A stretch of 64,000 nt of DNA from Novosphingobium arvoryzae (GTDB lineage Bacteria; Pseudomonadota; Alphaproteobacteria; Sphingomonadales; Sphingomonadaceae): NCBI RefSeq assembly GCF_014652615.1, contig NZ_BMZD01000002.1, positions 496,001 through 560,000 of the forward strand, written 5' to 3'. Positions 1 through 64,000 of this stretch are shown here, one piece after another. The translations under genes and the position numbers were made by a program. How positions within the stretch are numbered: the first letter of the stretch is position 1; the number at the start of each line of letters is the position of its first letter. The notes under the pieces were generated by a model, which did no database searches, was not told where the DNA came from, and saw only the letters and a program-made list of their open reading frames with translations.

Positions 1-1
1 G

Positions 2-736
<735 letters not shown>

Positions 737-811
737 GGCCAATCAGGCCGGGCAGCCCGCGGCGCCGCAATGGCGCGCGGGCTGCCGCTGGCTTTTCAAG
801 AGGAAGCACTG

Positions 812-1687
812 ATGGCGAAACCGCTGATTCACCCCAACTGGGACAAGGCCCCCGCCGGAATCACCGACGGCTTCAGCCTGGAAATGACCGCCAAGGACAT
901 CGAATCGCTGCGCGAGGCCGCGCCGCTGATTCCGGCCGACACCCCCGTCGCCGTCACGTTCCTGCCCGGCGAAGAAGCCGAAGCCCGCATCGCCGCCACG
1001 GTCGCCGTGCGCGAACTGGGGTTTGAACCGATGCCGCACTTCTCCGCGCGGCGCATCACCTCCGAAGACGATTTCGAGGGTTACCTGAAAGCCGTGGTCG
1101 AACGCGCGGGGGTGACCCGCTGCTTCATCGTCGCGGGCGACCCGCCGGAACCGCAGGGCCCCTATTTCGACACCTCCGCCCTGATCGCGACTGGCGCGTT
1201 CGAGCGCGCGGGCATCAAGGCCATCGGCGTTGGTGGCCACCCCGAAGGGCATCCCAACATGACCGAGCAGCAATGCTGGTACGTGCTGGAAAGCAAGGTC
1301 CGCGCGATCGAATCGCGCGGCATGGCGCCGCTGGTGGTCACCCAGTTCGGGTTCGATCCCGATGCCTTCCTCACCTGGCTGAAGCAGCTGCGCATGCGCG
1401 GGCTGGACGTGCCGGTGCGGATCGGGGTGCCCGGCCCCGCCAGCATCAAGGCCCTGCTGCGCTTTGCCGCGCGCTGCGGCGTGGGCGCATCGGCCAGCGT
1501 GATGAAGAAATACGGCATCTCGCTCACCAACCTGATCGGCAGCGCCGGACCGGACAAGCTGGTCGACGCGTTCGCGCGCGGGCTGTCGGGCGAACACGGC
1601 CGGGTGCGGCTGCACTTCTATCCCTTCGGCGGCATGGTGAAGACCGTGGAATGGATCGCCGCCTATAACCGGAAGCACGGCCTTTGA
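812..1687 (+). CDS. metF: Methylenetetrahydrofolate reductase (MetF family)
   Basis: This 291-residue protein has the MetF TIM-barrel pattern: CFIVAGDPPEPQGPY near residue 105, the GHPEGHPN stretch and a VTQFGFDP segment, which are conserved FAD- and folate-site regions. The ATG at 812 is chosen because AAGAGGA lies just upstream; an in-frame ATG at 770 has no such signal. It interconverts 5,10-methylene-THF and 5-methyl-THF. Next to the LigM-like gene it probably returns methyl-THF from aromatic O-demethylation to the folate pool, as in the SYK-6 ligM-metF arrangement. Its stop overlaps the next gene's TTG start, so the two are probably translationally coupled. Confidence 0.88.
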   Translation: MAKPLIHPNWDKAPAGITDGFSLEMTAKDIESLREAAPLIPADTPVAVTFLPGEEAEARIAATVAVRELGFEPMPHFSARRITSEDDFEGYLKAVVERAGVTRCFIVAGDPPEPQGPYFDTSALIATGAFERAGIKAIGVGGHPEGHPNMTEQQCWYVLESKVRAIESRGMAPLVVTQFGFDPDAFLTWLKQLRMRGLDVPVRIGVPGPASIKALLRFAARCGVGASASVMKKYGISLTNLIGSAGPDKLVDAFARGLSGEHGRVRLHFYPFGGMVKTVEWIAAYNRKHGL

Positions 1688-2367
1688 CCGACTACGTCCT
1701 GGTCCACGGGGCGTGGGGCGGCGGCTGGGCCTATGACCGGCTGGCGCGCGAGTTGACGACACACGGCCACCGCGTGCTGGTGGCGCAACTGACGGGCCTT
1801 GGCACCCGCGCGGCAGAGCTCAATCCGGCGATCACGCTGACCACCCACATCGACGACGTGACTGCGCAGATTGCCGATGCCGGGTTTGACCGGTTCGTGC
1901 TGTGCGGCCATTCATGGGGCGGGATGGTCATCACCGGCGTCGCCACCCGGCTGGGCGGGCGGATCGACGCGATCTGTTATATCGATGCGTTCCTGCCCGC
2001 CGATGGCCAATCCCTGTGGGACATTACCGGCCAATGGGAGCATGACTATTACATCGAGGCGCAAAAGGACGCGCCGGGGCTGGTCCTGCCCTTTCCGCCA
2101 TCGCGCGGGAAGCCAGGCTATGGCCGCCACCCGCTGCTGACCCTGACCGAGCCGGTGCATTTCACCGGTGAGGAAGCGAAGATCCCCCGCCACGTCTATG
2201 TCTACGCCACCGGCTACAACCCCACCCCCTTCACCCGGTTCCGCAACCAGGTGATCGCTCAGGGCAACTGGGAACTCCACGAAGTGGGCGGCGGGCACGA
2301 TGTGATGGCGGATGAGCCGGAACGCCTGCAGCAGATCGTGCTGGGCCTGAGCACCCCCGCGCGCTAA
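1684..2367 (+). CDS. Alpha/beta hydrolase
   Basis: This 227-residue protein has the alpha/beta hydrolase pattern. An oxyanion-hole HGAWGGGW lies near the N terminus, the nucleophile elbow is GHSWGG near residue 79, and the catalytic His is likely in GGGHDVM near the C terminus. The start is a TTG at 1684 that overlaps the metF stop (TTGA); no better in-frame start precedes the conserved first strand. It resembles the small esterase/hydrolase group that includes salicylate- and pyrethroid-esterase-like enzymes. Its position after ligM-like and metF suggests hydrolysis of an aromatic ester, but that is inference from context. Confidence 0.75.
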   Translation: MTDYVLVHGAWGGGWAYDRLARELTTHGHRVLVAQLTGLGTRAAELNPAITLTTHIDDVTAQIADAGFDRFVLCGHSWGGMVITGVATRLGGRIDAICYIDAFLPADGQSLWDITGQWEHDYYIEAQKDAPGLVLPFPPSRGKPGYGRHPLLTLTEPVHFTGEEAKIPRHVYVYATGYNPTPFTRFRNQVIAQGNWELHEVGGGHDVMADEPERLQQIVLGLSTPAR

Positions 2368-2378
2368 TCCCGCGCACG

Positions 2379-2813
2379 ATGCGCTTCTTCTTTTACGGCA
2401 CCCTGCTGGACGGCAGCGACAACCCCGTCGCCCAGGCGATCCACGCCCTGCTGGAGCCACTTGGCCCGGCCACGGTGCGCGGTGCGCTCCATGCCATCCC
2501 CGATGCGCTGGGCTGGTTTCCCGCGCTGCTCGCGGGCGACGGGCTGGTACACGGCAAGGTCTATGCCGCGCGGCCGGGATTCAGCGCGGCCGATCTTGCC
2601 AGTATGGACGGGTATGAGGATTTCGATCCGGCAAACCCCGCCGCCTCGCTTTATCTCCGGCAGGAACTGGAATTGACCGGTGGTGGCACCGCGCAAGCCT
2701 ATGTCTGGAACCGCGCGCTGCCTGCCGGGGCAGTGCCGATCGCCTCGGGTGATTTCCAGGAATGGCTGGCCAGCCGGGGAATGCCGCAATTCCGGGGTGC
2801 GCACGGCGGTTAG
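2379..2813 (+). CDS. Gamma-glutamylcyclotransferase (AIG2-like) family protein
   Basis: The 144-residue product begins with the family hallmark FFFYGTLLDG and has an acidic GYEDFDP segment near residue 73, which fits the catalytic Glu of the gamma-glutamylcyclotransferase fold. LVHGKVYAA matches the core strand that follows the substrate loop. Enzymes of this fold cyclise gamma-glutamyl amines to 5-oxoproline, but many bacterial members have unknown substrates. It starts 11 bases after the hydrolase stop and probably ends that transcription unit. It is followed by the separate ribosomal-protein unit. Confidence 0.7.
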   Translation: MRFFFYGTLLDGSDNPVAQAIHALLEPLGPATVRGALHAIPDALGWFPALLAGDGLVHGKVYAARPGFSAADLASMDGYEDFDPANPAASLYLRQELELTGGGTAQAYVWNRALPAGAVPIASGDFQEWLASRGMPQFRGAHGG

Positions 2814-2936
2814 CGCTTGCTTTCCCGGCGATTCGCCACTAGGGGCCCGCTCTTCACAGACACGGTTTCGATGGTCCGCCTGGCTTTCAAGGGCTGCCAG
2901 GGCGGATTGGACGTGTCCCTGAACAAGGAGACTGAA

Positions 2937-3140
2937 ATGCCCAAGCTCAAGACGAAGAGCGGCGTGAAGAAGCGCTTCAAGCTCACCGCAACCGGCAAGA
3001 TTAAGCACGGCGCGGTTGGCAAGCGTCACCGCCTGATCAGCCACAACGCCAAGTACATCCGCCAGCATCGCCGCACCGACACGATCTCTGACGCAGATGC
3101 GAAGACGATCAAGAAGTGGGCGCCCTACGGGCTGAACTGA
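2937..3140 (+). CDS. rpmI: 50S ribosomal protein L35
   Basis: The 67-residue basic protein matches bL35 in length and sequence, with [15 protein letters not shown] at the N terminus and HRLISHNAK in the centre. The ATG at 2937 follows AAGGAGA in a good ribosome-binding position. It is paired with rplT 13 bases downstream, the conserved bacterial order. infC, which often precedes this pair, is not immediately upstream. The 123-base gap before rpmI may hold its promoter: CTTGCT near 2817 is a plausible -35, but I did not find a clear -10. Confidence 0.97.
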
Positions 3141-3153
3141 GGAGTACTGAAGT

Positions 3154-3516
3154 ATGGCACGTGTCAAAAGGGGTGTTACCACCCGCGCCAAGCACAAGAA
3201 CATTCTGGAACAGGCCAAGGGTTACCGCGGTCGCCGGAAGAACACGATCCGCGTCGCGCGTCAGGCCGTCGAAAAGGCTGGCCAGTATGCGTATCGCGAC
3301 CGCAAGGTTAAGAAGCGGAGCTTCCGCGCTCTGTGGATCCAGCGCATCAACGCGGCTGTCCGCGCTGAAGGCCTGACCTATTCGCAGTTCATCCACGGCA
3401 CCAAGCTGGCCGGGATCGAACTGGACCGCAAGACCATGGCCGACCTGGCCATGAACGAAGGCGGCGTGTTCAGCGCCGTGATCGCTCAGGCCAAGGCAGC
3501 TCTGCCCGCCGCCTGA
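3154..3516 (+). CDS. rplT: 50S ribosomal protein L20
   Basis: The 120-residue product is bL20: [16 protein letters not shown] at the N terminus, a very basic first half with [16 protein letters not shown], and [11 protein letters not shown] near residue 55. L20 is an early assembly protein that binds 23S rRNA and in some bacteria represses its own operon. It is the second gene of the rpmI-rplT unit. An intrinsic terminator lies 29 bases after its stop codon. Confidence 0.97.
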
Positions 3517-3545
3517 TCCGGTCAACCAGCTTCGGTACAAGATCA

Positions 3546-3583
3546 GGGCGCGTCAGGACTTTCCTGACGCGCCCTTTCTTTTT
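3546..3583 (+). terminator. Intrinsic terminator of rpmI-rplT
   Basis: A perfect 13-bp stem (GGGCGCGTCAGGA at 3546-3558 with its complement at 3562-3574) encloses a 3-base loop and is followed at once by a T-rich run (3575-3583). This is a textbook rho-independent terminator placed just after rplT. Confidence 0.93.
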
Positions 3584-3687
3584 GCTTCTTCACACAAGCA
3601 CTTGCCCGTTTTTGGGAACTGCGGCAGTCTTTACCTGCTGTTAACCGGTCAACTTGCGCGCCGGGTGGGTTCAAAGGGGCATTTCCG

Positions 3688-4575
3688 ATGATGAAGCAGG
3701 TAACCGGCGATGCCGTTACGGTGCGCTTTTTCATGCCGTCGCCGGAATTAGCCCCTTATTTTACAACCTATTACCTGACCGAAGTAAAAGTTCCCGAAAC
3801 GGAAGAAGTGGAGGACTGGCTTCACCCCGAATGGGCCAACGTCCGCTTCCCCCAAAGCGCGAACATGCGCGCCGCCGTCGGGTCCGACTCCCTCGCCCGC
3901 GCGCCCGACATGATCGCGACCGGGCCGACCAGCCTGGCGGGACACTTCGTTTCCGGCCCTTTCCGCAATTGGGGCATCGGCATCCAGCCGCTGGGCTGGG
4001 CACGGTTCTGCCAGGGACCGGCCGCCGATCTGGCAGACCGCTACTGCGACGGCAGCACATCCGCCGCGTTTGCCGCATTCAGGCCGCTGGCCGGCCAACT
4101 CTATGCCGGGGCACCCGACCCGGCGGGGGAAGCGGCGCGGATTGACGCGTTTCTGCTGTCGCTACTGGCAAAGCACCCCCCGGCGGAGGATGAAGCGCGC
4201 ATTCGCGCGGCCCACGCAGCCCTGATGGATCATGAAATCGGCTCGGTCGGCGAACTGGCCGAGCGGCTGGGCATGTCCGCCCGGTCGCTCGAACGGCTTT
4301 CCCTGCGGGCTTTCGGCTTTTCTCCCAAGCTGCTGCTGCGCCGCCAGCGGTTCCTGCGCAGTCTGGCGCAATTCATGCTGGACCCTTCGCTGACCTGGAT
4401 CAGCACGCTGGATTGGCAATATGTCGACCAGGCCCATTTCGTGCGTGATTTCAAACGCTTCATGGGCATGAGCCCCAGCCAGTACGCCGCCCGTGAACAC
4501 CCGGTGCTGCGCGCCGCCGCCCGCGCCAGGGCAGCTGCGGCCGGGGCGGCCGTTCAAATTCTGCACGCACCGTGA
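3688..4575 (+). CDS. AraC-family transcriptional regulator (first of a tandem pair)
   Basis: This 295-residue protein has an N-terminal sensing domain with GIGIQPLGWARF near residue 95, then a C-terminal AraC/XylS two-HTH domain from about residue 180. The first helix-turn-helix is VGELAERLGMSARSLERL, and the second ends in FVRDFKRFMGMSPSQYAA, matching the family signature. The start is the double ATG at 3688 after AAAGGGG. It is homologous along its whole length to the gene 82 bases downstream, so the two arose by tandem duplication. The inducer is unknown. Confidence 0.85.
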   Translation: MMKQVTGDAVTVRFFMPSPELAPYFTTYYLTEVKVPETEEVEDWLHPEWANVRFPQSANMRAAVGSDSLARAPDMIATGPTSLAGHFVSGPFRNWGIGIQPLGWARFCQGPAADLADRYCDGSTSAAFAAFRPLAGQLYAGAPDPAGEAARIDAFLLSLLAKHPPAEDEARIRAAHAALMDHEIGSVGELAERLGMSARSLERLSLRAFGFSPKLLLRRQRFLRSLAQFMLDPSLTWISTLDWQYVDQAHFVRDFKRFMGMSPSQYAAREHPVLRAAARARAAAAGAAVQILHAP

Positions 4576-4657
4576 ATGGCCGCGCCGTTAACGCGCTTGC
4601 CATTCAAGACACTCTGCGTAATGCTTTAATTGGTCGCGATAATTAGGGCTTGCTTCT

Positions 4658-5575
4658 GTGTTATCGCAAATTGCTGTCGATGTTCGGTTCTATTCACCAC
4701 CAGAGGATCTACGCCGCTACTTCACGACGTTCTATTACACCAATATTACCCTGCCTCACGGGGCGACGGTGAATGACGCATTGCAGCCGGAATGGGCCAA
4801 TCTGCGCGTGTTTTCCGGGGGGACGCCAACAGCGTGGGTCGAAGGCGGGCCTGTGCTGAAGGGTTCCAGCATGGTGGTGACCGGGCCGACTTCCCGGGCG
4901 ATCAATTTCGAGATCCCCGCCACGCGCATGTGGGGCATCGGCCTGCTCCCCATGGGCTGGGCCCGGTTCATGCCCCGCGCCGCGGTGATCTGCGCCAATT
5001 CGCTGACTTGCGGTCAAACCCACCCGGATTGCGAACCGTTCCGGCCACTGGCCGACACGATCTTTCAGGGGGAGCCCAGCGAAGAAGCGGAACTGGCCCG
5101 GATCGTGGCGTTTTTCCGCAAGTTCCCGCCTGCAAAGCCCGTTGATTCGGAACGGATCTCGCGGATTCATGCCGCAATCGTCGATCCCGCGATCGGCACG
5201 GTGCGCGACCTGGTGGACAAGGTCGGCATGGGCCAGCGGACGATCGAACGGGTCTGCGCCCGCGCCTTCGGCTTTTCACCCAAAGTGCTGCTGCGGCGCC
5301 AGCGCTTCATGCGCAGCCTGACGCAATACATGCTGGATCCGTCGTTGAAATGGATCGGCGCGATCGACAGCCATTACCACGACCAGGCCCAGTTCGTGCG
5401 CGACTTCCGCGAGTTCATGGGCACCACCCCGCGCGAATATGCCGCGCGCCCGCACCCGATCCTGGAACGCTTCATGCAGGAACGCATGCGGGTCCACGGC
5501 TCGGCAGTGCAGACGACCGACCGACCCGATGGAACGCTGCCCAGCAGCGTGGACGCCCCGGCCAACGCCGCCTGA
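4658..5575 (+). CDS. AraC-family transcriptional regulator (second of a tandem pair)
   Basis: This 305-residue paralogue of the preceding gene shares the N-terminal pattern (YFTTFYYTNITLP, QPEWANLRV, VVTGPTSRA, GIGLLPMGWARF) and the AraC-type DNA-binding domain with VRDLVDKVGMGQRTIERV and FVRDFREFMGTTPREYAA. The start is GTG at 4658. The N-terminal domains differ more than the C-terminal domains, which suggests different signals acting on similar operators; that is inference. No target operon is evident, because pheS-pheT downstream is housekeeping. Confidence 0.83.
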   Translation: MLSQIAVDVRFYSPPEDLRRYFTTFYYTNITLPHGATVNDALQPEWANLRVFSGGTPTAWVEGGPVLKGSSMVVTGPTSRAINFEIPATRMWGIGLLPMGWARFMPRAAVICANSLTCGQTHPDCEPFRPLADTIFQGEPSEEAELARIVAFFRKFPPAKPVDSERISRIHAAIVDPAIGTVRDLVDKVGMGQRTIERVCARAFGFSPKVLLRRQRFMRSLTQYMLDPSLKWIGAIDSHYHDQAQFVRDFREFMGTTPREYAARPHPILERFMQERMRVHGSAVQTTDRPDGTLPSSVDAPANAA

Positions 5576-5674
5576 AGCAAAACGCCCACCCCCTGCGCAA
5601 AAGCAGTTGGACCAGCCGCGCCGCATGGCTAAAGGCGCAGGCTCAATCTTGGCATTCAGGCGGGACGATCGAAC

Positions 5675-6790
5675 GTGGATTACGCAGCAACCCTTGAACA
5701 GGCGCTGGCGCGCATTGCCGATGCGGCCGATCTGGACGCGCTGGAAAAGCTGCGGGTCGAACTGCTGGGCAAGCAGGGCTCGATCTCCGGCCTGCTGAAG
5801 ACGCTGGGCGGGATGTCGCCGGAAGAGCGCCAGACGGTCGGCCCGCAGATCCAGGCGCTGCGCGAGGGTGCAACCAGCGCGCTGGCCACGCGCAAGGCGG
5901 CGATGGAAAGCGCCGCGCTGGAAGCCCGCCTCGCCAGCGAAAGCGTCGACCTGACCCTGCCCGCCCCTGCCGCGCCGCGCGGCACCGTCCACCCGGTCAG
6001 CCAGGTGCTGGACGAGCTGGCTGAAATCTTCGCCGACATGGGCTTTGCCGTCGCCACCGGGCCGGAGATCGAGGACGACTGGCACAACTTCACCGCGCTC
6101 AACATTCCGGAAAGCCACCCGGCCCGCGCGATGCACGACACCTTCTATTTCCCGGACAAGGATGCGCAGGATCGTTCGATGCTGCTGCGCACCCACACCA
6201 GCCCGGTGCAGATCCGCACCATGCTGGACGTGGTGAAGGCGAACCCCGGCGGCGCGCCGATCCGGATCATCGCGCCGGGCCGGGTCTATCGTTCTGACAG
6301 CGACGCCACCCACACCCCGATGTTCCACCAGGTCGAAGGGCTGGTGATCGACAAGGGCATTCACCTGGGCCACCTGAAGTGGACGCTGGAAACCTTCCTG
6401 AAGGCGTTCTTTGAACGCGACGACATCGTCCTGCGCCTGCGCCCCAGCTATTTCCCGTTCACCGAGCCTTCGGTGGAGGTGGACGTCGGCTTTGCCATCG
6501 TGAATGGAAAACGCGTGCTGGGCGGCAGCGGCGACGCGCCGGGGCACGGCTGGATGGAGCTGCTGGGCAGCGGGATGGTCAACCACCACGTGATCCGTGC
6601 GGGCGGGCTGGACCCGGACGAATGGCAGGGCTTTGCCTTTGGCATCGGCGTGGACCGGATTGCGATGCTCAAATACGGGATGGATGATTTGCGTGCGTTC
6701 TTCGATGGCGATGCCCGCTGGCTCGCCCACTATGGCTTCTCCGCGCTTGACGTGCCGACCCTGTCGGCTGGCGTCGGCACGCCGGCATAA
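5675..6790 (+). CDS. pheS: Phenylalanine-tRNA ligase alpha subunit
   Basis: The 371-residue product has an N-terminal coiled-coil arm ([23 protein letters not shown]), then the class II aminoacyl-tRNA synthetase core. [19 protein letters not shown], the motif 2 region [21 protein letters not shown] and the motif 3 region [14 protein letters not shown] are all visible. The start is GTG at 5675. With PheT it forms the alpha2beta2 enzyme that charges tRNA-Phe. The pheT start lies 15 bases past the stop, after GGGAGGA. Confidence 0.97.
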
Positions 6791-6805
6791 GCGGGAGGAC
6801 GACCG

Positions 6806-9199
6806 ATGAAATTCTCGCTCTCCTGGCTCAAGGATCACCTCGACACCACCGCTTCGGTGGAGGAAATCGCCGCGAAGCTCAACGCCATCGGGCTTGAGGT
6901 CGAAGGGGTGGAGGACCCCGCTGCGAAGCTGGTGGGCTTCCGCATCGCCAAGGTGCTGACCGCCGCCCGCCACCCCGATGCCGACAAGCTGCAGGTGCTG
7001 TCGGTGGACCTGGGGGATGGCAACCCGTTGCAGGTCGTCTGCGGTGCGCCGAACGCGCGCGCCGGACTGGTCGGCGTGCTGGGCCTGCCGGGCGCGGTCG
7101 TGCCCGCCAATGGCATGGAACTGAAGAAGTCCGCGATCCGGGGCGTCGAATCCAACGGGATGATGTGCTCCACCCGCGAACTGGAACTGGGCGAGGATCA
7201 CGACGGGATCATCGAGCTGCCCGCCGACGCACCGATCGGCACGGCCTTTGCCGAATACCACGGCAGCGACCCGGTGTTCGACGTGGCCATCACGCCCAAC
7301 CGCCCGGACTGCATGGGCGTTTACGGCATCGCGCGTGACCTTGCGGCAGCTGGCCTTGGCACGCTGAAGCCGGTTCCGGCCAAGGCCACCCCCGGCAGCT
7401 TCCCCTGCCCGACCGAAATCCGCACCGACGATCCGGATGGCTGCCCGGCGTTCTACGGCCGCGTCATCCGGGGCGTGAAGAACGGCCCCTCCCCGGAGTG
7501 GATGCAGGCACGCCTGCTGAGTGCCGGTCAGCGCCCGATCTCGGCGCTGGTGGACATCACCAACTACGTCATGCTCGCCTATGGCCGCCCTGCGCACGCC
7601 TATGACCTTGCCAAGCTGACTGGCGCGATCTTCGCCCGCCGCGCAGTGGACGGCGAAACGGTGCTGGCGCTGAACGGCAAGGAATACACGCTCGACAGCG
7701 AAATGACCGTGATCGCCGACGATGCCGGGGTCCACGACATCGCCGGGATCATGGGCGGAGAGCATTCGGGCTGTTCGGACACGACCACCGACGTCCTGCT
7801 GGAAGTAGCCTACTTCAACTCCGCGCGGATCGGCGACACCGGCCGCAAGCTGAATCTGACGTCGGATGCACGCCAGCGGTTCGAACGCGGGGTCGATCCG
7901 GCGTTTCTGGATGCCGGACTGGACCTGCTGACTGCCCTGATCCTGGAAATCTGCGGCGGCGAAGCTTCCGAAGTCGTCCGCGCGGGGACACCGCCGACCA
8001 CGCCCAAGGTGGTGGCCTATGATCCGGCCCGCTCACTGTGGCTGGGCGGCGTCACGATCCCGGACAACACCCAGCGCGCAACGCTGGCAGCGCTGGGCTT
8101 CATCGCCGACGACGCATGGAACGTGACGATCCCGACCTGGCGCCCTGACGTGGACGGCGCCGCTGACATCGTCGAGGAAGTGGTGCGTATCCACGGCATC
8201 GACAATGTCGACAGCGTCGCCCTGCCCCGCGCCGATGGCGTTGCCCGCCCGACCGCGACCCCCGCGCAAAAGCTGGAACGCCGCGTCCGCCGCGCCGCTG
8301 CCGCGCGCGGTCTGAACGAAGCCGTCACCTGGTCGTTCCTGCCGGTCCCCGAAGCCGAAGCCTTCGCCACCGGCAACGGCGGCCTGTGGGTGCTGGCCAA
8401 CCCGATCAGCGAAGACATGAAGGCCATGCGCCCCTCGCTGCTGCCGGGGCTGCTCTCGGCCGTGCGCCGCAATGTTGATCGCGGCGCGGCCAGTCTGCGC
8501 CTGTTCGAACTCGGTCGTCGCTACTTGCGCGGCGATGCGGGCCACAGCGATGAACGCCTGACGCTGGGCGCGGTGCTGGCGGGCGAAAAGACCGCGCGCG
8601 GCTGGGCGACGGGCAAGGCCCAGCCCTTCGACGCGTTCGACGCCAAGGCCGAGGCACTGGCCTTGCTGGCCGAAGCGGGCGCGCCGGTCGATAACCTGCA
8701 AGTGATGGGCGAAGCCGGTCCGCAGTTCCATCCGGGCCAGTCCGGCACGCTGCGACTGGGGCCGAAGACAGTGCTGGCGCGGTTCGGGATGCTGCATCCC
8801 GCCACGCTGAAGCAGTTCGACATCGGCGTGCCGGTGGCGGCGGTGGAACTGTTCCTAGAGGCCATCCCGGGCAAGCGCGGTGCGGCGACTTTCGCGCGCA
8901 GCGCCTATGCCCCGCCCGCGCTGCAATCGGTGACGCGTGACTTCGCGTTCCTCGTCAATGCCGCACTGCCGGCGGGCGACCTTGTCCGCACCGTCAAGGG
9001 CGCGGACAAGGCCAACATCGTCGCCGTCCGCCTGTTCGATGACTTCCGCGGGGCTGGTGTGCCCGAAGGCCAGAAATCGCTGGCAGTCGAAGTCACACTG
9101 CAACCGGGCGACAAGAGCTATACCGAAGCCGACCTCAAGGCGATTGCCGAGCGCGTCACGGCCGCGGCCGCCAAGCTCGGCGCGGTGCTGCGGGGGTAA
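6806..9199 (+). CDS. pheT: Phenylalanine-tRNA ligase beta subunit
   Basis: This full-length 797-residue beta subunit starts MKFSLSWLKDHL. It has the N-terminal tRNA-binding EMAP-like domain (ARHPDADKLQVLSVDLG), the B3/B4 editing region, the B5 domain and a C-terminal anticodon-binding (FDX-ACB) domain with SVTRDFAFLVN near residue 710. It pairs with pheS upstream. The convergent aroC begins its stop codon 28 bases downstream, with a GC-rich hairpin between and overlapping the end of aroC. Confidence 0.97.
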   Translation: MKFSLSWLKDHLDTTASVEEIAAKLNAIGLEVEGVEDPAAKLVGFRIAKVLTAARHPDADKLQVLSVDLGDGNPLQVVCGAPNARAGLVGVLGLPGAVVPANGMELKKSAIRGVESNGMMCSTRELELGEDHDGIIELPADAPIGTAFAEYHGSDPVFDVAITPNRPDCMGVYGIARDLAAAGLGTLKPVPAKATPGSFPCPTEIRTDDPDGCPAFYGRVIRGVKNGPSPEWMQARLLSAGQRPISALVDITNYVMLAYGRPAHAYDLAKLTGAIFARRAVDGETVLALNGKEYTLDSEMTVIADDAGVHDIAGIMGGEHSGCSDTTTDVLLEVAYFNSARIGDTGRKLNLTSDARQRFERGVDPAFLDAGLDLLTALILEICGGEASEVVRAGTPPTTPKVVAYDPARSLWLGGVTIPDNTQRATLAALGFIADDAWNVTIPTWRPDVDGAADIVEEVVRIHGIDNVDSVALPRADGVARPTATPAQKLERRVRRAAAARGLNEAVTWSFLPVPEAEAFATGNGGLWVLANPISEDMKAMRPSLLPGLLSAVRRNVDRGAASLRLFELGRRYLRGDAGHSDERLTLGAVLAGEKTARGWATGKAQPFDAFDAKAEALALLAEAGAPVDNLQVMGEAGPQFHPGQSGTLRLGPKTVLARFGMLHPATLKQFDIGVPVAAVELFLEAIPGKRGAATFARSAYAPPALQSVTRDFAFLVNAALPAGDLVRTVKGADKANIVAVRLFDDFRGAGVPEGQKSLAVEVTLQPGDKSYTEADLKAIAERVTAAAAKLGAVLRG

Positions 9200-9212
9200 G
9201 GATCGAGTTTCG

Positions 9213-9245
9213 CCGGGGGCGGTGGCTCAGCCCACCTGCCCCCGG
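9213..9245. terminator. GC-rich hairpin between convergent pheT and aroC
   Basis: CCGGGGGC at 9213-9220 pairs with GCCCCCGG at 9238-9245, and an inner GGTGG/CCACC arm extends the stem with one bulge. It has no T-run on either side. It overlaps the last aroC codons, so it is at best a weak bidirectional terminator. Confidence 0.4.
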
Positions 9246-10294
9246 TGGAGCAGCTTCTGGTCGGCCAGGACCAGCGCCATCATCGCTTCGACCACCGGCA
9301 CGCCGCGAATGCCGACGCAGGGGTCGTGGCGGCCCTTGGTGAACATTTCCGCCGCCTGGCCATCCGGGGTGATGGTCTGCTGCGGGGTCAGGATCGAGCT
9401 AGTCGGCTTGAACGCCACGCGCACGACCACCGGCTGCCCGGTGGAAATCCCGCCCGCGATGCCGCCCGCGTGATTGGCGAGAAATGCTGGGCCGCCCTCG
9501 GCCGGGCGCATCGGATCGGCGTTCTGCTCGCCCGTCAGGCGCGCGGCAGCGAAGCCGTCGCCGATTTCCACGCCCTTGACCGCGTTGATCCCCATCATCG
9601 CGCTCGCGAGTTCGGAATCGAGCTTAGCATAGAGCGGTGCGCCCCATCCGGCGGGAACGCCGGTGGCCACGCATTCGACCACCGCGCCGACCGACGATCC
9701 GGCCAGCCGCGCATCGTCCACGATCTTTTCCCAGCGCTTCGCCGCTGCCGCATCGGGGCAGAAGAATGGATTGTTGCGGATTTCACTGGCGTCGAAGTTC
9801 GCCATGTCGATCGCATCGCCACCGATCTCGGAGACATAGGCCAGGATCGTCACTTCCGGGATCACCAGCCGCGCGACCGCCCCCGCCGCGACCCGCGCCG
9901 CCGTTTCCCGCGCGCTGGACCGCCCGCCGCCGCGATAATCGCGGAAACCGTATTTCGCGTCATAGGCATAGTCCGCGTGGCCGGGACGATAGGCCTTGGC
10001 GACGTCGGAATAGTCTTTCGACCGCTGATCGACATTCTCGATCATCAGCGATATCGGCGTGCCGGTCGTCTTGCCTTCGAACACGCCGGACAGAATCCTG
10101 ACCGCGTCCGGTTCCTGCCGCTGGGTCGTGAACTTCGACTGACCCGGCCGCCGCGCATCGAGGAACGGCTGGATCACGCTTTCGTCGATGGCCAGCCCCG
10201 GCGGGCACCCATCGACCACGGCGCCCAGCGCCGGCCCGTGGCTTTCGCCCCAGGTGGTGAAACGGAACAGGCGGCCAAAGGTGTTGACGGACAT
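9227..10294 (-). CDS. aroC: Chorismate synthase
   Basis: The 355-residue enzyme starts [24 protein letters not shown], which contains the chorismate synthase signature [23 protein letters not shown] and [22 protein letters not shown] are further family signatures. It converts EPSP to chorismate using reduced FMN, the last shared step of aromatic amino acid synthesis. An in-frame start 36 bases upstream exists, but the ATG at 10294 begins the conserved N terminus. It is divergent from the monooxygenase-fold gene at 10355. Confidence 0.96.
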
Positions 10295-10354
10295 GGACGC
10301 CGCTTTGGCCAAAAACGGTGGACGGCGCAAGCGCGGCCCCGCTAAGCCGCGCAG

Positions 10355-10666
10355 ATGTTCCTCGTCGTCTTTCGCAACCGCAAGCGCGCCGACATCGATG
10401 CCGCCGCGTATTCCGCCGATGCCGCCCGGATGGAGGCGCTCGCCCGCGCCCAGCCGGGCTTCGTCTCGTTCAAGGGCTATACCGCCGAAGATGGCGAGGT
10501 GATCGCCCTGTCAGAATGGGCCAGCGCCGAAGCCGCCCGCGCGTGGGGCAGCCACCCGGACCACAGCGCCACCCAATCGCGCGGGCGGGCCGAATACTAT
10601 CAGGACTATACGCTCTACACCTGCGACAACCCCCGCACCCACCACTTCGAGAGGCCGCAATCGTGA
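10355..10666 (+). CDS. Antibiotic biosynthesis monooxygenase (ABM)-fold protein
   Basis: The 103-residue product has the small ferredoxin-like ABM pattern: [27 protein letters not shown], and [25 protein letters not shown]. Members of this fold include haem-degrading and quinol monooxygenases, but most short ones have no known substrate. Its TGA overlaps the GTG start of the split ArsC/Spx-family gene (GTGA), so these genes were translationally coupled before the element inserted. Confidence 0.75.
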
Positions 10667-10697
10667 CCGTCACCGTCTATGGCATCCCCAACTGCGA
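10663..10697 (+). pseudogene. ArsC/Spx-family protein, 5' fragment cut by the element
   Basis: Thirty-five bases survive, starting GTG at 10663 and encoding [11 protein letters not shown], which includes the conserved Asn-Cys of the family's thioredoxin-like active site. The frame then runs into element DNA and stops at 10758 after 31 codons. Joining 10663-10697 to 38094-38406 gives exactly 348 bases, a complete 115-residue protein in frame (PNC followed by DTVKKA). The split is therefore clean, with no base gained or lost beyond the shared GA. Confidence 0.93.
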
Positions 10698-10719
10698 GCT
10701 AGACAAGATAGTTGTACAC
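10696..10719. other. attL: core GA and left element arm
   Basis: The crossover dinucleotide GA is at 10696-10697. Ten element bases follow (10698-10707), then the arm ATAGTTGTACAC at 10708-10719. This arm is the exact reverse complement of the arm at the right end (38070-38081), at the same distance from the core. Chromosomal sequence of the split gene lies to the left. Confidence 0.92.
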
Positions 10720-10933
10720 GTAAAACGCCAAGGCATTGATTTAATTGATGTATTTTGAAAGTGCAATTGGGAAGTACGCCGTAAAAATCGCTAACATGTT
10801 GAGTTTCGCAAGATTTTTTGGCGGCATGCAGCGTCTGTGAGGGGCTCAACCTGCCAATCTGGTGGACGGGTATGTGGCAGTTAAAGATACAGTCTGTATG
10901 GTTGTGCGCACAGCGCAGCGAGGGTGAACACTG

Positions 10934-11305
10934 ATGACTCTGAGAATGTTTGGTATCGCGAATTGCGACACGATCAAGCGGGCTAAGGCATGGCTCAGCG
11001 CAGAGGGCATCGCCTTCGACTTCCATGACTACAAAAAATCAGGCGCCGATCCGGCCCTGCTGCAAGCATGGGTCACGGAGCTTGGATGGGAAGTTTTGCT
11101 GAACCGTGCTGGGACAACTTTTCGCGCATTGCCGGATGCAGACAAGCAGAACATCGATACAGGCAAGGCTATTGCGCTGATGCTGGCCAACCCCTCGATG
11201 ATCAAACGGCCCGTGCTCGATTTAGGAGGACGCCGTATCGTCGGCTTCAAGCCTGACGTGTATGCTGCTGAGCTGGTGTCAGCAGGAACAGAAGTCCTAC
11301 GCTAG
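10934..11305 (+). CDS. ArsC/Spx-family protein, element-borne replacement copy
   Basis: This 123-residue protein is the same family as the gene split by the element: MFGIANCDTIKRAKAW at the N terminus, FHDYKKSGAD, LNRAGTTFRALPDADK and MIKRPVLDLGG. By eye about 55-60% of residues match the reconstructed host protein, and no frameshift is present. The family (YffB/Spx-like, thioredoxin fold) includes arsenate reductases and redox or RNA-polymerase-binding proteins; the role here is not known. It lies about 240 bases inside the left end in the same direction as the broken gene. The codons around its Asn-Cys-Asp differ from the chromosomal attB, which could protect it from the element's own recombinase. 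Confidence 0.9.
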   Translation: MTLRMFGIANCDTIKRAKAWLSAEGIAFDFHDYKKSGADPALLQAWVTELGWEVLLNRAGTTFRALPDADKQNIDTGKAIALMLANPSMIKRPVLDLGGRRIVGFKPDVYAAELVSAGTEVLR

Positions 11306-11370
11306 CGGCAGGCCATTCCTCTCGCGTCATTTCCGCGCTTTGCGGGTCCGCAAGGCGGCTAAACGACGGA

Positions 11371-11392
11371 GCCCGCTACGTGAGTAGCGGGC
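11371..11392. terminator. Hairpin between convergent element genes
   Basis: GCCCGCTAC (11371-11379) and GTAGCGGGC (11384-11392) form a perfect 9-bp stem with a 4-base loop. It sits between the ArsC/Spx copy and the convergent H-NS-like gene. There is no T-run, so termination is only plausible. Confidence 0.45.
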
Positions 11393-11457
11393 AGTTGGTG
11401 CGGGCACTGTACGACGCTTAAAATCGTAGGCTACAGCGCCAGCCTATTGAGCCGTTA

Positions 11458-11652
11458 TCAGCTTGCGTCCATAACAGCACGGCGCTTGCGGCGACGGGTC
11501 ATGTGCGGCTTCAGGTCTGCGTAGGAAATCCCATAGCTCTTGGCCAAATCGACAATCTGCTTGATGGCATCGGCCTGCTCGGCTTGCTTGGCAGCCTCAA
11601 TCTGCTTTTCCAGCTCGGCCTTCTTGGCCATTAGCTCAGCAAGTTTGCTCAT
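11458..11652 (-). CDS. Short H-NS-like protein (oligomerisation part only)
   Basis: The 64-residue product has a predicted coiled coil (MAKKAELEKQIEAAKQAEQ) followed by IKQIVDLAKSYGISYADLKP, which matches the spacing and hydrophobic pattern of the H-NS/MvaT N-terminal region of alphaproteobacterial H-NS-family proteins. It then ends in a basic tail (TRRRKRRAV) instead of the usual Gly-Arg-Gly DNA-binding domain, and is about two thirds of the usual length. It could be a minimal DNA-binding silencer using the basic tail, or a dominant-negative partner of a host H-NS. CTTAAGGAACTC upstream gives a ribosome-binding site. The assignment is tentative. Confidence 0.5.
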   Translation of the reverse strand: MSKLAELMAKKAELEKQIEAAKQAEQADAIKQIVDLAKSYGISYADLKPHMTRRRKRRAVMDAS

Positions 11653-11766
11653 CTTGAGTTCCTTAAGGTGTTGTGGATTTGGACCTGACCATTCCCATTG
11701 TATGGTCAGGGGCTGATATGGACAATGACCTTGAGGTCAGCGCACGAAATGATGTGCTGACGAGCG

Positions 11767-12588
11767 TCATTTGCGCGGGTTATATTTGCCTTGCGGCTTC
11801 GCGTAGACAGGGAATTTTCCGCGAGCGAGATGATAGATCAAACGACATGCTCCATCAAAATGCTCGGTCATGAAATTCGAAATATCTTTCGAATTCATGT
11901 GCTTGAGAGACCTCTGCAAAATAAGATCGCTGTGTATCGTTAGAAAAATTTTCTCAAAGCTATCCGTCAAAGGTGCTTTCATCACCGCGTCATAGATGAT
12001 GAGCTTGTTGTAAAGCCCTTCAAGATCATAGTGCCGAGTCGCAAGCTCGTACTTTCTGCGCATATCAGGACGGCGGTCATAATAGGTTAGCCGAGCAGCC
12101 TTAAACGCCTGTTCAGCCTGCTTGAGCATGTCCGGAAGATTGCCATCAAACGGAAAGAAGAAGGCTATGCCGTCCTTGAGGTCGGCAATCTGCTCTCGGG
12201 TCAGGTTTGTTGTCGGCTTCGCTTCAGTCTCAAACATATCGCTAAAGAGCCAGCGACCTTTACGCTTCCACCAATCCTCGAAACCTTCCTCCGCCACGAT
12301 GCCAAAATCGATGAGGATTTCTGCCGTGTTCGGGGACGGCGCGGCCTTGGCTGCATTGCGGTGGCGCACATACAGGATGAGGAAGTGGTACCAGTAGTAG
12401 TAGATGTTAGCTGAGTAAGGTTCGCCTTTTGGCGCATTCGCCAATGGCCTTTTGTTGCTCGGCCTCCCCGGGTCAGTTTTTCCGATGTCAAAGGGCGTAA
12501 TATACTGACAGCAAGAGTTTTTATCGTCCAACATCAAGGCAGCTCCCGCCCTACCAACTTTGTCCCCCCTCTCATGGGAATTGCCCAA
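11767..12588 (-). CDS. Hypothetical protein, divergent from the DpdA-like pair
   Basis: I do not recognise this 273-residue protein. It has an aromatic-rich stretch near residue 60 (YYYWYHFLILY), a tryptophan-rich segment FEDWWKRKGRW, and a helical C-terminal half ending in LIYHLARGKFPVYAKP. There is no signal peptide and no clear catalytic motif. An alternative start is the Met near residue 19. It faces the 602-residue gene across a short shared promoter region, which may mean joint regulation. It occurs within the element and codon use looks less GC-rich than the chromosome. Confidence 0.6.
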   Translation of the reverse strand: MGNSHERGDKVGRAGAALMLDDKNSCCQYITPFDIGKTDPGRPSNKRPLANAPKGEPYSANIYYYWYHFLILYVRHRNAAKAAPSPNTAEILIDFGIVAEEGFEDWWKRKGRWLFSDMFETEAKPTTNLTREQIADLKDGIAFFFPFDGNLPDMLKQAEQAFKAARLTYYDRRPDMRRKYELATRHYDLEGLYNKLIIYDAVMKAPLTDSFEKIFLTIHSDLILQRSLKHMNSKDISNFMTEHFDGACRLIYHLARGKFPVYAKPQGKYNPRK

Positions 12589-12708
12589 GAGCCGGGGTAA
12601 GGATTGCTTCCAGAGCCCTCATCTCTCTCATAGATGGTCTCCCCGTCAGCTCAAGCAAAGCTGATGCGTGATCCGAGTGACACGCTTTCTGACGAAGGGA
12701 AACACATC

Positions 12709-14517
12709 ATGAATATCGCAAATGAAATCCTCGAAACCGACATTGACGCTGCCAAGCTCAACGCCTTTGTGAGCAAGGCTCAGTCTGCTTACAAGCTGTA
12801 CAAGACGGCGGCAATGGAATCCGCTGCAAACTGCTACCTGCTCTGGCACTTCGCGGCTTCCGAAGCTGCCGAAGATTTTGCCCGCGCATGGTTTGACGCG
12901 AAGTTGGACGACTACAACGCCGAAGTTGACCGCTTCAACAACGCCCTCCCCGATCTCGAAGCTCGCGTCGCTGCCTATCTCGCAGACGACAGCAAGGACA
13001 TTTCCGCCGAGGAATTCGCCAAGATTGAGGTTTATCTCGGCTATTCCAAGGAGGACTGGGGCAAGGCTGCCAAGGTCAAGGCCGAAGCCCGCGAAGGCGC
13101 AAGCCCGTTCACGATTGTGGTCAAGTTCGTGTTCGAGTTCGACCGCGCTGCGGATGCCTCGAATGTTTCGCGCTATGCCAAGGTGCTGGAATACATCCAC
13201 GAGCACCGTGACCAGCTCGACAGCATGACCGAAGATGCAATCATTGCGTTGCTCAAGAAGGCAGGCGGGTTTGAGGCTGCGCTCGACATTGCCCGTGGCA
13301 ACGCACCGGAAAACAGCATCAGCGCAAACAACAAGGACGCCAACGCGGCGGGCAGCGACGCCGAAGCGGATGCCAAGCGCAACGAGAAGGTCTCGGCTAT
13401 CAAGAAGGCCATCTCCCATGCCGTGCCCGTCGCGGACCTCAACTATGTCCCGAAGTTTGCCCGCGATGGCTATGTGTTCCTGATTGGCCGCAAGGTCGAT
13501 GATCAGGTCGCAATCTACGGCGAACTGGAAGCATCTGAGAACGAAGCCAAGTCGCTGGTTCTTAAGGTCGACACTGACGTGCTTGGCGGCCTCAACCCGT
13601 TTGCTGAGTTTGCGGCCAAGGTCTGCGAAATCGGCACGATGGTGCGCGACGGTAAGAAGAGCATCTACACTGCCGACGGCACCAGCTCTGGTGAACATCT
13701 CAAGGTGGCTCGCACTTACGTGCTGCGCGATGACGAACGTGGCACCTTCGTGCAGGTTTCCGCCCGCTACACCGATACGTCGGCGGTGATCATTGCCCGA
13801 CCGAAGCCCGAAATTGACATCGGCCCGATCCCGTCCGGTCAGTTCCTGATGCTGCCCACGGAGCGCCGCGAAGACGATACTGTCACCAAGACGGGTAAGG
13901 ACCTCGCCAAGCAGGTCAGCAGCATCGGGGATCGCATCATGTTCGGTATGACGGCGATTGCCGGGACTGAGGATGCGCCCCTGATCTGGCAGATCGTGCC
14001 GAACGGGAAGGCAGTGGAGCAGTGCGAAAAGGAGCCTCGCTTCTGCTGGACGCTTGCCTCCAAGGAGAAGCACCAGCCTGTCTGCATCGAAAGCTTCAAT
14101 GCCAAGTTCACCACCGAGCTGCGCAAGACGGCGGTGCAGAGCATCTATGAAGCTTACATCGGAAATTGGCAGAAGGCGAAGAAGGACGAGGACAAGACCT
14201 TCCTGCCCATCACGCTGTCCTACAACGGGCTCAGCCTGAGCTTCGCGCACGCCAAGCATAAGTCGTATCTTGTACCGCTTGGGGCAGAAGAGCAGCCGAT
14301 GGTCACGCTGGCACTGCGGCCCCGCGACATTGCCGACCTGTTCAAGCTTCTGGCGGAACAGAACACTGACAGCTTTGTCATGAAGGCTGACCCCAACGGC
14401 CTGCTGATGGTGCGCTGGTCGGACAAGTTCGGTGAGTACGAAATCTACCTGCCGACTGTGAATGAAAAGGGCGGGCTCAAGGATCGCTGCCTGACCGTGC
14501 TTTCCTGCCTCATCTAG
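12709..14517 (+). CDS. Large hypothetical protein upstream of the DpdA-like gene, possible clamp-like C terminus
   Basis: The 602-residue product is acidic and mainly helical in its first 250 residues, with an Ala/Asn/Asp-rich linker (residues about 205-225), then a beta-rich C-terminal half. Near the C terminus, VTLALRPRDIADLFKLL, ADPNGLLMVRW and YEIYLPT follow the order and spacing of the last domain of a DNA polymerase III beta sliding clamp; this is a pattern resemblance only. The start at 12709 is chosen for GAAGGGA nine bases upstream; ATGs at 12634 and 12664 lack one. It is 86 bases from the DpdA-like gene, so the two probably work together on DNA. Confidence 0.65.
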   Translation: MNIANEILETDIDAAKLNAFVSKAQSAYKLYKTAAMESAANCYLLWHFAASEAAEDFARAWFDAKLDDYNAEVDRFNNALPDLEARVAAYLADDSKDISAEEFAKIEVYLGYSKEDWGKAAKVKAEAREGASPFTIVVKFVFEFDRAADASNVSRYAKVLEYIHEHRDQLDSMTEDAIIALLKKAGGFEAALDIARGNAPENSISANNKDANAAGSDAEADAKRNEKVSAIKKAISHAVPVADLNYVPKFARDGYVFLIGRKVDDQVAIYGELEASENEAKSLVLKVDTDVLGGLNPFAEFAAKVCEIGTMVRDGKKSIYTADGTSSGEHLKVARTYVLRDDERGTFVQVSARYTDTSAVIIARPKPEIDIGPIPSGQFLMLPTERREDDTVTKTGKDLAKQVSSIGDRIMFGMTAIAGTEDAPLIWQIVPNGKAVEQCEKEPRFCWTLASKEKHQPVCIESFNAKFTTELRKTAVQSIYEAYIGNWQKAKKDEDKTFLPITLSYNGLSLSFAHAKHKSYLVPLGAEEQPMVTLALRPRDIADLFKLLAEQNTDSFVMKADPNGLLMVRWSDKFGEYEIYLPTVNEKGGLKDRCLTVLSCLI

Positions 14518-14532
14518 GCGTGAACTGACCCT

Positions 14533-14561
14533 GTTGGGATGCTGCCAGTCGGCATCCCAAC
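14533..14561 (+). other. Hairpin between the 602-residue gene and the DpdA-like gene
   Basis: GTTGGGATGC (14533-14542) and GCATCCCAAC (14552-14561) form a perfect 10-bp stem with a 9-base loop, 15 bases after the stop codon. No T-run follows. It could attenuate transcription into the downstream gene or stabilise the mRNA 3' end. Confidence 0.5.
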
Positions 14562-14603
14562 ATCACCTGAAAACTTGATTTACCCAAATTCTGGAGACCT
14601 AAA

Positions 14604-15944
14604 ATGGACCGTGAAATCCATAACGATGCCGCTTGGCCGTTTCCCCGGTACGCAAACCACATTGAAAACGACATCACGCCCAAAGATCAGGCCATCTACG
14701 TGCCATCTGTGAGCCCTTCCCACGCACAGATGATCTATGATGGGATCATCAATGCAACGTACTGGGGCCGTGCCCTTCCCAAAGGAGTGACGGCAGCCGA
14801 TCTCAACTTCCTCGATCCTGCCAACAAGCTGTTCCGCATTTCGCACGTCATGACCTCGGCTGGTCAGGCGATGAAGCAGAAGAAGCCGTGCATCATCTCG
14901 CAGCGTGATCGCGAAAACACCTTGGTCATCTGCGACAGCGGCGGCTACCAGATTGCCAGCGATAAGTTCCCGATTGAGGATGACAGTGACCGCAAGAAGG
15001 TTCTGGACTGGATCGAGGCCAATGCCGACATCTCGATGACGCTGGACGTTCCGACAGGCCCTGTCGTGAAGAACCCTACGAAGTACCGTTTCAAGTCGAC
15101 CGACGAATGCCTGTCTGCCACGATGGAGCATCTTCGCTACTTCCATCGCAATCGCACGCCGGGAAAGGTTCGCTTCCTGAATGTGCTGCAAGGGAACACG
15201 CCTGCTGAAGCCGATATCTGGTACAAAACTGTGAAGCAGTACAAGTTTGAAGGCTGGGCGTTTGCGGGCCGCCTGCGGCACAATTTCTACGAGCTTTGTC
15301 GCCGCCTGCTCATCATGTGGCATGATGGTGAGCTGGAACACACGACCCACATTCATGTGCTGGGGACGAATGAGCTCGACACCGCTGTGCTGCTGACGGC
15401 GTTGCAGCGCACTCTCAAGAAGCGCACGGGTTACGACATCCGCATCTCCTACGATACCAGCACCCCATGGCGGAGCCTGCGCTTCAATCAGATGATGACG
15501 CTGCCCACGTTCGAGCCGGGTCGGATGGTCATGGGTGCTGTCGATGTTCCTGAGAACAAGCAGTTTCGTGACAGTCCGCTTCCGTGGCCGTGGCCCAGCC
15601 CGATTGGTAACAAGATGGTCATGGGCGACTATTGCGTCACCGGCTCGCTGACGAGCAGCTTGTTCCGTGACCGGCTCAGCGAAGTCCTGCTGGCACACCA
15701 CAACCTCGGTGCATTGTGCTGGGCGATTGCAACGGCAAACCGCTTTTTCGACATCGCGACGATCAACAACAAGTTTCAGTATGGTCGCCCCGAGGGCTCT
15801 GCGGTCGAGGTGATCGACGAGATTTTCAAGTCGGGTCAGATGGCCACGCTGGAACGGTACAAGGACACGACCTTCAACCGGCTGCGCCATTCTCAAGACT
15901 TCGATGATGGCGACAGCGGGCGCTATTGGGACGAGTTGTTCTAA
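14604..15944 (+). CDS. TGT-superfamily transglycosylase, DpdA-like (7-deazaguanine DNA modification candidate)
   Basis: The 446-residue protein follows the tRNA-guanine transglycosylase barrel in order. DSGGYQ at 111-116 matches the general-acid motif, ADISMTLDVP at 141-150 matches the base-recognition Asp, VLQGN at 195-199 and AFAGR at 219-223 match the VQGG and AIGGL motifs, HVLGT at 251-255 matches LMGVG, and SYDTSTPWR at 282-290 carries the candidate nucleophile Asp284. The C terminus keeps an HHNLG...FFDI helix, but the usual Cys-x-Cys-x2-Cys zinc cluster is absent, so a tRNA role is unlikely. DpdA enzymes insert 7-deazaguanines into DNA. No preQ0 synthesis genes are here, so precursor would come from the host. 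GGAGA precedes the ATG. Confidence 0.72.
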   Translation: MDREIHNDAAWPFPRYANHIENDITPKDQAIYVPSVSPSHAQMIYDGIINATYWGRALPKGVTAADLNFLDPANKLFRISHVMTSAGQAMKQKKPCIISQRDRENTLVICDSGGYQIASDKFPIEDDSDRKKVLDWIEANADISMTLDVPTGPVVKNPTKYRFKSTDECLSATMEHLRYFHRNRTPGKVRFLNVLQGNTPAEADIWYKTVKQYKFEGWAFAGRLRHNFYELCRRLLIMWHDGELEHTTHIHVLGTNELDTAVLLTALQRTLKKRTGYDIRISYDTSTPWRSLRFNQMMTLPTFEPGRMVMGAVDVPENKQFRDSPLPWPWPSPIGNKMVMGDYCVTGSLTSSLFRDRLSEVLLAHHNLGALCWAIATANRFFDIATINNKFQYGRPEGSAVEVIDEIFKSGQMATLERYKDTTFNRLRHSQDFDDGDSGRYWDELF

Positions 15945-16048
15945 CTCCTGCGCCAACCTTCGCCACGGCAAGCTGCCCGACAGCGGTGACGAGGACCGTG
16001 CCTACTGAACCATAACATAACAACCTAGCTGCACGGTTTTGCCTACGT

Positions 16049-16097
16049 GCAGCCACCTTGATGGCATGGTGTTTTGTTACCTTTGGCACCATGCCAT
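16049..16097 (+). repeat. 49-bp direct repeat, left copy, with internal palindrome
   Basis: This sequence recurs at 20066-20114 with 48 of 49 bases identical (T versus C at position 16072). Inside it ATGGCATGGTG pairs with CACCATGCCAT around a loop of about 13 bases. The two copies are in the same orientation and bracket the six-gene ubiquitin-like operon. Each also lies 40-55 bases past the stop of a minus-strand gene. Confidence 0.9.
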
Positions 16098-16148
16098 CCT
16101 TATTCCACGTTGAAAGTGCAACGGACCCTTATTCGAATGTAGATGAAA

Positions 16149-16694
16149 TCAAAGCTGGACTATGTGCTCGACAGGTAGCTCTTCACTTTCCGGCCCCATA
16201 AAGAATTTGCGCTCATTCCGGATAGGATCGATCACTAATCCAATGGAGTGCCGGTGGTTGAAAAATGATCGTTGCGTATGACGGTCCGTTCCGCTGAAAA
16301 AAGCACCGAGGTTCGGGTGGCTGTGATACCAGCCTACTACGTATTGCCCCTCTACACCTTGCTCACGAGCAGCATCCCAAACATCTGCCGACATTTCCAA
16401 CGATACGCTCGTCGATGAGAAGGTGCTGGATTGAACACCTTTCTCCACTGTTACAAAGAAATCAGAAGGACAATCTTCATCTTGGAAGACTCTACCCAGT
16501 AGTAACCCGCCCATCTCCACATTGCGCTTTTCGAGATGCTCATTGACATCATCAATTACGGATCTTTGCAACACAATTACAGGCTTTGAACGGAACTTGT
16601 TAAGTACGTAAAGACACTCAAGGAAGCCCATCGAGCGGAAGCCGGCCTCGATGTCTGCCGGCATAAAATCGGGCTTCTTCTCCGTCCAGCGCAT
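16149..16694 (-). CDS. JAMM/JAB-domain isopeptidase of the ubiquitin-like operon
   Basis: The 181-residue protein has a complete JAMM zinc site: Glu60 (in VEMGGLLLG), His124 and His126 (WYHSHP), Ser134 and Asp137 (SGTD), matching E-xn-HxH-x7-S-x2-D. Such enzymes cut ubiquitin-like proteins from targets or trim their precursors. The ATG at 16694 shares a base with the E2 stop (TAATG), fitting the coupled style of the operon; a GTG at 16733 is an alternative. It is last of six genes. In related bacterial operons the JAMM enzyme prepares the Ubl C terminus, which suits the Ubl here because it ends in Gly-Cys. Confidence 0.9.
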   Translation of the reverse strand: MRWTEKKPDFMPADIEAGFRSMGFLECLYVLNKFRSKPVIVLQRSVIDDVNEHLEKRNVEMGGLLLGRVFQDEDCPSDFFVTVEKGVQSSTFSSTSVSLEMSADVWDAAREQGVEGQYVVGWYHSHPNLGAFFSGTDRHTQRSFFNHRHSIGLVIDPIRNERKFFMGPESEELPVEHIVQL

Positions 16695-17332
16695 TAGGAT
16701 TGTATCCTGAACCCAGTTGCGCACTTTGGGCACTTAACATCTAGCGTCTTGCCTGATGGGACAGACAAGGATGCTGCGCAATTTGGACACTTGATAATCG
16801 ACTTGAGCGGCTCTGACGGAATAGACTTCCAGCTTATACTTGCTGCCTTTTCGCCCGCATCCCAGTTGACCCGGTCGGTTGGGAAAGCAGCCGGATTGGT
16901 CGCTCTTGCCTTGCGATACCATGATACCGCATTCGAGTTTGCAGGAGATGCCTCATTAAGCACCGTGGGATCATAGGTAATAATTTGCGCAATTCGCTTC
17001 ACCAGAAGGTCCATACCAAAGGATGGTAGCCATTTCAGGCCAAGGCATATTCGACCAGAGGTATATACGTTAGGATGAAGGATCGGCGTTGTTATCGTTA
17101 CGGATGGTTCCACGAACGGATATCGTGCTGGAAGTGAGATGACACACTTTGTCAACTTGCCGATTTCTTTTGGGTAACGTTCAGAGGGGGCAACTTTCAA
17201 ATTGAAGTGTACCTCGACCTCTGAAGGAGGGCTGCCTTTAACATTGGCTAGTTGTAACAGGCCTTGAGAGGATTTTTGTAGCTGCTCTAGCTTCTGTATA
17301 TCCTGCATTCGCCTTTGGTCATGCGCATTCAT
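16694..17332 (-). CDS. E2-like ubiquitin-conjugating protein with C-terminal zinc ribbon
   Basis: The 212-residue product has the eukaryote-like E2 core: LPARYPFVEPSVTI, then LHPNVYTSGRICLG, giving the HPN motif (86-88) and the catalytic Cys96, followed by a conserved Trp101. About residues 180-206 form a zinc ribbon (Cys182, Cys185, Cys201, Cys204), which typical E2s lack. E2s accept the activated ubiquitin-like protein from E1 as a thioester and pass it to a target. The ribbon may select the target or bind nucleic acid. Three bases separate it from the Ubl gene, and its stop overlaps the JAMM start. Confidence 0.88.
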   Translation of the reverse strand: MNAHDQRRMQDIQKLEQLQKSSQGLLQLANVKGSPPSEVEVHFNLKVAPSERYPKEIGKLTKCVISLPARYPFVEPSVTITTPILHPNVYTSGRICLGLKWLPSFGMDLLVKRIAQIITYDPTVLNEASPANSNAVSWYRKARATNPAAFPTDRVNWDAGEKAASISWKSIPSEPLKSIIKCPNCAASLSVPSGKTLDVKCPKCATGFRIQS

Positions 17333-17335
17333 GGA

Positions 17336-17590
17336 TCAGCATCCTGCAACCAACACGGGCTGCACCTCAAGGATTTGGCCATTCTGTACAAGTTCTTCGC
17401 TTAGAGCTTGCGAGGGTGAGATTGCCTTGCCTGAAGACGTGTTGACGAGGGTATAGTCTGTATCGGACGGTAGCGCCCAGTTATCTACAGCGGCTTGGAT
17501 TATGTCACCGCCAACACTCGTTCGGGCCATGGTGACCTCTGCTTTGCGAGTTTGATCAGCAGTTCTGATGATCACAGTAACTTCACTCAT
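17336..17590 (-). CDS. Ubiquitin-like (beta-grasp) protein
   Basis: The 84-residue protein begins VTVIIRTADQTRKAEV and has LVNTSSGKAISPSQALSEELVQNGQILEV, the strand-turn order of a single beta-grasp domain with a late "NGQILEV" strand as in ubiquitin-like proteins. It ends Ala-Gly-Cys, so removal of one residue would expose Gly83 for adenylation. Bil-type systems have a longer two-domain Ubl; this one is single. The start overlaps the E1 stop by ATGA. Position between E1 and E2 genes makes the assignment firm despite the short sequence. Confidence 0.85.
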   Translation of the reverse strand: MSEVTVIIRTADQTRKAEVTMARTSVGGDIIQAAVDNWALPSDTDYTLVNTSSGKAISPSQALSEELVQNGQILEVQPVLVAGC

Positions 17591-18690
17591 ATCTCTTCCC
17601 TCACAAATTCAAGAACCAACGTGCAATCGTCGACATTCGCCATAACGAACTTGCATGGCATGGGCATACCGCCAGCGGCACTCACTAGTTCGTCGGGCGT
17701 AAAGCTATCTCGGATATCAAGATCGACAGCGCCCGGATCGTCGGAGACCTGTGCCGGGAAATCGCTGTTAAAGTCAGAGGCCCTGCGGAACACCGACTTG
17801 TAGGCTTCGCCTATCCGATAACCCACCAAAATTGGATCACTTGCAATAAGCTGCATTGCCTGATCCAAGCCTTTTATATCTTCTGAAATTGACGGCTGAG
17901 CAGGGAATATGTTCACTTTCCCAGATATGTGGGCGCAGCAAGCGCATTCGGCATTCTTATCCATTGTTATCTTGTTGGATGTACCATTTATCGTATCTAC
18001 GAATATCCTAGCGGCCTCTTTGGCCTCGCCTTCAATTGCAAGGCGTAGGCCCTCAGAGCAGGCAAAACTGGCGGCAATGGATGATGTCACTATCGTTGTC
18101 GGTATCTTCTTCTCGATGAACGAAACCTTCTTAAGGTGTCCACAGGAATATCTCTGCGAAAGCCGCTGATAGACGCTATGAGGAAGGTGGCATTCGTAGC
18201 ATGCTACATGCGCCCCTGCGCTAAGGGGGAACACCTCAACCACACATGCTCTGCTGTCGATCCCGACATTAATCAAGTCCACACCAGCCAGCCTGCATAG
18301 CAGATTGCTCCTTATGCGAGCTTCGAAGTTATCAACACAGCAATAGACGGCATCAAAATTCCTGATTTGAGATAGGGAGAGTTCATCCCAGAAATCGCCA
18401 TACGTGAAAGTGATGCTTACATTAGGATCAAGCTGCCTTGCCCGCTCGCATGCCACTTTAGCTTTAGGTTCTCCGACATCCTCCTCACGGAACAAGACGC
18501 TTCTGGTGAGATTGTGTATCTCAATAAGATCGAAATCGAATACGTGGATTTGACCTATCCCGAGCAGAACTAGGTTTTTAATAACTTCGTTTCCGACAGC
18601 GCCGGCCCCAATCACAATGGCCTTCGACTGGCTGACCTTAGCTTGGTCGAACCAATCGATCATATCGTGGCGAAGATAACGTTCGGTCAT
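17587..18690 (-). CDS. E1-like (ThiF/UBA) activating enzyme
   Basis: The 367-residue protein has one Rossmann-type adenylation domain: IGAGAVGNE at 28-35, FDFDLIEIHNLTR at 51-63 (acidic pair plus Asn-Leu-x-Arg), and VYCCVDN at 115-121. Cys164/Cys167 and Cys249/Cys252 form a likely zinc tetrad, and Cys183 in the loop between them is the candidate catalytic cysteine. It would adenylate the ubiquitin-like protein and hand it to the E2. Some known bacterial E1s have an inactive plus an active adenylation domain; this one has a single domain and an extra C-terminal region of about 110 residues. It overlaps both neighbours by ATGA. Confidence 0.9.
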   Translation of the reverse strand: MTERYLRHDMIDWFDQAKVSQSKAIVIGAGAVGNEVIKNLVLLGIGQIHVFDFDLIEIHNLTRSVLFREEDVGEPKAKVACERARQLDPNVSITFTYGDFWDELSLSQIRNFDAVYCCVDNFEARIRSNLLCRLAGVDLINVGIDSRACVVEVFPLSAGAHVACYECHLPHSVYQRLSQRYSCGHLKKVSFIEKKIPTTIVTSSIAASFACSEGLRLAIEGEAKEAARIFVDTINGTSNKITMDKNAECACCAHISGKVNIFPAQPSISEDIKGLDQAMQLIASDPILVGYRIGEAYKSVFRRASDFNSDFPAQVSDDPGAVDLDIRDSFTPDELVSAAGGMPMPCKFVMANVDDCTLVLEFVREEI

Positions 18691-18926
18691 TTCAGCTCTC
18701 TAAGCTTGTCATATGCTAAATTGATTATTTTCAGCATTTCCTCGTTATGCTTGGCCATAAACGCATCTGCTCGGTCAGGATGGTAAGCCTTGATTAGCTT
18801 AAGATAAGAGCGCCTTATGTCAGCATTGCTAGCGCCGACTTCTACACCCAAAACCTCATGGGGAGTGAGGGCAGCAAATACCTCCAATCGACTTTGAAAT
18901 CCACTATCCAGATTTTTCCACCTCAC
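18687..18926 (-). CDS. J-domain (DnaJ-like) protein in the ubiquitin-like operon
   Basis: The 79-residue product is almost wholly a J domain: HEVLGVEVGASNADIRRSYLKLIKAYHPDRAD with HPD at 49-51 and the helix IINLAYDKLRELK. There is no zinc-finger or substrate domain. J domains stimulate Hsp70 (DnaK) ATPase, so this protein could bring DnaK to Ubl conjugates or to the membrane partner encoded upstream. It overlaps the genes on both sides by four bases, so it is translated as part of the operon. I do not know it as a standard member of the characterised bacterial ubiquitination operons. Confidence 0.87.
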   Translation of the reverse strand: MRWKNLDSGFQSRLEVFAALTPHEVLGVEVGASNADIRRSYLKLIKAYHPDRADAFMAKHNEEMLKIINLAYDKLRELK

Positions 18927-19669
18927 CGGCGCACCTCCAAGATCATGTTGCGCTGGGTTATGATAATCTGTGGGCCAAAACTTGGATGGTTCACGAGCAA
19001 ACCGCGAACCTTTACGGTTGAACCTGCAAGACTTTTGATAAACGAGGGTCCGCCAACGGCTCCTACGCTACCCTTGAAGAACACTAATTTCAGACCCTTA
19101 GCCCATACAGCGTTTTCAAACATAACGGCGTAATCTGTACCACGACGGCTCACTTTGACACTTCTAACTGCCCCTTCGAATGTCACCACTCTGTTGAAAT
19201 GCGATCTGAAGTTCGCGAGTGTTATGACTTCAGGGTTATAGTCGCGCCCGCCGCCTACACCTTGTTGCCCAGCCGTAATCGAGACGATCGAGCTAGACCC
19301 ACATGCAACGCATTGCGAGCTATTTTCCTGACGAAGAACCTGGAAGCTTTCAGTGTGATAATAGACCTTGCACGATGTGCATTGGTAAAGTCCTAGGGCC
19401 TTATTTAGCGCCTCTCCCGTGAAGGCATCATGCAGGCCGACTAGATCGATAGGTCCATCATTACGATTTCCAGCGACTTCATTGAATTTTATACGAGAGC
19501 CCGCAGTAGGAGACTGCTTCGGGCGATAAACGTCTTTGGGTCGCTCTGGCTCTTTTCGGATAGGCGGTGCGCTGCTGCCGTTTGTTCGAGAATTTGATGA
19601 GCCTCCGCCCATTTGGCCGATGAGCCAAAAAACGAAAATTATACCGCCAAGGATAAGCAGTGTTTCCAA
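18923..19669 (-). CDS. Membrane-anchored zinc-ribbon protein, first gene of the ubiquitin-like operon
   Basis: The 248-residue protein starts with one transmembrane helix (LLILGGIIFVFWLIG, residues 4-18), then a low-complexity Pro/Ser linker, a zinc ribbon (Cys97, Cys100, Cys120, Cys123) and a C-terminal beta-rich domain (VVTFEGAVRSVKV ... VKVRGLLVNHPSFGPQIIITQ) that looks like an OB-type barrel. The function is unknown. As the first gene it could be the sensor, target or effector that places the pathway at the membrane. The operon promoter should lie just upstream of 19669. Confidence 0.75.
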   Translation of the reverse strand: METLLILGGIIFVFWLIGQMGGGSSNSRTNGSSAPPIRKEPERPKDVYRPKQSPTAGSRIKFNEVAGNRNDGPIDLVGLHDAFTGEALNKALGLYQCTSCKVYYHTESFQVLRQENSSQCVACGSSSIVSITAGQQGVGGGRDYNPEVITLANFRSHFNRVVTFEGAVRSVKVSRRGTDYAVMFENAVWAKGLKLVFFKGSVGAVGGPSFIKSLAGSTVKVRGLLVNHPSFGPQIIITQRNMILEVRR

Positions 19670-20156
19670 CCGAAGTACCCGCTCTTTACGCCTAACGGAG
19701 TTGTTTCCACTTGATCATTCGAGACCGTCGCTTTGTTGCCGTTGCGTCGTAAGCTTGAGGTACTTGCTCGACCGGATTGTGCTCGTCATCATTTCGACGC
19801 AATCCATTGAGGTAACCGAAGTACCTGAAGCCTAAAGGTAATCCTAGGGCAATCCACCATCGTCCGGCGGGTGATCGCCCCACCCTAAAACCTCGAGTGC
19901 CCCAGCTTAACCCAGCCCCTTTCAACGCGACGCTCCTCCCGACCCAATCTCACTTTACCTTATCCTAGTCGGCTGCAGTTATTCAATGAAGGAAATTGCT
20001 GCCAGTTACATTGGGCCTCATGTCAAGAACGGCAAAACCGCGTCCGCCAAAGGTTAGGCCGCCGCGCAGCCACCTTGATGGCATGGTGCTTTGTTACCTT
20101 TGGCACCATGCCATTTTTCTTGGGTGGCTCAAGATGATTAGCCGATTTCATGCCGA
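19670..20156. other. Intergenic stretch upstream of the ubiquitin-like operon
   Basis: This 487-base gap should hold the operon's promoter and contains the right copy of the 49-bp repeat (20066-20114). A 77-codon minus-strand frame (19692-19925) has no recognisable pattern or convincing start signal, so I do not call it. Nothing else is evident. Confidence 0.5.
20066..20114 (+). repeat. 49-bp direct repeat, right copy, with internal palindrome
   Basis: This is the second copy of the 16049-16097 repeat, in the same orientation and 4017 bases away. Here the palindrome is perfect over 12 bases: ATGGCATGGTGC with GCACCATGCCAT. A short T-rich run follows on the plus strand, so it might stop plus-strand transcription, but no plus-strand gene ends here. 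Confidence 0.9.
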
Positions 20157-21098
20157 TCAGCGTTCGCCTTTGAGTCTCAAAATGAACGGTTTCAAAGCTT
20201 TTTCGAGGCGGATCATCGCGTCAATCTGGCTGTCCTGAAGAGCAGGCCAAAGCTCATCGGAGGAGCGGTAGCCGCCATCTGTCAAAGTCATGCTGATGCG
20301 ACATGCCCGCTTACCTTCCAGCCCTTCCCACCTCAGCGGACCGCCAAAGGCCGCTTCGATTTCAGGTTTATGGCTTTCAAGTTGGTCGAACAGCGCCTTG
20401 TTCTCGTCCTCACAGCCCTTACCACGGTCAATGTAAAGCTCTGCCGTGCGGCTGTCCTGCTTGACTGAATAATTCAGGTTTAGGCCGCGAAAGCCAGAGC
20501 TTACCCCTATCCAAGAATAGTCGCCGGGGGTGATATGAGCGTGGAGACGAGACTTCGGTTTGGAACGTTCAATCAAATCGGTCCACCAGCGATTTCGGAT
20601 GGCATATCGCTCGGCAAACTCCTTACGGGCCATGCCGACTTCTTTAGCTTCCTCGGATGGACCGGCAATCAGCGTCAGCAGTGGTGCGGCGGGTGAACCG
20701 GCAATACGCACAGCTTCCACTTTGACCATGTAGAAATCGGCATCCAGTGCCTGATTGAGCCAGCCAATCGCAGCAACGTGCTCGGGCCTTGGCTCCCTGA
20801 CGATCCAAATGGCAGCTTTTGCCTGCATGGCCGTGAGGTAGGTGATCAGCTTACCGAGATGGTCGTGGTCACTCTTTTCCAGCTGATTTTCGATGATTAG
20901 CTTACGGCCTGATGCATCTTCGCCAACCAGATCAATGCTGAACTTTCCGGCAGCCTGCTCACGATCCACGTTGACGATTTCAAGGTCCAACGCCTCGTTC
21001 ACAACGTCAATATTCTGCTCAAGCCATGCCGTGAAATCGTAGGCCTCGTGCGCCCACACCTCACGCAAAGGCACCCGTTCGAGCTTACCGATAGCCAT
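20157..21098 (-). CDS. DUF4268-like protein with nuclease-like N-terminal domain
   Basis: The 313-residue protein has an N-terminal segment KFSIDLVGEDASGRKLIIENQLEKSDHDHLGKLITY (shown here only as the key pieces DLV, IIENQ and DHDHLGK), resembling the PD-(D/E)xK-like domain found before DUF4268. The C-terminal half (FSRKTQWW-like region around RNRWWTDL and SWIGVSSGFRGLNLNY) fits DUF4268. Such proteins occur near restriction genes. It starts 12 bases after the res stop and is the last gene of the extended type III operon. Confidence 0.65.
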   Translation of the reverse strand: MAIGKLERVPLREVWAHEAYDFTAWLEQNIDVVNEALDLEIVNVDREQAAGKFSIDLVGEDASGRKLIIENQLEKSDHDHLGKLITYLTAMQAKAAIWIVREPRPEHVAAIGWLNQALDADFYMVKVEAVRIAGSPAAPLLTLIAGPSEEAKEVGMARKEFAERYAIRNRWWTDLIERSKPKSRLHAHITPGDYSWIGVSSGFRGLNLNYSVKQDSRTAELYIDRGKGCEDENKALFDQLESHKPEIEAAFGGPLRWEGLEGKRACRISMTLTDGGYRSSDELWPALQDSQIDAMIRLEKALKPFILRLKGER

Positions 21099-21110
21099 AC
21101 CGCCTCCCTC

Positions 21111-23807
21111 TCAATGACTGCCAAATTTAGCCAGCAAGCCTGCCAGAGTGGCACTCTCATTGATCGCTTGGTCAGAGATCAGCGCATAGCGCCATGTCTT
21201 GCCATCACCTTCGGCTACAAACTGGTTGGCATGTTTGACCCATTCCTTGGCCGCTCGCGCCTTGTCCTGCACAACCGGGTCCGTCATCTGGTTTTCGGCC
21301 TTGATCTCGACAATCAGCTTCTCGGACACTGTCTCCACTACGAAGTCTGGCTCGTACCGCTTGCCTGACTGGTACTCGATGCGGAACTGGTTGTAGCCCG
21401 GCTTGAGCCAGCGCAGCACGTCCTTCTCAAAGGCGCTGTCAATCAGCACGGCAAAGCGCCGCTCTGGGTCACTGTCAAACTTGTGGAACTGATACGGGCT
21501 CTTCGCCCCGCCTTGGAACACGAAGCTCGGCGTTGCAGAAAGTGGCGTCGCAGCCTGCGTAAGCGGTAACAGCTTAGACGCAGCGTGGCTGTAATGCTGT
21601 GGCTGCAAGGTACGGAATGACCGCGTTTTGCTGGCCTGATAATCCGCTGGCGTTTCGCGGTAATGCAGCTTCATCTGCGCGAAAATGCGCTGCGCGAGCA
21701 TCTTGCCATGGGCAAGGGCGACATTCTCCACGTCCTGCTCATTGGGCAGATAGCTACGGAGGTGGTCAATCATCTGCCCCGCCAGCTTGTAGAGCAGATC
21801 AGCCTGCGTGTCGTAGTCAACCTGCGGGTAATCCATCAGGTGTTTGACCAGATAATTCTCCACCTGGCTTTCCTTCGGGCCTTCAAGCGCCCGTGCCAGC
21901 TCGCGCTGCGATTCATCACGCAGATTGCGGATCAGCAGCTTGTCTGAAATTGGCTGCAACCGCACATCGCTGATGCCGGTCAGGTCGAAATCCTCAAACC
22001 AGAAGTTCACTTCGCGGCTCGGCAGGATGACGATTTCCGGGATTTCGATGGTGTTTTCGGCAATGCTGGTGACGACAGCGGCCACGACCTTGGCGAAATC
22101 GGTGGGTGCCACGATGCCTTCGAGGGTGCCTTGCTGCGCTTGGGTCAGGCGCTGCACATCCTTGGCAATCTGTTGCTGTACCTCGGGCTTTTGCAGCTCG
22201 TTCACGCCGCCCTTCAATTGGCGCTCATACTTGTCGCGGATGATGTCGATGGTGGTTGCGACGGCCTGACGCTCCTCCTTTGTCGTGAAGATTGGAGGTT
22301 TGGGCTGGCTGTCGGATGCAGCGGGCAATTCAGAGCCTGTGCCCGTCAGGTCCGAGACAAACTTAGGCTCGACCTTGATGATCGTTTCCGGCTCGGTCGA
22401 AATATCGCCGCCGTTGCCGATCCGGTATTCCTTGATCTGGACAAGGGAGTCTGCCTCCCGTGCCTTCTTGATCACCTCATCAAATCGGTCGTGGGCAATA
22501 ACGGTCAGGGTATCAACGGCCTCATTCCCGGTGCGCTCGCCATATGGGAGACGCAGACCACGCCCCAAGGTCTGTTCGGTCAGAATGTCGGAAGCCGAGG
22601 CCCGAAGCGGCACGATGGTGTAGAGGTTGGTAACGTCCCAACCCTCTTTCAGCTTGTTGACGTGAATGACGATGTCCGTGTCGCCCGCATGTTCCAGCGT
22701 CACAAGGCGCTGCATGGCCTCGTCGCTTTCCTCGCCTTTCAGGTTCGAGTGCACTTCGATGACGCGGCCCTTGTAGGCTCCGGCGAAAAAGTCATCGCTT
22801 TCGATCTGATCGCGCAGGTCTTTGGCATGTTTGGTGTCCTGCGCCACAACCAGCATGAAGGGATAAACCCGCCTGCGTCCTGTTTCGCGGGAATAGAGCT
22901 CCAGCTCATTCTTCACGTGCTCGTGATAGTGCACGCCGTCCTCAAGCATGATCCGCTCAAGCGATTGGGCATCGTAGTCCGAGGCGCGGAAATCAGCGCG
23001 GGTGGCTACGGCAGGTTCTTTCACGAAACCATCGGCCATCGCATTGCCGAGGCCATAATTATAGATGACGTTCTTGAAATCCTTGGGGCTTGCGCCAACC
23101 GTCTTGGGTGTGGCGGTCAATTCCAAGCCTAGCTTGGGATCAAGCTCGTAGATCGCATTGGCACCGGCCTTGGCCCTGTAACGGTGCGCCTCATCCATCA
23201 GCATCACAAGGTCGGGCAGCTTGGAGAGATAGTCGAAGTAGCTATCGCCCAGCGTTTCACGGAAACTGCGGATTTTGCCCGTTTCCTTGTTGATCTTGTC
23301 GACGTTGAAGATGTTGATGATGGCTTCCGAGCCGAACAGGTCTGAGCCGCGAATGCCGCGCCCTTCCTGCCATGTGTCGCCGGTTACGATGATGGGCGGC
23401 GTCTGGGCAAACTCAGCGATGCCCCGGAACACGTATTTGGGCGACGACTGCTTGGAGAAGTCATCGACCAGCTTGTTGTAGATCGTGGTGTTCGGCGCGA
23501 GAACAAAGAAGTTTTTTGAGCGCCCGGTGAGGTAAAGGAAGGCGATGAACGCCCCCATCAACCGGGTCTTGCCCACACCCGTTGCCAGCGCGAAGCAGAG
23601 CGACGGGAAATCGCGCTCAAACGACTGGACTGAGGGATATTGCCCCTGAATTTCCTTGAGCAACTCAACAAGATCGCTGGTCTGAGCGAAATCCATCTTG
23701 GCAAGCACATCGCCCAAGATGGTCAGGGCATTTTCTTGCGGCGCACGAAGGCTAAGGCGCTGTGCTATCTGGCGACGAATGCGGGTTTCGTTGACGGGTT
23801 CAGCCAT
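21111..23807 (-). CDS. Type III restriction endonuclease subunit Res
   Basis: The 898-residue protein has an N-terminal superfamily 2 helicase: LATGVGKTRLMGAF (Walker A), LMDEAHRYRA (DEAH-type motif II), LTATPKT (motif III) and QTLGRGLRLP (motif VI). A C-terminal PD-(D/E)xK nuclease follows with EPDFVVETVSEKLIVEIKAE (Asp ... Glu-x-Lys). It translocates on and cuts DNA together with Mod. The ATG at 23807 is preferred because GGGGAG lies 8 bases upstream and it overlaps mod by eight bases; a longer frame to 23870 would run deep into mod. Confidence 0.92.
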   Translation of the reverse strand: MAEPVNETRIRRQIAQRLSLRAPQENALTILGDVLAKMDFAQTSDLVELLKEIQGQYPSVQSFERDFPSLCFALATGVGKTRLMGAFIAFLYLTGRSKNFFVLAPNTTIYNKLVDDFSKQSSPKYVFRGIAEFAQTPPIIVTGDTWQEGRGIRGSDLFGSEAIINIFNVDKINKETGKIRSFRETLGDSYFDYLSKLPDLVMLMDEAHRYRAKAGANAIYELDPKLGLELTATPKTVGASPKDFKNVIYNYGLGNAMADGFVKEPAVATRADFRASDYDAQSLERIMLEDGVHYHEHVKNELELYSRETGRRRVYPFMLVVAQDTKHAKDLRDQIESDDFFAGAYKGRVIEVHSNLKGEESDEAMQRLVTLEHAGDTDIVIHVNKLKEGWDVTNLYTIVPLRASASDILTEQTLGRGLRLPYGERTGNEAVDTLTVIAHDRFDEVIKKAREADSLVQIKEYRIGNGGDISTEPETIIKVEPKFVSDLTGTGSELPAASDSQPKPPIFTTKEERQAVATTIDIIRDKYERQLKGGVNELQKPEVQQQIAKDVQRLTQAQQGTLEGIVAPTDFAKVVAAVVTSIAENTIEIPEIVILPSREVNFWFEDFDLTGISDVRLQPISDKLLIRNLRDESQRELARALEGPKESQVENYLVKHLMDYPQVDYDTQADLLYKLAGQMIDHLRSYLPNEQDVENVALAHGKMLAQRIFAQMKLHYRETPADYQASKTRSFRTLQPQHYSHAASKLLPLTQAATPLSATPSFVFQGGAKSPYQFHKFDSDPERRFAVLIDSAFEKDVLRWLKPGYNQFRIEYQSGKRYEPDFVVETVSEKLIVEIKAENQMTDPVVQDKARAAKEWVKHANQFVAEGDGKTWRYALISDQAINESATLAGLLAKFGSH

Positions 23808-25461
23808 TGGCGTTCTCCCCACCAAAGAGCGGCAAGCCATCGGTCGAGGGCGCTTCTTCCGGCGCTTCATCTTCAGCCATTGGCAGGTTCTGAATGTTCA
23901 GCGAGTAGTCGTCCCGGCCCCATTCGCACTTCTGCAGGATGGAGGTCGGGATTTTCACCATCGTCAGGTTCTCGAACGCATCCGCGCCTTCGTCATAGGC
24001 CTTGCAGCAAATGAGCAGGGAACGATCCGGGCCGACATCATGGGAAATCTTGGCGCAGGCGTCGTAGGTGAGGCTTTGCGTCGTGACGTAGATGAAGTCG
24101 GTTTCGGTTGATGAGCCGTGCAGCCAGTATTCCTGCGGATCAGAGGACGGCGCATAGGTGAAGCCCATATGCTTGCACATGGCTTCCGCGAGCATCGCCG
24201 GATTGTAGTCTTTGGCGATGACCCAGTTGCCGTACTTGTCTTGGCTCAGCAGCGATGGCGCGAGGGTGAAATAGCGGAAGCCGCCACCACCCTTCCAATC
24301 AACAGCCTTGCTGATGCCCCCTTGGTCGGTGCCGTCGATTACCTTTTGGAGACGAGGCAACACATGGGTGTCGGCGTGTTCCCCGATTTCCACCATGATC
24401 CAGCGCCGGCCCATTTTGTGAGCCACAGCTCCGGTTGTGCCGGAGCCTGAGAAGCTATCCAGCACTATGTCGCCCGGCAATGTCGCGGTTTCGATTATCC
24501 GTTTCAGAAGCTTCTCAGGCTTTGGAGTGGAAAAGACATTATCTATCGACGCAAGAGATGATAATTCCTTTGCCTCTTTATTGGCTTCCCGATTTTCGCC
24601 TGCGTCTTGATACGACCACCAAGTCCAGCCTACGAGACCTTGCTCGTTCTCAGCCCAGAACTTTTTGCGTTGCGGCATACCGTTGCCATCTCGACCGAAA
24701 TATATTCGGTTATCACGCACAAGTTCCTCAAATTTCTCCTTGGTTGTCGCCCAATGCCTGCCACTGGGTGGTGTTAAGACCCTTCCTCCAGGGGTTATGA
24801 TTTCATATTCCAAATTCGCTCGAAGATTTGGAGCATGGATAGGAACGGCCAACCAATCACCGCGAGGGTCGTTATCCCGATTCGTGTAGGTTGCCCTCTG
24901 CTTTTCATCGTTCGCAACGCGATTAAAAACCGCGATATCTGCATTTTTTGCATAAATAAGAACATGGTCGTGAGCGTTCGACAGCAAACGAGCGTCGTTG
25001 CGTCTCGTGAGAGTTTTCTGCCAAACAACATTAGCCACAAAGTTGGAACGACCGAATATTTCATCGCACATCACCTTCAGGTAATGCGCTTCGTTATCGT
25101 CAATCGTGATCCAAAGAGAGCCATCATCCGATAGGAGGCGCTTCAAGATATCCAGCCTGTCGCGCATAAAGCTCAGCCAAATAGAATGCTCCAGCCCATC
25201 GTCGTAGTGCTCGAACGCTGATCCGGTGTTGTACGGTGGATCGATGAAAACGCACTTCACCTTACCAGAGAAATCCTGCTCCAGCGCCTTAAGCGCGAGC
25301 AGGTTATCGCCCTTGATGAGCATGTTGTCGAAGATGTCGCCCTCGCGCCGCACTTTGGCGTGATAGCTCTTATCAGGGTTCTCGATCAGAATGCGCGGCT
25401 CCAGCTTCGGGCGCTCATCCTTGCCGGGCCAAGTCAGTTCAAGTTTGGTTTTCTTCGTCAT
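23800..25461 (-). CDS. Type III DNA methyltransferase subunit Mod
   Basis: The 553-residue protein has DPPYNTG at 74-80 and DSFSGSGTT at 335-343. The order, catalytic motif IV before the AdoMet motif I, marks a beta-class amino-methyltransferase as in type III systems. The target-recognition domain lies between. It would methylate adenine in an asymmetric site and guide Res. It has a 134-base gap to the upstream Sel1-repeat gene, so mod-res may have its own promoter inside the larger operon. Confidence 0.93.
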   Translation of the reverse strand: MTKKTKLELTWPGKDERPKLEPRILIENPDKSYHAKVRREGDIFDNMLIKGDNLLALKALEQDFSGKVKCVFIDPPYNTGSAFEHYDDGLEHSIWLSFMRDRLDILKRLLSDDGSLWITIDDNEAHYLKVMCDEIFGRSNFVANVVWQKTLTRRNDARLLSNAHDHVLIYAKNADIAVFNRVANDEKQRATYTNRDNDPRGDWLAVPIHAPNLRANLEYEIITPGGRVLTPPSGRHWATTKEKFEELVRDNRIYFGRDGNGMPQRKKFWAENEQGLVGWTWWSYQDAGENREANKEAKELSSLASIDNVFSTPKPEKLLKRIIETATLPGDIVLDSFSGSGTTGAVAHKMGRRWIMVEIGEHADTHVLPRLQKVIDGTDQGGISKAVDWKGGGGFRYFTLAPSLLSQDKYGNWVIAKDYNPAMLAEAMCKHMGFTYAPSSDPQEYWLHGSSTETDFIYVTTQSLTYDACAKISHDVGPDRSLLICCKAYDEGADAFENLTMVKIPTSILQKCEWGRDDYSLNIQNLPMAEDEAPEEAPSTDGLPLFGGENANG

Positions 25462-25595
25462 AGTGCGCAGTTTTGCTTACCTCTTATAGCCAAAATCGAA
25501 CAATCTATCTCACGTTTTGGCCATATCATGTTCAACTCATCACTTCTGGTGTGCCTTGCCGTCGGCCATGTTTGTGTAGATGGCGCCTATCATCC

Positions 25596-27446
25596 TCAGC
25601 TTGTCACCCATCTCTCATTACATGATGGACACGTAATTTGCTGACCCGCCTGCATTGGCTCGTTAATCTTCTGATTGCAGCATGGGCAACGTGGCATTTC
25701 AATGTACATTTTTCCTGCAATTTCATCATCGCAATGTGAAAGAAGAACATGGCCCGCCCCTTCGGCGTTCGCTCGCTTGGGCTGGAAAACCACCCCTTCT
25801 GTGCTCGGCGCTTCCGGCAAGGCAGCCGCCTGCGCGGAATGTAAGGCTAGAGCCTGCAAAATCGCCTGAGCTTCGAGATGTCCATTATCAGCAGCTCTAG
25901 CGAGCCAAACATTTGCCTCTAATGCGCTATCTGGGAGCGACTTGAGTGCCTTGAGCAGTTCATATAGACGAAATTGTGCATCTAAATGCTCCTGCTCGGC
26001 TGCCCGACGATACCACGTCACAGCTTCTAACCAATCCGATGCAACCCCAAGGCCATAGTCATAGGCTTGACCAGTTTGAAACTGTGCATCTGGATCGCCT
26101 TGACCTGCGGCAAGCCGATACCAGTTTAAAGCGGCTTTATCATCTTGATCGACGCCTTCGCCGTTGTCGTAGAGGACGCCTAGGTTCCACTGCGCATTGC
26201 TGTTACCTTGTTCTGCTGAAATTAGATAACATCTGAATGCTTCTGCGAGGTTCTGCGCTACACCTTCACCATTGTGATAAAGCACTCCAAGGTTGCACCA
26301 AGCGTCAGAGTTGCCTTGCTCTGCCGCCATTTTGTACCATCGAAAAGCTTCTGCATAGTCCTGTTCGACACCGTCGCCATGAGCGAAACTCATACCAAGA
26401 CTGAATTGAGCGTCAGCATCACCCTGTTCGGCTAATGCGATCAGTTGGCCCATAGGATCTTTTTCTATGGATAGCGCGGCCAGTTCATCTACTGCCAACG
26501 CAATGGAATTGCTGAAAATTATATGGGATGCTTGGGGGACTTCATCAAATCTCGAATGTCTTTCGCGATTAGGTGATTTCCTGCCTCTCTTCTGTTCCTC
26601 AGTATTTCTGCGCCTAATCTCGTGGGTAATTTTATCTGTGTCGTCGTCAAAATCTTGCTCACGAACGCGATCATTTCTGGCCGACGTGATGCTCGATCTA
26701 AAGCTACCTTCACGATCATTATAAGCTTCAATGTAGCTGAGAACGGTCTGTACGATTTGATCTGCTTGATAATCGGATCGCTTGGCTCCTTTCCAGTTAA
26801 CGAGCCAGTGCACGTCGAGGTGAGTTTTGAAGCGGAGTTTCGATAGAGCTCGCTTTTCTAGTTCGGCAAACTCGTCCCTGATACGTTGCCGCTCCGCTTT
26901 GAATTCCGATAACTCGAGGTCTTGCCGTGCCTCACATTCTGCAATCAGGCGGAGATAGGGGATGCCGTCATCCGACGATGCTTCGCCCATCCGACGCAAG
27001 CGCCGAAGGTCGGAAATTTGTCTATCGAGGTTTTTGAGGTGTCGATCTAGTTGATGTTCGAGTTGCAGAATGAGAGCCTCATTAGCTTTATATAAGTCGC
27101 GCATATCGGCGTCGGCCTCCCGAAGCCAACGCCTTTTCATCCACTCAACTTCCTCAGCAACAATGTCGTTGAGCTCAGCAGGTGGCACCTCCTCGCATAC
27201 CCTCGGAAATGAACAGCCACATTCAGTTAGGTGAGCCGCTTGAAAGCTCTTTATGGAATTTCCATACTCATCGCAGGCAGCGAGAATTTGGTAATTGTAT
27301 ACCTCACCTTCGCTTTCGATAGAAAGCTCTGCTGCGACTAACCATCCCCTACGATTTTCAAACTTCCGAACATGGTTGGACGGGCCAGCATAGCTATCTA
27401 GATCAATGATGATCTCGCTAGGGTAAAGGCCAAATCCATCCAGCAT
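25596..27446 (-). CDS. Coiled-coil, Sel1-repeat and zinc-ribbon protein in the type III operon
   Basis: The 616-residue protein has three parts. Residues about 85-215 contain coiled coil (LEHQLDRHLKNLDRQISDLRR and a second heptad region). Residues about 330-530 contain at least five Sel1-like repeats, such as GDADAQFSLGMSFAHGDGV and GNSDAWCNLGVLYHNGEGV. The C terminus is a zinc ribbon (CPCC ... CPSC). The function is unknown; Sel1 repeats bind proteins, and the ribbon could bind nucleic acid. It lies four bases from the SNF2 helicase gene and upstream of mod. In operons of this type I would expect a small DUF4391-like gene here instead. Confidence 0.75.
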   Translation of the reverse strand: MLDGFGLYPSEIIIDLDSYAGPSNHVRKFENRRGWLVAAELSIESEGEVYNYQILAACDEYGNSIKSFQAAHLTECGCSFPRVCEEVPPAELNDIVAEEVEWMKRRWLREADADMRDLYKANEALILQLEHQLDRHLKNLDRQISDLRRLRRMGEASSDDGIPYLRLIAECEARQDLELSEFKAERQRIRDEFAELEKRALSKLRFKTHLDVHWLVNWKGAKRSDYQADQIVQTVLSYIEAYNDREGSFRSSITSARNDRVREQDFDDDTDKITHEIRRRNTEEQKRGRKSPNRERHSRFDEVPQASHIIFSNSIALAVDELAALSIEKDPMGQLIALAEQGDADAQFSLGMSFAHGDGVEQDYAEAFRWYKMAAEQGNSDAWCNLGVLYHNGEGVAQNLAEAFRCYLISAEQGNSNAQWNLGVLYDNGEGVDQDDKAALNWYRLAAGQGDPDAQFQTGQAYDYGLGVASDWLEAVTWYRRAAEQEHLDAQFRLYELLKALKSLPDSALEANVWLARAADNGHLEAQAILQALALHSAQAAALPEAPSTEGVVFQPKRANAEGAGHVLLSHCDDEIAGKMYIEMPRCPCCNQKINEPMQAGQQITCPSCNERWVTS

Positions 27447-27450
27447 TCAG

Positions 27451-30294
27451 CTACTCGACTACCCAGCGCATTGTTAGCAGGTTATCAAATTTGGGCTTTT
27501 GATTGAGCTGCTCAGCAAACTCGTCAAGCTTATCACTGACCTCCTTGCGCACCTGCTTGCGGCGCTCGAACTTGGATAGCTTGGTATCGTCCACATCGCC
27601 TTGCAGCTTCTTGATCTTACGGCTCAGCTCAAGCTTCTGCTCCATCGACAGGTCAGGCGAACGCTTTTGGCGTTGCAGCTCCTTGATCTCAGCTTCCATC
27701 GTATCGACCAGCGCATCAAGCTCGATCTCGATGTCCGCTGCATAGCGATCCAGCCGCTCTTCTTCGGCTTCGATCCATTCGAAGTTTTCGCGCTTCACGC
27801 GATCAGAGAAGGCGAAGAACTGCTCCGATTGTAGGGCTTCCAGCCTCGCCTCATCCGGCTTTGCGCTAACCGATCCGGCATTCTCGCCCGGAACCATGAA
27901 CATCTTGTCCGCAATTTCCGAGGCAATGACCTCTCCACTGTCAGTCACGCAGGCAATCAACAGCTCTTCGCGAGGGGCATCTGGGGTGGGCATTGTCGCT
28001 TTGGAAACCCGCAGCCATCCCGACTGCCCAGACAGCGCATTCACTGCGGTCATCTGACCTGCATAGGGATACTCTTTGGGCTTGAACCGGATTGCCGCCG
28101 GCGATGAGGCGTGATCCCGTGCCTTGGCTTCGTCAACGATCTGTAAGCCAAGTCCGTCCGATACGCGGAAGAACTGCCAATCCTGCTCATCGGCCACCGG
28201 CCATGCGGTCGTGTAGGTCTGCCCATGATAGGTAAAGTGCTCACTATCGGGCTGAGGGAATGCAGCGCCATCCAGCTCTGCCTGCGCCACCATAAGCAGC
28301 CGTTGGCGGAATTCAGGTATGCTGGCTGCGAGGGCGTTTTGACGGTGATGCAGCTTTTCGACAACCGCGCTGTCCAGCTCTCCCAGCACCTTGGTCCGGG
28401 CAGCGGCCATGTCGGCATCAATACGGTCCTTGATGCTCTCGGTCAGGATGTTGAACTCGAATTCTGCCTGTTCCTCGGTCCGGCACTCTTGGACAATGCG
28501 CAGAACCTCCCGCTCAAAGTCCAGCCCGTTGACCAATGTGCCTAGCACCTCGTCGCTGGCACCGAAAACGCCGTCGAACAGGTGAAACTTTTCGCTGAGA
28601 AGCTGGTGAATACGCTGCTCAGTCTGGTTCTTGAGGTTGAGCATGTTGACCACGGTCACGTCGATCAACTGCCCATAGCGGTGACAGCGGCCAATGCGCT
28701 GTTCCACCCGTTGCGGGTTCCACGGCAGGTCGAAATTGATCAGCAGGGAGCAGAATTGCAGGTTGATACCTTCCGCACCGCTTTCCGTAGCAATGAGGAT
28801 GGTCTTGTCATCACTCTTGAATGCTTCAACGATTGCAGCCTTCATGTCTGCCGTCTTGGAACCGGAAATCTTGTCAGTGCCTGCATACCGCGCCTTCCAT
28901 GCGGCATAGATGGCCTTGCTCTCGGCATCCGAGTTGGAGCCATTCATCAGGACAATCTGACCGCCGTAGCCATGACGCCCAAGGAGGTCGTTCAGATACA
29001 TCTGCGTCCGAACGCTCTCCGTGAAGATCACTGCCTTGCGCTTGCCGCCCTTGTTGGCGATTTCGTCGAGAACGGCAGGCAGCTGGCTGAGCAGCACCTC
29101 GCCTTTGGAGTTTTTGCCGATGGAGCGAGCTAGCTCCAGGTATGTTTCTAGCTCGGCGATCTCTGCGGCAAGCTTGGCGGGATCGATTGGCTCCTTGCCA
29201 TCGTCTCCGCCGTCTTCATCGGCTTCCTCGGCCAGTTCGTCGATGATCTCGATGTCGTCGGTCAGGTCTAGCGATGCGCAGCCTTTGGCCTTGAGCCTCT
29301 CAATTAGTTTCTCAAGGTAGCTGGCAACGGCGAAGGTCGATGATCCGAGGATTTTGCGGACTTGGAGGACGACGAGCTGATTGGCCTTGTCGCCGTAGGA
29401 GATCGTGTCCTTGCGTTGCAGGAATTCCGATAGCGCCTCGTAGAGCTGAACTTCGCTGGCGGTAGGATCGAACGTGAACGTGCGGGCATTGCGCTGCTTG
29501 AAGTTGATATGCCCAGCCTGCTGCACCTGCTTGCGCAATGTGCGGTGGCAGATGGGCTTCAAGCGTTCCTTGAGTACCTCAAGAGCCGTGGCTTTTGTGC
29601 TGCTCGCAGCATACTGCGCTCGAAAGGCGTTTTCCCCGCCGAAATGGTCGTCATCGATGATCGAGACGATGCCATAGAGTTCCATAAGGGAGTTTTGCAG
29701 CGGCGTGGCAGTGAGCAAGATTTTGAAGTGGTCGCGCAGGGCATCCTTGAGGTCTTTGGCCCGCTGCGAGCCCCCTTTTTTGTAGACGTTGCGCAGGCGG
29801 TGGGCTTCGTCGAATATGACCAAATCCCATTTGACCAGCTCAAGCTCGACGGCCTTTCGGGCGGCGAACTCATAGGAAACAATGACAACGCCTTCGGCAG
29901 CCTCGAATGGGCGACGATGGCCTTCCTTGCGCATGGCATTGTAGGTCGCAGCCTCGATGATGGTGCTGCGCAGTGAAAACTTATCGAAGAGCTCCTGCTG
30001 CCATTGCTTGCGCAGCGATGCAGGCACGATCAACACGATGCGACGGCGGTGCTCAGCCCAACGCTGCGAGATTACCAGCCCAGCTTCAATGGTTTTGCCG
30101 AGGCCAACTTCGTCCGCGAGGATCACGCCCTTGGAAAGCGGCGACTTGAGGGCGAACAAGGCCGCATCGACCTGATGCGGGTTCATTTCAACTCGGGCAG
30201 ACGTCAGGGAGCGGGTGAACGCATCCTCGTCCACTCCCGCCAAAGTCAGCTTATGGGCGTGATAGTGGCCCTGAACCTTAGTGAAACTGACCAA
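27451..30294 (-). CDS. SNF2-family helicase/ATPase in the extended type III operon
   Basis: The 947-residue protein has all SNF2 landmarks: LADEVGLGKTIEAGL (Walker A), FDEAHRLRN (DEAH motif II), LLTATPLQN (motif III), VIFTESVRT and QRIGRCHRYGQ (motif VI). The last 300 residues include a long charged coiled coil. It resembles RapA/HepA-like and defence-associated SNF2 helicases. As first gene of the operon helicase-Sel1-mod-res-DUF4268 it is probably a partner of the restriction system; DISARM's DrmD is similar in type, but no other DISARM gene is here. Confidence 0.85.
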   Translation of the reverse strand: MVSFTKVQGHYHAHKLTLAGVDEDAFTRSLTSARVEMNPHQVDAALFALKSPLSKGVILADEVGLGKTIEAGLVISQRWAEHRRRIVLIVPASLRKQWQQELFDKFSLRSTIIEAATYNAMRKEGHRRPFEAAEGVVIVSYEFAARKAVELELVKWDLVIFDEAHRLRNVYKKGGSQRAKDLKDALRDHFKILLTATPLQNSLMELYGIVSIIDDDHFGGENAFRAQYAASSTKATALEVLKERLKPICHRTLRKQVQQAGHINFKQRNARTFTFDPTASEVQLYEALSEFLQRKDTISYGDKANQLVVLQVRKILGSSTFAVASYLEKLIERLKAKGCASLDLTDDIEIIDELAEEADEDGGDDGKEPIDPAKLAAEIAELETYLELARSIGKNSKGEVLLSQLPAVLDEIANKGGKRKAVIFTESVRTQMYLNDLLGRHGYGGQIVLMNGSNSDAESKAIYAAWKARYAGTDKISGSKTADMKAAIVEAFKSDDKTILIATESGAEGINLQFCSLLINFDLPWNPQRVEQRIGRCHRYGQLIDVTVVNMLNLKNQTEQRIHQLLSEKFHLFDGVFGASDEVLGTLVNGLDFEREVLRIVQECRTEEQAEFEFNILTESIKDRIDADMAAARTKVLGELDSAVVEKLHHRQNALAASIPEFRQRLLMVAQAELDGAAFPQPDSEHFTYHGQTYTTAWPVADEQDWQFFRVSDGLGLQIVDEAKARDHASSPAAIRFKPKEYPYAGQMTAVNALSGQSGWLRVSKATMPTPDAPREELLIACVTDSGEVIASEIADKMFMVPGENAGSVSAKPDEARLEALQSEQFFAFSDRVKRENFEWIEAEEERLDRYAADIEIELDALVDTMEAEIKELQRQKRSPDLSMEQKLELSRKIKKLQGDVDDTKLSKFERRKQVRKEVSDKLDEFAEQLNQKPKFDNLLTMRWVVE

Positions 30295-30389
30295 AATGCC
30301 CCCAGCGCGGAATCAATGGGACAAGCCTAGCATATTATTTTGGAACGTTTCGATGCCTTTCGACCGATGACCTCGGTGAAAGACCAACT

Positions 30390-30956
30390 TTACCCCGCGT
30401 TAGCCGCGTTCCTGAGCTGCTCATCCGACACATGGCAGTAGAGGGCGGTGGTTTGGATCGAGGAATGGCCCATGAGCTGCTGGATCGTGGCCATGCCAAT
30501 GCCCAGCTCGTTCTTCCTCGTGGCAAACGTGCGGCGACCTGCGTGGCTGCTGGTATCAATGCCCGCTGCGCGGTAAATGGCCTTAATCCTCGTGCTCAGC
30601 GTGACGGTGCACATGTGCTTGCCCGTGCGAGAGCTGCGGATCAGGGGAGCTGCATCGGGCAGATTCTTTGAGTGACCCAAGAAAACCGTCAAAATCCGGC
30701 GCAGCTCGTCCCCAACAAACACACGCCGGGACCGATTGCCTTTGGTCTGGTGCTTGGCGAGGTGAATGATGTCCACTGCCCTGCCATCCAAGCCCCGCAC
30801 ATCGCCTATCGTGAGCGCGGCGATTTCGCCAACACGCATGCCGCCCATGATGCTCAGTGCCAATGCCAGCTTGTCGCGCTGCCCGTGACTGCCTGTTTCC
30901 GCAATGCGCAGCACACGACGCACCTCGTCCTTGGTGAGCACCTTCGCTTTTGCCAT
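30390..30956 (-). CDS. Tyrosine recombinase, catalytic domain only
   Basis: This 188-residue protein has the full active-site set: Arg41 (GGMRVGE), Lys72 (HQTKGNR), His138 and Arg141 (SHAGRRT), His164 (LMGHSS) and Tyr173 (ALYCHV). The N-terminal core-binding domain normally needed for site binding is missing, so the protein is about half the usual length. The ATG at 30956 is chosen for AAGGGG eight bases upstream. It may resolve dimers or rearrange cargo. The serine recombinase, not this enzyme, matches the element's ends. Confidence 0.83.
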   Translation of the reverse strand: MAKAKVLTKDEVRRVLRIAETGSHGQRDKLALALSIMGGMRVGEIAALTIGDVRGLDGRAVDIIHLAKHQTKGNRSRRVFVGDELRRILTVFLGHSKNLPDAAPLIRSSRTGKHMCTVTLSTRIKAIYRAAGIDTSSHAGRRTFATRKNELGIGMATIQQLMGHSSIQTTALYCHVSDEQLRNAANAG

Positions 30957-31244
30957 TTCCATCACCCCTTGATGAACTTTTCTGCTGTGCTCAGCATATT
31001 TTCATCAGAAGGGCGTTCCTACCGGAAGGGGGGCGGTGAAGACCTCATAGATCTCAGTGGGATAGCCGTGGTCGGTGAACTTTTATGTATTTCTTCACCT
31101 CAATGCCGAGTGGGAGTGCGAGCCCGTTTTCTGGTTTGCTTTGCCCATAATGGAGTATCCCGGCGCAGAGGGAGGTTTCTGGCCGGGACACAAATATGAG
31201 AATACGCTAATGTAAGGTGCGCACTGTGCCAGCACGCCACCCGC

Positions 31245-31697
31245 TTATTCAGGCGTGAAAAGCGGCTCTTTCTTCTGGAACTCGTGAGCCTGCTTGTCAA
31301 AGCTTTCCTTGTCTGCGTACTGGAGGTCAGCACGCCCGGTCAGCATTCCCATTTTGATGGTGCAGCGGACATACTGAGTTTCGCCAGCAGCCACCTCAAC
31401 CTGCACGGAGCTGGTCTTGTTGGTTAGGATATAGCGCCCGGGCTTAACATTGAGCTCAGCATACTTGTTCCTGCCCAGCTCCACTACCTCGCGTTCTTTG
31501 TAGCGAATTGGGCAACCAAGAGCCAAGCCAACCATGGCGCCCTGCCTATACACCACGATTTTACCTGTCTGCGGCGCGGCAGCAGCGGTGACAGTTTCCG
31601 GCGCGGCAATGGGAGCTGCTTGCACAGTGGTTTCAGCCTCTTGGGCATTGGCAGTGGCACAGCAGGCAAAAGCCACGGCGGCTACGATACGCTTCAT
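31245..31697 (-). CDS. Exported DUF2846-like protein
   Basis: The 150-residue product has a signal peptide (MKRIVAAVAFACCATANA, cleavage likely before QEAE) and an Ala/Pro-rich linker. It then has a beta-rich domain with GKIVVYRQGAMVG, ELNVKPGRYIL and GETQYVRCTI, the order seen in DUF2846 proteins. The start at 31697 follows AAGGAG six bases upstream; longer in-frame starts lack this. It is predicted to be periplasmic. Why a mobile element carries it is unclear; surface effects such as superinfection exclusion are possible but unsupported. Confidence 0.7.
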   Translation of the reverse strand: MKRIVAAVAFACCATANAQEAETTVQAAPIAAPETVTAAAAPQTGKIVVYRQGAMVGLALGCPIRYKEREVVELGRNKYAELNVKPGRYILTNKTSSVQVEVAAGETQYVRCTIKMGMLTGRADLQYADKESFDKQAHEFQKKEPLFTPE

Positions 31698-31839
31698 GAT
31701 CATCTCCTTATGAGCCGAGCAAATGCCTCGCAGATAGCGGCAGCAGCTCAGCATTTCAGGTTGCGCGATGCACCGAAACCGTCAGGCACGCAACTAAGCA
31801 CGAGCAGATAAGATTGAGACCATAGGCATGGTGGAGCAA

Positions 31840-32601
31840 TTAATGCCGGGTGGGAGAGGTTACGTGCTTGTCAGTGGGTAAATGCAGTGCCGCAGCCCAC
31901 AAGGGCGTTTTTACGAAGAGCTTTGTGCGAGCCAAGCCACGCCCTTGCCGCTGTTCGGATAACAAGCCCGCCCAGCAAAGTGGCCGCAGCACGTGAGCAT
32001 AGAGCGCGAGGACGTATTCGTAGTCCACGCCACGGAAGCGGGTTTCGTCGCCGCCATAGAACAAAGAACACAGCCGAGCTTCGGTGACGCCCATTTCGGC
32101 TTCGATGTTTATGACGTTGAGGTACGTGAGCCAGTCCCTGCCAACGGCGTCGTTAAACCGGGTGTAACGGCTGTGATCCATGACGAAGAGCAGGTGATTC
32201 GTGAGCAAACGCCACAGCTCACCGGGCTTTGATCGCAATTCCTGAGCCAAAGCCGTCAAACGCAATGTTCCCCGGTAATGCCGCGCCAGTTTCGTGCTCA
32301 GCAGCAGATCGTGGACCATGACAAGTGGCGGAAAGTCCTGTTCATTGAGAACCCGATTGACGGCATAGAGCTCTGCCGCAGTGAAGTAGGGCCATGCAAA
32401 TGCCTCTGCAGCCCATGTTACGAAATAACGCTTGAGCGCCTTGGAGGGTGTGAGCTCGATGGGGCCGTGGGTGTCGATAAACTCGAATGTCAGCAATGCA
32501 GCCCTGAGCACAGGGGAATGTGCAAGTGCGGCGGCGTCATCGGCAATGTATTTGAAGGGGTACATGAATCGATATGTGCCCGAGAGCAGGCCATCTGCCA
32601 A
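31840..32601 (-). CDS. Hypothetical protein
   Basis: I do not recognise this 253-residue protein with confidence. It has no signal peptide. The segments ELTPSKALKRYFVTWAAEA and LRLTALAQELRSKPGELWRLL recall helix-rich regions of plasmid-associated proteins of the pRiA4b ORF-3 type, which is a weak resemblance. Its start directly abuts the stop of the gene upstream, so the two are translated together. Confidence 0.55.
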   Translation of the reverse strand: MADGLLSGTYRFMYPFKYIADDAAALAHSPVLRAALLTFEFIDTHGPIELTPSKALKRYFVTWAAEAFAWPYFTAAELYAVNRVLNEQDFPPLVMVHDLLLSTKLARHYRGTLRLTALAQELRSKPGELWRLLTNHLLFVMDHSRYTRFNDAVGRDWLTYLNVINIEAEMGVTEARLCSLFYGGDETRFRGVDYEYVLALYAHVLRPLCWAGLLSEQRQGRGLARTKLFVKTPLWAAALHLPTDKHVTSPTRH

Positions 32602-32907
32602 TCATGCACATATGTCGGCAACGCTGTAGCGTTCATTGAGATGCTCAAGCAGCAAGGCCTCAGCTTCACGCAATGCACATAGCTGTACAAGGTCTAACGC
32701 TGCATCACGCTCCTTACATAAGCGTATCGAGCGCAGACAATTGATCGCACCCGCTATGGAAAAGTCGCGCTTCATGTGAGCCTGATATGCAGACCAGTTT
32801 TGATTCTTGCCCACATACTCCCGGCTGAACGCCTGTCGTGTAGTTGTGAGCTTAGCACTGCGTAATATGAGATAGATGTGCTCGATAAGTGATGTGTTCA
32901 TATCCAT
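32602..32907 (-). CDS. Small hypothetical protein (DUF6626-like pattern)
   Basis: The 101-residue helical protein has TTTRQAFSREYVGKNQNWSAYQAH, recalling small alphaproteobacterial accessory-region proteins grouped as DUF6626; I place it there only tentatively. The ATG at 32907 is used; a second at 32901 is possible. It is directly followed by the 253-residue gene. A run of TCATTGTG repeats lies 140-200 bases upstream. Confidence 0.55.
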   Translation of the reverse strand: MDMNTSLIEHIYLILRSAKLTTTRQAFSREYVGKNQNWSAYQAHMKRDFSIAGAINCLRSIRLCKERDAALDLVQLCALREAEALLLEHLNERYSVADICA

Positions 32908-33045
32908 ATTTATATGAACGACGCTGGATCACGCTTAGGGAGCGTAAAGAAGCGTGAACCTCGTGTGATTGCCTTGTGGATATATCTGGGGATCAAATGG
33001 GGAAAGGTGATTGGATGTGGCGAAGGCACTATGGCCTATGGTGGA

Positions 33046-33108
33046 TCATTGTGGGTTCATCATGTGCGTGTTGTGATGTTCAATGTGTGCTCATTGTGCT
33101 TCATTGTG
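33046..33108. repeat. TCATTGTG repeat array in a GT-rich gap
   Basis: The 432-base gap between 32908 and 33339 is strongly GT-rich on the plus strand. Exact TCATTGTG copies lie at 33046, 33091 and 33101, with near copies at 33060 and 33080. Between about 33220 and 33370 the motif TGCCT recurs seven times. An 82-codon plus-strand frame here looks accidental. The array may be a binding site for the Rep-like protein or for a regulator of the gene at 32907. Confidence 0.5.
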
Positions 33109-33339
33109 TTTGATATGCAGGGAGTGTGTTGTTGTTTATTGTATAACGAGGATAGGCGGTGAAAACGTCCACAACCTACCTTCAATGCCAACGATATAAG
33201 CCATAACAATGCGCCATGATGATGCCTTTTGAGAGCCGTATGCCTAGCACTTCGACCCCTGACCGTTGCTGTGTTAGAACCTGATAATGTGCCTTAAAGA
33301 ATGCCTATGCGGTGCCTGAGAAAGCCTTGATGAATGTGC

Positions 33340-34029
33340 CTAAGTTTTTTGGGAGAGAAATTGCCTGAGTGATGCCATTGAGTTTGCCATGCGCTGTCCA
33401 CGCTCACGGTCTTTGTTCGCTTGAGCCCGCTGGCGTTCGTTAAATTTGTGACGGATCAGAACCGAATGAACTGGAACATTATCCAACGCAGCCTCGAACA
33501 AATCATCGGTTAGGTGATTTGCGATACGCTGGGCCTGAGCGTCATTGCAGAATGAGGTGTAAGCTCTGGGATCATCGTTGTGGTGATCGCAGTTTATAAC
33601 AAGGCTATCATCTCGAAAGCGCCACATCTCCTTGGTGACATATTCCGCTATGGCCTGCTTGTCGTGAATGGGTGTGATCCAGTTGGATTTCAGTGTAGCA
33701 GTGTCAGCATCAAGCGTATTCCACAGCACGTTCAGGATGGCTGAGAATACCACAGGATCGATCATGGACTGCGCAACGAAATGCACGTGGATGCACTTTT
33801 GGCTTTTGCCGAATTCCAGAAAGCAGAGCCGATTGATGCCATAGCCTTTGTCGGCTGCTCGGCCAAAGAACACGCGGTCGGCCTTGTGAAAGAATGCTTC
33901 GAACAGCTTTATGGCCTTCTCGCGGCAGATGCGCTCGCCATCCTTGAAGGCTAACACGCCGGTCACGTCATATGGACCGTTGACGATCTTCTTGATTGAG
34001 TTTTCGGCGATCTTCTTGCCCCAATTCAT
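33340..34029 (-). CDS. HUH-type Rep-like protein
   Basis: The 229-residue product has the HUH metal motif CIHVHFVAQ (His81, His83) and a downstream EYVTKE (Tyr130, Lys133), the order and spacing of rolling-circle initiators and plasmid or phage replication proteins. The single catalytic Tyr fits a plasmid-type Rep more than a two-tyrosine phage Rep. If active it would nick an origin on the excised circle. The start codon lies within an inverted repeat that places the ribosome-binding site in the loop. Confidence 0.72.
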   Translation of the reverse strand: MNWGKKIAENSIKKIVNGPYDVTGVLAFKDGERICREKAIKLFEAFFHKADRVFFGRAADKGYGINRLCFLEFGKSQKCIHVHFVAQSMIDPVVFSAILNVLWNTLDADTATLKSNWITPIHDKQAIAEYVTKEMWRFRDDSLVINCDHHNDDPRAYTSFCNDAQAQRIANHLTDDLFEAALDNVPVHSVLIRHKFNERQRAQANKDRERGQRMANSMASLRQFLSQKT

Positions 34030-34053
34030 ATCTGCATATCCCTTTGCAGATAT
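34028..34053 (-). promoter_or_regulatory. Inverted repeat over the Rep-like gene's ribosome-binding site
   Basis: ATATCTGCA (34028-34036) and TGCAGATAT (34045-34053) are perfect 9-base inverted repeats with an 8-base loop. Read in the gene's direction the loop holds AAGGGA, the ribosome-binding sequence, and the start codon overlaps the inner end of the repeat. This could be a Rep-bound operator or an mRNA hairpin that limits translation. The further gap to 34358 shows nothing else clear. Confidence 0.6.
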
Positions 34054-34358
34054 TTATCCTTTGGCGGCAAATCCGGCCTATAATCTGGCTCGGTTTGGGT
34101 AAAAAAGCTTGCCTTTTGGTAAAACCAATCAGGCCCATAAAATCAGGTTAGAGTTCGATTTTAACACATTATGGTCTGCAAGCCACGCGAGCTACCGAAA
34201 GGCTTAGCTGTGGCAAAAAATCTGCTGCGCAATTTTTACGCCATGCGGAGAACCGTGGCCATGGTGATCTAATCTAACCGCACCTCACGTGCGCTGTGAG
34301 GCATGTGCTTTTCGGACGTCTCTGAATGGGATAATGCCAAGGCAGACAGGAGACGCAA

Positions 34359-34745
34359 ATGCCACAGAGGTATTTCAACGGGTCTGAATGCACTGGCGCA
34401 TTGTTGGCTCAATGCCAAGGCGTGACAAACCCTGCCGTTATCGCCCAGCTTGATGAAATCATCAGTCAGGTTCGCATCATCTGCCCCGACGATGAGTTCG
34501 TTGCTCTGGAGCGTGATGATCAAGGGTGGATCTTTGTGCCCACTATCGGGACCGGAGCCAGCAAGAACCTCTGCACCGTATGGTTCGGCGCTCGGAGCGT
34601 GAACTTTGATGTGAGATCACAACAAGAGCTCGATGGCATGGCTGGCCGAAGGCGATATCCGGATGCTGCTGGGCCTACCTTTTTGCAGCGTCTGAGCGTT
34701 CGATACGCCAAGATGGCCGCAGCATGGTTGGCACGTAATACCTGA
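34359..34745 (+). CDS. Hypothetical protein
   Basis: I do not recognise this 128-residue protein. It starts MPQRYFNGSECTGALLAQ after CAGGAGA, and it has a basic C-terminal helix (FLQRLSVRYAKMAAAWLARN). It is soluble by composition. It is the only plus-strand gene in this part of the element and converges with the DUF3768 gene six bases away. Confidence 0.55.
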   Translation: MPQRYFNGSECTGALLAQCQGVTNPAVIAQLDEIISQVRIICPDDEFVALERDDQGWIFVPTIGTGASKNLCTVWFGARSVNFDVRSQQELDGMAGRRRYPDAAGPTFLQRLSVRYAKMAAAWLARNT

Positions 34746-34750
34746 GTAGC

Positions 34751-35068
34751 TCAATACTCCTCAGCCAGCATGATCGTCAGCACACGGCAGGTCACTGCTG
34801 GATCGCTGGCTTCTGGTGAATGCATGAGCAGGTCGACATCATAATAGTCGAACTTGAAAAACACAGTCTGGCCCTCATGCTCGACGCTGCCGAAATCGTG
34901 CTCTCCGTATGGGTCGTTGCGTTCATTGAAATCGTTGAAAGCACGAACCTTGGCATAGAGGCCATCGAGGTCATCCATGGCTGCAATGCCCTTGGTGATC
35001 ACGACCCGGCAGCCAATAAACGAAGTACGAGCAGCATCATTCAGCTCTGCAATGCGGACTGCACTCAT
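34751..35068 (-). CDS. DUF3768 family protein
   Basis: The 105-residue product matches the DUF3768 pattern: an N-terminal IAELNDAARTSFIG, then FNDFNERNDPYGEHDFGSVE and FKFDYYDVDLL, ending TCRVLTIMLAEEY. The ATG at 35068 follows GAGGA and overlaps the preceding small gene's stop (ATGA). DUF3768 genes are typical of alphaproteobacterial plasmids and integrated elements; their function is unknown. Confidence 0.85.
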   Translation of the reverse strand: MSAVRIAELNDAARTSFIGCRVVITKGIAAMDDLDGLYAKVRAFNDFNERNDPYGEHDFGSVEHEGQTVFFKFDYYDVDLLMHSPEASDPAVTCRVLTIMLAEEY

Positions 35069-35214
35069 GAGCTGATCCTCGTCCAATTGAGGAGATTGTT
35101 CCGACCGAACATAGCTTCGCCGAGCTGCTTGGCAGCCATGTCGTTTTCGGCGGTGATGACGGTATGGGTGGTGGTGCCGTTGGGGAGACGAACCCAGAGG
35201 CGATATTGCTTCAT
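35065..35214 (-). CDS. Small paralogous protein A (49 residues)
   Basis: The 49-residue protein starts MKQYRLWVRLPNGTTTHTV and is homologous to the next gene upstream (MDQYRAWVRVQPTGTDTVVV), sharing QYRxWVR, a Gly-Thr pair and an alanine helix ending in Gly. It overlaps the DUF3768 start by ATGA and the upstream gene by four bases. Coupling plus similarity make it a real gene despite its size. The function is unknown. Confidence 0.75.
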   Translation of the reverse strand: MKQYRLWVRLPNGTTTHTVITAENDMAAKQLGEAMFGRNNLLNWTRISS

Positions 35215-35411
35215 TGCCGTGCCTCCCGTTCGCGCTTGCGTTCGGCTTCCACGAATTCGGGCTTCCGCCGTGCCATAAAGATGATGCAGCCAACGCCGTG
35301 GAGGCTTTCGCAATACTGCCTTGCCTCTTCCTCGGTGTAAGCATCGACGACCACCGTATCGGTTCCTGTGGGCTGTACGCGGACCCATGCTCGGTATTGA
35401 TCCATGGCCAT
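35211..35411 (-). CDS. Small paralogous protein B (66 residues)
   Basis: This is a tandem paralogue of the 49-residue gene, with an added charged C-terminal tail (EAERKREREARQ). The ATG at 35411 follows AAGAAGGGG and shares its last base with the stop of the preceding gene (TAATG); an ATG at 35405 is possible. These small proteins are common in accessory DNA of this group. The function is unknown. Confidence 0.75.
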   Translation of the reverse strand: MAMDQYRAWVRVQPTGTDTVVVDAYTEEEARQYCESLHGVGCIIFMARRKPEFVEAERKREREARQ

Positions 35412-35803
35412 TACCCCTTCTTGCGTTCGGCAACGGCGGCCATTGCAGCATCAAGCTCACCGGCTTTGGCGGCAGCGGCAAAGGCAGTGAGCACGGCAGA
35501 AACTTCGTCGAGTTTGTTCACGAACACGGCGTTGTTGGCGGCGTTGAGCAGCAAGGGTCGAGCGCCGTATCGGCATTGAACGTAATAGCCGTTGTCCTGC
35601 CCAACCCACCATGCTCGCACTGCCTTGGCAGGCTTGCCTTCGGCTTTGGCTGGAACTGTGAAGGTTTCGCCCTTGATCGCTGCTGCCAGCACCAGCTTTT
35701 GCTGTTCGATAGCGGCAATGATCTTGTCGCGGCGTCGTTGAATGGGATCGACCGGAGGCGCTTTGGCCAACGTCTTGAATGTGAACTTGGAAAGCGAGGA
35801 CAT
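35411..35803 (-). CDS. DUF6641-like accessory protein
   Basis: The 130-residue product starts MSSLSKFTFKTL and has PIQRRRDKIIAAIEQQKLVLAAAIKGE, then a tryptophan pair (AWWVGQDNGYYVQCRYGARPLLL) and an alanine-rich C-terminal helix. This order resembles the group I know as DUF6641, found on alphaproteobacterial plasmids and elements. AAAGG precedes the ATG at 35803; an ATG at 35818 is less likely. It heads the four-gene coupled set that ends with DUF3768. Confidence 0.65.
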   Translation of the reverse strand: MSSLSKFTFKTLAKAPPVDPIQRRRDKIIAAIEQQKLVLAAAIKGETFTVPAKAEGKPAKAVRAWWVGQDNGYYVQCRYGARPLLLNAANNAVFVNKLDEVSAVLTAFAAAAKAGELDAAMAAVAERKKG

Positions 35804-36032
35804 ATCAATGCCTTTCATCGTGTTGATGAAGGCAAAGTAACTTCGGCTGGATTGGCCTTCCTACCGGAAATGGCTGAAAATCAGGCCTTTCATGGCCATT
35901 TTCTTGAGTGTCCCAAGATGAATTGGCCTGCCAATGGGATGCAGGATCAGTGAGAAAATGCCGGTTTTCACGGCCAAAGCATGGGAACTAGCCAAAGCCT
36001 TCCGTTTGGCGAGAGAGGCATAGCTACAATGG

Positions 36033-36218
36033 TTAGCCTGTGCGGCGCTGCTGAGCTTTGCGTTGGGCCTCACGTTCCCGTGCTATGCGCTGCATATCCC
36101 TCTCTCGTTTCAAAGCGGCTCGACCGTTTTCGACGTTCCGCTTGAGCGCAGCGATGCGGGCTTGTGCCGGGTTCAGGGGTTTGGTGGTTTTGATGGTGGC
36201 AAATTCGTAGAAGCGCAT
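36033..36218 (-). CDS. Small basic helical protein (61 residues)
   Basis: The protein starts MRFYEFATIKTTKPLNPAQARIAALKR and continues as one long charged helix (ALKRERDMQRIAREREAQRK). Similar short MRxYEF...KPLxPxQARIxALK proteins occur in phages and integrated elements. The function is unknown; the composition suggests nucleic-acid binding or a coiled coil. Between it and the DUF6641-like gene (35819-36032) I see no convincing gene. Confidence 0.6.
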   Translation of the reverse strand: MRFYEFATIKTTKPLNPAQARIAALKRNVENGRAALKRERDMQRIAREREAQRKAQQRRTG

Positions 36219-36373
36219 ACAGCTATTTAGCCTTGTCGCTACTCGTGCCTGCCAACGATGCGCCAGACGCCTACAGGGCCCGCAGACCGCAGATTTGACG
36301 CCATCTTAAGATGCTCAAACTGCCGCGCCTTAGTTTCGCGGCAGGCATGGCATTCATAGGTCAATCATAGCAA

Positions 36374-38011
36374 TTAACCTAAGTCGGGCGAGGACAGCAG
36401 ATTGGCATACTGGAGTAAGGTTTTCTCATGTTTCATGCTCGTATCAACCCCATCTGGGCCGAACATGATCCAAATGTCTTTGTCGTCTCCGAACACAAGG
36501 AAGCTTCCGCCTTCACCGAGATAGATCGTATCGACAATTCGCTTTAGTGCCGTATTCACCTTGCTTCGTGCGAGGAACCGCCTGTCGTCGTCAGGATCAT
36601 TAATTTCAGCTCGAAGAGCTTCTACGATTTCAAATTGGCTTTTCTTTGTAGGCTCGGCATCTTCAGCGTTAGCCCTAATTTGCGCCTTTTCAAGCGCCTT
36701 GTTGAGTTCCTCGATCTCAGTTTCGAGAGCTAAGACGCGAGTCGCAATAGCCTTGCTGCCATCGGCCAAGGCATCAATCAAATTATCGAGTTTTTTGGTT
36801 TGGACCTCGATCTGTCGGGTGATTTCAGCCACCTGCTCTCGGTAAATGTTCGCCCGTCTGTCGCTAGCTTCCTCCTCGACGAGCAATGCGCCAATGTTGT
36901 CCAAAATGGCACCCTCGATCACCTTGTAGTCGTATAATGTGTTGTTTGAGCAGGCGTGCTTTCTCCGAGCATTGTTGCAGCGAAGGCGCTCATAGTGCCG
37001 CCTTTTGTATGTCACTCGGTCCCCGTTCTTTTTAGTATAATGAATGTTGTTTGTTCCCTTGTTTTCGTAGGCTGCATTCCCCCCACATGCGCCGCAAATG
37101 ACCATCCCTGAAAGCAGGTTGGATAGACGCTTGTATGCGTGACCTCCCGTACGACTTTTTGATTTTAAAGCAGTTTGAACGCGATTGAATTTTTCCGCAC
37201 TTACTGCCTGCGGAAAATAGTCGCTTGCGAGTGTTTCGCCGCCTAGCGTTATGTATTCTCCAAGGACTGCTCTCTTAGTAAGCAGGCGATGCACATATGG
37301 TTCATGCCAGCCTCCTTCGCCATCACGCTTCCGCACGGCCCAGACTGGCTCTTTGCGACTGTTTAGGATTTGAGTGATTACGGCTATTCCGATACCATCA
37401 AGGTACAGATCGTATATCTCATTGAGAACCTTTGTGCGGTACTCGTTGAGCACATAGATGCCATCTTTTTTATCGATCCATGCCGGAGCCTTGATAGCGG
37501 TTGTAGCTTTGCTTCCGTCTCTGATTTTAGCGTGGCGGTTAGCCCAAGAAGATTTTGAGCGTTCGCTTTTTTTGAATGATTCTTCGTACGAAAGCTGCGC
37601 TTTGATAATGATGGAAAACAGTTCCAACATATCGTTTCCGCTGCTGTCAGCCTTGTAAATTTGGTCGTCATGGGTCGTCGCGACGGAGACACCACATTCG
37701 TTCAGCGACCAGATAAACTGTGCGGCAAGCTTTGCGCCTTGCCTGCTGAGGCGATCGAGGTTCTCAACGACGAGGACCTTGCCGGTATGCAGTCCGTTCT
37801 TAGCCTCTTGCTCAAACTTATGCAGTTCCGAGCCTTCTACGCGGTTGTATCCGTGGAAAGCACTTTTGCCTTGATCAGAAATCTCTTGCTCAAGAAACCA
37901 TCCCTTTTGCTCAATATACCTTCTGCCTTCGCTAAGCTGCCGCTCTAACGAATAGCCCTTGGCTTGCTCCATGGTACTGAAACGTGCGTACAAAATGGCT
38001 GCTTGAAACAT
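36374..38011 (-). CDS. Large serine recombinase (integrase of the element)
   Basis: The 545-residue protein has the resolvase-type catalytic domain with Ser12 in LYARFSTMEQ, then YSLERQLSEGRRYIEQKGW and NLDRLSRQG. A recombinase domain follows, then a zinc-ribbon region (Cys-x2-Cys in VICGACGG; later RCNN and ACSNN) and a C-terminal coiled coil (residues about 410-470). This is the full large-serine-recombinase layout. The ATG at 38011 begins the conserved fold; a TTG at 38077 would read through the att arm. The gene lies within 80 bases of attR and points inward, the usual position. Confidence 0.94.
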   Translation of the reverse strand: MFQAAILYARFSTMEQAKGYSLERQLSEGRRYIEQKGWFLEQEISDQGKSAFHGYNRVEGSELHKFEQEAKNGLHTGKVLVVENLDRLSRQGAKLAAQFIWSLNECGVSVATTHDDQIYKADSSGNDMLELFSIIIKAQLSYEESFKKSERSKSSWANRHAKIRDGSKATTAIKAPAWIDKKDGIYVLNEYRTKVLNEIYDLYLDGIGIAVITQILNSRKEPVWAVRKRDGEGGWHEPYVHRLLTKRAVLGEYITLGGETLASDYFPQAVSAEKFNRVQTALKSKSRTGGHAYKRLSNLLSGMVICGACGGNAAYENKGTNNIHYTKKNGDRVTYKRRHYERLRCNNARRKHACSNNTLYDYKVIEGAILDNIGALLVEEEASDRRANIYREQVAEITRQIEVQTKKLDNLIDALADGSKAIATRVLALETEIEELNKALEKAQIRANAEDAEPTKKSQFEIVEALRAEINDPDDDRRFLARSKVNTALKRIVDTIYLGEGGSFLVFGDDKDIWIMFGPDGVDTSMKHEKTLLQYANLLSSPDLG

Positions 38012-38069
38012 AGAGTTGGAAACCTGTAGAGCTTGTGCGTGCTCTTGGCATGTTAAGGCAATTTTTTGT

Positions 38070-38093
38070 GTGTACAACTATTCCCATGAGGGA
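38070..38093. other. attR: right element arm and core GA
   Basis: GTGTACAACTAT at 38070-38081 is followed by 10 bases (38082-38091) and GA at 38092-38093, a mirror of attL. Chromosomal sequence CACCGTGAAG resumes at 38094. The equal spacing on both sides is typical of a serine-recombinase attP, and the 2-base shared core fits the 2-base staggered cut of these enzymes. Confidence 0.92.
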
Positions 38094-38406
38094 CACCGTG
38101 AAGAAGGCCAGGAACTGGATGGACGCGGCGGGCATCGCCTATGTGTTCCATGACTACAAGAAAGCCGGGGCCGATGCGGGCCAGCTGGCGGCATGGTGCG
38201 CCGCCGCCGGGTGGGAGAAAGTGCTGAACCGCGCCGGGACCAAGTTCCGCAAGCTGCCCGATGCCGACAAGGACGGGCTGGACGCGAGCAAGGCCGTGGC
38301 GCTGATGGCCGCCAACCCCAGCTGCATCAAGCGGCCGATCGTGGAGCATCCCGGCGGACTGCTGGTGGGCTTCAACCCGGACGAGTGGGCAGCCGCGCTT
38401 TGCTGA
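38094..38406 (+). pseudogene. ArsC/Spx-family protein, 3' fragment cut by the element
   Basis: The frame encodes TVKKARNWMDAAGIAYVFHDYKK onward through LNRAGTKFRKLPDADK and ends at 38404-38406, completing the gene whose first 35 bases lie at 10663. The fragment lacks the N-terminal strand and the active-site Cys. An ATG at 38086, supplied by element DNA, is in frame (MRDTVKKA), but it has no ribosome-binding site. The stop overlaps the pnuC start (TGATG). Confidence 0.93.
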
Positions 38407-38969
38407 TGCCGGCGTGGACCGAGTTGGCCGGGGCGGCGCTGGGCCTGCTCAACGTCGTGCTGCTGGTGCGCCGGTCGGTCTGGAATTTCCCGGCGGCGAT
38501 GGCGATGGTCACGCTGATCGGGATCACCCTGTTCGAGGCCCGGCTCTATGCCGAAACCGGCCTGCAGGTGTTCTTCTTCGTCGTCAACGCGTGGGGCTGG
38601 TACTTGTGGGCCGTGGCCCGCGACAGGGCAGACAACACCGTGCCGGTCGGCTGGATGAGCGACCGGGCGCGCTTCGTCTGGGCCGCGATCACGGCGGCGC
38701 TGTCGCTCTCGCTCGGCTGGTTGCTGCACCGCTTCACCAACGCCGCACTGCCGTTCGCCGATTCCGCGATTGCCGGGGCCAGCGTCACCGCGCAGATTCT
38801 GCTCTCGCTGCGGCGGGTCGAGAACTGGGTGCTGTGGATCGCGATCGATGTGCTGTCAGTCATGCTCTACATCAACCGTGAGCTGTACTTCCTGGCGGGG
38901 CTCTATGTCGTGCTGGGCGTGATGTCGGTGCTGGGCCTGCGCGAATGGCGCAACGTGGCCCGCCCGTGA
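38406..38969 (+). CDS. pnuC: Nicotinamide riboside transporter, PnuC family
   Basis: The 187-residue protein has about seven hydrophobic segments and the PnuC pattern: NVVLLVRRSVWNFPAAMAMV, FFVVNAWGWYLW (the substrate-site Trp-rich motif) and RRVENWVLWIAIDVLSV. It imports nicotinamide riboside for NAD salvage. It overlaps the NadR-like gene by GTGA, so transport and phosphorylation are coupled. Before the insertion it was probably cotranscribed with the ArsC/Spx-family gene; its present promoter is uncertain. Confidence 0.88.
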   Translation: MPAWTELAGAALGLLNVVLLVRRSVWNFPAAMAMVTLIGITLFEARLYAETGLQVFFFVVNAWGWYLWAVARDRADNTVPVGWMSDRARFVWAAITAALSLSLGWLLHRFTNAALPFADSAIAGASVTAQILLSLRRVENWVLWIAIDVLSVMLYINRELYFLAGLYVVLGVMSVLGLREWRNVARP

Positions 38970-39475
38970 TCCAGCTGTGTTTCCACGGCGCGGAAAGCAC
39001 GGGCAAGTCGGTGCTGGCGGACAAGCTCTCGCGCGAGCTGGGCTTGCCGTGGGTGCCGGAATATGGCCGGACCTATTGCGAGGAGCGCGGCACGGACCTG
39101 ACGATGGCCGACCTCCTGGCGATTGCGGAAGGACAGCAGGCCGCAGTCGAGGCCGCGCGCATCGGCGATCCGCCGCTGCTGCTGCTCGATACCGACCAGC
39201 TGATGACCGCCGCCTGGGCCGAAATGCTGTTCGGCGAGGTGCCGGACAGCCTGATGGCCTATCCCAAGGCCGACCTCTACCTGCTGTTCAGCGCCGACGT
39301 GCCGTGGGTGGAAGACGGCACCCGACTGTTCGGCCAGACGCCCGAGCGCACCCGGTTTGCCGGGCTGGCCGAGGAGATGCTGGACCGCGCGGAGGTACCG
39401 TGGCGGCGGATTGGTGGAAACTGGACCGAACGCGAAGCCGCAGTGCGCGCGGAGATCAGCGCGCTGTTGCGGTGA
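38966..39475 (+). CDS. NadR-like ribosylnicotinamide kinase (AAA_28 fold)
   Basis: The 169-residue protein has the P-loop HGAESTGKS at its N terminus, then EYGRTYCEERG and LLLLDTDQLMTAAWAEMLFG, matching the kinase domain of NadR. The adenylyltransferase and HTH parts of enterobacterial NadR are absent. It should phosphorylate nicotinamide riboside brought in by PnuC, trapping it as NMN. The start is a GTG that overlaps the pnuC stop. Its 3' end overlaps the convergent ubiG by 20 bases. Confidence 0.82.
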   Translation: MIQLCFHGAESTGKSVLADKLSRELGLPWVPEYGRTYCEERGTDLTMADLLAIAEGQQAAVEAARIGDPPLLLLDTDQLMTAAWAEMLFGEVPDSLMAYPKADLYLLFSADVPWVEDGTRLFGQTPERTRFAGLAEEMLDRAEVPWRRIGGNWTEREAAVRAEISALLR

Positions 39476-40190
39476 CGATGTAGTTCAGCGCCAGATCGCT
39501 GGAGAGGTGCAAGCCCTTCAGCGGCGAGAACGCAATCCCCTGCGGCTCGCCCATGATCAGCCCTGCCCCGTCCAGCAGATCACGCAGCTCATCTGGCGTA
39601 ATGAAATCGTCCCAGTGATGCGTGCCGCGTGGAACCATGCCGATCCGTTCGGCAGCTTCCACCATCAGCCATTTCGAATGCGTAGTCCGGTTGGGGGTGG
39701 ACAGCACCATCAGCCCGCCGGGGGCCAGCGTGGCCGCCAACGCACGGACAAACGCGGCCTTGTCGGCCACGTGTTCGATCACTTCCATCGAACAGACCAG
39801 ATCGAACCCTGACAGCCCGAGCGCGCCGATCTCGCCGTGGCGATAGTCGATGGACAGGCCCCCGCCCGCCGCATGGGCACTCGCCGCCGCGATGTTTTCC
39901 GCTGCCGCATCGACCCCGGTCACGCTTGCGCCCAGGCGGGCCAGCGGCTCGCATAGCAGCCCGGCCCCGCAGCCAACGTCCAGCGCGCGCTTGCCCAGCA
40001 GCGGGCGAACGAGGTGCGAATCACCCGGCCAGTGCGCGTCGATGGCGCTGCGGATAAAGCCCAGCCGCACCGGGTTCAGCCGGTGCAGCATGGCCGAAGA
40101 CCCCTTCGGGTCCCACCAATCCGCCGCCAGCTTGCCAAAATGCGCCGCTTCTTCGGGCCGGATCGTTGCAGGAGAGGTTGCATTGCTCAT
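39456..40190 (-). CDS. ubiG: Ubiquinone biosynthesis O-methyltransferase
   Basis: The 244-residue enzyme has FGKLAADWWDPKGSSAMLHRLNPVR, the AdoMet motif LDVGCGAGLLCEPLARLGA, SMEVIEHV and HHWDDFITPDEL, all characteristic of UbiG. It performs both O-methylation steps of ubiquinone synthesis. It is divergent from lysC across 77 bases that should hold both promoters. Confidence 0.95.
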   Translation of the reverse strand: MSNATSPATIRPEEAAHFGKLAADWWDPKGSSAMLHRLNPVRLGFIRSAIDAHWPGDSHLVRPLLGKRALDVGCGAGLLCEPLARLGASVTGVDAAAENIAAASAHAAGGGLSIDYRHGEIGALGLSGFDLVCSMEVIEHVADKAAFVRALAATLAPGGLMVLSTPNRTTHSKWLMVEAAERIGMVPRGTHHWDDFITPDELRDLLDGAGLIMGEPQGIAFSPLKGLHLSSDLALNYIVTATAR

Positions 40191-40267
40191 CCCCCATCTC
40201 TAACAGGGCGCGCGCCGCGCGGCGAGGGGTCGTGCGGGAAAGAATCTTGCGGAAAGGTGCGACACGC

Positions 40268-41539
40268 GTGGCCCGGATCGTGATGAAATTCGGCGGCACT
40301 TCGATGGCCGGCTCGGAACGCATTCGCCGCGTTGCCAACATCGTGCGCCGCCAGCAGGCTGCCGGGCACGAAGTGGCCGTGGTGGTTTCGGCCATGGCCG
40401 GGGAAACCGACCGGCTGGTAAACTTCTGCCGCGAAGCCAACCCGCTCTATGACCCGGCGGAATACGACGTCGTCGTCGCTTCGGGTGAGCAGGTCACGGC
40501 CGGCCTCCTCGCGCTGACGCTGCAGGCTCTGGGGTGCAAGGCGCGCTCGTGGCTGGGCTGGCAATTGCCGATCCACACCGACGATGCCCATGCCAAGGCG
40601 CGGATCGAAAGCATCGATTCCGAAGCACTGCTGGCCAGCATGGCCGCCGGCGAAATCGCCGTCATTCCGGGCTTTCAGGGGCTGACTGCCGACAACCGCG
40701 TGACCACGCTGGGCCGGGGTGGTTCGGACACCTCCGCCGTGGCCGTGGCTGCCGCAATCGGGGCCGACCGCTGCGACATCTACACCGATGTCGACGGCGT
40801 CTACACCACCGACCCGCGGATCGTGGCCAAGGCCCGCAAGCTCAAGAACGTGACCTACGAGGAAATGCTGGAACTCGCCAGCGTGGGCTCGAAGGTGCTG
40901 CAGACCCGCTCCGTCTCGCTCGCCATGAAGGAAAAGGTGCGGGTGCAGGTGCTCTCGTCGTTCATTGGCGACGATGCCGTCCCGGCAGACGAAATCCCCG
41001 GCACGATGATCGTCTCGGACGAGGAACTGGCCAAAATTCAAGAGGATCTGGACATGGAAAGCCAGCTGATCACCGGCATTGCCGCCGACAAGAACGAAGC
41101 CAAGATCATCCTGACCCGCGTGCCGGACCGTCCCGGCGCCGTGGCCACGATCTTCAGCCCGCTGGCCGCTGCCAACATCAACGTCGACATGATCATCCAG
41201 AACGTCGGCCGCGACAAGGGCGAGACGGACGTGACCTTCACCGTCCCCGCCGCCGACCTGCTGCGCGCGCAGACCCTGCTGGAAGCTCAGAAGGAAGCGA
41301 TCGGCTACAACCGGATCATCACCGACAGCAAGGTCGCCAAGATCAGCGTCGTCGGCGTCGGCATGAAAAGCCACGCGGGCGTGGCCAGCACCATGTTCCG
41401 CGCCATGGCGGATCGCGGGATCAACATCCAGGCGATCAGCACCAGCGAAATCAAGGTCTCGGTCCTGATCGACGAGGACGAAACCGAACTGGCCGTGCGC
41501 GTCCTGCACACCGCCTACGGCCTCGACGCGGCGGACTAA
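40268..41539 (+). CDS. lysC: Aspartate kinase
   Basis: The 423-residue protein starts MARIVMKFGGTSMAGSERI with the kinase signature KFGGTS. It has GRGGSDTSAVAVAAA and YTDVDGVYTTDPRI in the kinase domain, then two ACT domains (from about residues 280 and 360) that bind lysine or threonine for feedback control. The GTG at 40268 gives the expected N terminus. It catalyses the first step toward lysine, threonine, methionine and diaminopimelate. Confidence 0.96.
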   Translation: MARIVMKFGGTSMAGSERIRRVANIVRRQQAAGHEVAVVVSAMAGETDRLVNFCREANPLYDPAEYDVVVASGEQVTAGLLALTLQALGCKARSWLGWQLPIHTDDAHAKARIESIDSEALLASMAAGEIAVIPGFQGLTADNRVTTLGRGGSDTSAVAVAAAIGADRCDIYTDVDGVYTTDPRIVAKARKLKNVTYEEMLELASVGSKVLQTRSVSLAMKEKVRVQVLSSFIGDDAVPADEIPGTMIVSDEELAKIQEDLDMESQLITGIAADKNEAKIILTRVPDRPGAVATIFSPLAAANINVDMIIQNVGRDKGETDVTFTVPAADLLRAQTLLEAQKEAIGYNRIITDSKVAKISVVGVGMKSHAGVASTMFRAMADRGINIQAISTSEIKVSVLIDEDETELAVRVLHTAYGLDAAD

Positions 41540-41546
41540 CGCAAAC

Positions 41547-41580
41547 ACCCCGCCCCCGGCCACACGGCCAGAGGCGGGGT
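41547..41580. terminator. Hairpin between convergent lysC and katG
   Basis: ACCCCGCC (41547-41554) pairs with GGCGGGGT (41573-41580), with an inner GGCC/GGCC pair. There is no T-run on either strand, so it is probably a weak bidirectional terminator. Confidence 0.5.
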
Positions 41581-41629
41581 CAATTGCCCGGCAGGCACCG
41601 TGATCAAACGACCTGCCAGGATTTAGGCC

Positions 41630-43840
<2,211 letters not shown>

Positions 43841-43976
43841 TTAATTCGCCTAAACCGATTAAAATCGTCACAATGATCGCAATGGTCGATATATAGCCAT
43901 GCGCAGCGCCTTGCGGCCACCGAATCCGCCGCCTAAAGCCCGGAAGATTTTCCAAACCGCAGGATGGACGCACCGG

Positions 43977-44984
43977 ATGGCCCAGTATCCCAAGACCCAC
44001 GCACTGATGCAACGCGGCATCGACTTTCTGGGCAGCGAACACGCTGTGCTGTGCGGGGCGATGAGCTGGGTATCGGAACGCAACCTAGTGGCCGCGATCA
44101 GCAACGCGGGCGGATTTGGCGTGATTGCCTGCGGGGCGATGACGCCCGAGTTGCTCGATACCGAAATCGCCGCAACCAAGGCGCTGACCAGCAAGCCGTT
44201 CGGCGTGAACCTGATCACCATGCACCCGATGCTGTTCGATCTGATCGCGGTCTGCGCAAAGCACGGCGTCAGCCATGTCGTGCTGGCCGGCGGCATCCCG
44301 CCCAAGGGCAGTGTAGAGGCGATCAAGGCGTTTGGCGGCAAGGTGCTGGTCTTTGCCCCCACCCTGGCGCTGGCGAAGAAGCTGCTGCGCAGCGGCGCGG
44401 ATGCCCTGGTGATCGAGGGCAGCGAAGCGGGCGGGCACATCGGTCCGGTCGCGACCAGCGTGCTGGCGCAGGAATTCCTGCCCGCGCTGGCAGCGGAACA
44501 CGTGGTGTTCGTGGCCGGCGGGATCGGCCGGGGCGACATGATCGCGGCATACCTCGAAATGGGCGCAAGCGGTGTGCAGCTGGGCACCCGCTTTGCCTGC
44601 GCCACCGAAAGCATCGCCCATCCGGCGTTCAAGCAGGCGTTCTTCCGCGCCAATGCCCGCGATGCTGTCGCCAGCGTGCAGGTCGACCCGCGCCTGCCAG
44701 TCATCCCGGTCCGCGCGTTGAAGAACAAGGGGACCGAGGAATTCACGGCCAAGCAGCGCGAAGTTGCGCAACTGCTGGACGAGGGCAAGATCGAGATGGG
44801 CGAGGCCCAGCTCCAGATCGAACACTTCTGGGCCGGTGCCCTGCGCCGCGCGGTAATCGATGGCGATGTGGAAAGCGGCTCGATCATGGCGGGCCAGTCG
44901 GTCGGCATGGTGACCAAGGAAGAGCCGGTTGCCGACATCATGGCCGAACTGATGGCCGAGGCAGAGGCCGCGCTGAGCCGGTAA
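43977..44984 (+). CDS. Nitronate monooxygenase family FMN protein
   Basis: The 335-residue TIM-barrel protein has GAMSWVSERNLVAAISNAGGFGVIACGAM at its N terminus (key pieces GAMS and NAGGFG), IEGSEAGGHIG in the FMN/phosphate region, and GGIGRGDMIAAYLEMGASGVQLGTRF (key piece GGIGRG) typical of the NMO/enoyl-reductase FabK-like group. Oxidation of nitronates or a related enoyl substrate is possible. The ATG at 43977 gives the usual length; longer in-frame starts reach into the katG promoter. Confidence 0.8.
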   Translation: MAQYPKTHALMQRGIDFLGSEHAVLCGAMSWVSERNLVAAISNAGGFGVIACGAMTPELLDTEIAATKALTSKPFGVNLITMHPMLFDLIAVCAKHGVSHVVLAGGIPPKGSVEAIKAFGGKVLVFAPTLALAKKLLRSGADALVIEGSEAGGHIGPVATSVLAQEFLPALAAEHVVFVAGGIGRGDMIAAYLEMGASGVQLGTRFACATESIAHPAFKQAFFRANARDAVASVQVDPRLPVIPVRALKNKGTEEFTAKQREVAQLLDEGKIEMGEAQLQIEHFWAGALRRAVIDGDVESGSIMAGQSVGMVTKEEPVADIMAELMAEAEAALSR

Positions 44985-44996
44985 ATCGTCCCCGCT

Positions 44997-45111
44997 AAGG
45001 GGAGGTGGACCATCCGCAAGATGGTGGAGGAGCACCGGCCAGCAAGCCGTGCCCCTTTCTTGTTACGCATCCCCGCCCATACCCCTCCATCACGTCGTGG
45101 TCCCCCTCCCC
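44997..45111. repeat. REP-like pair of inverted GC-rich sequences
   Basis: A plus-strand copy (GGGGAGGTGGACCATC, near 44999) with GATGGTGGAGGAG after it is followed at about 45081-45111 by an inverted relative (CCCCTCCATCACG then GTGGTCCCCCTCCCC). Together they form an interrupted palindrome between two genes. This looks like the intergenic REP-type elements frequent in sphingomonad genomes; it is recognised by pattern only. Confidence 0.5.
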
Positions 45112-45132
45112 CTCCCCATGCCGGGGAGGAAT

Positions 45133-45164
45133 AAAAAAAGGGCCGGAGCATGAAGCTCCGGCCC
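45133..45164 (-). terminator. Intrinsic terminator of glnK-amtB
   Basis: Read on the minus strand, GGGCCGGAGC, a 5-base loop and GCTCCGGCCC form a perfect 10-bp stem (45140-45164) followed by seven Ts (45139-45133). It lies 88 bases past the amtB stop. Confidence 0.9.
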
Positions 45165-45252
45165 GTTCAGTTTACGTTCGCAGGAGGAACGTCGGGAGGC
45201 GGGACCGAGGGAGGAGGAGAGGAGGAGACCCCGATCCCGCCAAGCTGGGTAA

Positions 45253-46581
45253 TCAGTAGTTGTAGGCGCGTTCGCCGTGTTCACCGAGGTCGAGGCCTTC
45301 ACGTTCGACTTCTTCGGAAACCCGCAGGCCGGTAAGAGCCTTGGCGACGTACATGGCGATGATCGTGCCGATCGTGGCCCACACGATGGTGGCGCCAACC
45401 GCCGCAGCCTGGGTGACCAGCTGCGCACCGATCCCGGTCGAACCGTCACCGGGGCCACCGAACGCCGGGGCATAGACCACCGCGGTGCCGAGCGCGCCGA
45501 CGATGCCGCCCACGCCGTGGATGCCAAAGGCGTCGAGCGAGTCGTCATAACCCAGCTTGGGCTTGAGGATCGTGACGGCAGCGAAGCAGACCAGTGCCGA
45601 AACCGCACCCAGCAGGATGGCGCCGAGCGGGCCGGAGTTACCGGCAGCCGGCGTCACCGCCACGAGGCCGGCGATGATGCCCGAGCAGAAGCCGAGAGCC
45701 GAAGCCTTGTGACCGGCAAGCTTTTCCGCAACCATCCAGACCAGACCGGCAGCAGCGGTGGCAACGAAGGTGTTGATCATGGCCAGCGCAGCCGAACCGT
45801 TGGCTTCCAGGGCCGAACCGGCGTTGAACCCGAACCAGCCCACCCACAGCAGACCAGTGCCGATCATGGTCATGGTCAGCGAATGCGGTGCCATGATGTC
45901 CTTGCCATAGCCAACGCGCTTGCCAAGGATGATCGCCGCGACCAGCGCCGAGACACCCGCGTTGATGTGCACCACGGTGCCGCCAGCGAAGTCCAGCGCG
46001 CCCATCTCGAAGAACAGGCCACCAACCGCCCACACCATGTGCGCGATCGGGAAGTAAACGATCGTCAGCCAGACCGCTGCAAAGACCATCACGGCAGCGA
46101 ACTTCATGCGTTCGACCACCGAACCCAGCACCAGCGCGACCGTGATCGCAGCGAAGGTCATCTGGAACGAAACGAACACATATTCGGGCAACTTGTACCC
46201 GTCGCTGAAGGTGTCCGCCAGGCTGTCGGGCGTGACACCGGCCAGGAACCACTTGCCCCAGGCGATGTAGGCGTTGCCTTCCGGGCCGAACGCCAGACCA
46301 TAACCATAGGCAACCCAGATCACCATCGCCAGGCACGCGGCGGCGCCGATCTGGGTCATCGTGGCCAGCATGTTCTTGGTCCGGGTCAGGCCGCCATAGA
46401 ACAGCGCCAGACCCGGCAGGATCATGAGCAGGACGAGCACCGTGGACGTCATCATCCACGCGGTATCACCCTTGTCGACCACAGGCGCGGCGGCCTCGGC
46501 CGCCTCCTGCGCAAATGCGGTGGTCGAGGCCATCAGCGCCGTGCTGATTGCCCCCGCACCGGAAAGAAGCTTGCGAATCAT
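45253..46581 (-). CDS. amtB: Ammonium transporter
   Basis: The 442-residue protein has a cleavable signal peptide (LMASTTAFA before QEAAE), then eleven hydrophobic segments with Amt landmarks: FYGGLTRTKNMLATM, DFAGGTVVHINAG (the first of the twin pore histidines), and DAFGIHGVGGIVG (the second). It moves ammonium across the inner membrane. It follows glnK with a short gap, the conserved pair in which GlnK plugs AmtB when nitrogen is plentiful. An in-frame ATG at 46611 is less likely because it overlaps glnK. Confidence 0.96.
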   Translation of the reverse strand: MIRKLLSGAGAISTALMASTTAFAQEAAEAAAPVVDKGDTAWMMTSTVLVLLMILPGLALFYGGLTRTKNMLATMTQIGAAACLAMVIWVAYGYGLAFGPEGNAYIAWGKWFLAGVTPDSLADTFSDGYKLPEYVFVSFQMTFAAITVALVLGSVVERMKFAAVMVFAAVWLTIVYFPIAHMVWAVGGLFFEMGALDFAGGTVVHINAGVSALVAAIILGKRVGYGKDIMAPHSLTMTMIGTGLLWVGWFGFNAGSALEANGSAALAMINTFVATAAAGLVWMVAEKLAGHKASALGFCSGIIAGLVAVTPAAGNSGPLGAILLGAVSALVCFAAVTILKPKLGYDDSLDAFGIHGVGGIVGALGTAVVYAPAFGGPGDGSTGIGAQLVTQAAAVGATIVWATIGTIIAMYVAKALTGLRVSEEVEREGLDLGEHGERAYNY

Positions 46582-46607
46582 GGTGTCTTGCCTCCTGTCA
46601 GGCGCGC

Positions 46608-46991
<384 letters not shown>

Positions 46992-46993
46992 TC

Positions 46994-47009
46994 AGCAATT
47001 ACCGTGCCA
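46994..47009 (-). promoter_or_regulatory. Sigma-54 promoter of glnK-amtB
   Basis: On the minus strand TGGCACG, four bases and TTGCT match the -24/-12 consensus exactly (GG at -24, GC at -12, correct spacing). The -12 element is about 48 bases before the glnK ATG. NtrC-dependent activation under nitrogen limitation is the expected control; I did not find a clear NtrC site upstream. Confidence 0.88.
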
Positions 47010-47097
47010 AACCGCGTTTATGACTGTTTTTCAACGGTTACGGACAGATCAGACCGAAATTGAGGCAGGCCGGTTCGCTCGAATCCTGCGCATCTGC

Positions 47098-47808
47098 CTA
47101 TTTTTTAGGCAGTGCTAGCTGTGCAAAAACGGGCAGGTGATCCGAACCGACCGCCGCCAGCGCGCTGTGGTGGACCCCGGTTGCGGCCACGTCCCAGTCC
47201 GGCGAAATAACGATCCGGTCGAGTAGGGCGACGGGACGGCGCGAGGGGAAGCTGCGCCCCGGCGCGAGCACCCGCCAGGGTGCGTGGAACTCGGCCAGCG
47301 CCCCGCCCCGGCGGGAAAGGCCCCATTCGTTACAATCGCCCATCAGCACCGTCGGGCAATGCCCGTCGCAGCGCGCGACGTGGGCCAGGATCGCGCGCAG
47401 CTGATGCCGACGGCGCAGGCCCGACAGGTCCAGGTGCATGCCCACCACGCGGATGCGCTGGCCTTCGACCAGCAGATCCGCCCGGATCGCCCCGCGCGGC
47501 TCCAGCACCGGCAGCGGCACAATCGCCGCCTCCGCCACCGCGACATGCCGCTTTACCAGCAGCGCGTTGCCGTGCCAGCCGATGCTGTCTGGCCGCAGGT
47601 TGAGCGGGACCGCGCGGTAATCGCCCAGATCGTCGAGCAGATCGCGCGGCAACACGCTCTCGCGGCGGCCAAACCGGCGGTCGGCCTCCTGCAGGGCCAC
47701 CACGTCGGCATCGACCTCGTTCAGGATCGTCAGGATGCGATGCGGATCGCGCTTGCGATCCAGCCCCACGGCCTTGTGGATGTTATAGCTGGCGAAGGTC
47801 AGACGCAC
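47098..47808 (-). CDS. Endonuclease/exonuclease/phosphatase (EEP) family protein
   Basis: The 236-residue protein has the EEP order: TFASYNIHKAVG (Asn), DVVALQEADRR (catalytic Glu), VVGMHLDLS, LMGDCNEWG (Asp/Asn) and VGSDHLPV (SDH motif). Members cleave phosphodiester or phosphate ester bonds in nucleic acids, lipids or sugars; the substrate is not evident. It has no signal peptide. Seven bases separate it from the upstream gene's stop, so they form a pair. Confidence 0.82.
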   Translation of the reverse strand: MRLTFASYNIHKAVGLDRKRDPHRILTILNEVDADVVALQEADRRFGRRESVLPRDLLDDLGDYRAVPLNLRPDSIGWHGNALLVKRHVAVAEAAIVPLPVLEPRGAIRADLLVEGQRIRVVGMHLDLSGLRRRHQLRAILAHVARCDGHCPTVLMGDCNEWGLSRRGGALAEFHAPWRVLAPGRSFPSRRPVALLDRIVISPDWDVAATGVHHSALAAVGSDHLPVFAQLALPKK

Positions 47809-47815
47809 GGATGGA

Positions 47816-48388
47816 TCAGTCAGGCGTCACATCGCCCGCGATGTAGCGGTCTGTCGCGCGGGTCGGCAGGCCATCGATGCTGCGCGTCCGGCCCGCGACC
47901 TTGGCCTCCCACTTCGCAGGATCGGCCTGCGCATGATACTTGACCAGCGTGGCGCGTTCATGGTCCAGCGTCATGACCGGCACGCCCCAGCCGCAGCTGG
48001 TCTGGACGCTTTCCACCGCGATATCGAAAATCTGCCGCGTACCGGGCAGCAGCGTGAAGTGGGCCGCCAACTCGGCCCAGTCCGGGTCCTGCGGCAGCAC
48101 CGCCCGCCCCCGGCCATAGATCCGCAGGATCAGCGCGGGCTGCTCGAAATTGCACATCATCACGGTGATGCGCCCGTCCGCCGCCAGGTGCGCGTGGGTT
48201 TCGTTACCCGACCCGCCAAGGTCCAGATAGGCAACCCGCTTGGGGCTGAGCACCCGGAATGTATCCGCCAACCCCTTGGGGCTAAGGTTGATCCGCCCTT
48301 CCGCTGCCGCCGTGGCGGTGAAGAAGATCGGCTGCTTCGCGATCATCGCGATGTCGGCGTCGGTCAGGGCATCGGTGAAGTCGGACAT
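47816..48388 (-). CDS. Pyridoxamine 5'-phosphate oxidase-like (PNPOx fold) protein
   Basis: The 190-residue product has FFTATAAAEGRINLSPKG, VAYLDLGGSGNETHAHL and GRITVMMCNFEQPALILRIYGRG, the split-barrel flavin-binding pattern. It lacks the PLP-site features needed to call it true PdxH. Such proteins bind FMN or F420 and often reduce small molecules. It is paired with the EEP gene downstream. Confidence 0.78.
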   Translation of the reverse strand: MSDFTDALTDADIAMIAKQPIFFTATAAAEGRINLSPKGLADTFRVLSPKRVAYLDLGGSGNETHAHLAADGRITVMMCNFEQPALILRIYGRGRAVLPQDPDWAELAAHFTLLPGTRQIFDIAVESVQTSCGWGVPVMTLDHERATLVKYHAQADPAKWEAKVAGRTRSIDGLPTRATDRYIAGDVTPD

Positions 48389-48426
48389 GGCCGCAGCCTA
48401 GCGCCTTGTCCCACCCGGCGGTAGCC

Positions 48427-49965
48427 TTAACGCTCCTTGGTCGCGCTGAAGGTCAGGTCGGGGTTGCGTTCCTGCTGATAGCTGACGTCCCAGGCCGAGC
48501 GCGCCAGGAACACCATGTCGCCGTCGCGATCCTTGGCGCGGTTGGACTTGTTGAAGTCTGCGAACTGGCTGAGCGCGGCGTCGCTGCCCTTGACCCAGCG
48601 CGCGGTGTCGAACGGCGATGCCTCCAGCACGGCCTCGACCTTGTATTCCGCTTCCAGCCGGGAAATCAGCACTTCCAGCTGCAACTGGCCGACCACGCCG
48701 ACGATCCACTGGCCGCCGATTTCAGGGTAGAACACCTGGATCACGCCTTCTTCCGACAGGTCGTCCAGCGCCTTGCGCAGCTGCTTGGTCTTGGTCGGAT
48801 CCTTCAGCGCGACGCGGCGCAGGATTTCCGGTGCGAAGTTGGGCAGTCCGGTGAAGCGGACCTTGTTGTTTTCCGACAGGGTATCGCCCACCCGCAGAGT
48901 CCCGTGGTTGGGAATGCCGATGATGTCGCCCGGCTCGGCCGTGTCCGCCAGCTCGCGGTCCTGCGCAAAGAACAGGATTGGCGAATGGATCGCCACCGGC
49001 TTGCCGAGCGCCGACGGGGTCAGCTTCATGCCGCGCTTGAACGTGCCCGATACCAGCCGCATGAACGCGATCCGGTCGCGGTGCTGGGGGTCCATGTTGG
49101 CCTGGACCTTGAAGATGAAGCCGGTGACTTCCTTGTCGGTCGGCTCAATCGTGCCGCTCTCGCTGGGCTGCGGGCGCGGCGGCGGGGCATAGCGGGCAAT
49201 CGCGTCGATCAGTTCGGCCACACCGAAATTCTTCAGCGCCGATCCGAAATAGACCGGGGTCATGTCGCCGTGGCGATAGGCTTCGACGTCGAAGTCGCCG
49301 TAACCGGCCTTGGCCAGTTCGATTTCCTCGGCAATGTCGGCGGGGATGTTGTCGGCCGTTGCGGGTTCACGCTTGCCCAGGAATTCGCGGCTGTCGCCTT
49401 CGGGGCGGCTGATCGTGTCGGTGGCAAAGTCCAGCACGCCCTGAAACACCCCGCCCATGCCGACCGGCCACGACATCGGCACCACGTCCAGCGCCAGCGC
49501 GTCGGCTACTTCGTCCAGCGTCTCGAACACGCTGCGGCCTTCGCGGTCGACCTTGTTGACGAAGGTGATGATCGGAACCGAGCGCAGGCGGCAGACCTCG
49601 AACAGCTTGCGGGTCTGCGGCTCGATGCCCTTCGCGGCGTCGATCACCATGATCGCGGAGTCCACCGCGGTCAGCGTGCGGTAAGTGTCTTCTGAGAAGT
49701 CCTCGTGGCCCGGCGTGTCGAGCAGGTTGAACGTGATCCCGTCCCGCTCGAAGGTCATGACGCTGGATGTGACGGAGATCCCGCGCTGCTGCTCGATCTT
49801 CATCCAGTCCGAGCGCGCCCGCCGGGCCGCACCGCGCGCCTTGACCTCGCCCGCCAGATGGATCGCCCCGCCTTGCAGCAACAGCTTTTCCGTCAGCGTG
49901 GTCTTACCCGCGTCAGGGTGCGAAATGATGGCAAAGGTGCGGCGGTTAGAAGCTGGCGAGGACAT
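48427..49965 (-). CDS. prfC: Peptide chain release factor 3
   Basis: The 512-residue GTPase has the P-loop HPDAGKTTLTEKLL, the switch I segment QRGISVTSSV, DTPGHEDFSEDTYR and FVNKVDREG, which distinguish RF3 from EF-G. It ends in the RF3-type C-terminal domain. RF3 recycles RF1 and RF2 from the ribosome after termination. It is a single gene between the PNPOx-like gene and the TetR regulator. Confidence 0.95.
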   Translation of the reverse strand: MSSPASNRRTFAIISHPDAGKTTLTEKLLLQGGAIHLAGEVKARGAARRARSDWMKIEQQRGISVTSSVMTFERDGITFNLLDTPGHEDFSEDTYRTLTAVDSAIMVIDAAKGIEPQTRKLFEVCRLRSVPIITFVNKVDREGRSVFETLDEVADALALDVVPMSWPVGMGGVFQGVLDFATDTISRPEGDSREFLGKREPATADNIPADIAEEIELAKAGYGDFDVEAYRHGDMTPVYFGSALKNFGVAELIDAIARYAPPPRPQPSESGTIEPTDKEVTGFIFKVQANMDPQHRDRIAFMRLVSGTFKRGMKLTPSALGKPVAIHSPILFFAQDRELADTAEPGDIIGIPNHGTLRVGDTLSENNKVRFTGLPNFAPEILRRVALKDPTKTKQLRKALDDLSEEGVIQVFYPEIGGQWIVGVVGQLQLEVLISRLEAEYKVEAVLEASPFDTARWVKGSDAALSQFADFNKSNRAKDRDGDMVFLARSAWDVSYQQERNPDLTFSATKER

Positions 49966-50049
49966 GGGGGCCGCGCATAGCGAAGGTTGCCTGCGGAGTC
50001 ATCGGGCGATTGCGCCCCGACCGAGGGTGTTTCCACCCCAAGCCGTTCT

Positions 50050-50679
50050 TCAGCCCAACCCGTTCTTCAACAACGCGTTCGCCTTGGCAGCAACGTCGGC
50101 CAGATCGGCATCGCCGTCCATCACTCCGAAGCGCAGGCCCAGGAACACGTTCATCCCCATGATCGCCCAGGCGTGGACTTCATCCGGCCGCACCGCCAGT
50201 TCCCCCCGCCCATACGCGGCGGTCAGGCGCTCCTCGATGCGGCGCGCGGTGTTCAGATAGTGCGCGCGCCAGTCCTCCGGAGCAACGAATTCGGCTTCGT
50301 CGATGATCCGGTAGATTTCCTTGTGTTCCCGCGCGAACACCAGGAACGCGCCCAGCGCGGCGCCTTCTGCCTCAACGCCGGGGCGCGGACGCTCCGCCAG
50401 CACGGGCGCGACGTGATCGCGCACGCGGGCCGACATGTCCTGCACCAGCGCCTTGAACAGCGCCTCCTTGCTTTCGAAGTAGGTGTAGAAGCTGCCCAGC
50501 GCCACGCCCGCGCGGATGGTGATCGATACGATCGAGCTTTCGTGGAAGCCCTTTTCCCCGAATTCAGCCGCAGCGGCATCGAGGATCGCGCGCTGGGTGC
50601 GCCGGCCGCGTTCAGTGCGCGGCACGCGCGGGGCACGCTCAGGGCTTCCCGCCTCCGGCTGCGCAGCGTTCATGTCCAT
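50050..50679 (-). CDS. TetR-family transcriptional regulator
   Basis: The 209-residue protein has a TetR-type N-terminal HTH: RRTQRAILDAAAAEFGEKGFHESSIVSI and GVALGSFYTYFESKEALFKAL (key pieces AAAAEFGEKGF and GSFYTYFESKEAL). The C-terminal ligand-binding domain is helical. It is divergent from the TonB-dependent receptor gene, and a perfect palindrome lies between them. It probably represses the receptor and itself until an imported ligand is bound. The ATG at 50679 is used; an ATG at 50673 is possible. Confidence 0.88.
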   Translation of the reverse strand: MDMNAAQPEAGSPERAPRVPRTERGRRTQRAILDAAAAEFGEKGFHESSIVSITIRAGVALGSFYTYFESKEALFKALVQDMSARVRDHVAPVLAERPRPGVEAEGAALGAFLVFAREHKEIYRIIDEAEFVAPEDWRAHYLNTARRIEERLTAAYGRGELAVRPDEVHAWAIMGMNVFLGLRFGVMDGDADLADVAAKANALLKNGLG

Positions 50680-50760
50680 CCCCCGGTTGCGACGGCAGGT
50701 GTTGCCGTCTTGCCACGTTGCGGCACCGTTTCGCTGATCGGCGCCTCGGTCCAGCATAAC

Positions 50761-50784
50761 AAAGTTGAAAGTTGGTTCAACTTT
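50761..50784. promoter_or_regulatory. Palindromic operator between tetR-type gene and receptor gene
   Basis: AAAGTTGAA (50761-50769) and TTCAACTTT (50776-50784) are perfect inverted repeats with a 6-base spacer. A TATATAA-like -10 candidate follows at once. The position between two divergent starts fits a TetR operator. Confidence 0.75.
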
Positions 50785-50866
50785 TATATAAGCGCGATAG
50801 TCCATCGCCGGAATCGCCCCTGACGGGCCTGATGGCGGTGTCCTGTCCAAGGGAGAGTAAATTCCT

Positions 50867-53182
50867 ATGCGTACCGCAGCCCTGCTTGCCCGCACGTCGC
50901 TTGTCGCCAGTGCCATCGTCAGCCTGTCCGCCGTCCCCGCCTTCGCGCAGGACGCAGCCGCCACTGCCAGTGAAGACGACGGCGCGATCATCGTCACCGC
51001 CCGTCGCCGCGAGGAAGCGCTGATCGACGTTCCCGTCGCCATCACCGCGCTGTCCGGCGCCGAACTGGAACGCACTGGCGCGATGGACATCACCGCTCTG
51101 GCCGAAACCGTCCCCAACGTGACACTGGAAGCCAGCCGCGCAACCAACTCCACCCTCACCGCCTTTATCCGCGGCGTGGGCCAGCAGGACCCGGTTTCGG
51201 GCTTCGAACAGGGCGTCGGCATCTACCTCGACGACGTGTACCTGAACCGTCCGCAGGCCGCCGTGCTCGACATCTATGACGTCCAGCGCATCGAAGTGCT
51301 GCGCGGCCCGCAGGGCACGCTCTATGGCCGCAACACCGTTGGCGGTGCGGTCAAGTACGTCACCAAGAAGATCGACGATGTCGCCCGCCTCAACGCCCGC
51401 GCCACGTATGGCAGCTATGACCAGGCCGATGGCGTGATCAGCGCCAGCACCCCGGTCGGCGATGGCACGCTGCGCTTCGGCGGCTCGCTGGCCCGCCTGT
51501 CGCGCGGTGGCTTCGGCAAGAACCTGACCACTGGCCAGGAAAACTACAACAAGGACATCTGGGCCGGTCGCGGCACGATGGAAGTCCACTCCGACGGGTT
51601 CTTTGCCCGTCTGGCCGGTGACTACACCCATGACGCGTCCAGCGCGCGCGGCGGCCATCGCCTGATCACCAGCCTCAACACCGCCACGCCGGTGCTGTCC
51701 AACGTGTTCGACACGCGCGGCGGCCTGGTCGACCCCAAGCAGGACGTGAAGGCCTGGGGCGTTTCGCTGTTCATGGAAGGCCAGCTGAACGACACCTTCA
51801 CGGTCCGCTCGATCAGCTCCTATCGCAAGGACGATTCGCTCAGCCCGATCGACTTCGACGCGCTGCCCGCCACCGATCTTGACGTTCCGGGGATCTACCG
51901 CAACTCGCAGACCAGCCAGGAACTGCAGTTGCTGATCAGCGCGGGCCGCTTCAACGGCCTGGTTGGCGCTTACTACCTCAACGCCAAGGCGCTGACCCAG
52001 TTCGACGTGCGCCTCTACACGACGCTCGCAGGCCTGACCGCGTTCACCAACGCCGATGTCGGCACCGACACGCTGGCCGGCTTCGCAGACTTCACCTACG
52101 ACCTCACCGACCAGCTGAGCGTCTCGGTCGGCGGCCGCTACACCTGGGATGAGCGCACTGCGACCATCCTGCGCCAGAACTACCTGGGCGGCGGTTCGCC
52201 GGTGTTCGGCGGTGCGGGCGTGGCCTTCGGCGCGCCGGGCACCAACTTCAAGGGCAAGAGCACGTTCAAGAAGTTCACGCCCAAGGCCTCGATCAGCTTC
52301 AAGCCGACCGAAGATCACACCCTCTACGCCAGCTTCTCGCAGGGCTTCAAGGGTGGCGGCTTCGACCCGCGCGGTGCGGGTGTGAACGCGCCTGACCTGG
52401 ATGGAAACGGTGTGCGCTCGGACGCCGAAGTGGCTGCGTTCCTCTCATTCAAGCCGGAAAAGGTGAACAGCTATGAAGTGGGTTACAAGGCCCAGCTGTT
52501 CGACCGCGCGCTGACCCTGGCGGTCGCGGGCTTCCGCATGGACTACACCGACGTCCAGATCCCCGGTTCGGTGGCCTGCACGGTCGGCGGCCTGCCCAGC
52601 TTCTGCGGCGTCGTGTCCAATGCCGGCAAGGCCCGGATGCAGGGCTTCGAGCTGGAAAGCCGCCTGCGCCTGGGTGGGCTGACGCTGGCTGGCTCGCTGG
52701 GCTACATTGACGCCAAGTACCTGAAGTACATCACCAACATCGCCAACACCCCGACCGACGTCGCCAAGTTCCGCAAGGTTCAGAACACGCCGGCATGGAC
52801 CGGCAACGTCAATGCCCGTTACGATGTGGCGCTGGGTGAAGGCGAAGTCGGCGTGGGCGCGGGCGTTTCCTGGAAGAGCAAGACCTACCAGTTCGAAATC
52901 CCGAACCCGTATCTCGATCAGCCCAGCTATGCGCTGGTCGATGCCAGCCTGGTCTATACCGCCCCCGGCAAGCGCTGGACGCTGGGCGTGTTCGGCAAGA
53001 ACCTGACCAACAAGAAGTACAAGACGTCGGGCTATACCTTCATGGCCGCCAACCCGACGACGGGTGCCCTGCTGACCGCAGCCAACGGCAACCTGATCTC
53101 GTCGCTGGGCCGCGAAGGCACGCTGACCACGTTCTATGGCAACCCGCGCCAGGTGTTCGTGACGGCGACCGTCAGCTTCTAA
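50867..53182 (+). CDS. TonB-dependent outer-membrane receptor
   Basis: The 771-residue protein has a signal peptide ending AVPAFA before QDAAA, a TonB box (IIVTARRR near residue 43), a plug domain (DVPVAITALSGAEL ... VLRGPQGTLYGRNTVGGAV) and a 22-strand-type barrel ending in GNPRQVFVTATVSF with a terminal Phe. The plug style is the sphingomonad receptor type used for many non-siderophore substrates. AGGGAGA precedes the ATG. The ligand is unknown; the TetR neighbour suggests it is induced by a small molecule. Confidence 0.93.
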   Translation: MRTAALLARTSLVASAIVSLSAVPAFAQDAAATASEDDGAIIVTARRREEALIDVPVAITALSGAELERTGAMDITALAETVPNVTLEASRATNSTLTAFIRGVGQQDPVSGFEQGVGIYLDDVYLNRPQAAVLDIYDVQRIEVLRGPQGTLYGRNTVGGAVKYVTKKIDDVARLNARATYGSYDQADGVISASTPVGDGTLRFGGSLARLSRGGFGKNLTTGQENYNKDIWAGRGTMEVHSDGFFARLAGDYTHDASSARGGHRLITSLNTATPVLSNVFDTRGGLVDPKQDVKAWGVSLFMEGQLNDTFTVRSISSYRKDDSLSPIDFDALPATDLDVPGIYRNSQTSQELQLLISAGRFNGLVGAYYLNAKALTQFDVRLYTTLAGLTAFTNADVGTDTLAGFADFTYDLTDQLSVSVGGRYTWDERTATILRQNYLGGGSPVFGGAGVAFGAPGTNFKGKSTFKKFTPKASISFKPTEDHTLYASFSQGFKGGGFDPRGAGVNAPDLDGNGVRSDAEVAAFLSFKPEKVNSYEVGYKAQLFDRALTLAVAGFRMDYTDVQIPGSVACTVGGLPSFCGVVSNAGKARMQGFELESRLRLGGLTLAGSLGYIDAKYLKYITNIANTPTDVAKFRKVQNTPAWTGNVNARYDVALGEGEVGVGAGVSWKSKTYQFEIPNPYLDQPSYALVDASLVYTAPGKRWTLGVFGKNLTNKKYKTSGYTFMAANPTTGALLTAANGNLISSLGREGTLTTFYGNPRQVFVTATVSF

Positions 53183-53193
53183 GTCAAACCGGA

Positions 53194-53275
53194 GTTTCCC
53201 CGCGCTACTCCTCCCGGCGCGGGGAAACACTCTCCGGCAAGACATGGCAACAGGGCCCCAACCGGGGCCCTGTTT
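53194..53275 (+). terminator. Two tandem hairpins after the receptor gene
   Basis: The first has a 12-bp perfect stem (GTTTCCCCGCGC at 53194-53205 with 53217-53228). The second has a 9-bp perfect stem (CAGGGCCCC at 53251-53259 with 53264-53272) followed by TTT. The second is the better terminator; the first may add stability. Confidence 0.75.
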
Positions 53276-53339
53276 GCGTTTGGGGAAGATGCCGGGGCCG
53301 TGCGGGCTGGCCGGTTGGCCTGCCCGCACGGCCCCGCGC

Positions 53340-53921
53340 TTACTTCAAACGACGCAGGATGATGTAGAGCGCCCCGGCGCCGCCGTGCTTGCGGTGGGCC
53401 GGACGCACCGCTGCAATCCGGCTGGCGTGCGGACCCGCGGCCAGCCAGTCCAGCACCTTTGCGCGGATCGCGCCGCGCCGTTCGCCACGGTCCGCCGCTT
53501 CGGTCGGGCGCGGCCGGCCGGTAATCAGCAAGACCACGCGCGCCCCCAGCGTAATCGCTTGCGTCAGCCCATGATCGAGGCGCGCATGGGCAGCGTCGAG
53601 TCCGTGACCGTGCAGGTCGAGTGTGAAGTCGGGATGGACTTCTGCACGGGCCAGCTTCTTCTCCCACGAACCGTCCAGCCCGTGCCGATCCAGCGGGCGG
53701 ACCGGCCGCGACGCCGGGACCGCACGCTCAGGCGGCAGAGATGCCTTGGGCTCGATCAGGCGTGGCGGGCGCTTGCCAGGAGGCGGCGGCGCGGCGGCGG
53801 CCACCGGCGCGGGCGCGCTCGTGGCCGAAACGGGCGTGGATGGTCGCAGCGGTTTCACCGTGGCAGCCACGCGCGCCCACAGTTCCGCCTCCTGCGGCGA
53901 GAGCCCGCGCGGAGGCCGCAT
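53340..53921 (-). CDS. Smr-domain protein
   Basis: The 193-residue protein has a Pro/Ala-rich N-terminal half and a C-terminal Smr domain: FTLDLHGHGLDAAHARLDHGL and VVLLITGRPRP. Smr domains are endonuclease-like and occur in MutS2 or as small separate proteins such as this. Its first base is the last base of mltA's stop codon, so the two are coupled. Confidence 0.88.
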   Translation of the reverse strand: MRPPRGLSPQEAELWARVAATVKPLRPSTPVSATSAPAPVAAAAPPPPGKRPPRLIEPKASLPPERAVPASRPVRPLDRHGLDGSWEKKLARAEVHPDFTLDLHGHGLDAAHARLDHGLTQAITLGARVVLLITGRPRPTEAADRGERRGAIRAKVLDWLAAGPHASRIAAVRPAHRKHGGAGALYIILRRLK

Positions 53922-55147
53922 TACTTGCTGCCGGCCACAGTGCCGATCCGCGCCAGCGTGCCGCGCGGCAGCAGCAGCAGGGCATTGCCCCGACCACTCA
54001 TCCCGCCGGCAATCACCCGCGCCTCATCGCCCGCGCCCCAGAAGCTGTCGATCCGGTTCGGCCCCTTGATCGCCCCGCCCGTATCCTGCGCGATCCACAG
54101 GCCATTGGCTTCCGCGCGATCCACATCCAGCCAGACCGGGGCGCCCAGCGGCACGAAAGCCGGATCTGCCGCAGCACTGCTGCGCCCGCGCACCGGCACA
54201 TTGAGCGCCCCCAGCGGGCCGTCTCCGGTCAGTTCGCGGAAAAACACGAAGCTGCGGTTCTCACGCATCAGCGCTTTGCCGGCTTCCGGATTTTCCCGCA
54301 CGTATTGCATGATGCCCTGCATCGATCCGGAGTATTGCCCCGGTCCGCTGCCCAGCAGGCCGCGTTCGCGCATCAGCCCGCCAATCCCGGTATAGGCATG
54401 GCCGTTCTGACCGGCGAACCCGATCCGCATGACCGTGCCGTCTGGCGCGCGGAGCCGCCCAGAGCCCTGGATCTGGAGGAAGAACATCTCCACCGGATCG
54501 GCCGCCCAGCCGATCTCCAGCCCCTTGCCGGCCAGCGCGCCGTCATAGATCTGCCCGCGATCGAAATAGGGCACGAACCGCCCGCTCTCGTCATAGCGGC
54601 CCAGCGGCTGCGAGCCATCGGGATTGGGAGCAGCATCCCCCACCCTGGCACGGACCAGATCGGGCGGGACGCGGTAGACCGGCACATCAAAGCCCGGCTG
54701 GCGCGTGCGCGTCCCGGCAATTTCCGGCTCGTAGTAACCGGTCACGAGACTGCGGCCATCGCCGACCCGGACCGTTTCGAAATAGGTATGGAAAAAGCTC
54801 TCCGGCTCCGCTTCCGGCCACTTGGCGGCGGCGGTGCAGGCCGGCACCCAATCGGCCGGGCGCGTGAGGCCGGATGAATCCGAGCGGGCGGTCAGGCGCG
54901 GGCAGCTCTCGCGGAAGGATTGCAGGGCGCCGAGCGCATCGTGGCGCGCCAGCCCGAGGTCGGTCACGGCAGGACCGGCGGCAACCCCGGCGAGCAAGGC
55001 GTTGGCAACCGGCGGAGCGGCCGGCTGTGCAAGCGGCGGCACCGGCGGCTGTCCGGGCGGAATGATCCGCCCGCAAGCCGCCAGCACGGTCAGCAAGGCA
55101 AGGGCGGCCGCATTGCGAAGCCGCGCGCGCGGCACCCGTCCGGCCAT
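53921..55147 (-). CDS. mltA: Membrane-bound lytic murein transglycosylase A
   Basis: The 408-residue protein has a lipoprotein signal (LLTVLAACG, lipobox LAAC), the MltA domain with LVTGYYEPEIAGTRT, and a 3D domain with WIAQDTGGAIKGPNRIDSFWGAGDEA (key piece AQDTGGAIKG) holding the catalytic Asp. It cleaves peptidoglycan glycan strands at the outer membrane to 1,6-anhydromuropeptides. It is cotranscribed with the Tim44-like gene upstream (gap of 7 bases) and smr downstream, a conserved alphaproteobacterial order. Confidence 0.95.
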   Translation of the reverse strand: MAGRVPRARLRNAAALALLTVLAACGRIIPPGQPPVPPLAQPAAPPVANALLAGVAAGPAVTDLGLARHDALGALQSFRESCPRLTARSDSSGLTRPADWVPACTAAAKWPEAEPESFFHTYFETVRVGDGRSLVTGYYEPEIAGTRTRQPGFDVPVYRVPPDLVRARVGDAAPNPDGSQPLGRYDESGRFVPYFDRGQIYDGALAGKGLEIGWAADPVEMFFLQIQGSGRLRAPDGTVMRIGFAGQNGHAYTGIGGLMRERGLLGSGPGQYSGSMQGIMQYVRENPEAGKALMRENRSFVFFRELTGDGPLGALNVPVRGRSSAAADPAFVPLGAPVWLDVDRAEANGLWIAQDTGGAIKGPNRIDSFWGAGDEARVIAGGMSGRGNALLLLPRGTLARIGTVAGSK

Positions 55148-55154
55148 TTCCCGC

Positions 55155-55832
55155 TCAGCCCTCGTCGGTTTCGTCGAGCAGCCAGTCCGGCCCGGCAGCG
55201 TTGACGTTGCGGGTGAAAGTCCACATGTCGCGTGCCTCGACCGCGTCGTCGAGTGATCCGGCGATCACTGCCCCGTCGCTGTTGCGGGTCACGGCGGCAA
55301 TGTCTGCGGTGAAGCGCACGGTGATGCGCGCGACCGGGGCGTCAAAGCTGGCCGCGACAATCACGGCGTCCTCGATCCGCACCAGCCGGTTGTCCAGCGT
55401 TTCGCCAGCGACTGCGCGGGCATCGATCGCGGCGGCGAACCCGGCATAGACATCGCTATCGCACAGCTGCGACAGCGCTTCCTTGTCACCGGCCCAGAAC
55501 GCTTCCAGAACCATGCGATAGGCGCCCCGCGCCCCGCCCAGAAATGCCGCCACATCGAACTTGCGGTCTGCGGCCGCGATTTCGCGGATGCCGCGTTCGA
55601 TCGCCGGGGCAACGCCGGGGATCAGTACGCGCGGCTGCGGTTGCAGCGCGGTGACGGTGCGGTCCGCCGGATCGGCGGCGCGGGGACGTGCGGGGGCAGC
55701 GCCCTTGTCCTCGAACCGGCCCTGAATCGGTTCCTCCTCATGCTCAGCCCGACGGCCCAGCACGGAATAGAGCCGCAGCCCAAGAAAGGCCGCAACCATG
55801 GCCAGGATCACGATCTCCACAGTGCTATCCAC
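55155..55832 (-). CDS. Tim44/TimA-like inner-membrane protein
   Basis: The 225-residue protein has one N-terminal transmembrane helix (IVILAMVAAFLGLRLYSVLG), a charged linker and a Tim44-like C-terminal domain (FLGGARGAYRMVLEAFWAGDKEALSQL and TWTFTRN-like WTFTRNV). The GTG at 55832 is chosen because it places the membrane helix at the N terminus. Alphaproteobacterial relatives are linked to membrane-protein quality control. It is divergent from secB. Confidence 0.85.
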   Translation of the reverse strand: MDSTVEIVILAMVAAFLGLRLYSVLGRRAEHEEEPIQGRFEDKGAAPARPRAADPADRTVTALQPQPRVLIPGVAPAIERGIREIAAADRKFDVAAFLGGARGAYRMVLEAFWAGDKEALSQLCDSDVYAGFAAAIDARAVAGETLDNRLVRIEDAVIVAASFDAPVARITVRFTADIAAVTRNSDGAVIAGSLDDAVEARDMWTFTRNVNAAGPDWLLDETDEG

Positions 55833-56077
55833 TTTCCAGTCCCTGCCGCGCGAATGCGGCCAATAACCCACTCTATGACCAAATAGGGAGCAATGACAGA
55901 TGAACAACGCGCACTGTGCATTTTCCGTGCGATTTTTGCGCCGGGGTGTGACGTTTTCCCTGCACCGCGCCGTGCCGCCACGCGGCCAGCCTTGCCGCCC
56001 GCCGCGCCCGGTGCTAGGCGCGCCGGCAACTCGCTTAACCCAATCCTTTTCACCTGATCGAAAACGGGAACGACCAA

Positions 56078-56605
56078 ATGGCCGACGAAGGCAGCATCAT
56101 CACCGACATGGGCCTGGGCGCCCCCGTGCCGAACGGCGCAGACACGCTGCCGGCCGCCGGGATCATTTCGCAGTACGTCAAGGACCTCTCGGTCGAGAAC
56201 CCGAACGCGCCCGACAGCTTCCAGTGGACCGACGCGCCGGAAATCGACGTGCAGTTCAATATCGGCGCCCGCCAGCTGAGCGAGGAAGTGAGCGAGATCG
56301 AACTGAAGATCGCGATCAAGTCGCGCGCGCAGGCCGGCACCGCGTTCATCATCGACCTGGCCTATTGCGGGCTGGTCGGCATGCGCAACCTCGACGAAGC
56401 GCAGATGCACGCGTTCACTTATGCCGAAGCGCCGCGCATCCTGTTCCCGTTCGCCCGCCGCGTGATTTCGGATGCCGTGCGCGATGCCGGTTTCCCGCCG
56501 CTGCTGCTCGAACCGATCGACTTCAACGGCATCTACCTGCAGCAGCTCGCCGCGCAGCAAGCCGAAGCCGAAGCCGCTGGTGGCGCGCCCGCCGGCAACG
56601 CGTAA
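56078..56605 (+). CDS. secB: Protein-export chaperone SecB
   Basis: The 175-residue protein has ISQYVKDLSVENPNAP, EIELKIAIKSRAQ, LAYCGLVGMRN and a C-terminal LLLEPIDFNGIYLQQLAAQQAEAEA, the SecB pattern. SecB keeps precursors unfolded for SecA. It is divergent from the Tim44-like gene, a conserved arrangement in alphaproteobacteria. Confidence 0.96.
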   Translation: MADEGSIITDMGLGAPVPNGADTLPAAGIISQYVKDLSVENPNAPDSFQWTDAPEIDVQFNIGARQLSEEVSEIELKIAIKSRAQAGTAFIIDLAYCGLVGMRNLDEAQMHAFTYAEAPRILFPFARRVISDAVRDAGFPPLLLEPIDFNGIYLQQLAAQQAEAEAAGGAPAGNA

Positions 56606-56641
56606 GCGCCCGGCCGGGCCGCGCGCAGGACTGAACCGCGC

Positions 56642-58213
56642 ATGAGCCTGATCAAGAACGTCAGCACGATCGGCGGCCTCACCGCGATCAGCCGCATATT
56701 CGGGTTCGCCCGCGACATGCTGCTGGCGCGGGTGCTGGGCGCGGGCGGCGTGGCCGACGCCTGGCAGCTGGCCTTCCAGTTGCCCAACATCTTTCGCCGC
56801 CTGTTCGCCGAAGGGGCCTTTGCCTCTGCCTTCGTCCCGCTGTTCAACCAGCGGGTCGGGGGCAAGGACGGCAACGACGACGCCTTTCGCTTTGCCAATG
56901 ATGTGCTGGCAGTGCTGGTGCCGATCCTGCTGGGCTTTTCCGGCCTTTCCCTGATCGCGATGCCCTGGGTCATGGGCCTGTTCGCCAGCGATGCGCTAGC
57001 GGCGGATGGCGCGCGGTTCGATCTTGGCGTGGCCATGGCCCGGATCGCGTTCCCCTATCTGGCGTTCATGAGCCTGGCGACCCTGCTTGCCGCGATCCTC
57101 AATTCGATGTCGCGCTTTGCGGCGGCGGCGGCCGCACCGATCATCCTCAACCTCTGCCTCGTCGCCGCGCTAGTCGGTGGGGCGATGCTGGGCGAAGGGG
57201 AGGCCGCGAAGCACCAGACCGGGCTGTTCCTGGCGGTATCGGTATCGCTGTCCGGCCTGCTGCAATTCCTGTGGCTGTGGTTCTGGGCGCGCAAGTGCGG
57301 CTTTCACTTGAAGCTGCGCCGCCCGCGCCTGACGCCGGAAGTCGGCGCGCTGGGCCGCCTGATCCTGCCCGCCGTGCTGGGCGCGGGCGTCTATCAGATC
57401 AGCCGGTTCATCGACCTGTTCTTCCTGTCGGGCCTGCCGGACAAGAGCATCACGTTCCTGGCGATGGCCGACCGGCTCAACCAGTTGCCGCTGGGGATCA
57501 TCGGCATCGCGCTGGGCACGGCGATCCTGCCTGCGCTATCGCGCTATATCGCCCAGTCCGAGGACGGCGAGGCCTTCCGCCTGCAAAGCAACGCGGTGGA
57601 ACTGGCCCTGCTGCTGACCCTGCCCGCGGCCGTTGCACTCTATGTCACCGGCACCGCGATCACCCGCGCGTTCTATACCGGCGGGGCCTATACCGCCGCG
57701 GACAGCATCGCCACCGGATCGGTCGTCGCCATGCTGGTGGTCGGCCTGCCCGCCTATGTGCTGGTCAAAGTGCTGACCCCCGGCTTCTTCGCCCGGCGCG
57801 ATACCAAGACCCCGGTCTATACCGCTGCGATCTCGCTGACGCTCAACGTCGTGCTCAACCTGCTGCTCGTCCCGCGTCTGGGCGTGGAAGGCCTGGCGCT
57901 CGCCGGTTCGCTCGCCGCGTGGACCAACTGCGCGATGCTCTATGCCATCCTGGCTTGGAAAGGGCATTTTCACCTGACCGGGCAGGTCGCCTGGCGGATT
58001 GCCCGTATCGTGCTGGCATCGGCGGCCATGGGCGGCGTGCTGTGGTGGCTCGTCCCGCTCGGCACCGACTGGTACGTTGGCGGCGTGCTCGAACGCATCA
58101 CGTCCATCGCCGGGCTGGTGCTGGCGGGCATGATCGTGTTCTTCGGACTTGCGATTGCCTTCGGAGTGGTCAATCGCGCGACCATCGGCCAGTTGCGGCG
58201 TCGCAAGGCCTGA
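56642..58213 (+). CDS. murJ: Lipid II flippase MurJ
   Basis: The 523-residue protein has 14 hydrophobic segments. It starts MSLIKNVSTIGGLTAISRIFGFARDMLLARVLG and has LPNIFRRLFAEGAFASAFVPLF, the MurJ/MviN signature with essential Arg residues. It flips the peptidoglycan precursor lipid II across the inner membrane. It lies between secB and trpS on the same strand. Confidence 0.95.
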   Translation: MSLIKNVSTIGGLTAISRIFGFARDMLLARVLGAGGVADAWQLAFQLPNIFRRLFAEGAFASAFVPLFNQRVGGKDGNDDAFRFANDVLAVLVPILLGFSGLSLIAMPWVMGLFASDALAADGARFDLGVAMARIAFPYLAFMSLATLLAAILNSMSRFAAAAAAPIILNLCLVAALVGGAMLGEGEAAKHQTGLFLAVSVSLSGLLQFLWLWFWARKCGFHLKLRRPRLTPEVGALGRLILPAVLGAGVYQISRFIDLFFLSGLPDKSITFLAMADRLNQLPLGIIGIALGTAILPALSRYIAQSEDGEAFRLQSNAVELALLLTLPAAVALYVTGTAITRAFYTGGAYTAADSIATGSVVAMLVVGLPAYVLVKVLTPGFFARRDTKTPVYTAAISLTLNVVLNLLLVPRLGVEGLALAGSLAAWTNCAMLYAILAWKGHFHLTGQVAWRIARIVLASAAMGGVLWWLVPLGTDWYVGGVLERITSIAGLVLAGMIVFFGLAIAFGVVNRATIGQLRRRKA

Positions 58214-58237
58214 TCAGGACAACTTGTAGGAATTCCC

Positions 58238-59257
58238 ATGCGTATCGTTTCCGGCATCCAGCCCACGGGCAACCTTCACCTCGGCAACTACCTGGGCGCG
58301 ATCCGCAACTGGGTGAAGATGCAGGACGAAGTGGCCGCCAGCGGTGGGCAGAGCCTGTATTTCCTGGCCGATCTGCATGCCATTTCGATGCCCCACGTCC
58401 CCGCCGACCTTGCCGCGAACACCCGTGAGATGGTTGCCGCGCTGGTCGCGTGCGGGATCGACCCGGACAAGTCGATCCTGTTCAACCAGACCCAGGTTCC
58501 CGCCCACGCAGAGCTGCAATGGCTGCTAAACGGCACCGCGCGGATGGGCTGGCTGAACCGCATGACCCAGTGGAAGGACAAGGCCGGCAAGAACCGCGAA
58601 GGGGCCAGCGTGGCGCTGTTCACCTATCCGGTGCTGCAGGCCGCCGACGTGCTGCTCTATCAGGCGACCCACGTGCCGGTGGGCGAGGACCAGAAGCAGC
58701 ACCTCGAACTGGCGCGCGACATCGCGCAGAAGTTCAACAATGACTTCGCCACGGAAGACGCCCCGGTGTTCACCCTGCCCGAACCGATCATCCCGCCCGA
58801 AGCGGCGCGGGTGATGAGCCTGCGCGACGGCAGCGGCAAGATGTCGAAGTCCGACCCTTCGGACATGAGCCGCATCAACCTGACCGACGATGCCGACACC
58901 ATCATGACCAAGGTGAAGAAGGCCAAGACCGACCCCGAGCCGCTGCCCGGCGACAAGGGCGGGCTGGACGGCCGGCCGGAAGCGGCGAACCTGGTGGGCA
59001 TCTATGCCGCGATGGCGGGGTGCAACGTGGACGCGGTGCTGGCCGATTTCGGCGGTAAGGGTTTTGGCGCGTTCAAGCCGGCCTTGGGAGAATTGCTGGT
59101 GGACAAGCTGGCGCCGATCAACGCCCGCTTCGTCGAACTGCGGCAGGACCGCGCCGCGCTCGATGCGATCCTGCGCCAGGGCGCCGAACGCGCCCGCGCG
59201 CTGGCCGCACCGACGCTGGCCGCAACCTACGATGCGCTGGGGCTGGTGCGCGGCTGA
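58238..59257 (+). CDS. trpS: Tryptophan-tRNA ligase
   Basis: The 339-residue class I synthetase has [20 protein letters not shown] (the HIGH-type motif is HLGN) and [10 protein letters not shown] (KMSKS motif). It also has [18 protein letters not shown]. It charges tRNA-Trp. GTAGGAATTCCC precedes the ATG, giving a moderate ribosome-binding site. Confidence 0.97.
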
Positions 59258-59366
59258 CGCGCATTCAATCGCCATTCAGGCACGCTGGTCTACGCCTGCC
59301 AGACTGCTAACGTTCCGCCTGCTTCGCGCGAATCGCGCTGGGGCAAGCTTGGGAGATAACGGGTCC

Positions 59367-60062
59367 ATGTCGCACTTTAGCACTTCACCGCTTGGCTGGT
59401 TGAAGGCCCTGCTCGCGCCGCTGATGCTGGCCACGCTGGCGGCTTGCGCAACGCCGTTCAATGCCGATGTCTCGCGTTTTGCCAGCCAGTTGCCAGCGCC
59501 GCAGGGACAAACCTTTGCCGTGATCGCCGATGATCCGGCGCTGGCGGGCGGGCTGGAGTTTTCGCAATACGCCCGCCTGGTCGAAGCGCGCATGGCGCAG
59601 CTGGGCTATGCCCCGGCGGCAAGCGCAGCGGACGCCACGCTGATCGTGCGGTTCGATTACGGCGTGGACAAGGGCCGCGAGCGCGTGCGCTCGACCGGTT
59701 TTGCCGATCCCTACTGGGGCTCATGGTATTCGCCCCGCATGGGCTACTGGGGCGGGCGGCGCGGCTATTACCGGCCCTTCGGCTATGCCCGGTACGGCGC
59801 GTGGGGTTATGGCTGGTACGATCCGTGGTTCGATAACGGAGTGGAAAGCTATACCGTCTATACCAGCGGCATATCGCTGAAGATCGATCGCAAGGCCGAT
59901 GGCCAGCGCCTGTTCGAAGGCAAGGCCGAAGCGGTCTCGACCTCGAACCGCCTCCAGCACCTGGTGCCCAACCTGGTCGAGGCGATGTTTACCGATTTCC
60001 CGGGTAATTCCGGGGAAACCGTGCGGATTTCTGTCGCTCCGGAGAAAAAGCGGGGCAACTGA
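59367..60062 (+). CDS. DUF4136 lipoprotein
   Basis: The 231-residue product has a lipoprotein signal (LATLAACATP, lipobox LAAC) and the DUF4136 order: FAVIADDPALAGGLEFSQYARLVEARM, ATLIVRFDYGVDKG and a Tyr/Gly/Trp-rich centre, then LFEGKAEAVS. It should be an outer-membrane lipoprotein of unknown role. A terminator follows. Confidence 0.85.
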   Translation: MSHFSTSPLGWLKALLAPLMLATLAACATPFNADVSRFASQLPAPQGQTFAVIADDPALAGGLEFSQYARLVEARMAQLGYAPAASAADATLIVRFDYGVDKGRERVRSTGFADPYWGSWYSPRMGYWGGRRGYYRPFGYARYGAWGYGWYDPWFDNGVESYTVYTSGISLKIDRKADGQRLFEGKAEAVSTSNRLQHLVPNLVEAMFTDFPGNSGETVRISVAPEKKRGN

Positions 60063-60085
60063 TCGGCACACCACCGAGAGTGAAA

Positions 60086-60116
60086 GGGCGGGGTCGGCAA
60101 CGGTCCCGCCCTTTTT
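60086..60116 (+). terminator. Intrinsic terminator after the DUF4136 gene
   Basis: GGGCGGG (60086-60092) pairs with CCCGCCC (60105-60111) across a 12-base loop, followed by TTTTT at 60112-60116. Confidence 0.85.
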
Positions 60117-60209
60117 CGTGGAGCGTGGAAGTCACGTGTCAGGTGCGGTCGGCCCATCCGGGCCTTCCTTTGCTGTTCGCGGACGCGCATAGCGCATCAC
60201 CGAAACCCT

Positions 60210-60683
60210 TCAGTTCCCCAGCGCGACCACGCCGCCGGTCGAACCGAACCCGCCCTCGCCGCGCGCGGTTTCATCGAGTTCGCTGACTTCCAGCCAGCTG
60301 CCTTGCGTCACCGGGGCCAACACCAGCTGCGCCACGCGGTCACCCCGGCGGATTTCGAACGCATCCGCGCCGTGGTTGATCAGGATGACTTTCAGCTCGC
60401 CGCGATAATCGCTGTCGATCGTGCCGGGGGTGTTGGGCACCGTGATGCCGTGCTTCAGCGCGAGGCCGGAACGCGGGCGGACCTGGATTTCGTATCCGGC
60501 GGGAATCGCCAGCGCGAGGCCGGTGGCGACCGCGTAGCGCGCGCCGGGGGCGATCGTCACGTCCTCGGCCGAAACGACGTCCATGCCCGCCGCCCCCGCC
60601 GTGGCATAAGCCGGGAGGTCCAGCCCTTCGCCATGCGGCAGACGCTTAACGGGGATCGGAACTGGCAGGGGGGACGAGTGCAT
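60210..60683 (-). CDS. dut: dUTP diphosphatase
   Basis: The 157-residue enzyme has all five dUTPase motifs: [54 protein letters not shown] and GEGGFGSTG. It removes dUTP and makes dUMP. The ATG at 60683 overlaps coaBC by 38 bases, so the two are coupled. Confidence 0.96.
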
Positions 60684-62187
60684 CGGCGATCCTTTCGACA
60701 AGCGCGCGGGCGACGTCGTCCTTTGGCATTTCGGGCAGGCTTTCGACACCCTGCGCGGTGACGATATGCACGGCGTTGATGTTCCCGCCCATCACATCGC
60801 CCGACACATCGTTCGCAACGATCCAGTCCGCACCCTTGCGCTGGCGCTTTTCGGTGGCGTGCTGGATCACCTTTTCGGTTTCGGCGGCAAAGCCGACCAC
60901 CAGCTTCGGTCGCTTGTCGCTGACCGAGACCATCGCCAGGATATCCGGGTTCTCGGTCAGCCGCAGCGCGGGCGGAGCGGAACCGCGCTTCTTCATCTTC
61001 TCCGCTGCCACGTCCTGCGTGCGCCAATCCGCCACGGCCGCGACCATGATCGCGACGTCCACCGGCAGCGTGCGCTTGACCGCCTCGGCCATGTCGCGCG
61101 CGGTTTCCACGTCCACGCGGTCGACCCCCACCGGGGTCGGCAAAGTGACCGGGCCTGACACCAGCGTCACCCGCGCGCCCAGCTGCGCGGCAGCGGCGGC
61201 AATCGCAAAGCCCTGTTTGCCGGACGAGCGGTTGGCAATGTAGCGCACCGGATCGATCGGCTCGTGCGTCGGGCCCGCGGTAATCAGCACATGCTTGCCA
61301 AACAGCGGCCGGTGCGGCGGGTCTTCCTCGAAATCGGGCTGAAAGGTCAACGGATCGTCGGCCAGTTGCTCGCCGAGCAGTTCTGGCAGGGGCTCCGGCT
61401 CCGACTGGCCGGACACGAGGTGATTGATCGCTTCCGCATCGGTCGGCGGCGCGGCCTTGGCATTGCCCTTCTTGGACAGCAGCAGGCCCGGCTCGGCGGG
61501 GGCGGGGGCCGGCAATTCCGGCAACGGCGGCAGATCGGGCAGATCCTTGCCAAACACGGCCGAGCTGACCGTGCTGCGCGAAATCAGGCTGGCCGACAGG
61601 CCGCCCAGATCGTGAGCGTCGGCAACCGGTCCAACCGGCGTTTCCATCAGCCCCAGCATCGCGGCAATCGCGTGCCAGACGGCATCGGGTTCGGGCAGAC
61701 GGCCGGGGCCGAATTCCCCGCAGGCCATCATGCCTTCATCCGGATCGAGCACCGTCACGCCGCTGGCGACCAGCGTTGCGACGTTGCGCTGGGTCGCGGC
61801 GTGCAGCCACATCCGCACGTTCATGGCCGGCACGGCCAGCACTGGCTTGTCGGTCGCCAGCAGCAGCGTGGCCGCCAGATCGTCGGCGATGCCCGCCGCC
61901 ATCTTGGCCAGCAGGTTGGCGGTGGCGGGGCAGACCACCACCAGATCGGCCTGACGGGAAAGCTGGATGTGGCCCATCTCGACCTCGGCGGTCAGATCCC
62001 ACAAGGTCGTGTGCACCGGGTTCTCGCTCAGCGCCGCCAACGTCATCGCGGTGACGAACTGTGCGCCCCCTTCCGTCAGCACGCAGGTTACCTCCGCGCC
62101 ATTCTTGCGGATCAGGCGGACCAGTTCGCACGACTTGTAGGCCGCAATGCCGCCGCCGACGATCAGGAGTATCCGGGGTTTCCTCAT
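60646..62187 (-). CDS. coaBC: Bifunctional phosphopantothenoylcysteine decarboxylase / phosphopantothenate-cysteine ligase, with long linker
   Basis: The 513-residue protein has the CoaC flavin domain ([25 protein letters not shown], the active-site Cys in [15 protein letters not shown]) and the CoaB ligase domain ([25 protein letters not shown]). It makes 4'-phosphopantetheine for coenzyme A. It is about 100 residues longer than the usual ~400 because a Pro/Leu/Glu-rich linker (residues about 195-300) separates the domains. The ATG at 62187 begins the conserved fold. The dut overlap is common. Confidence 0.94.
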
Positions 62188-62296
62188 GGTGGACCGCTTG
62201 TGCAATGCCGCACCCTTTCGCGCAACAGGCTTTGCTTTCCGCATTTCCCTGCGCCACAGTGGTCAAGGTCGCGTTAACAGGGGGAGTTACCGGAAA

Positions 62297-62695
62297 ATGC
62301 GCATCATCCTGACCGCCGTGCTGTTTCTGGCGGGGCTGTTCAACCTGTTCCTGGGGGTCAGCTTTCTGCTCGATCCGGCGCGGCTGGGCGCGGCATTCAA
62401 CCTGTCACCGGTCGGCCCCGGCGGCCTGGCGGTGCTGCGCGCCGACATGACCGCGTTCTTCCTGGTGGCGGGCGGATGCCAGCTGTGGGGCGGCTGGCGG
62501 CGCAATGGCGACCTGTTGCTGGTGCCGGCACTGCTGTTCGGCATCGCCTTCACCGGCCGCGCGATCAGCGCCGCACTGGATGGCACGGCCCCCGGTTTTG
62601 CCATGCCGATGGCGGTCGAGGCGCTGCAAGTGGTGCTGGCCATCGCAGCCTGGCGCGTGCTGCCGCACCACAAGATCAGCGAAATCGCGAACTGA
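62297..62695 (+). CDS. DUF4345-like four-helix membrane protein
   Basis: The 132-residue product has four hydrophobic helices (MRIILTAVLFLAGLFNLFLGV, FFLVAGGCQLW, LLLVPALLFGIAF and VVLAIAAW) and an LRADMTAFFL segment typical of small DUF4345-type membrane proteins. The function is unknown. The ATG at 62297 follows GGGGAG at a distance of 10. It converges with the larger membrane protein. Confidence 0.68.
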   Translation: MRIILTAVLFLAGLFNLFLGVSFLLDPARLGAAFNLSPVGPGGLAVLRADMTAFFLVAGGCQLWGGWRRNGDLLLVPALLFGIAFTGRAISAALDGTAPGFAMPMAVEALQVVLAIAAWRVLPHHKISEIAN

Positions 62696-63811
62696 TCAGG
62701 CTGATTTTGCCCCGCGCCAGAGCGATGCCAGCGCGCGCGGGGCAAAGGCCAGCCCCAGGAACATGACCGGGGCCACGACCGCCCCCCAGTAGAAATTATC
62801 CGGTCGTCCGGCGAGCATGAACGCCAGCCCGTATCCCAGATAGAGCAGCGTCCCGAACGCACCCGCTGCCGTGCGCCACCCGGCCCAGCCCAGCAGGGCC
62901 AGCACGATCAGCGGCCCCGCGATCCAGTGCGGGAAGAATCGCAGGTTGCTGGACAGCGCGACGTTGGACAGCCACCCGGACAGGCCGCGCATCTGCAGCC
63001 ATTCGGGCGACGGCCGGTCGCTCGGCAGCACTTGCAGCGCGGTGTAGTGGTGATGGACCATGATCAGCGCCACGAACGCCGCCGCCAGCAGCCCCCACGC
63101 CGCGGTTTCCTTCCAGTCGCGCCGCCATGCCGCCATGGCGGCCAGCAGCAGCACGAACGGGAACACGTGTTCGCGGATCGCCAGCGCCAGCGCGGTCACC
63201 GCCAGCGCCGCGCCCCATTTCCGTCCCGGCCGGTGGAGGCCGAACGCCAGCGCGATCAGCATCCCGGCCCACAATTCGTGCAGCACGAAGTAATAGCGAT
63301 TGAGCCCCAGCGACGCGCCAAAGAACAACAGCGCCAGCCCGATCCGGCGGGTGCGCGGATCGCCCGCCTCCTCGGCCAGCCGGTCCCACCAGGCCTTCAG
63401 CACGGCCAGCATCAGCACAATCGCCGCCACCATCTGCCCGACCGGCCCCAGCCACATCGCCAGATAGGCCAGCGTGGGCGGCCGCACCGCCCAACCGGGG
63501 GTAACCGGATAGTCCGAGCGGCGATGCTCCTCGGCCGCAACGGTATAGTAATTCTCGCCCTTGCCGATGCGTTCGATCACGGTGTCATACAGCGCCAGAT
63601 CGTCATCGCGCGGACGTTCTGCCCCCGGCACTTCGGTGCCGGCCAGGTTCTCGACGAAATCCTTGGTGACGATATCCTGCTTGCCCACCGTGATCGGCAC
63701 CAGGGCGGAAGCGATCAGCAGCAGCGCAAACGCCAGCAATGCCAGCCGCGCGGGCAGGCGCGGCCAGCTGGCAAAACGGTCTTCGGCCAGCGCGGCACGG
63801 GTCTGGTTCAT
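62696..63811 (-). CDS. Multi-pass membrane protein, possible GT-C-type
   Basis: The 371-residue protein has about nine hydrophobic helices and a periplasmic loop after the first (DFVENLAGTEVPGAERPRDDD, ENYYTVAAEEHRRSDYPVTPG). An acidic/Tyr-rich loop after helix 1 recalls GT-C glycosyltransferases, and HHHYTAL is another loop. No family is certain. The ATG at 63811 is preferred; longer starts would add a basic stretch without signals. Confidence 0.6.
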   Translation of the reverse strand: MNQTRAALAEDRFASWPRLPARLALLAFALLLIASALVPITVGKQDIVTKDFVENLAGTEVPGAERPRDDDLALYDTVIERIGKGENYYTVAAEEHRRSDYPVTPGWAVRPPTLAYLAMWLGPVGQMVAAIVLMLAVLKAWWDRLAEEAGDPRTRRIGLALLFFGASLGLNRYYFVLHELWAGMLIALAFGLHRPGRKWGAALAVTALALAIREHVFPFVLLLAAMAAWRRDWKETAAWGLLAAAFVALIMVHHHYTALQVLPSDRPSPEWLQMRGLSGWLSNVALSSNLRFFPHWIAGPLIVLALLGWAGWRTAAGAFGTLLYLGYGLAFMLAGRPDNFYWGAVVAPVMFLGLAFAPRALASLWRGAKSA

Positions 63812-63943
63812 CAAGTTCCCCCAAGGTCTTGAGGCCAGCTTGTGCATTGGCCCGCGCCGTGGTGCAAGCCATCGCAACTATTGCGGCGTTAGCTTGCGAT
63901 TCAGCCATGCCGTCCTACATTGGCGGCGAAAGGACTTTTTGCG

Positions 63944-64000
63944 ATGAATGAGGAACAGCCGAACGGCAATCCGATGATGAAGAGCCTGCTGATCTGGGGC
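63944..64000 (+). CDS. ftsH: ATP-dependent zinc metalloprotease FtsH, N terminus (cut by window end)
   Basis: Only the first 19 codons are visible: MNEEQPNGNPMMKSLLIWG. This resembles the start of sphingomonad FtsH, where a short polar lead is followed by MKSLLIWG at the first transmembrane helix. GAAAGGA lies upstream. The call rests on a short stretch, so it is provisional. Confidence 0.55.
   Translation, partial: MNEEQPNGNPMMKSLLIWG

Follow-up and report, generated by a model that had tools for sequence, protein, structure and literature searches.

A mobile element in Novosphingobium arvoryzae splits the single ArsC/YffB-family gene of its host, and a diverged copy of the same family carried by the element appears to take over the job of the broken gene, so that the insertion would cost the cell little. 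We give this reading a probability of roughly 0.78. The element was analysed within a window of 64,000 nucleotides, a term that designates here the whole stretch examined. That the copy substitutes for the host gene is well supported by comparison with related elements, and such a spare gene probably makes the insertion harmless.

The split gene, the element and the carried copy

The element extends from 10698 to 38093 (27.4 kb) between the two halves of a small ArsC-family host gene, and its G+C content is 0.53 as against about 0.65–0.69 outside. By joined-frame analysis, the broken 5' end of the ArsC/YffB-family gene (10663–10697, forward strand) runs from a GTG start to the Asn-Cys-Asp codons, and this start at 10663 overlaps the stop codon of the upstream ABM-domain gene. 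The 3' part (38094–38406, forward strand) keeps its frame open. When the two halves are joined with a single GA retained, they form an open ArsC-family frame of 115 codons, which confirms the initial annotation in its view that the element breaks such a gene on a 2-base core.

The ends of the element are marked by this GA core of 2 bp, found at 10696–10697 and again at 38092–38093. On the forward strand, attL (10696–10719) consists of the core followed by the left attP arm, with ATAGTTGTACAC at 10708–10719, and attR (38070–38093) consists of the right attP arm, with GTGTACAACTAT at 38070–38081, followed by the core. The arms GTGTACAACTAT and ATAGTTGTACAC are inverted repeats flanking the GA core. 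The start of a gene for a large serine recombinase (36374–38077, reverse strand) adjoins attR; its product has Resolvase (E value 1.6e-17), Recombinase (3e-08) and zinc-ribbon (8.5e-08) domains and matches a PHROG integrase family at 1.6e-72. The GA core, the inverted-repeat arms and the recombinase domains beside attR are together characteristic of large serine recombinase elements, for which integration and excision are predicted.

Inside attL, on the strand of the split host gene, lies the proposed substitute for this gene, a complete ArsC-family copy of 123 residues (10934–11305, forward strand) that starts 236 bp past the core. The initial annotation had placed an intact gene of this family here in the orientation of the split gene, and this description holds. 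The copy matches Pfam ArsC with an E value of 2e-20, and its nearest solved structure is YffB (1rw1, E 2.7e-42). Host and copy proteins are identical at 67 of 115 aligned residues (66 if the host GTG start is read as Val), and the corresponding codons comprise 38 identical, 29 synonymous and 48 non-synonymous pairs. In the 42 bp around the core, host and copy agree at 28 positions. In a 3.3-Mb genome, the probability that the start of one unrelated gene falls on that strand no more than 300 bp from attL is about 4.6e-5.

The arrangement suggests a simple mechanism. The large serine recombinase would insert the element at the Asn-Cys-Asp codons through the 2-bp GA core and thereby split the host gene. 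After insertion the copy would lie in the place of this gene, behind host upstream sequence and in the same direction, and its own start codon would permit its translation. Read-through from the host promoter into the copy would be our favoured guess, since a weak scan of the stretch from attL to the copy detected no sigma-70-like promoter. We infer that the copy is expressed, by read-through or from a promoter of its own, that it performs the job of the host gene and that loss of the host gene is costly. If the recombinase excised the element precisely, the host gene would be whole again, which loss by deletion would not achieve; a host with a decayed element would therefore depend on the copy.

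Related elements in the same gene and in other genes

A recombinase scan of genome contigs retrieved three loci. The recombinases of G199 (Erythrobacter sanguineus MAG) and G200 (Porphyrobacter sp. AAP82) are 81 and 77% identical to that of the window, and that of G201 (Sphingomonadaceae MAG) is 82% identical over its first part only. Further recombinase searches covered 199 family genomes, 195 genomes of the genus of the window and 114 of the genus of G199, one search of the 195 using an E value of 1e-140 that would miss truncated genes. They added one element in the same gene, G518, with a recombinase about 50–52% identical. In G403 both the coordinates and the match coincide with those of G201, and the two were taken as one genome.

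All five elements (window, G199, G200, G201 and G518) sit in an ArsC-family gene that is broken after the GA of Asn-Cys-Asp, and in all five the GA core is present and the joined host frames are open. The left attP arm of the window element recurs in G199 and G200. The host gene is accompanied by ABM and aroC in the window, G201 and G518, and by a ruvC-like upstream sequence, recognised by reading, in G199 and G200. The target is therefore the gene and not the locus.

The copy-bearing sample comprises four elements, three of them closely related, and these are all the elements with a readable left end. Each holds an intact ArsC copy inside attL, on the strand of the broken gene and at the end away from the recombinase. 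The copy of G199 stands 200 bp from the core and is 80% identical to the window copy; that of G201 (79%) stands 289 bp from an inner attL and 1758 bp from an outer one; that of G518 (51%) stands 75 bp from the core, in an element whose attL and attR lie on separate contigs and were paired by their inverted-repeat arms. All four copies keep the conserved positions of the target family, the NCD motif included. With the E limits used, two ArsC matches were found in each of the four carrier genomes, one being the copy and the other the broken remnant, and the copy is the sole intact ArsC found in each.

Membership of the family was also assessed with curated models. All four copies lie above the cut-off of TIGR01617 (NCBIfam) and reach the level of Pfam ArsC. 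For NF008107 (ArsC family reductase, cut-off 121 bits), the scores are 123.5 for G199, 123.4 for G201, 115.5 for the window and 113.7 for G518. With TIGR00014, the model of arsenate reductase proper, the copies score 22.2–29.6 bits, below its cut-off of 106.05.

The initial annotation had directed attention to co-carried ArsC genes beside attL, and these are present in all four readable elements that target arsC. It had also named relatives in the same gene lacking a copy as evidence against its proposal; they were looked for and not encountered, G200 being unreadable at its contig end. There, attL was found by pattern search 212 bp from the contig end, and no copy lies within these 212 bp, nor was any other ArsC found in the genome. 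The last bases before this contig end resemble, by eye, the end of an insertion sequence.

Elements in another gene provide the contrast. The sister elements G086 (loci L056 and L093) and G095 (L057 and L095) sit in comM, a target of islands in other bacteria, and their recombinases are 48 and 45% identical to that of the window. They resemble the window element in their related recombinases and their insertion inside a protein gene, and G095 also shares accessory ORFs with it. They differ in their target and in carrying neither a comM copy nor an ArsC: no second comM and no ArsC occur in G086 (about 12.8 kb) or G095 (15 kb), both of which were read across the whole interval between the two comM halves. 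In the short flanks of 15 recombinase loci, ArsC was present only in G201 and G518 and was missing from the 13 others. Two more distant recombinases (L006 and L079) also abut the 5' part of comM, and three recombinases 38–43% identical to that of the window (L074, L075 and L077) lie beside a dapB-like ORF, as read from translations.

These observations bear on a first alternative, according to which the copy is ordinary accessory cargo with a redox or arsenate function, or an Spx-like RNA polymerase-binding regulator working for the element, and owes its place near attL to accident. The ArsC family does include arsenate reductases and Spx, and the element holds much other cargo. We nevertheless consider this account unlikely, as it leaves unexplained why copies of two sequence lineages should recur beside attL on the same strand in every readable arsC-targeting element, why all should retain the conserved positions of the target family and why the comM sisters and the flanks of the 13 other loci should have none. 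Incidental cargo was rejected on the position at attL and on the comM contrast. Substitution for the broken gene remains our preferred reading.

How often the family has a second gene of this kind was addressed by a survey in which 346 of 397 family genomes gave an ArsC match. Two matches occurred in only three of these 346 rows, namely the genome of the window, G231 and G350, and the ArsC gene is normally single-copy in the family. The second matches of G231 and G350 were considered as element copies and rejected, as they are paralogues at 43 and 40%. Among the matches listed, no further family genome has an ArsC match that starts past residue 8. Loss of the gene may be tolerated in some lineages, because 38 of 360 good family genomes have no ArsC match at 1e-10; on the essentiality of the ArsC/YffB-family gene, we found nothing on point in the literature. 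In viral contigs, the recombinase profile retrieved one distant locus, 24% identical, and the copy gave no match. Plasmids (21 records) and phages (57 records) yielded only matches below 60% identity.

Selection, origin of the copies and renewed invasion

The dN/dS values among the window, G199 and G201 copies are 0.16, 0.09 and 0.11, with dS reaching 1.5 and near saturation for two pairs, and the differences among copies are in excess at third positions. The three-copy clade is under purifying selection. This result is relevant to a second alternative, in which the copy was captured when an element excised imprecisely or recombined at the target, and now evolves neutrally as a trace of that event. 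A gene of the target's own family adjoining attL is what such an event would leave behind. A neutral relic was rejected, however, as contradicted by the selection test; moreover, four elements have intact frames, and the trees place the three-copy clade apart from the carriers' own genes. We hold this origin to be very improbable, and the reading of the copy as a working substitute is retained.

The third-position G+C content of the copies (0.61–0.66, as against 0.70–0.90 in five host genes) matches the composition of the elements, and for this reason the copies appear to be long resident there and not freshly picked up. In two trees, the window, G199 and G201 copies form one clade (support 100/99 and 100/100), which is surrounded by ArsC genes from other genera and lies apart from the broken host genes. 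The G518 copy has a long branch and groups with genes from the genus of the window. The first tree left out L086, which is the G518 copy itself, and rows shorter than 90 aa; the second additionally left out H_L067 and H_L068, which had long branches. The host rows L023–L051 are best matches to the copy, so that sampling in the trees is denser around the copy than elsewhere in the family.

Forcing all four copies together costs 27.9 log units (p-AU 0.035), a marginal result of a test chosen after the first tree had been seen. Separate acquisition of a copy in two element lineages is on this basis considered no more than likely. Among the recombinases, the tree leaves G518, the pair from comM and the trio of the window side by side, without resolved order.

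At the G201 locus, only 3.4 kb of the element is left and the recombinase has been cut to 157 aa, yet the copy is whole. Such a state is not predicted by a third alternative, in which the copy serves the element through a regulated or exclusion function, for instance as a competing second copy whose presence gives redox control over recombination, or as the mark of an occupied site. The fixed position beside attL would suit this role, as would the fact that the NCD codons are the recombination site, so that each element renews the site. With a copy kept despite a truncated recombinase, we judge such a role distinctly improbable, and again favour substitution for the host gene.

The same locus contains two attL-like junctions in succession (L054, 2832–4474). 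From the outer attL to the copy, a direct repeat of 174 nt, 75% identical, recurs with a spacing of 1469 bp. The first member comprises the host 5' end and attL; in the other, an ArsC-like 5' end that has degenerated, with one stop and an Asn to His change by reading, is joined to the second attL. An ORF for a SEC-C protein (L054, 3218–4021) lies between the two junctions. The simplest reading would be serial invasion of one locus: a first element would have brought a copy, and a second would have used the same codon of that copy for its own insertion. The remainder of the first element would then have been lost, with the copy of the second left intact and its recombinase cut.

This history also bears on self-targeting. 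The initial annotation had noted that the site within the copy diverges from attB, and had supposed that the codon differences may stop the element from targeting its own copy. The divergence itself is borne out: over 42 bp, the sites of the copies agree with the used attB sites at 27–32 positions, and the used attB sites agree among themselves at 34–40. The supposed protection is not supported: at the single locus of G201, a second element seems to have entered an ArsC-like 5' end that an earlier one had brought, again at this codon, which speaks against a lasting immunity of the copy.

One may tentatively go further, with somewhat less confidence than an even chance would warrant, and envisage a recurrent gene replacement. 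Two element lineages would have taken up unrelated copies once they targeted ArsC, the target codons of each copy would let a later element insert there with a new copy of its own, and after decay, as in G201, the foreign gene would be the only ArsC of the host. If this were true, the element would be a machine for the permanent replacement of a core gene.

Known systems and other genes of the element

Islands that target tRNA genes restore the 3' end of their target by att identity. The window element is like them in that insertion need not cost the host the function of the target, and unlike them in that it supplies a whole gene. The principle of a carried replacement for the target gene is already known from Vibrio cholerae S24, whose recA mobile element (RME) is described in PMC4405046. 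According to that account, the RME is a 32.8-kb island that disrupts recA and carries a complete, 23% divergent recA at the end opposite its integrase. Its authors propose that the carried gene spares the cell the loss, and report that the copy was protective in experiments and that the island inserts in both orientations on a plasmid (PMC4405046). The same source cites a 4.2-kb insert in the thymidylate synthase gene of Clostridium difficile (Knetsch et al. 2011) that brings another version of the gene it disrupts (PMC4405046), and the window element likewise disrupts a gene and supplies another version of it.

As described there, the RME and the window element have in common insertion at a defined position within a conserved single-copy gene and a complete divergent copy at the end opposite the recombinase. 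The RME combines a phage-type integrase and inverted-repeat ends with recA, whereas here a large serine recombinase and a GA core are combined with the ArsC/YffB family. The RME copy was tested by experiment; the present system is known from sequence, in several species and with two copy lineages. It offers a contrast within one recombinase family (arsC against comM) and a likely second acquisition, which the RME, as reported, does not. In open-licence literature, we recognised no large serine recombinase element with a replacement of its target gene.

These comparisons lead to a testable general rule, namely that elements breaking a needed gene carry a substitute and that close relatives inserted in a spareable gene do not. 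The arsC/comM contrast inside one recombinase family permits a direct comparison. The system would also represent a route by which a core gene could come to be represented in a lineage solely by a foreign version that a mobile element left behind, and it calls for caution, since a lone ArsC gene in such a genome may belong to an element.

The other genes of the window element are partly shared with its relatives. An ORF of 627 aa (12634–14517, forward strand) has no match in Pfam, NCBIfam or PHROGs and has a relative in the G199 element at 24% identity. It is followed by an ORF of 446 aa (14604–15944, forward strand), to which ORFs of the G199 element (44%) and of the comM-targeting G095 element (36%) are related. 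Family and structure searches with the latter ORF gave no match, and its AlphaFold model (mean pLDDT 39.9) is too poor for use; it contains a CDSGGYQ stretch that may be reminiscent of tRNA-guanine transglycosylases. Near the other end, ORFs of 197 aa (34751–35344) and 135 aa (35411–35818), both on the reverse strand, are common to the G199, G518 and G095 elements.

A small ubiquitin-like conjugation cluster at 16149–18690, not found in the G199 element, consists of a JAB peptidase, an E2-like protein, a short unassigned ORF in the place of a ubiquitin-like protein and an E1/ThiF protein. Defence-type cargo occupies 20157–30294, with a Type III restriction-modification pair (mod 23800–25461, res 21111–23870), a PDC-S11/DUF4268 protein and a DrmD-like SNF2 helicase; mod, res and the helicase are also present in the G199 element at 75–93% identity. 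Away from both element ends, a short tyrosine-integrase catalytic domain is encoded at 30390–30965 (Phage_integrase, 1.2e-31), and it too occurs in the G199 element (90%).
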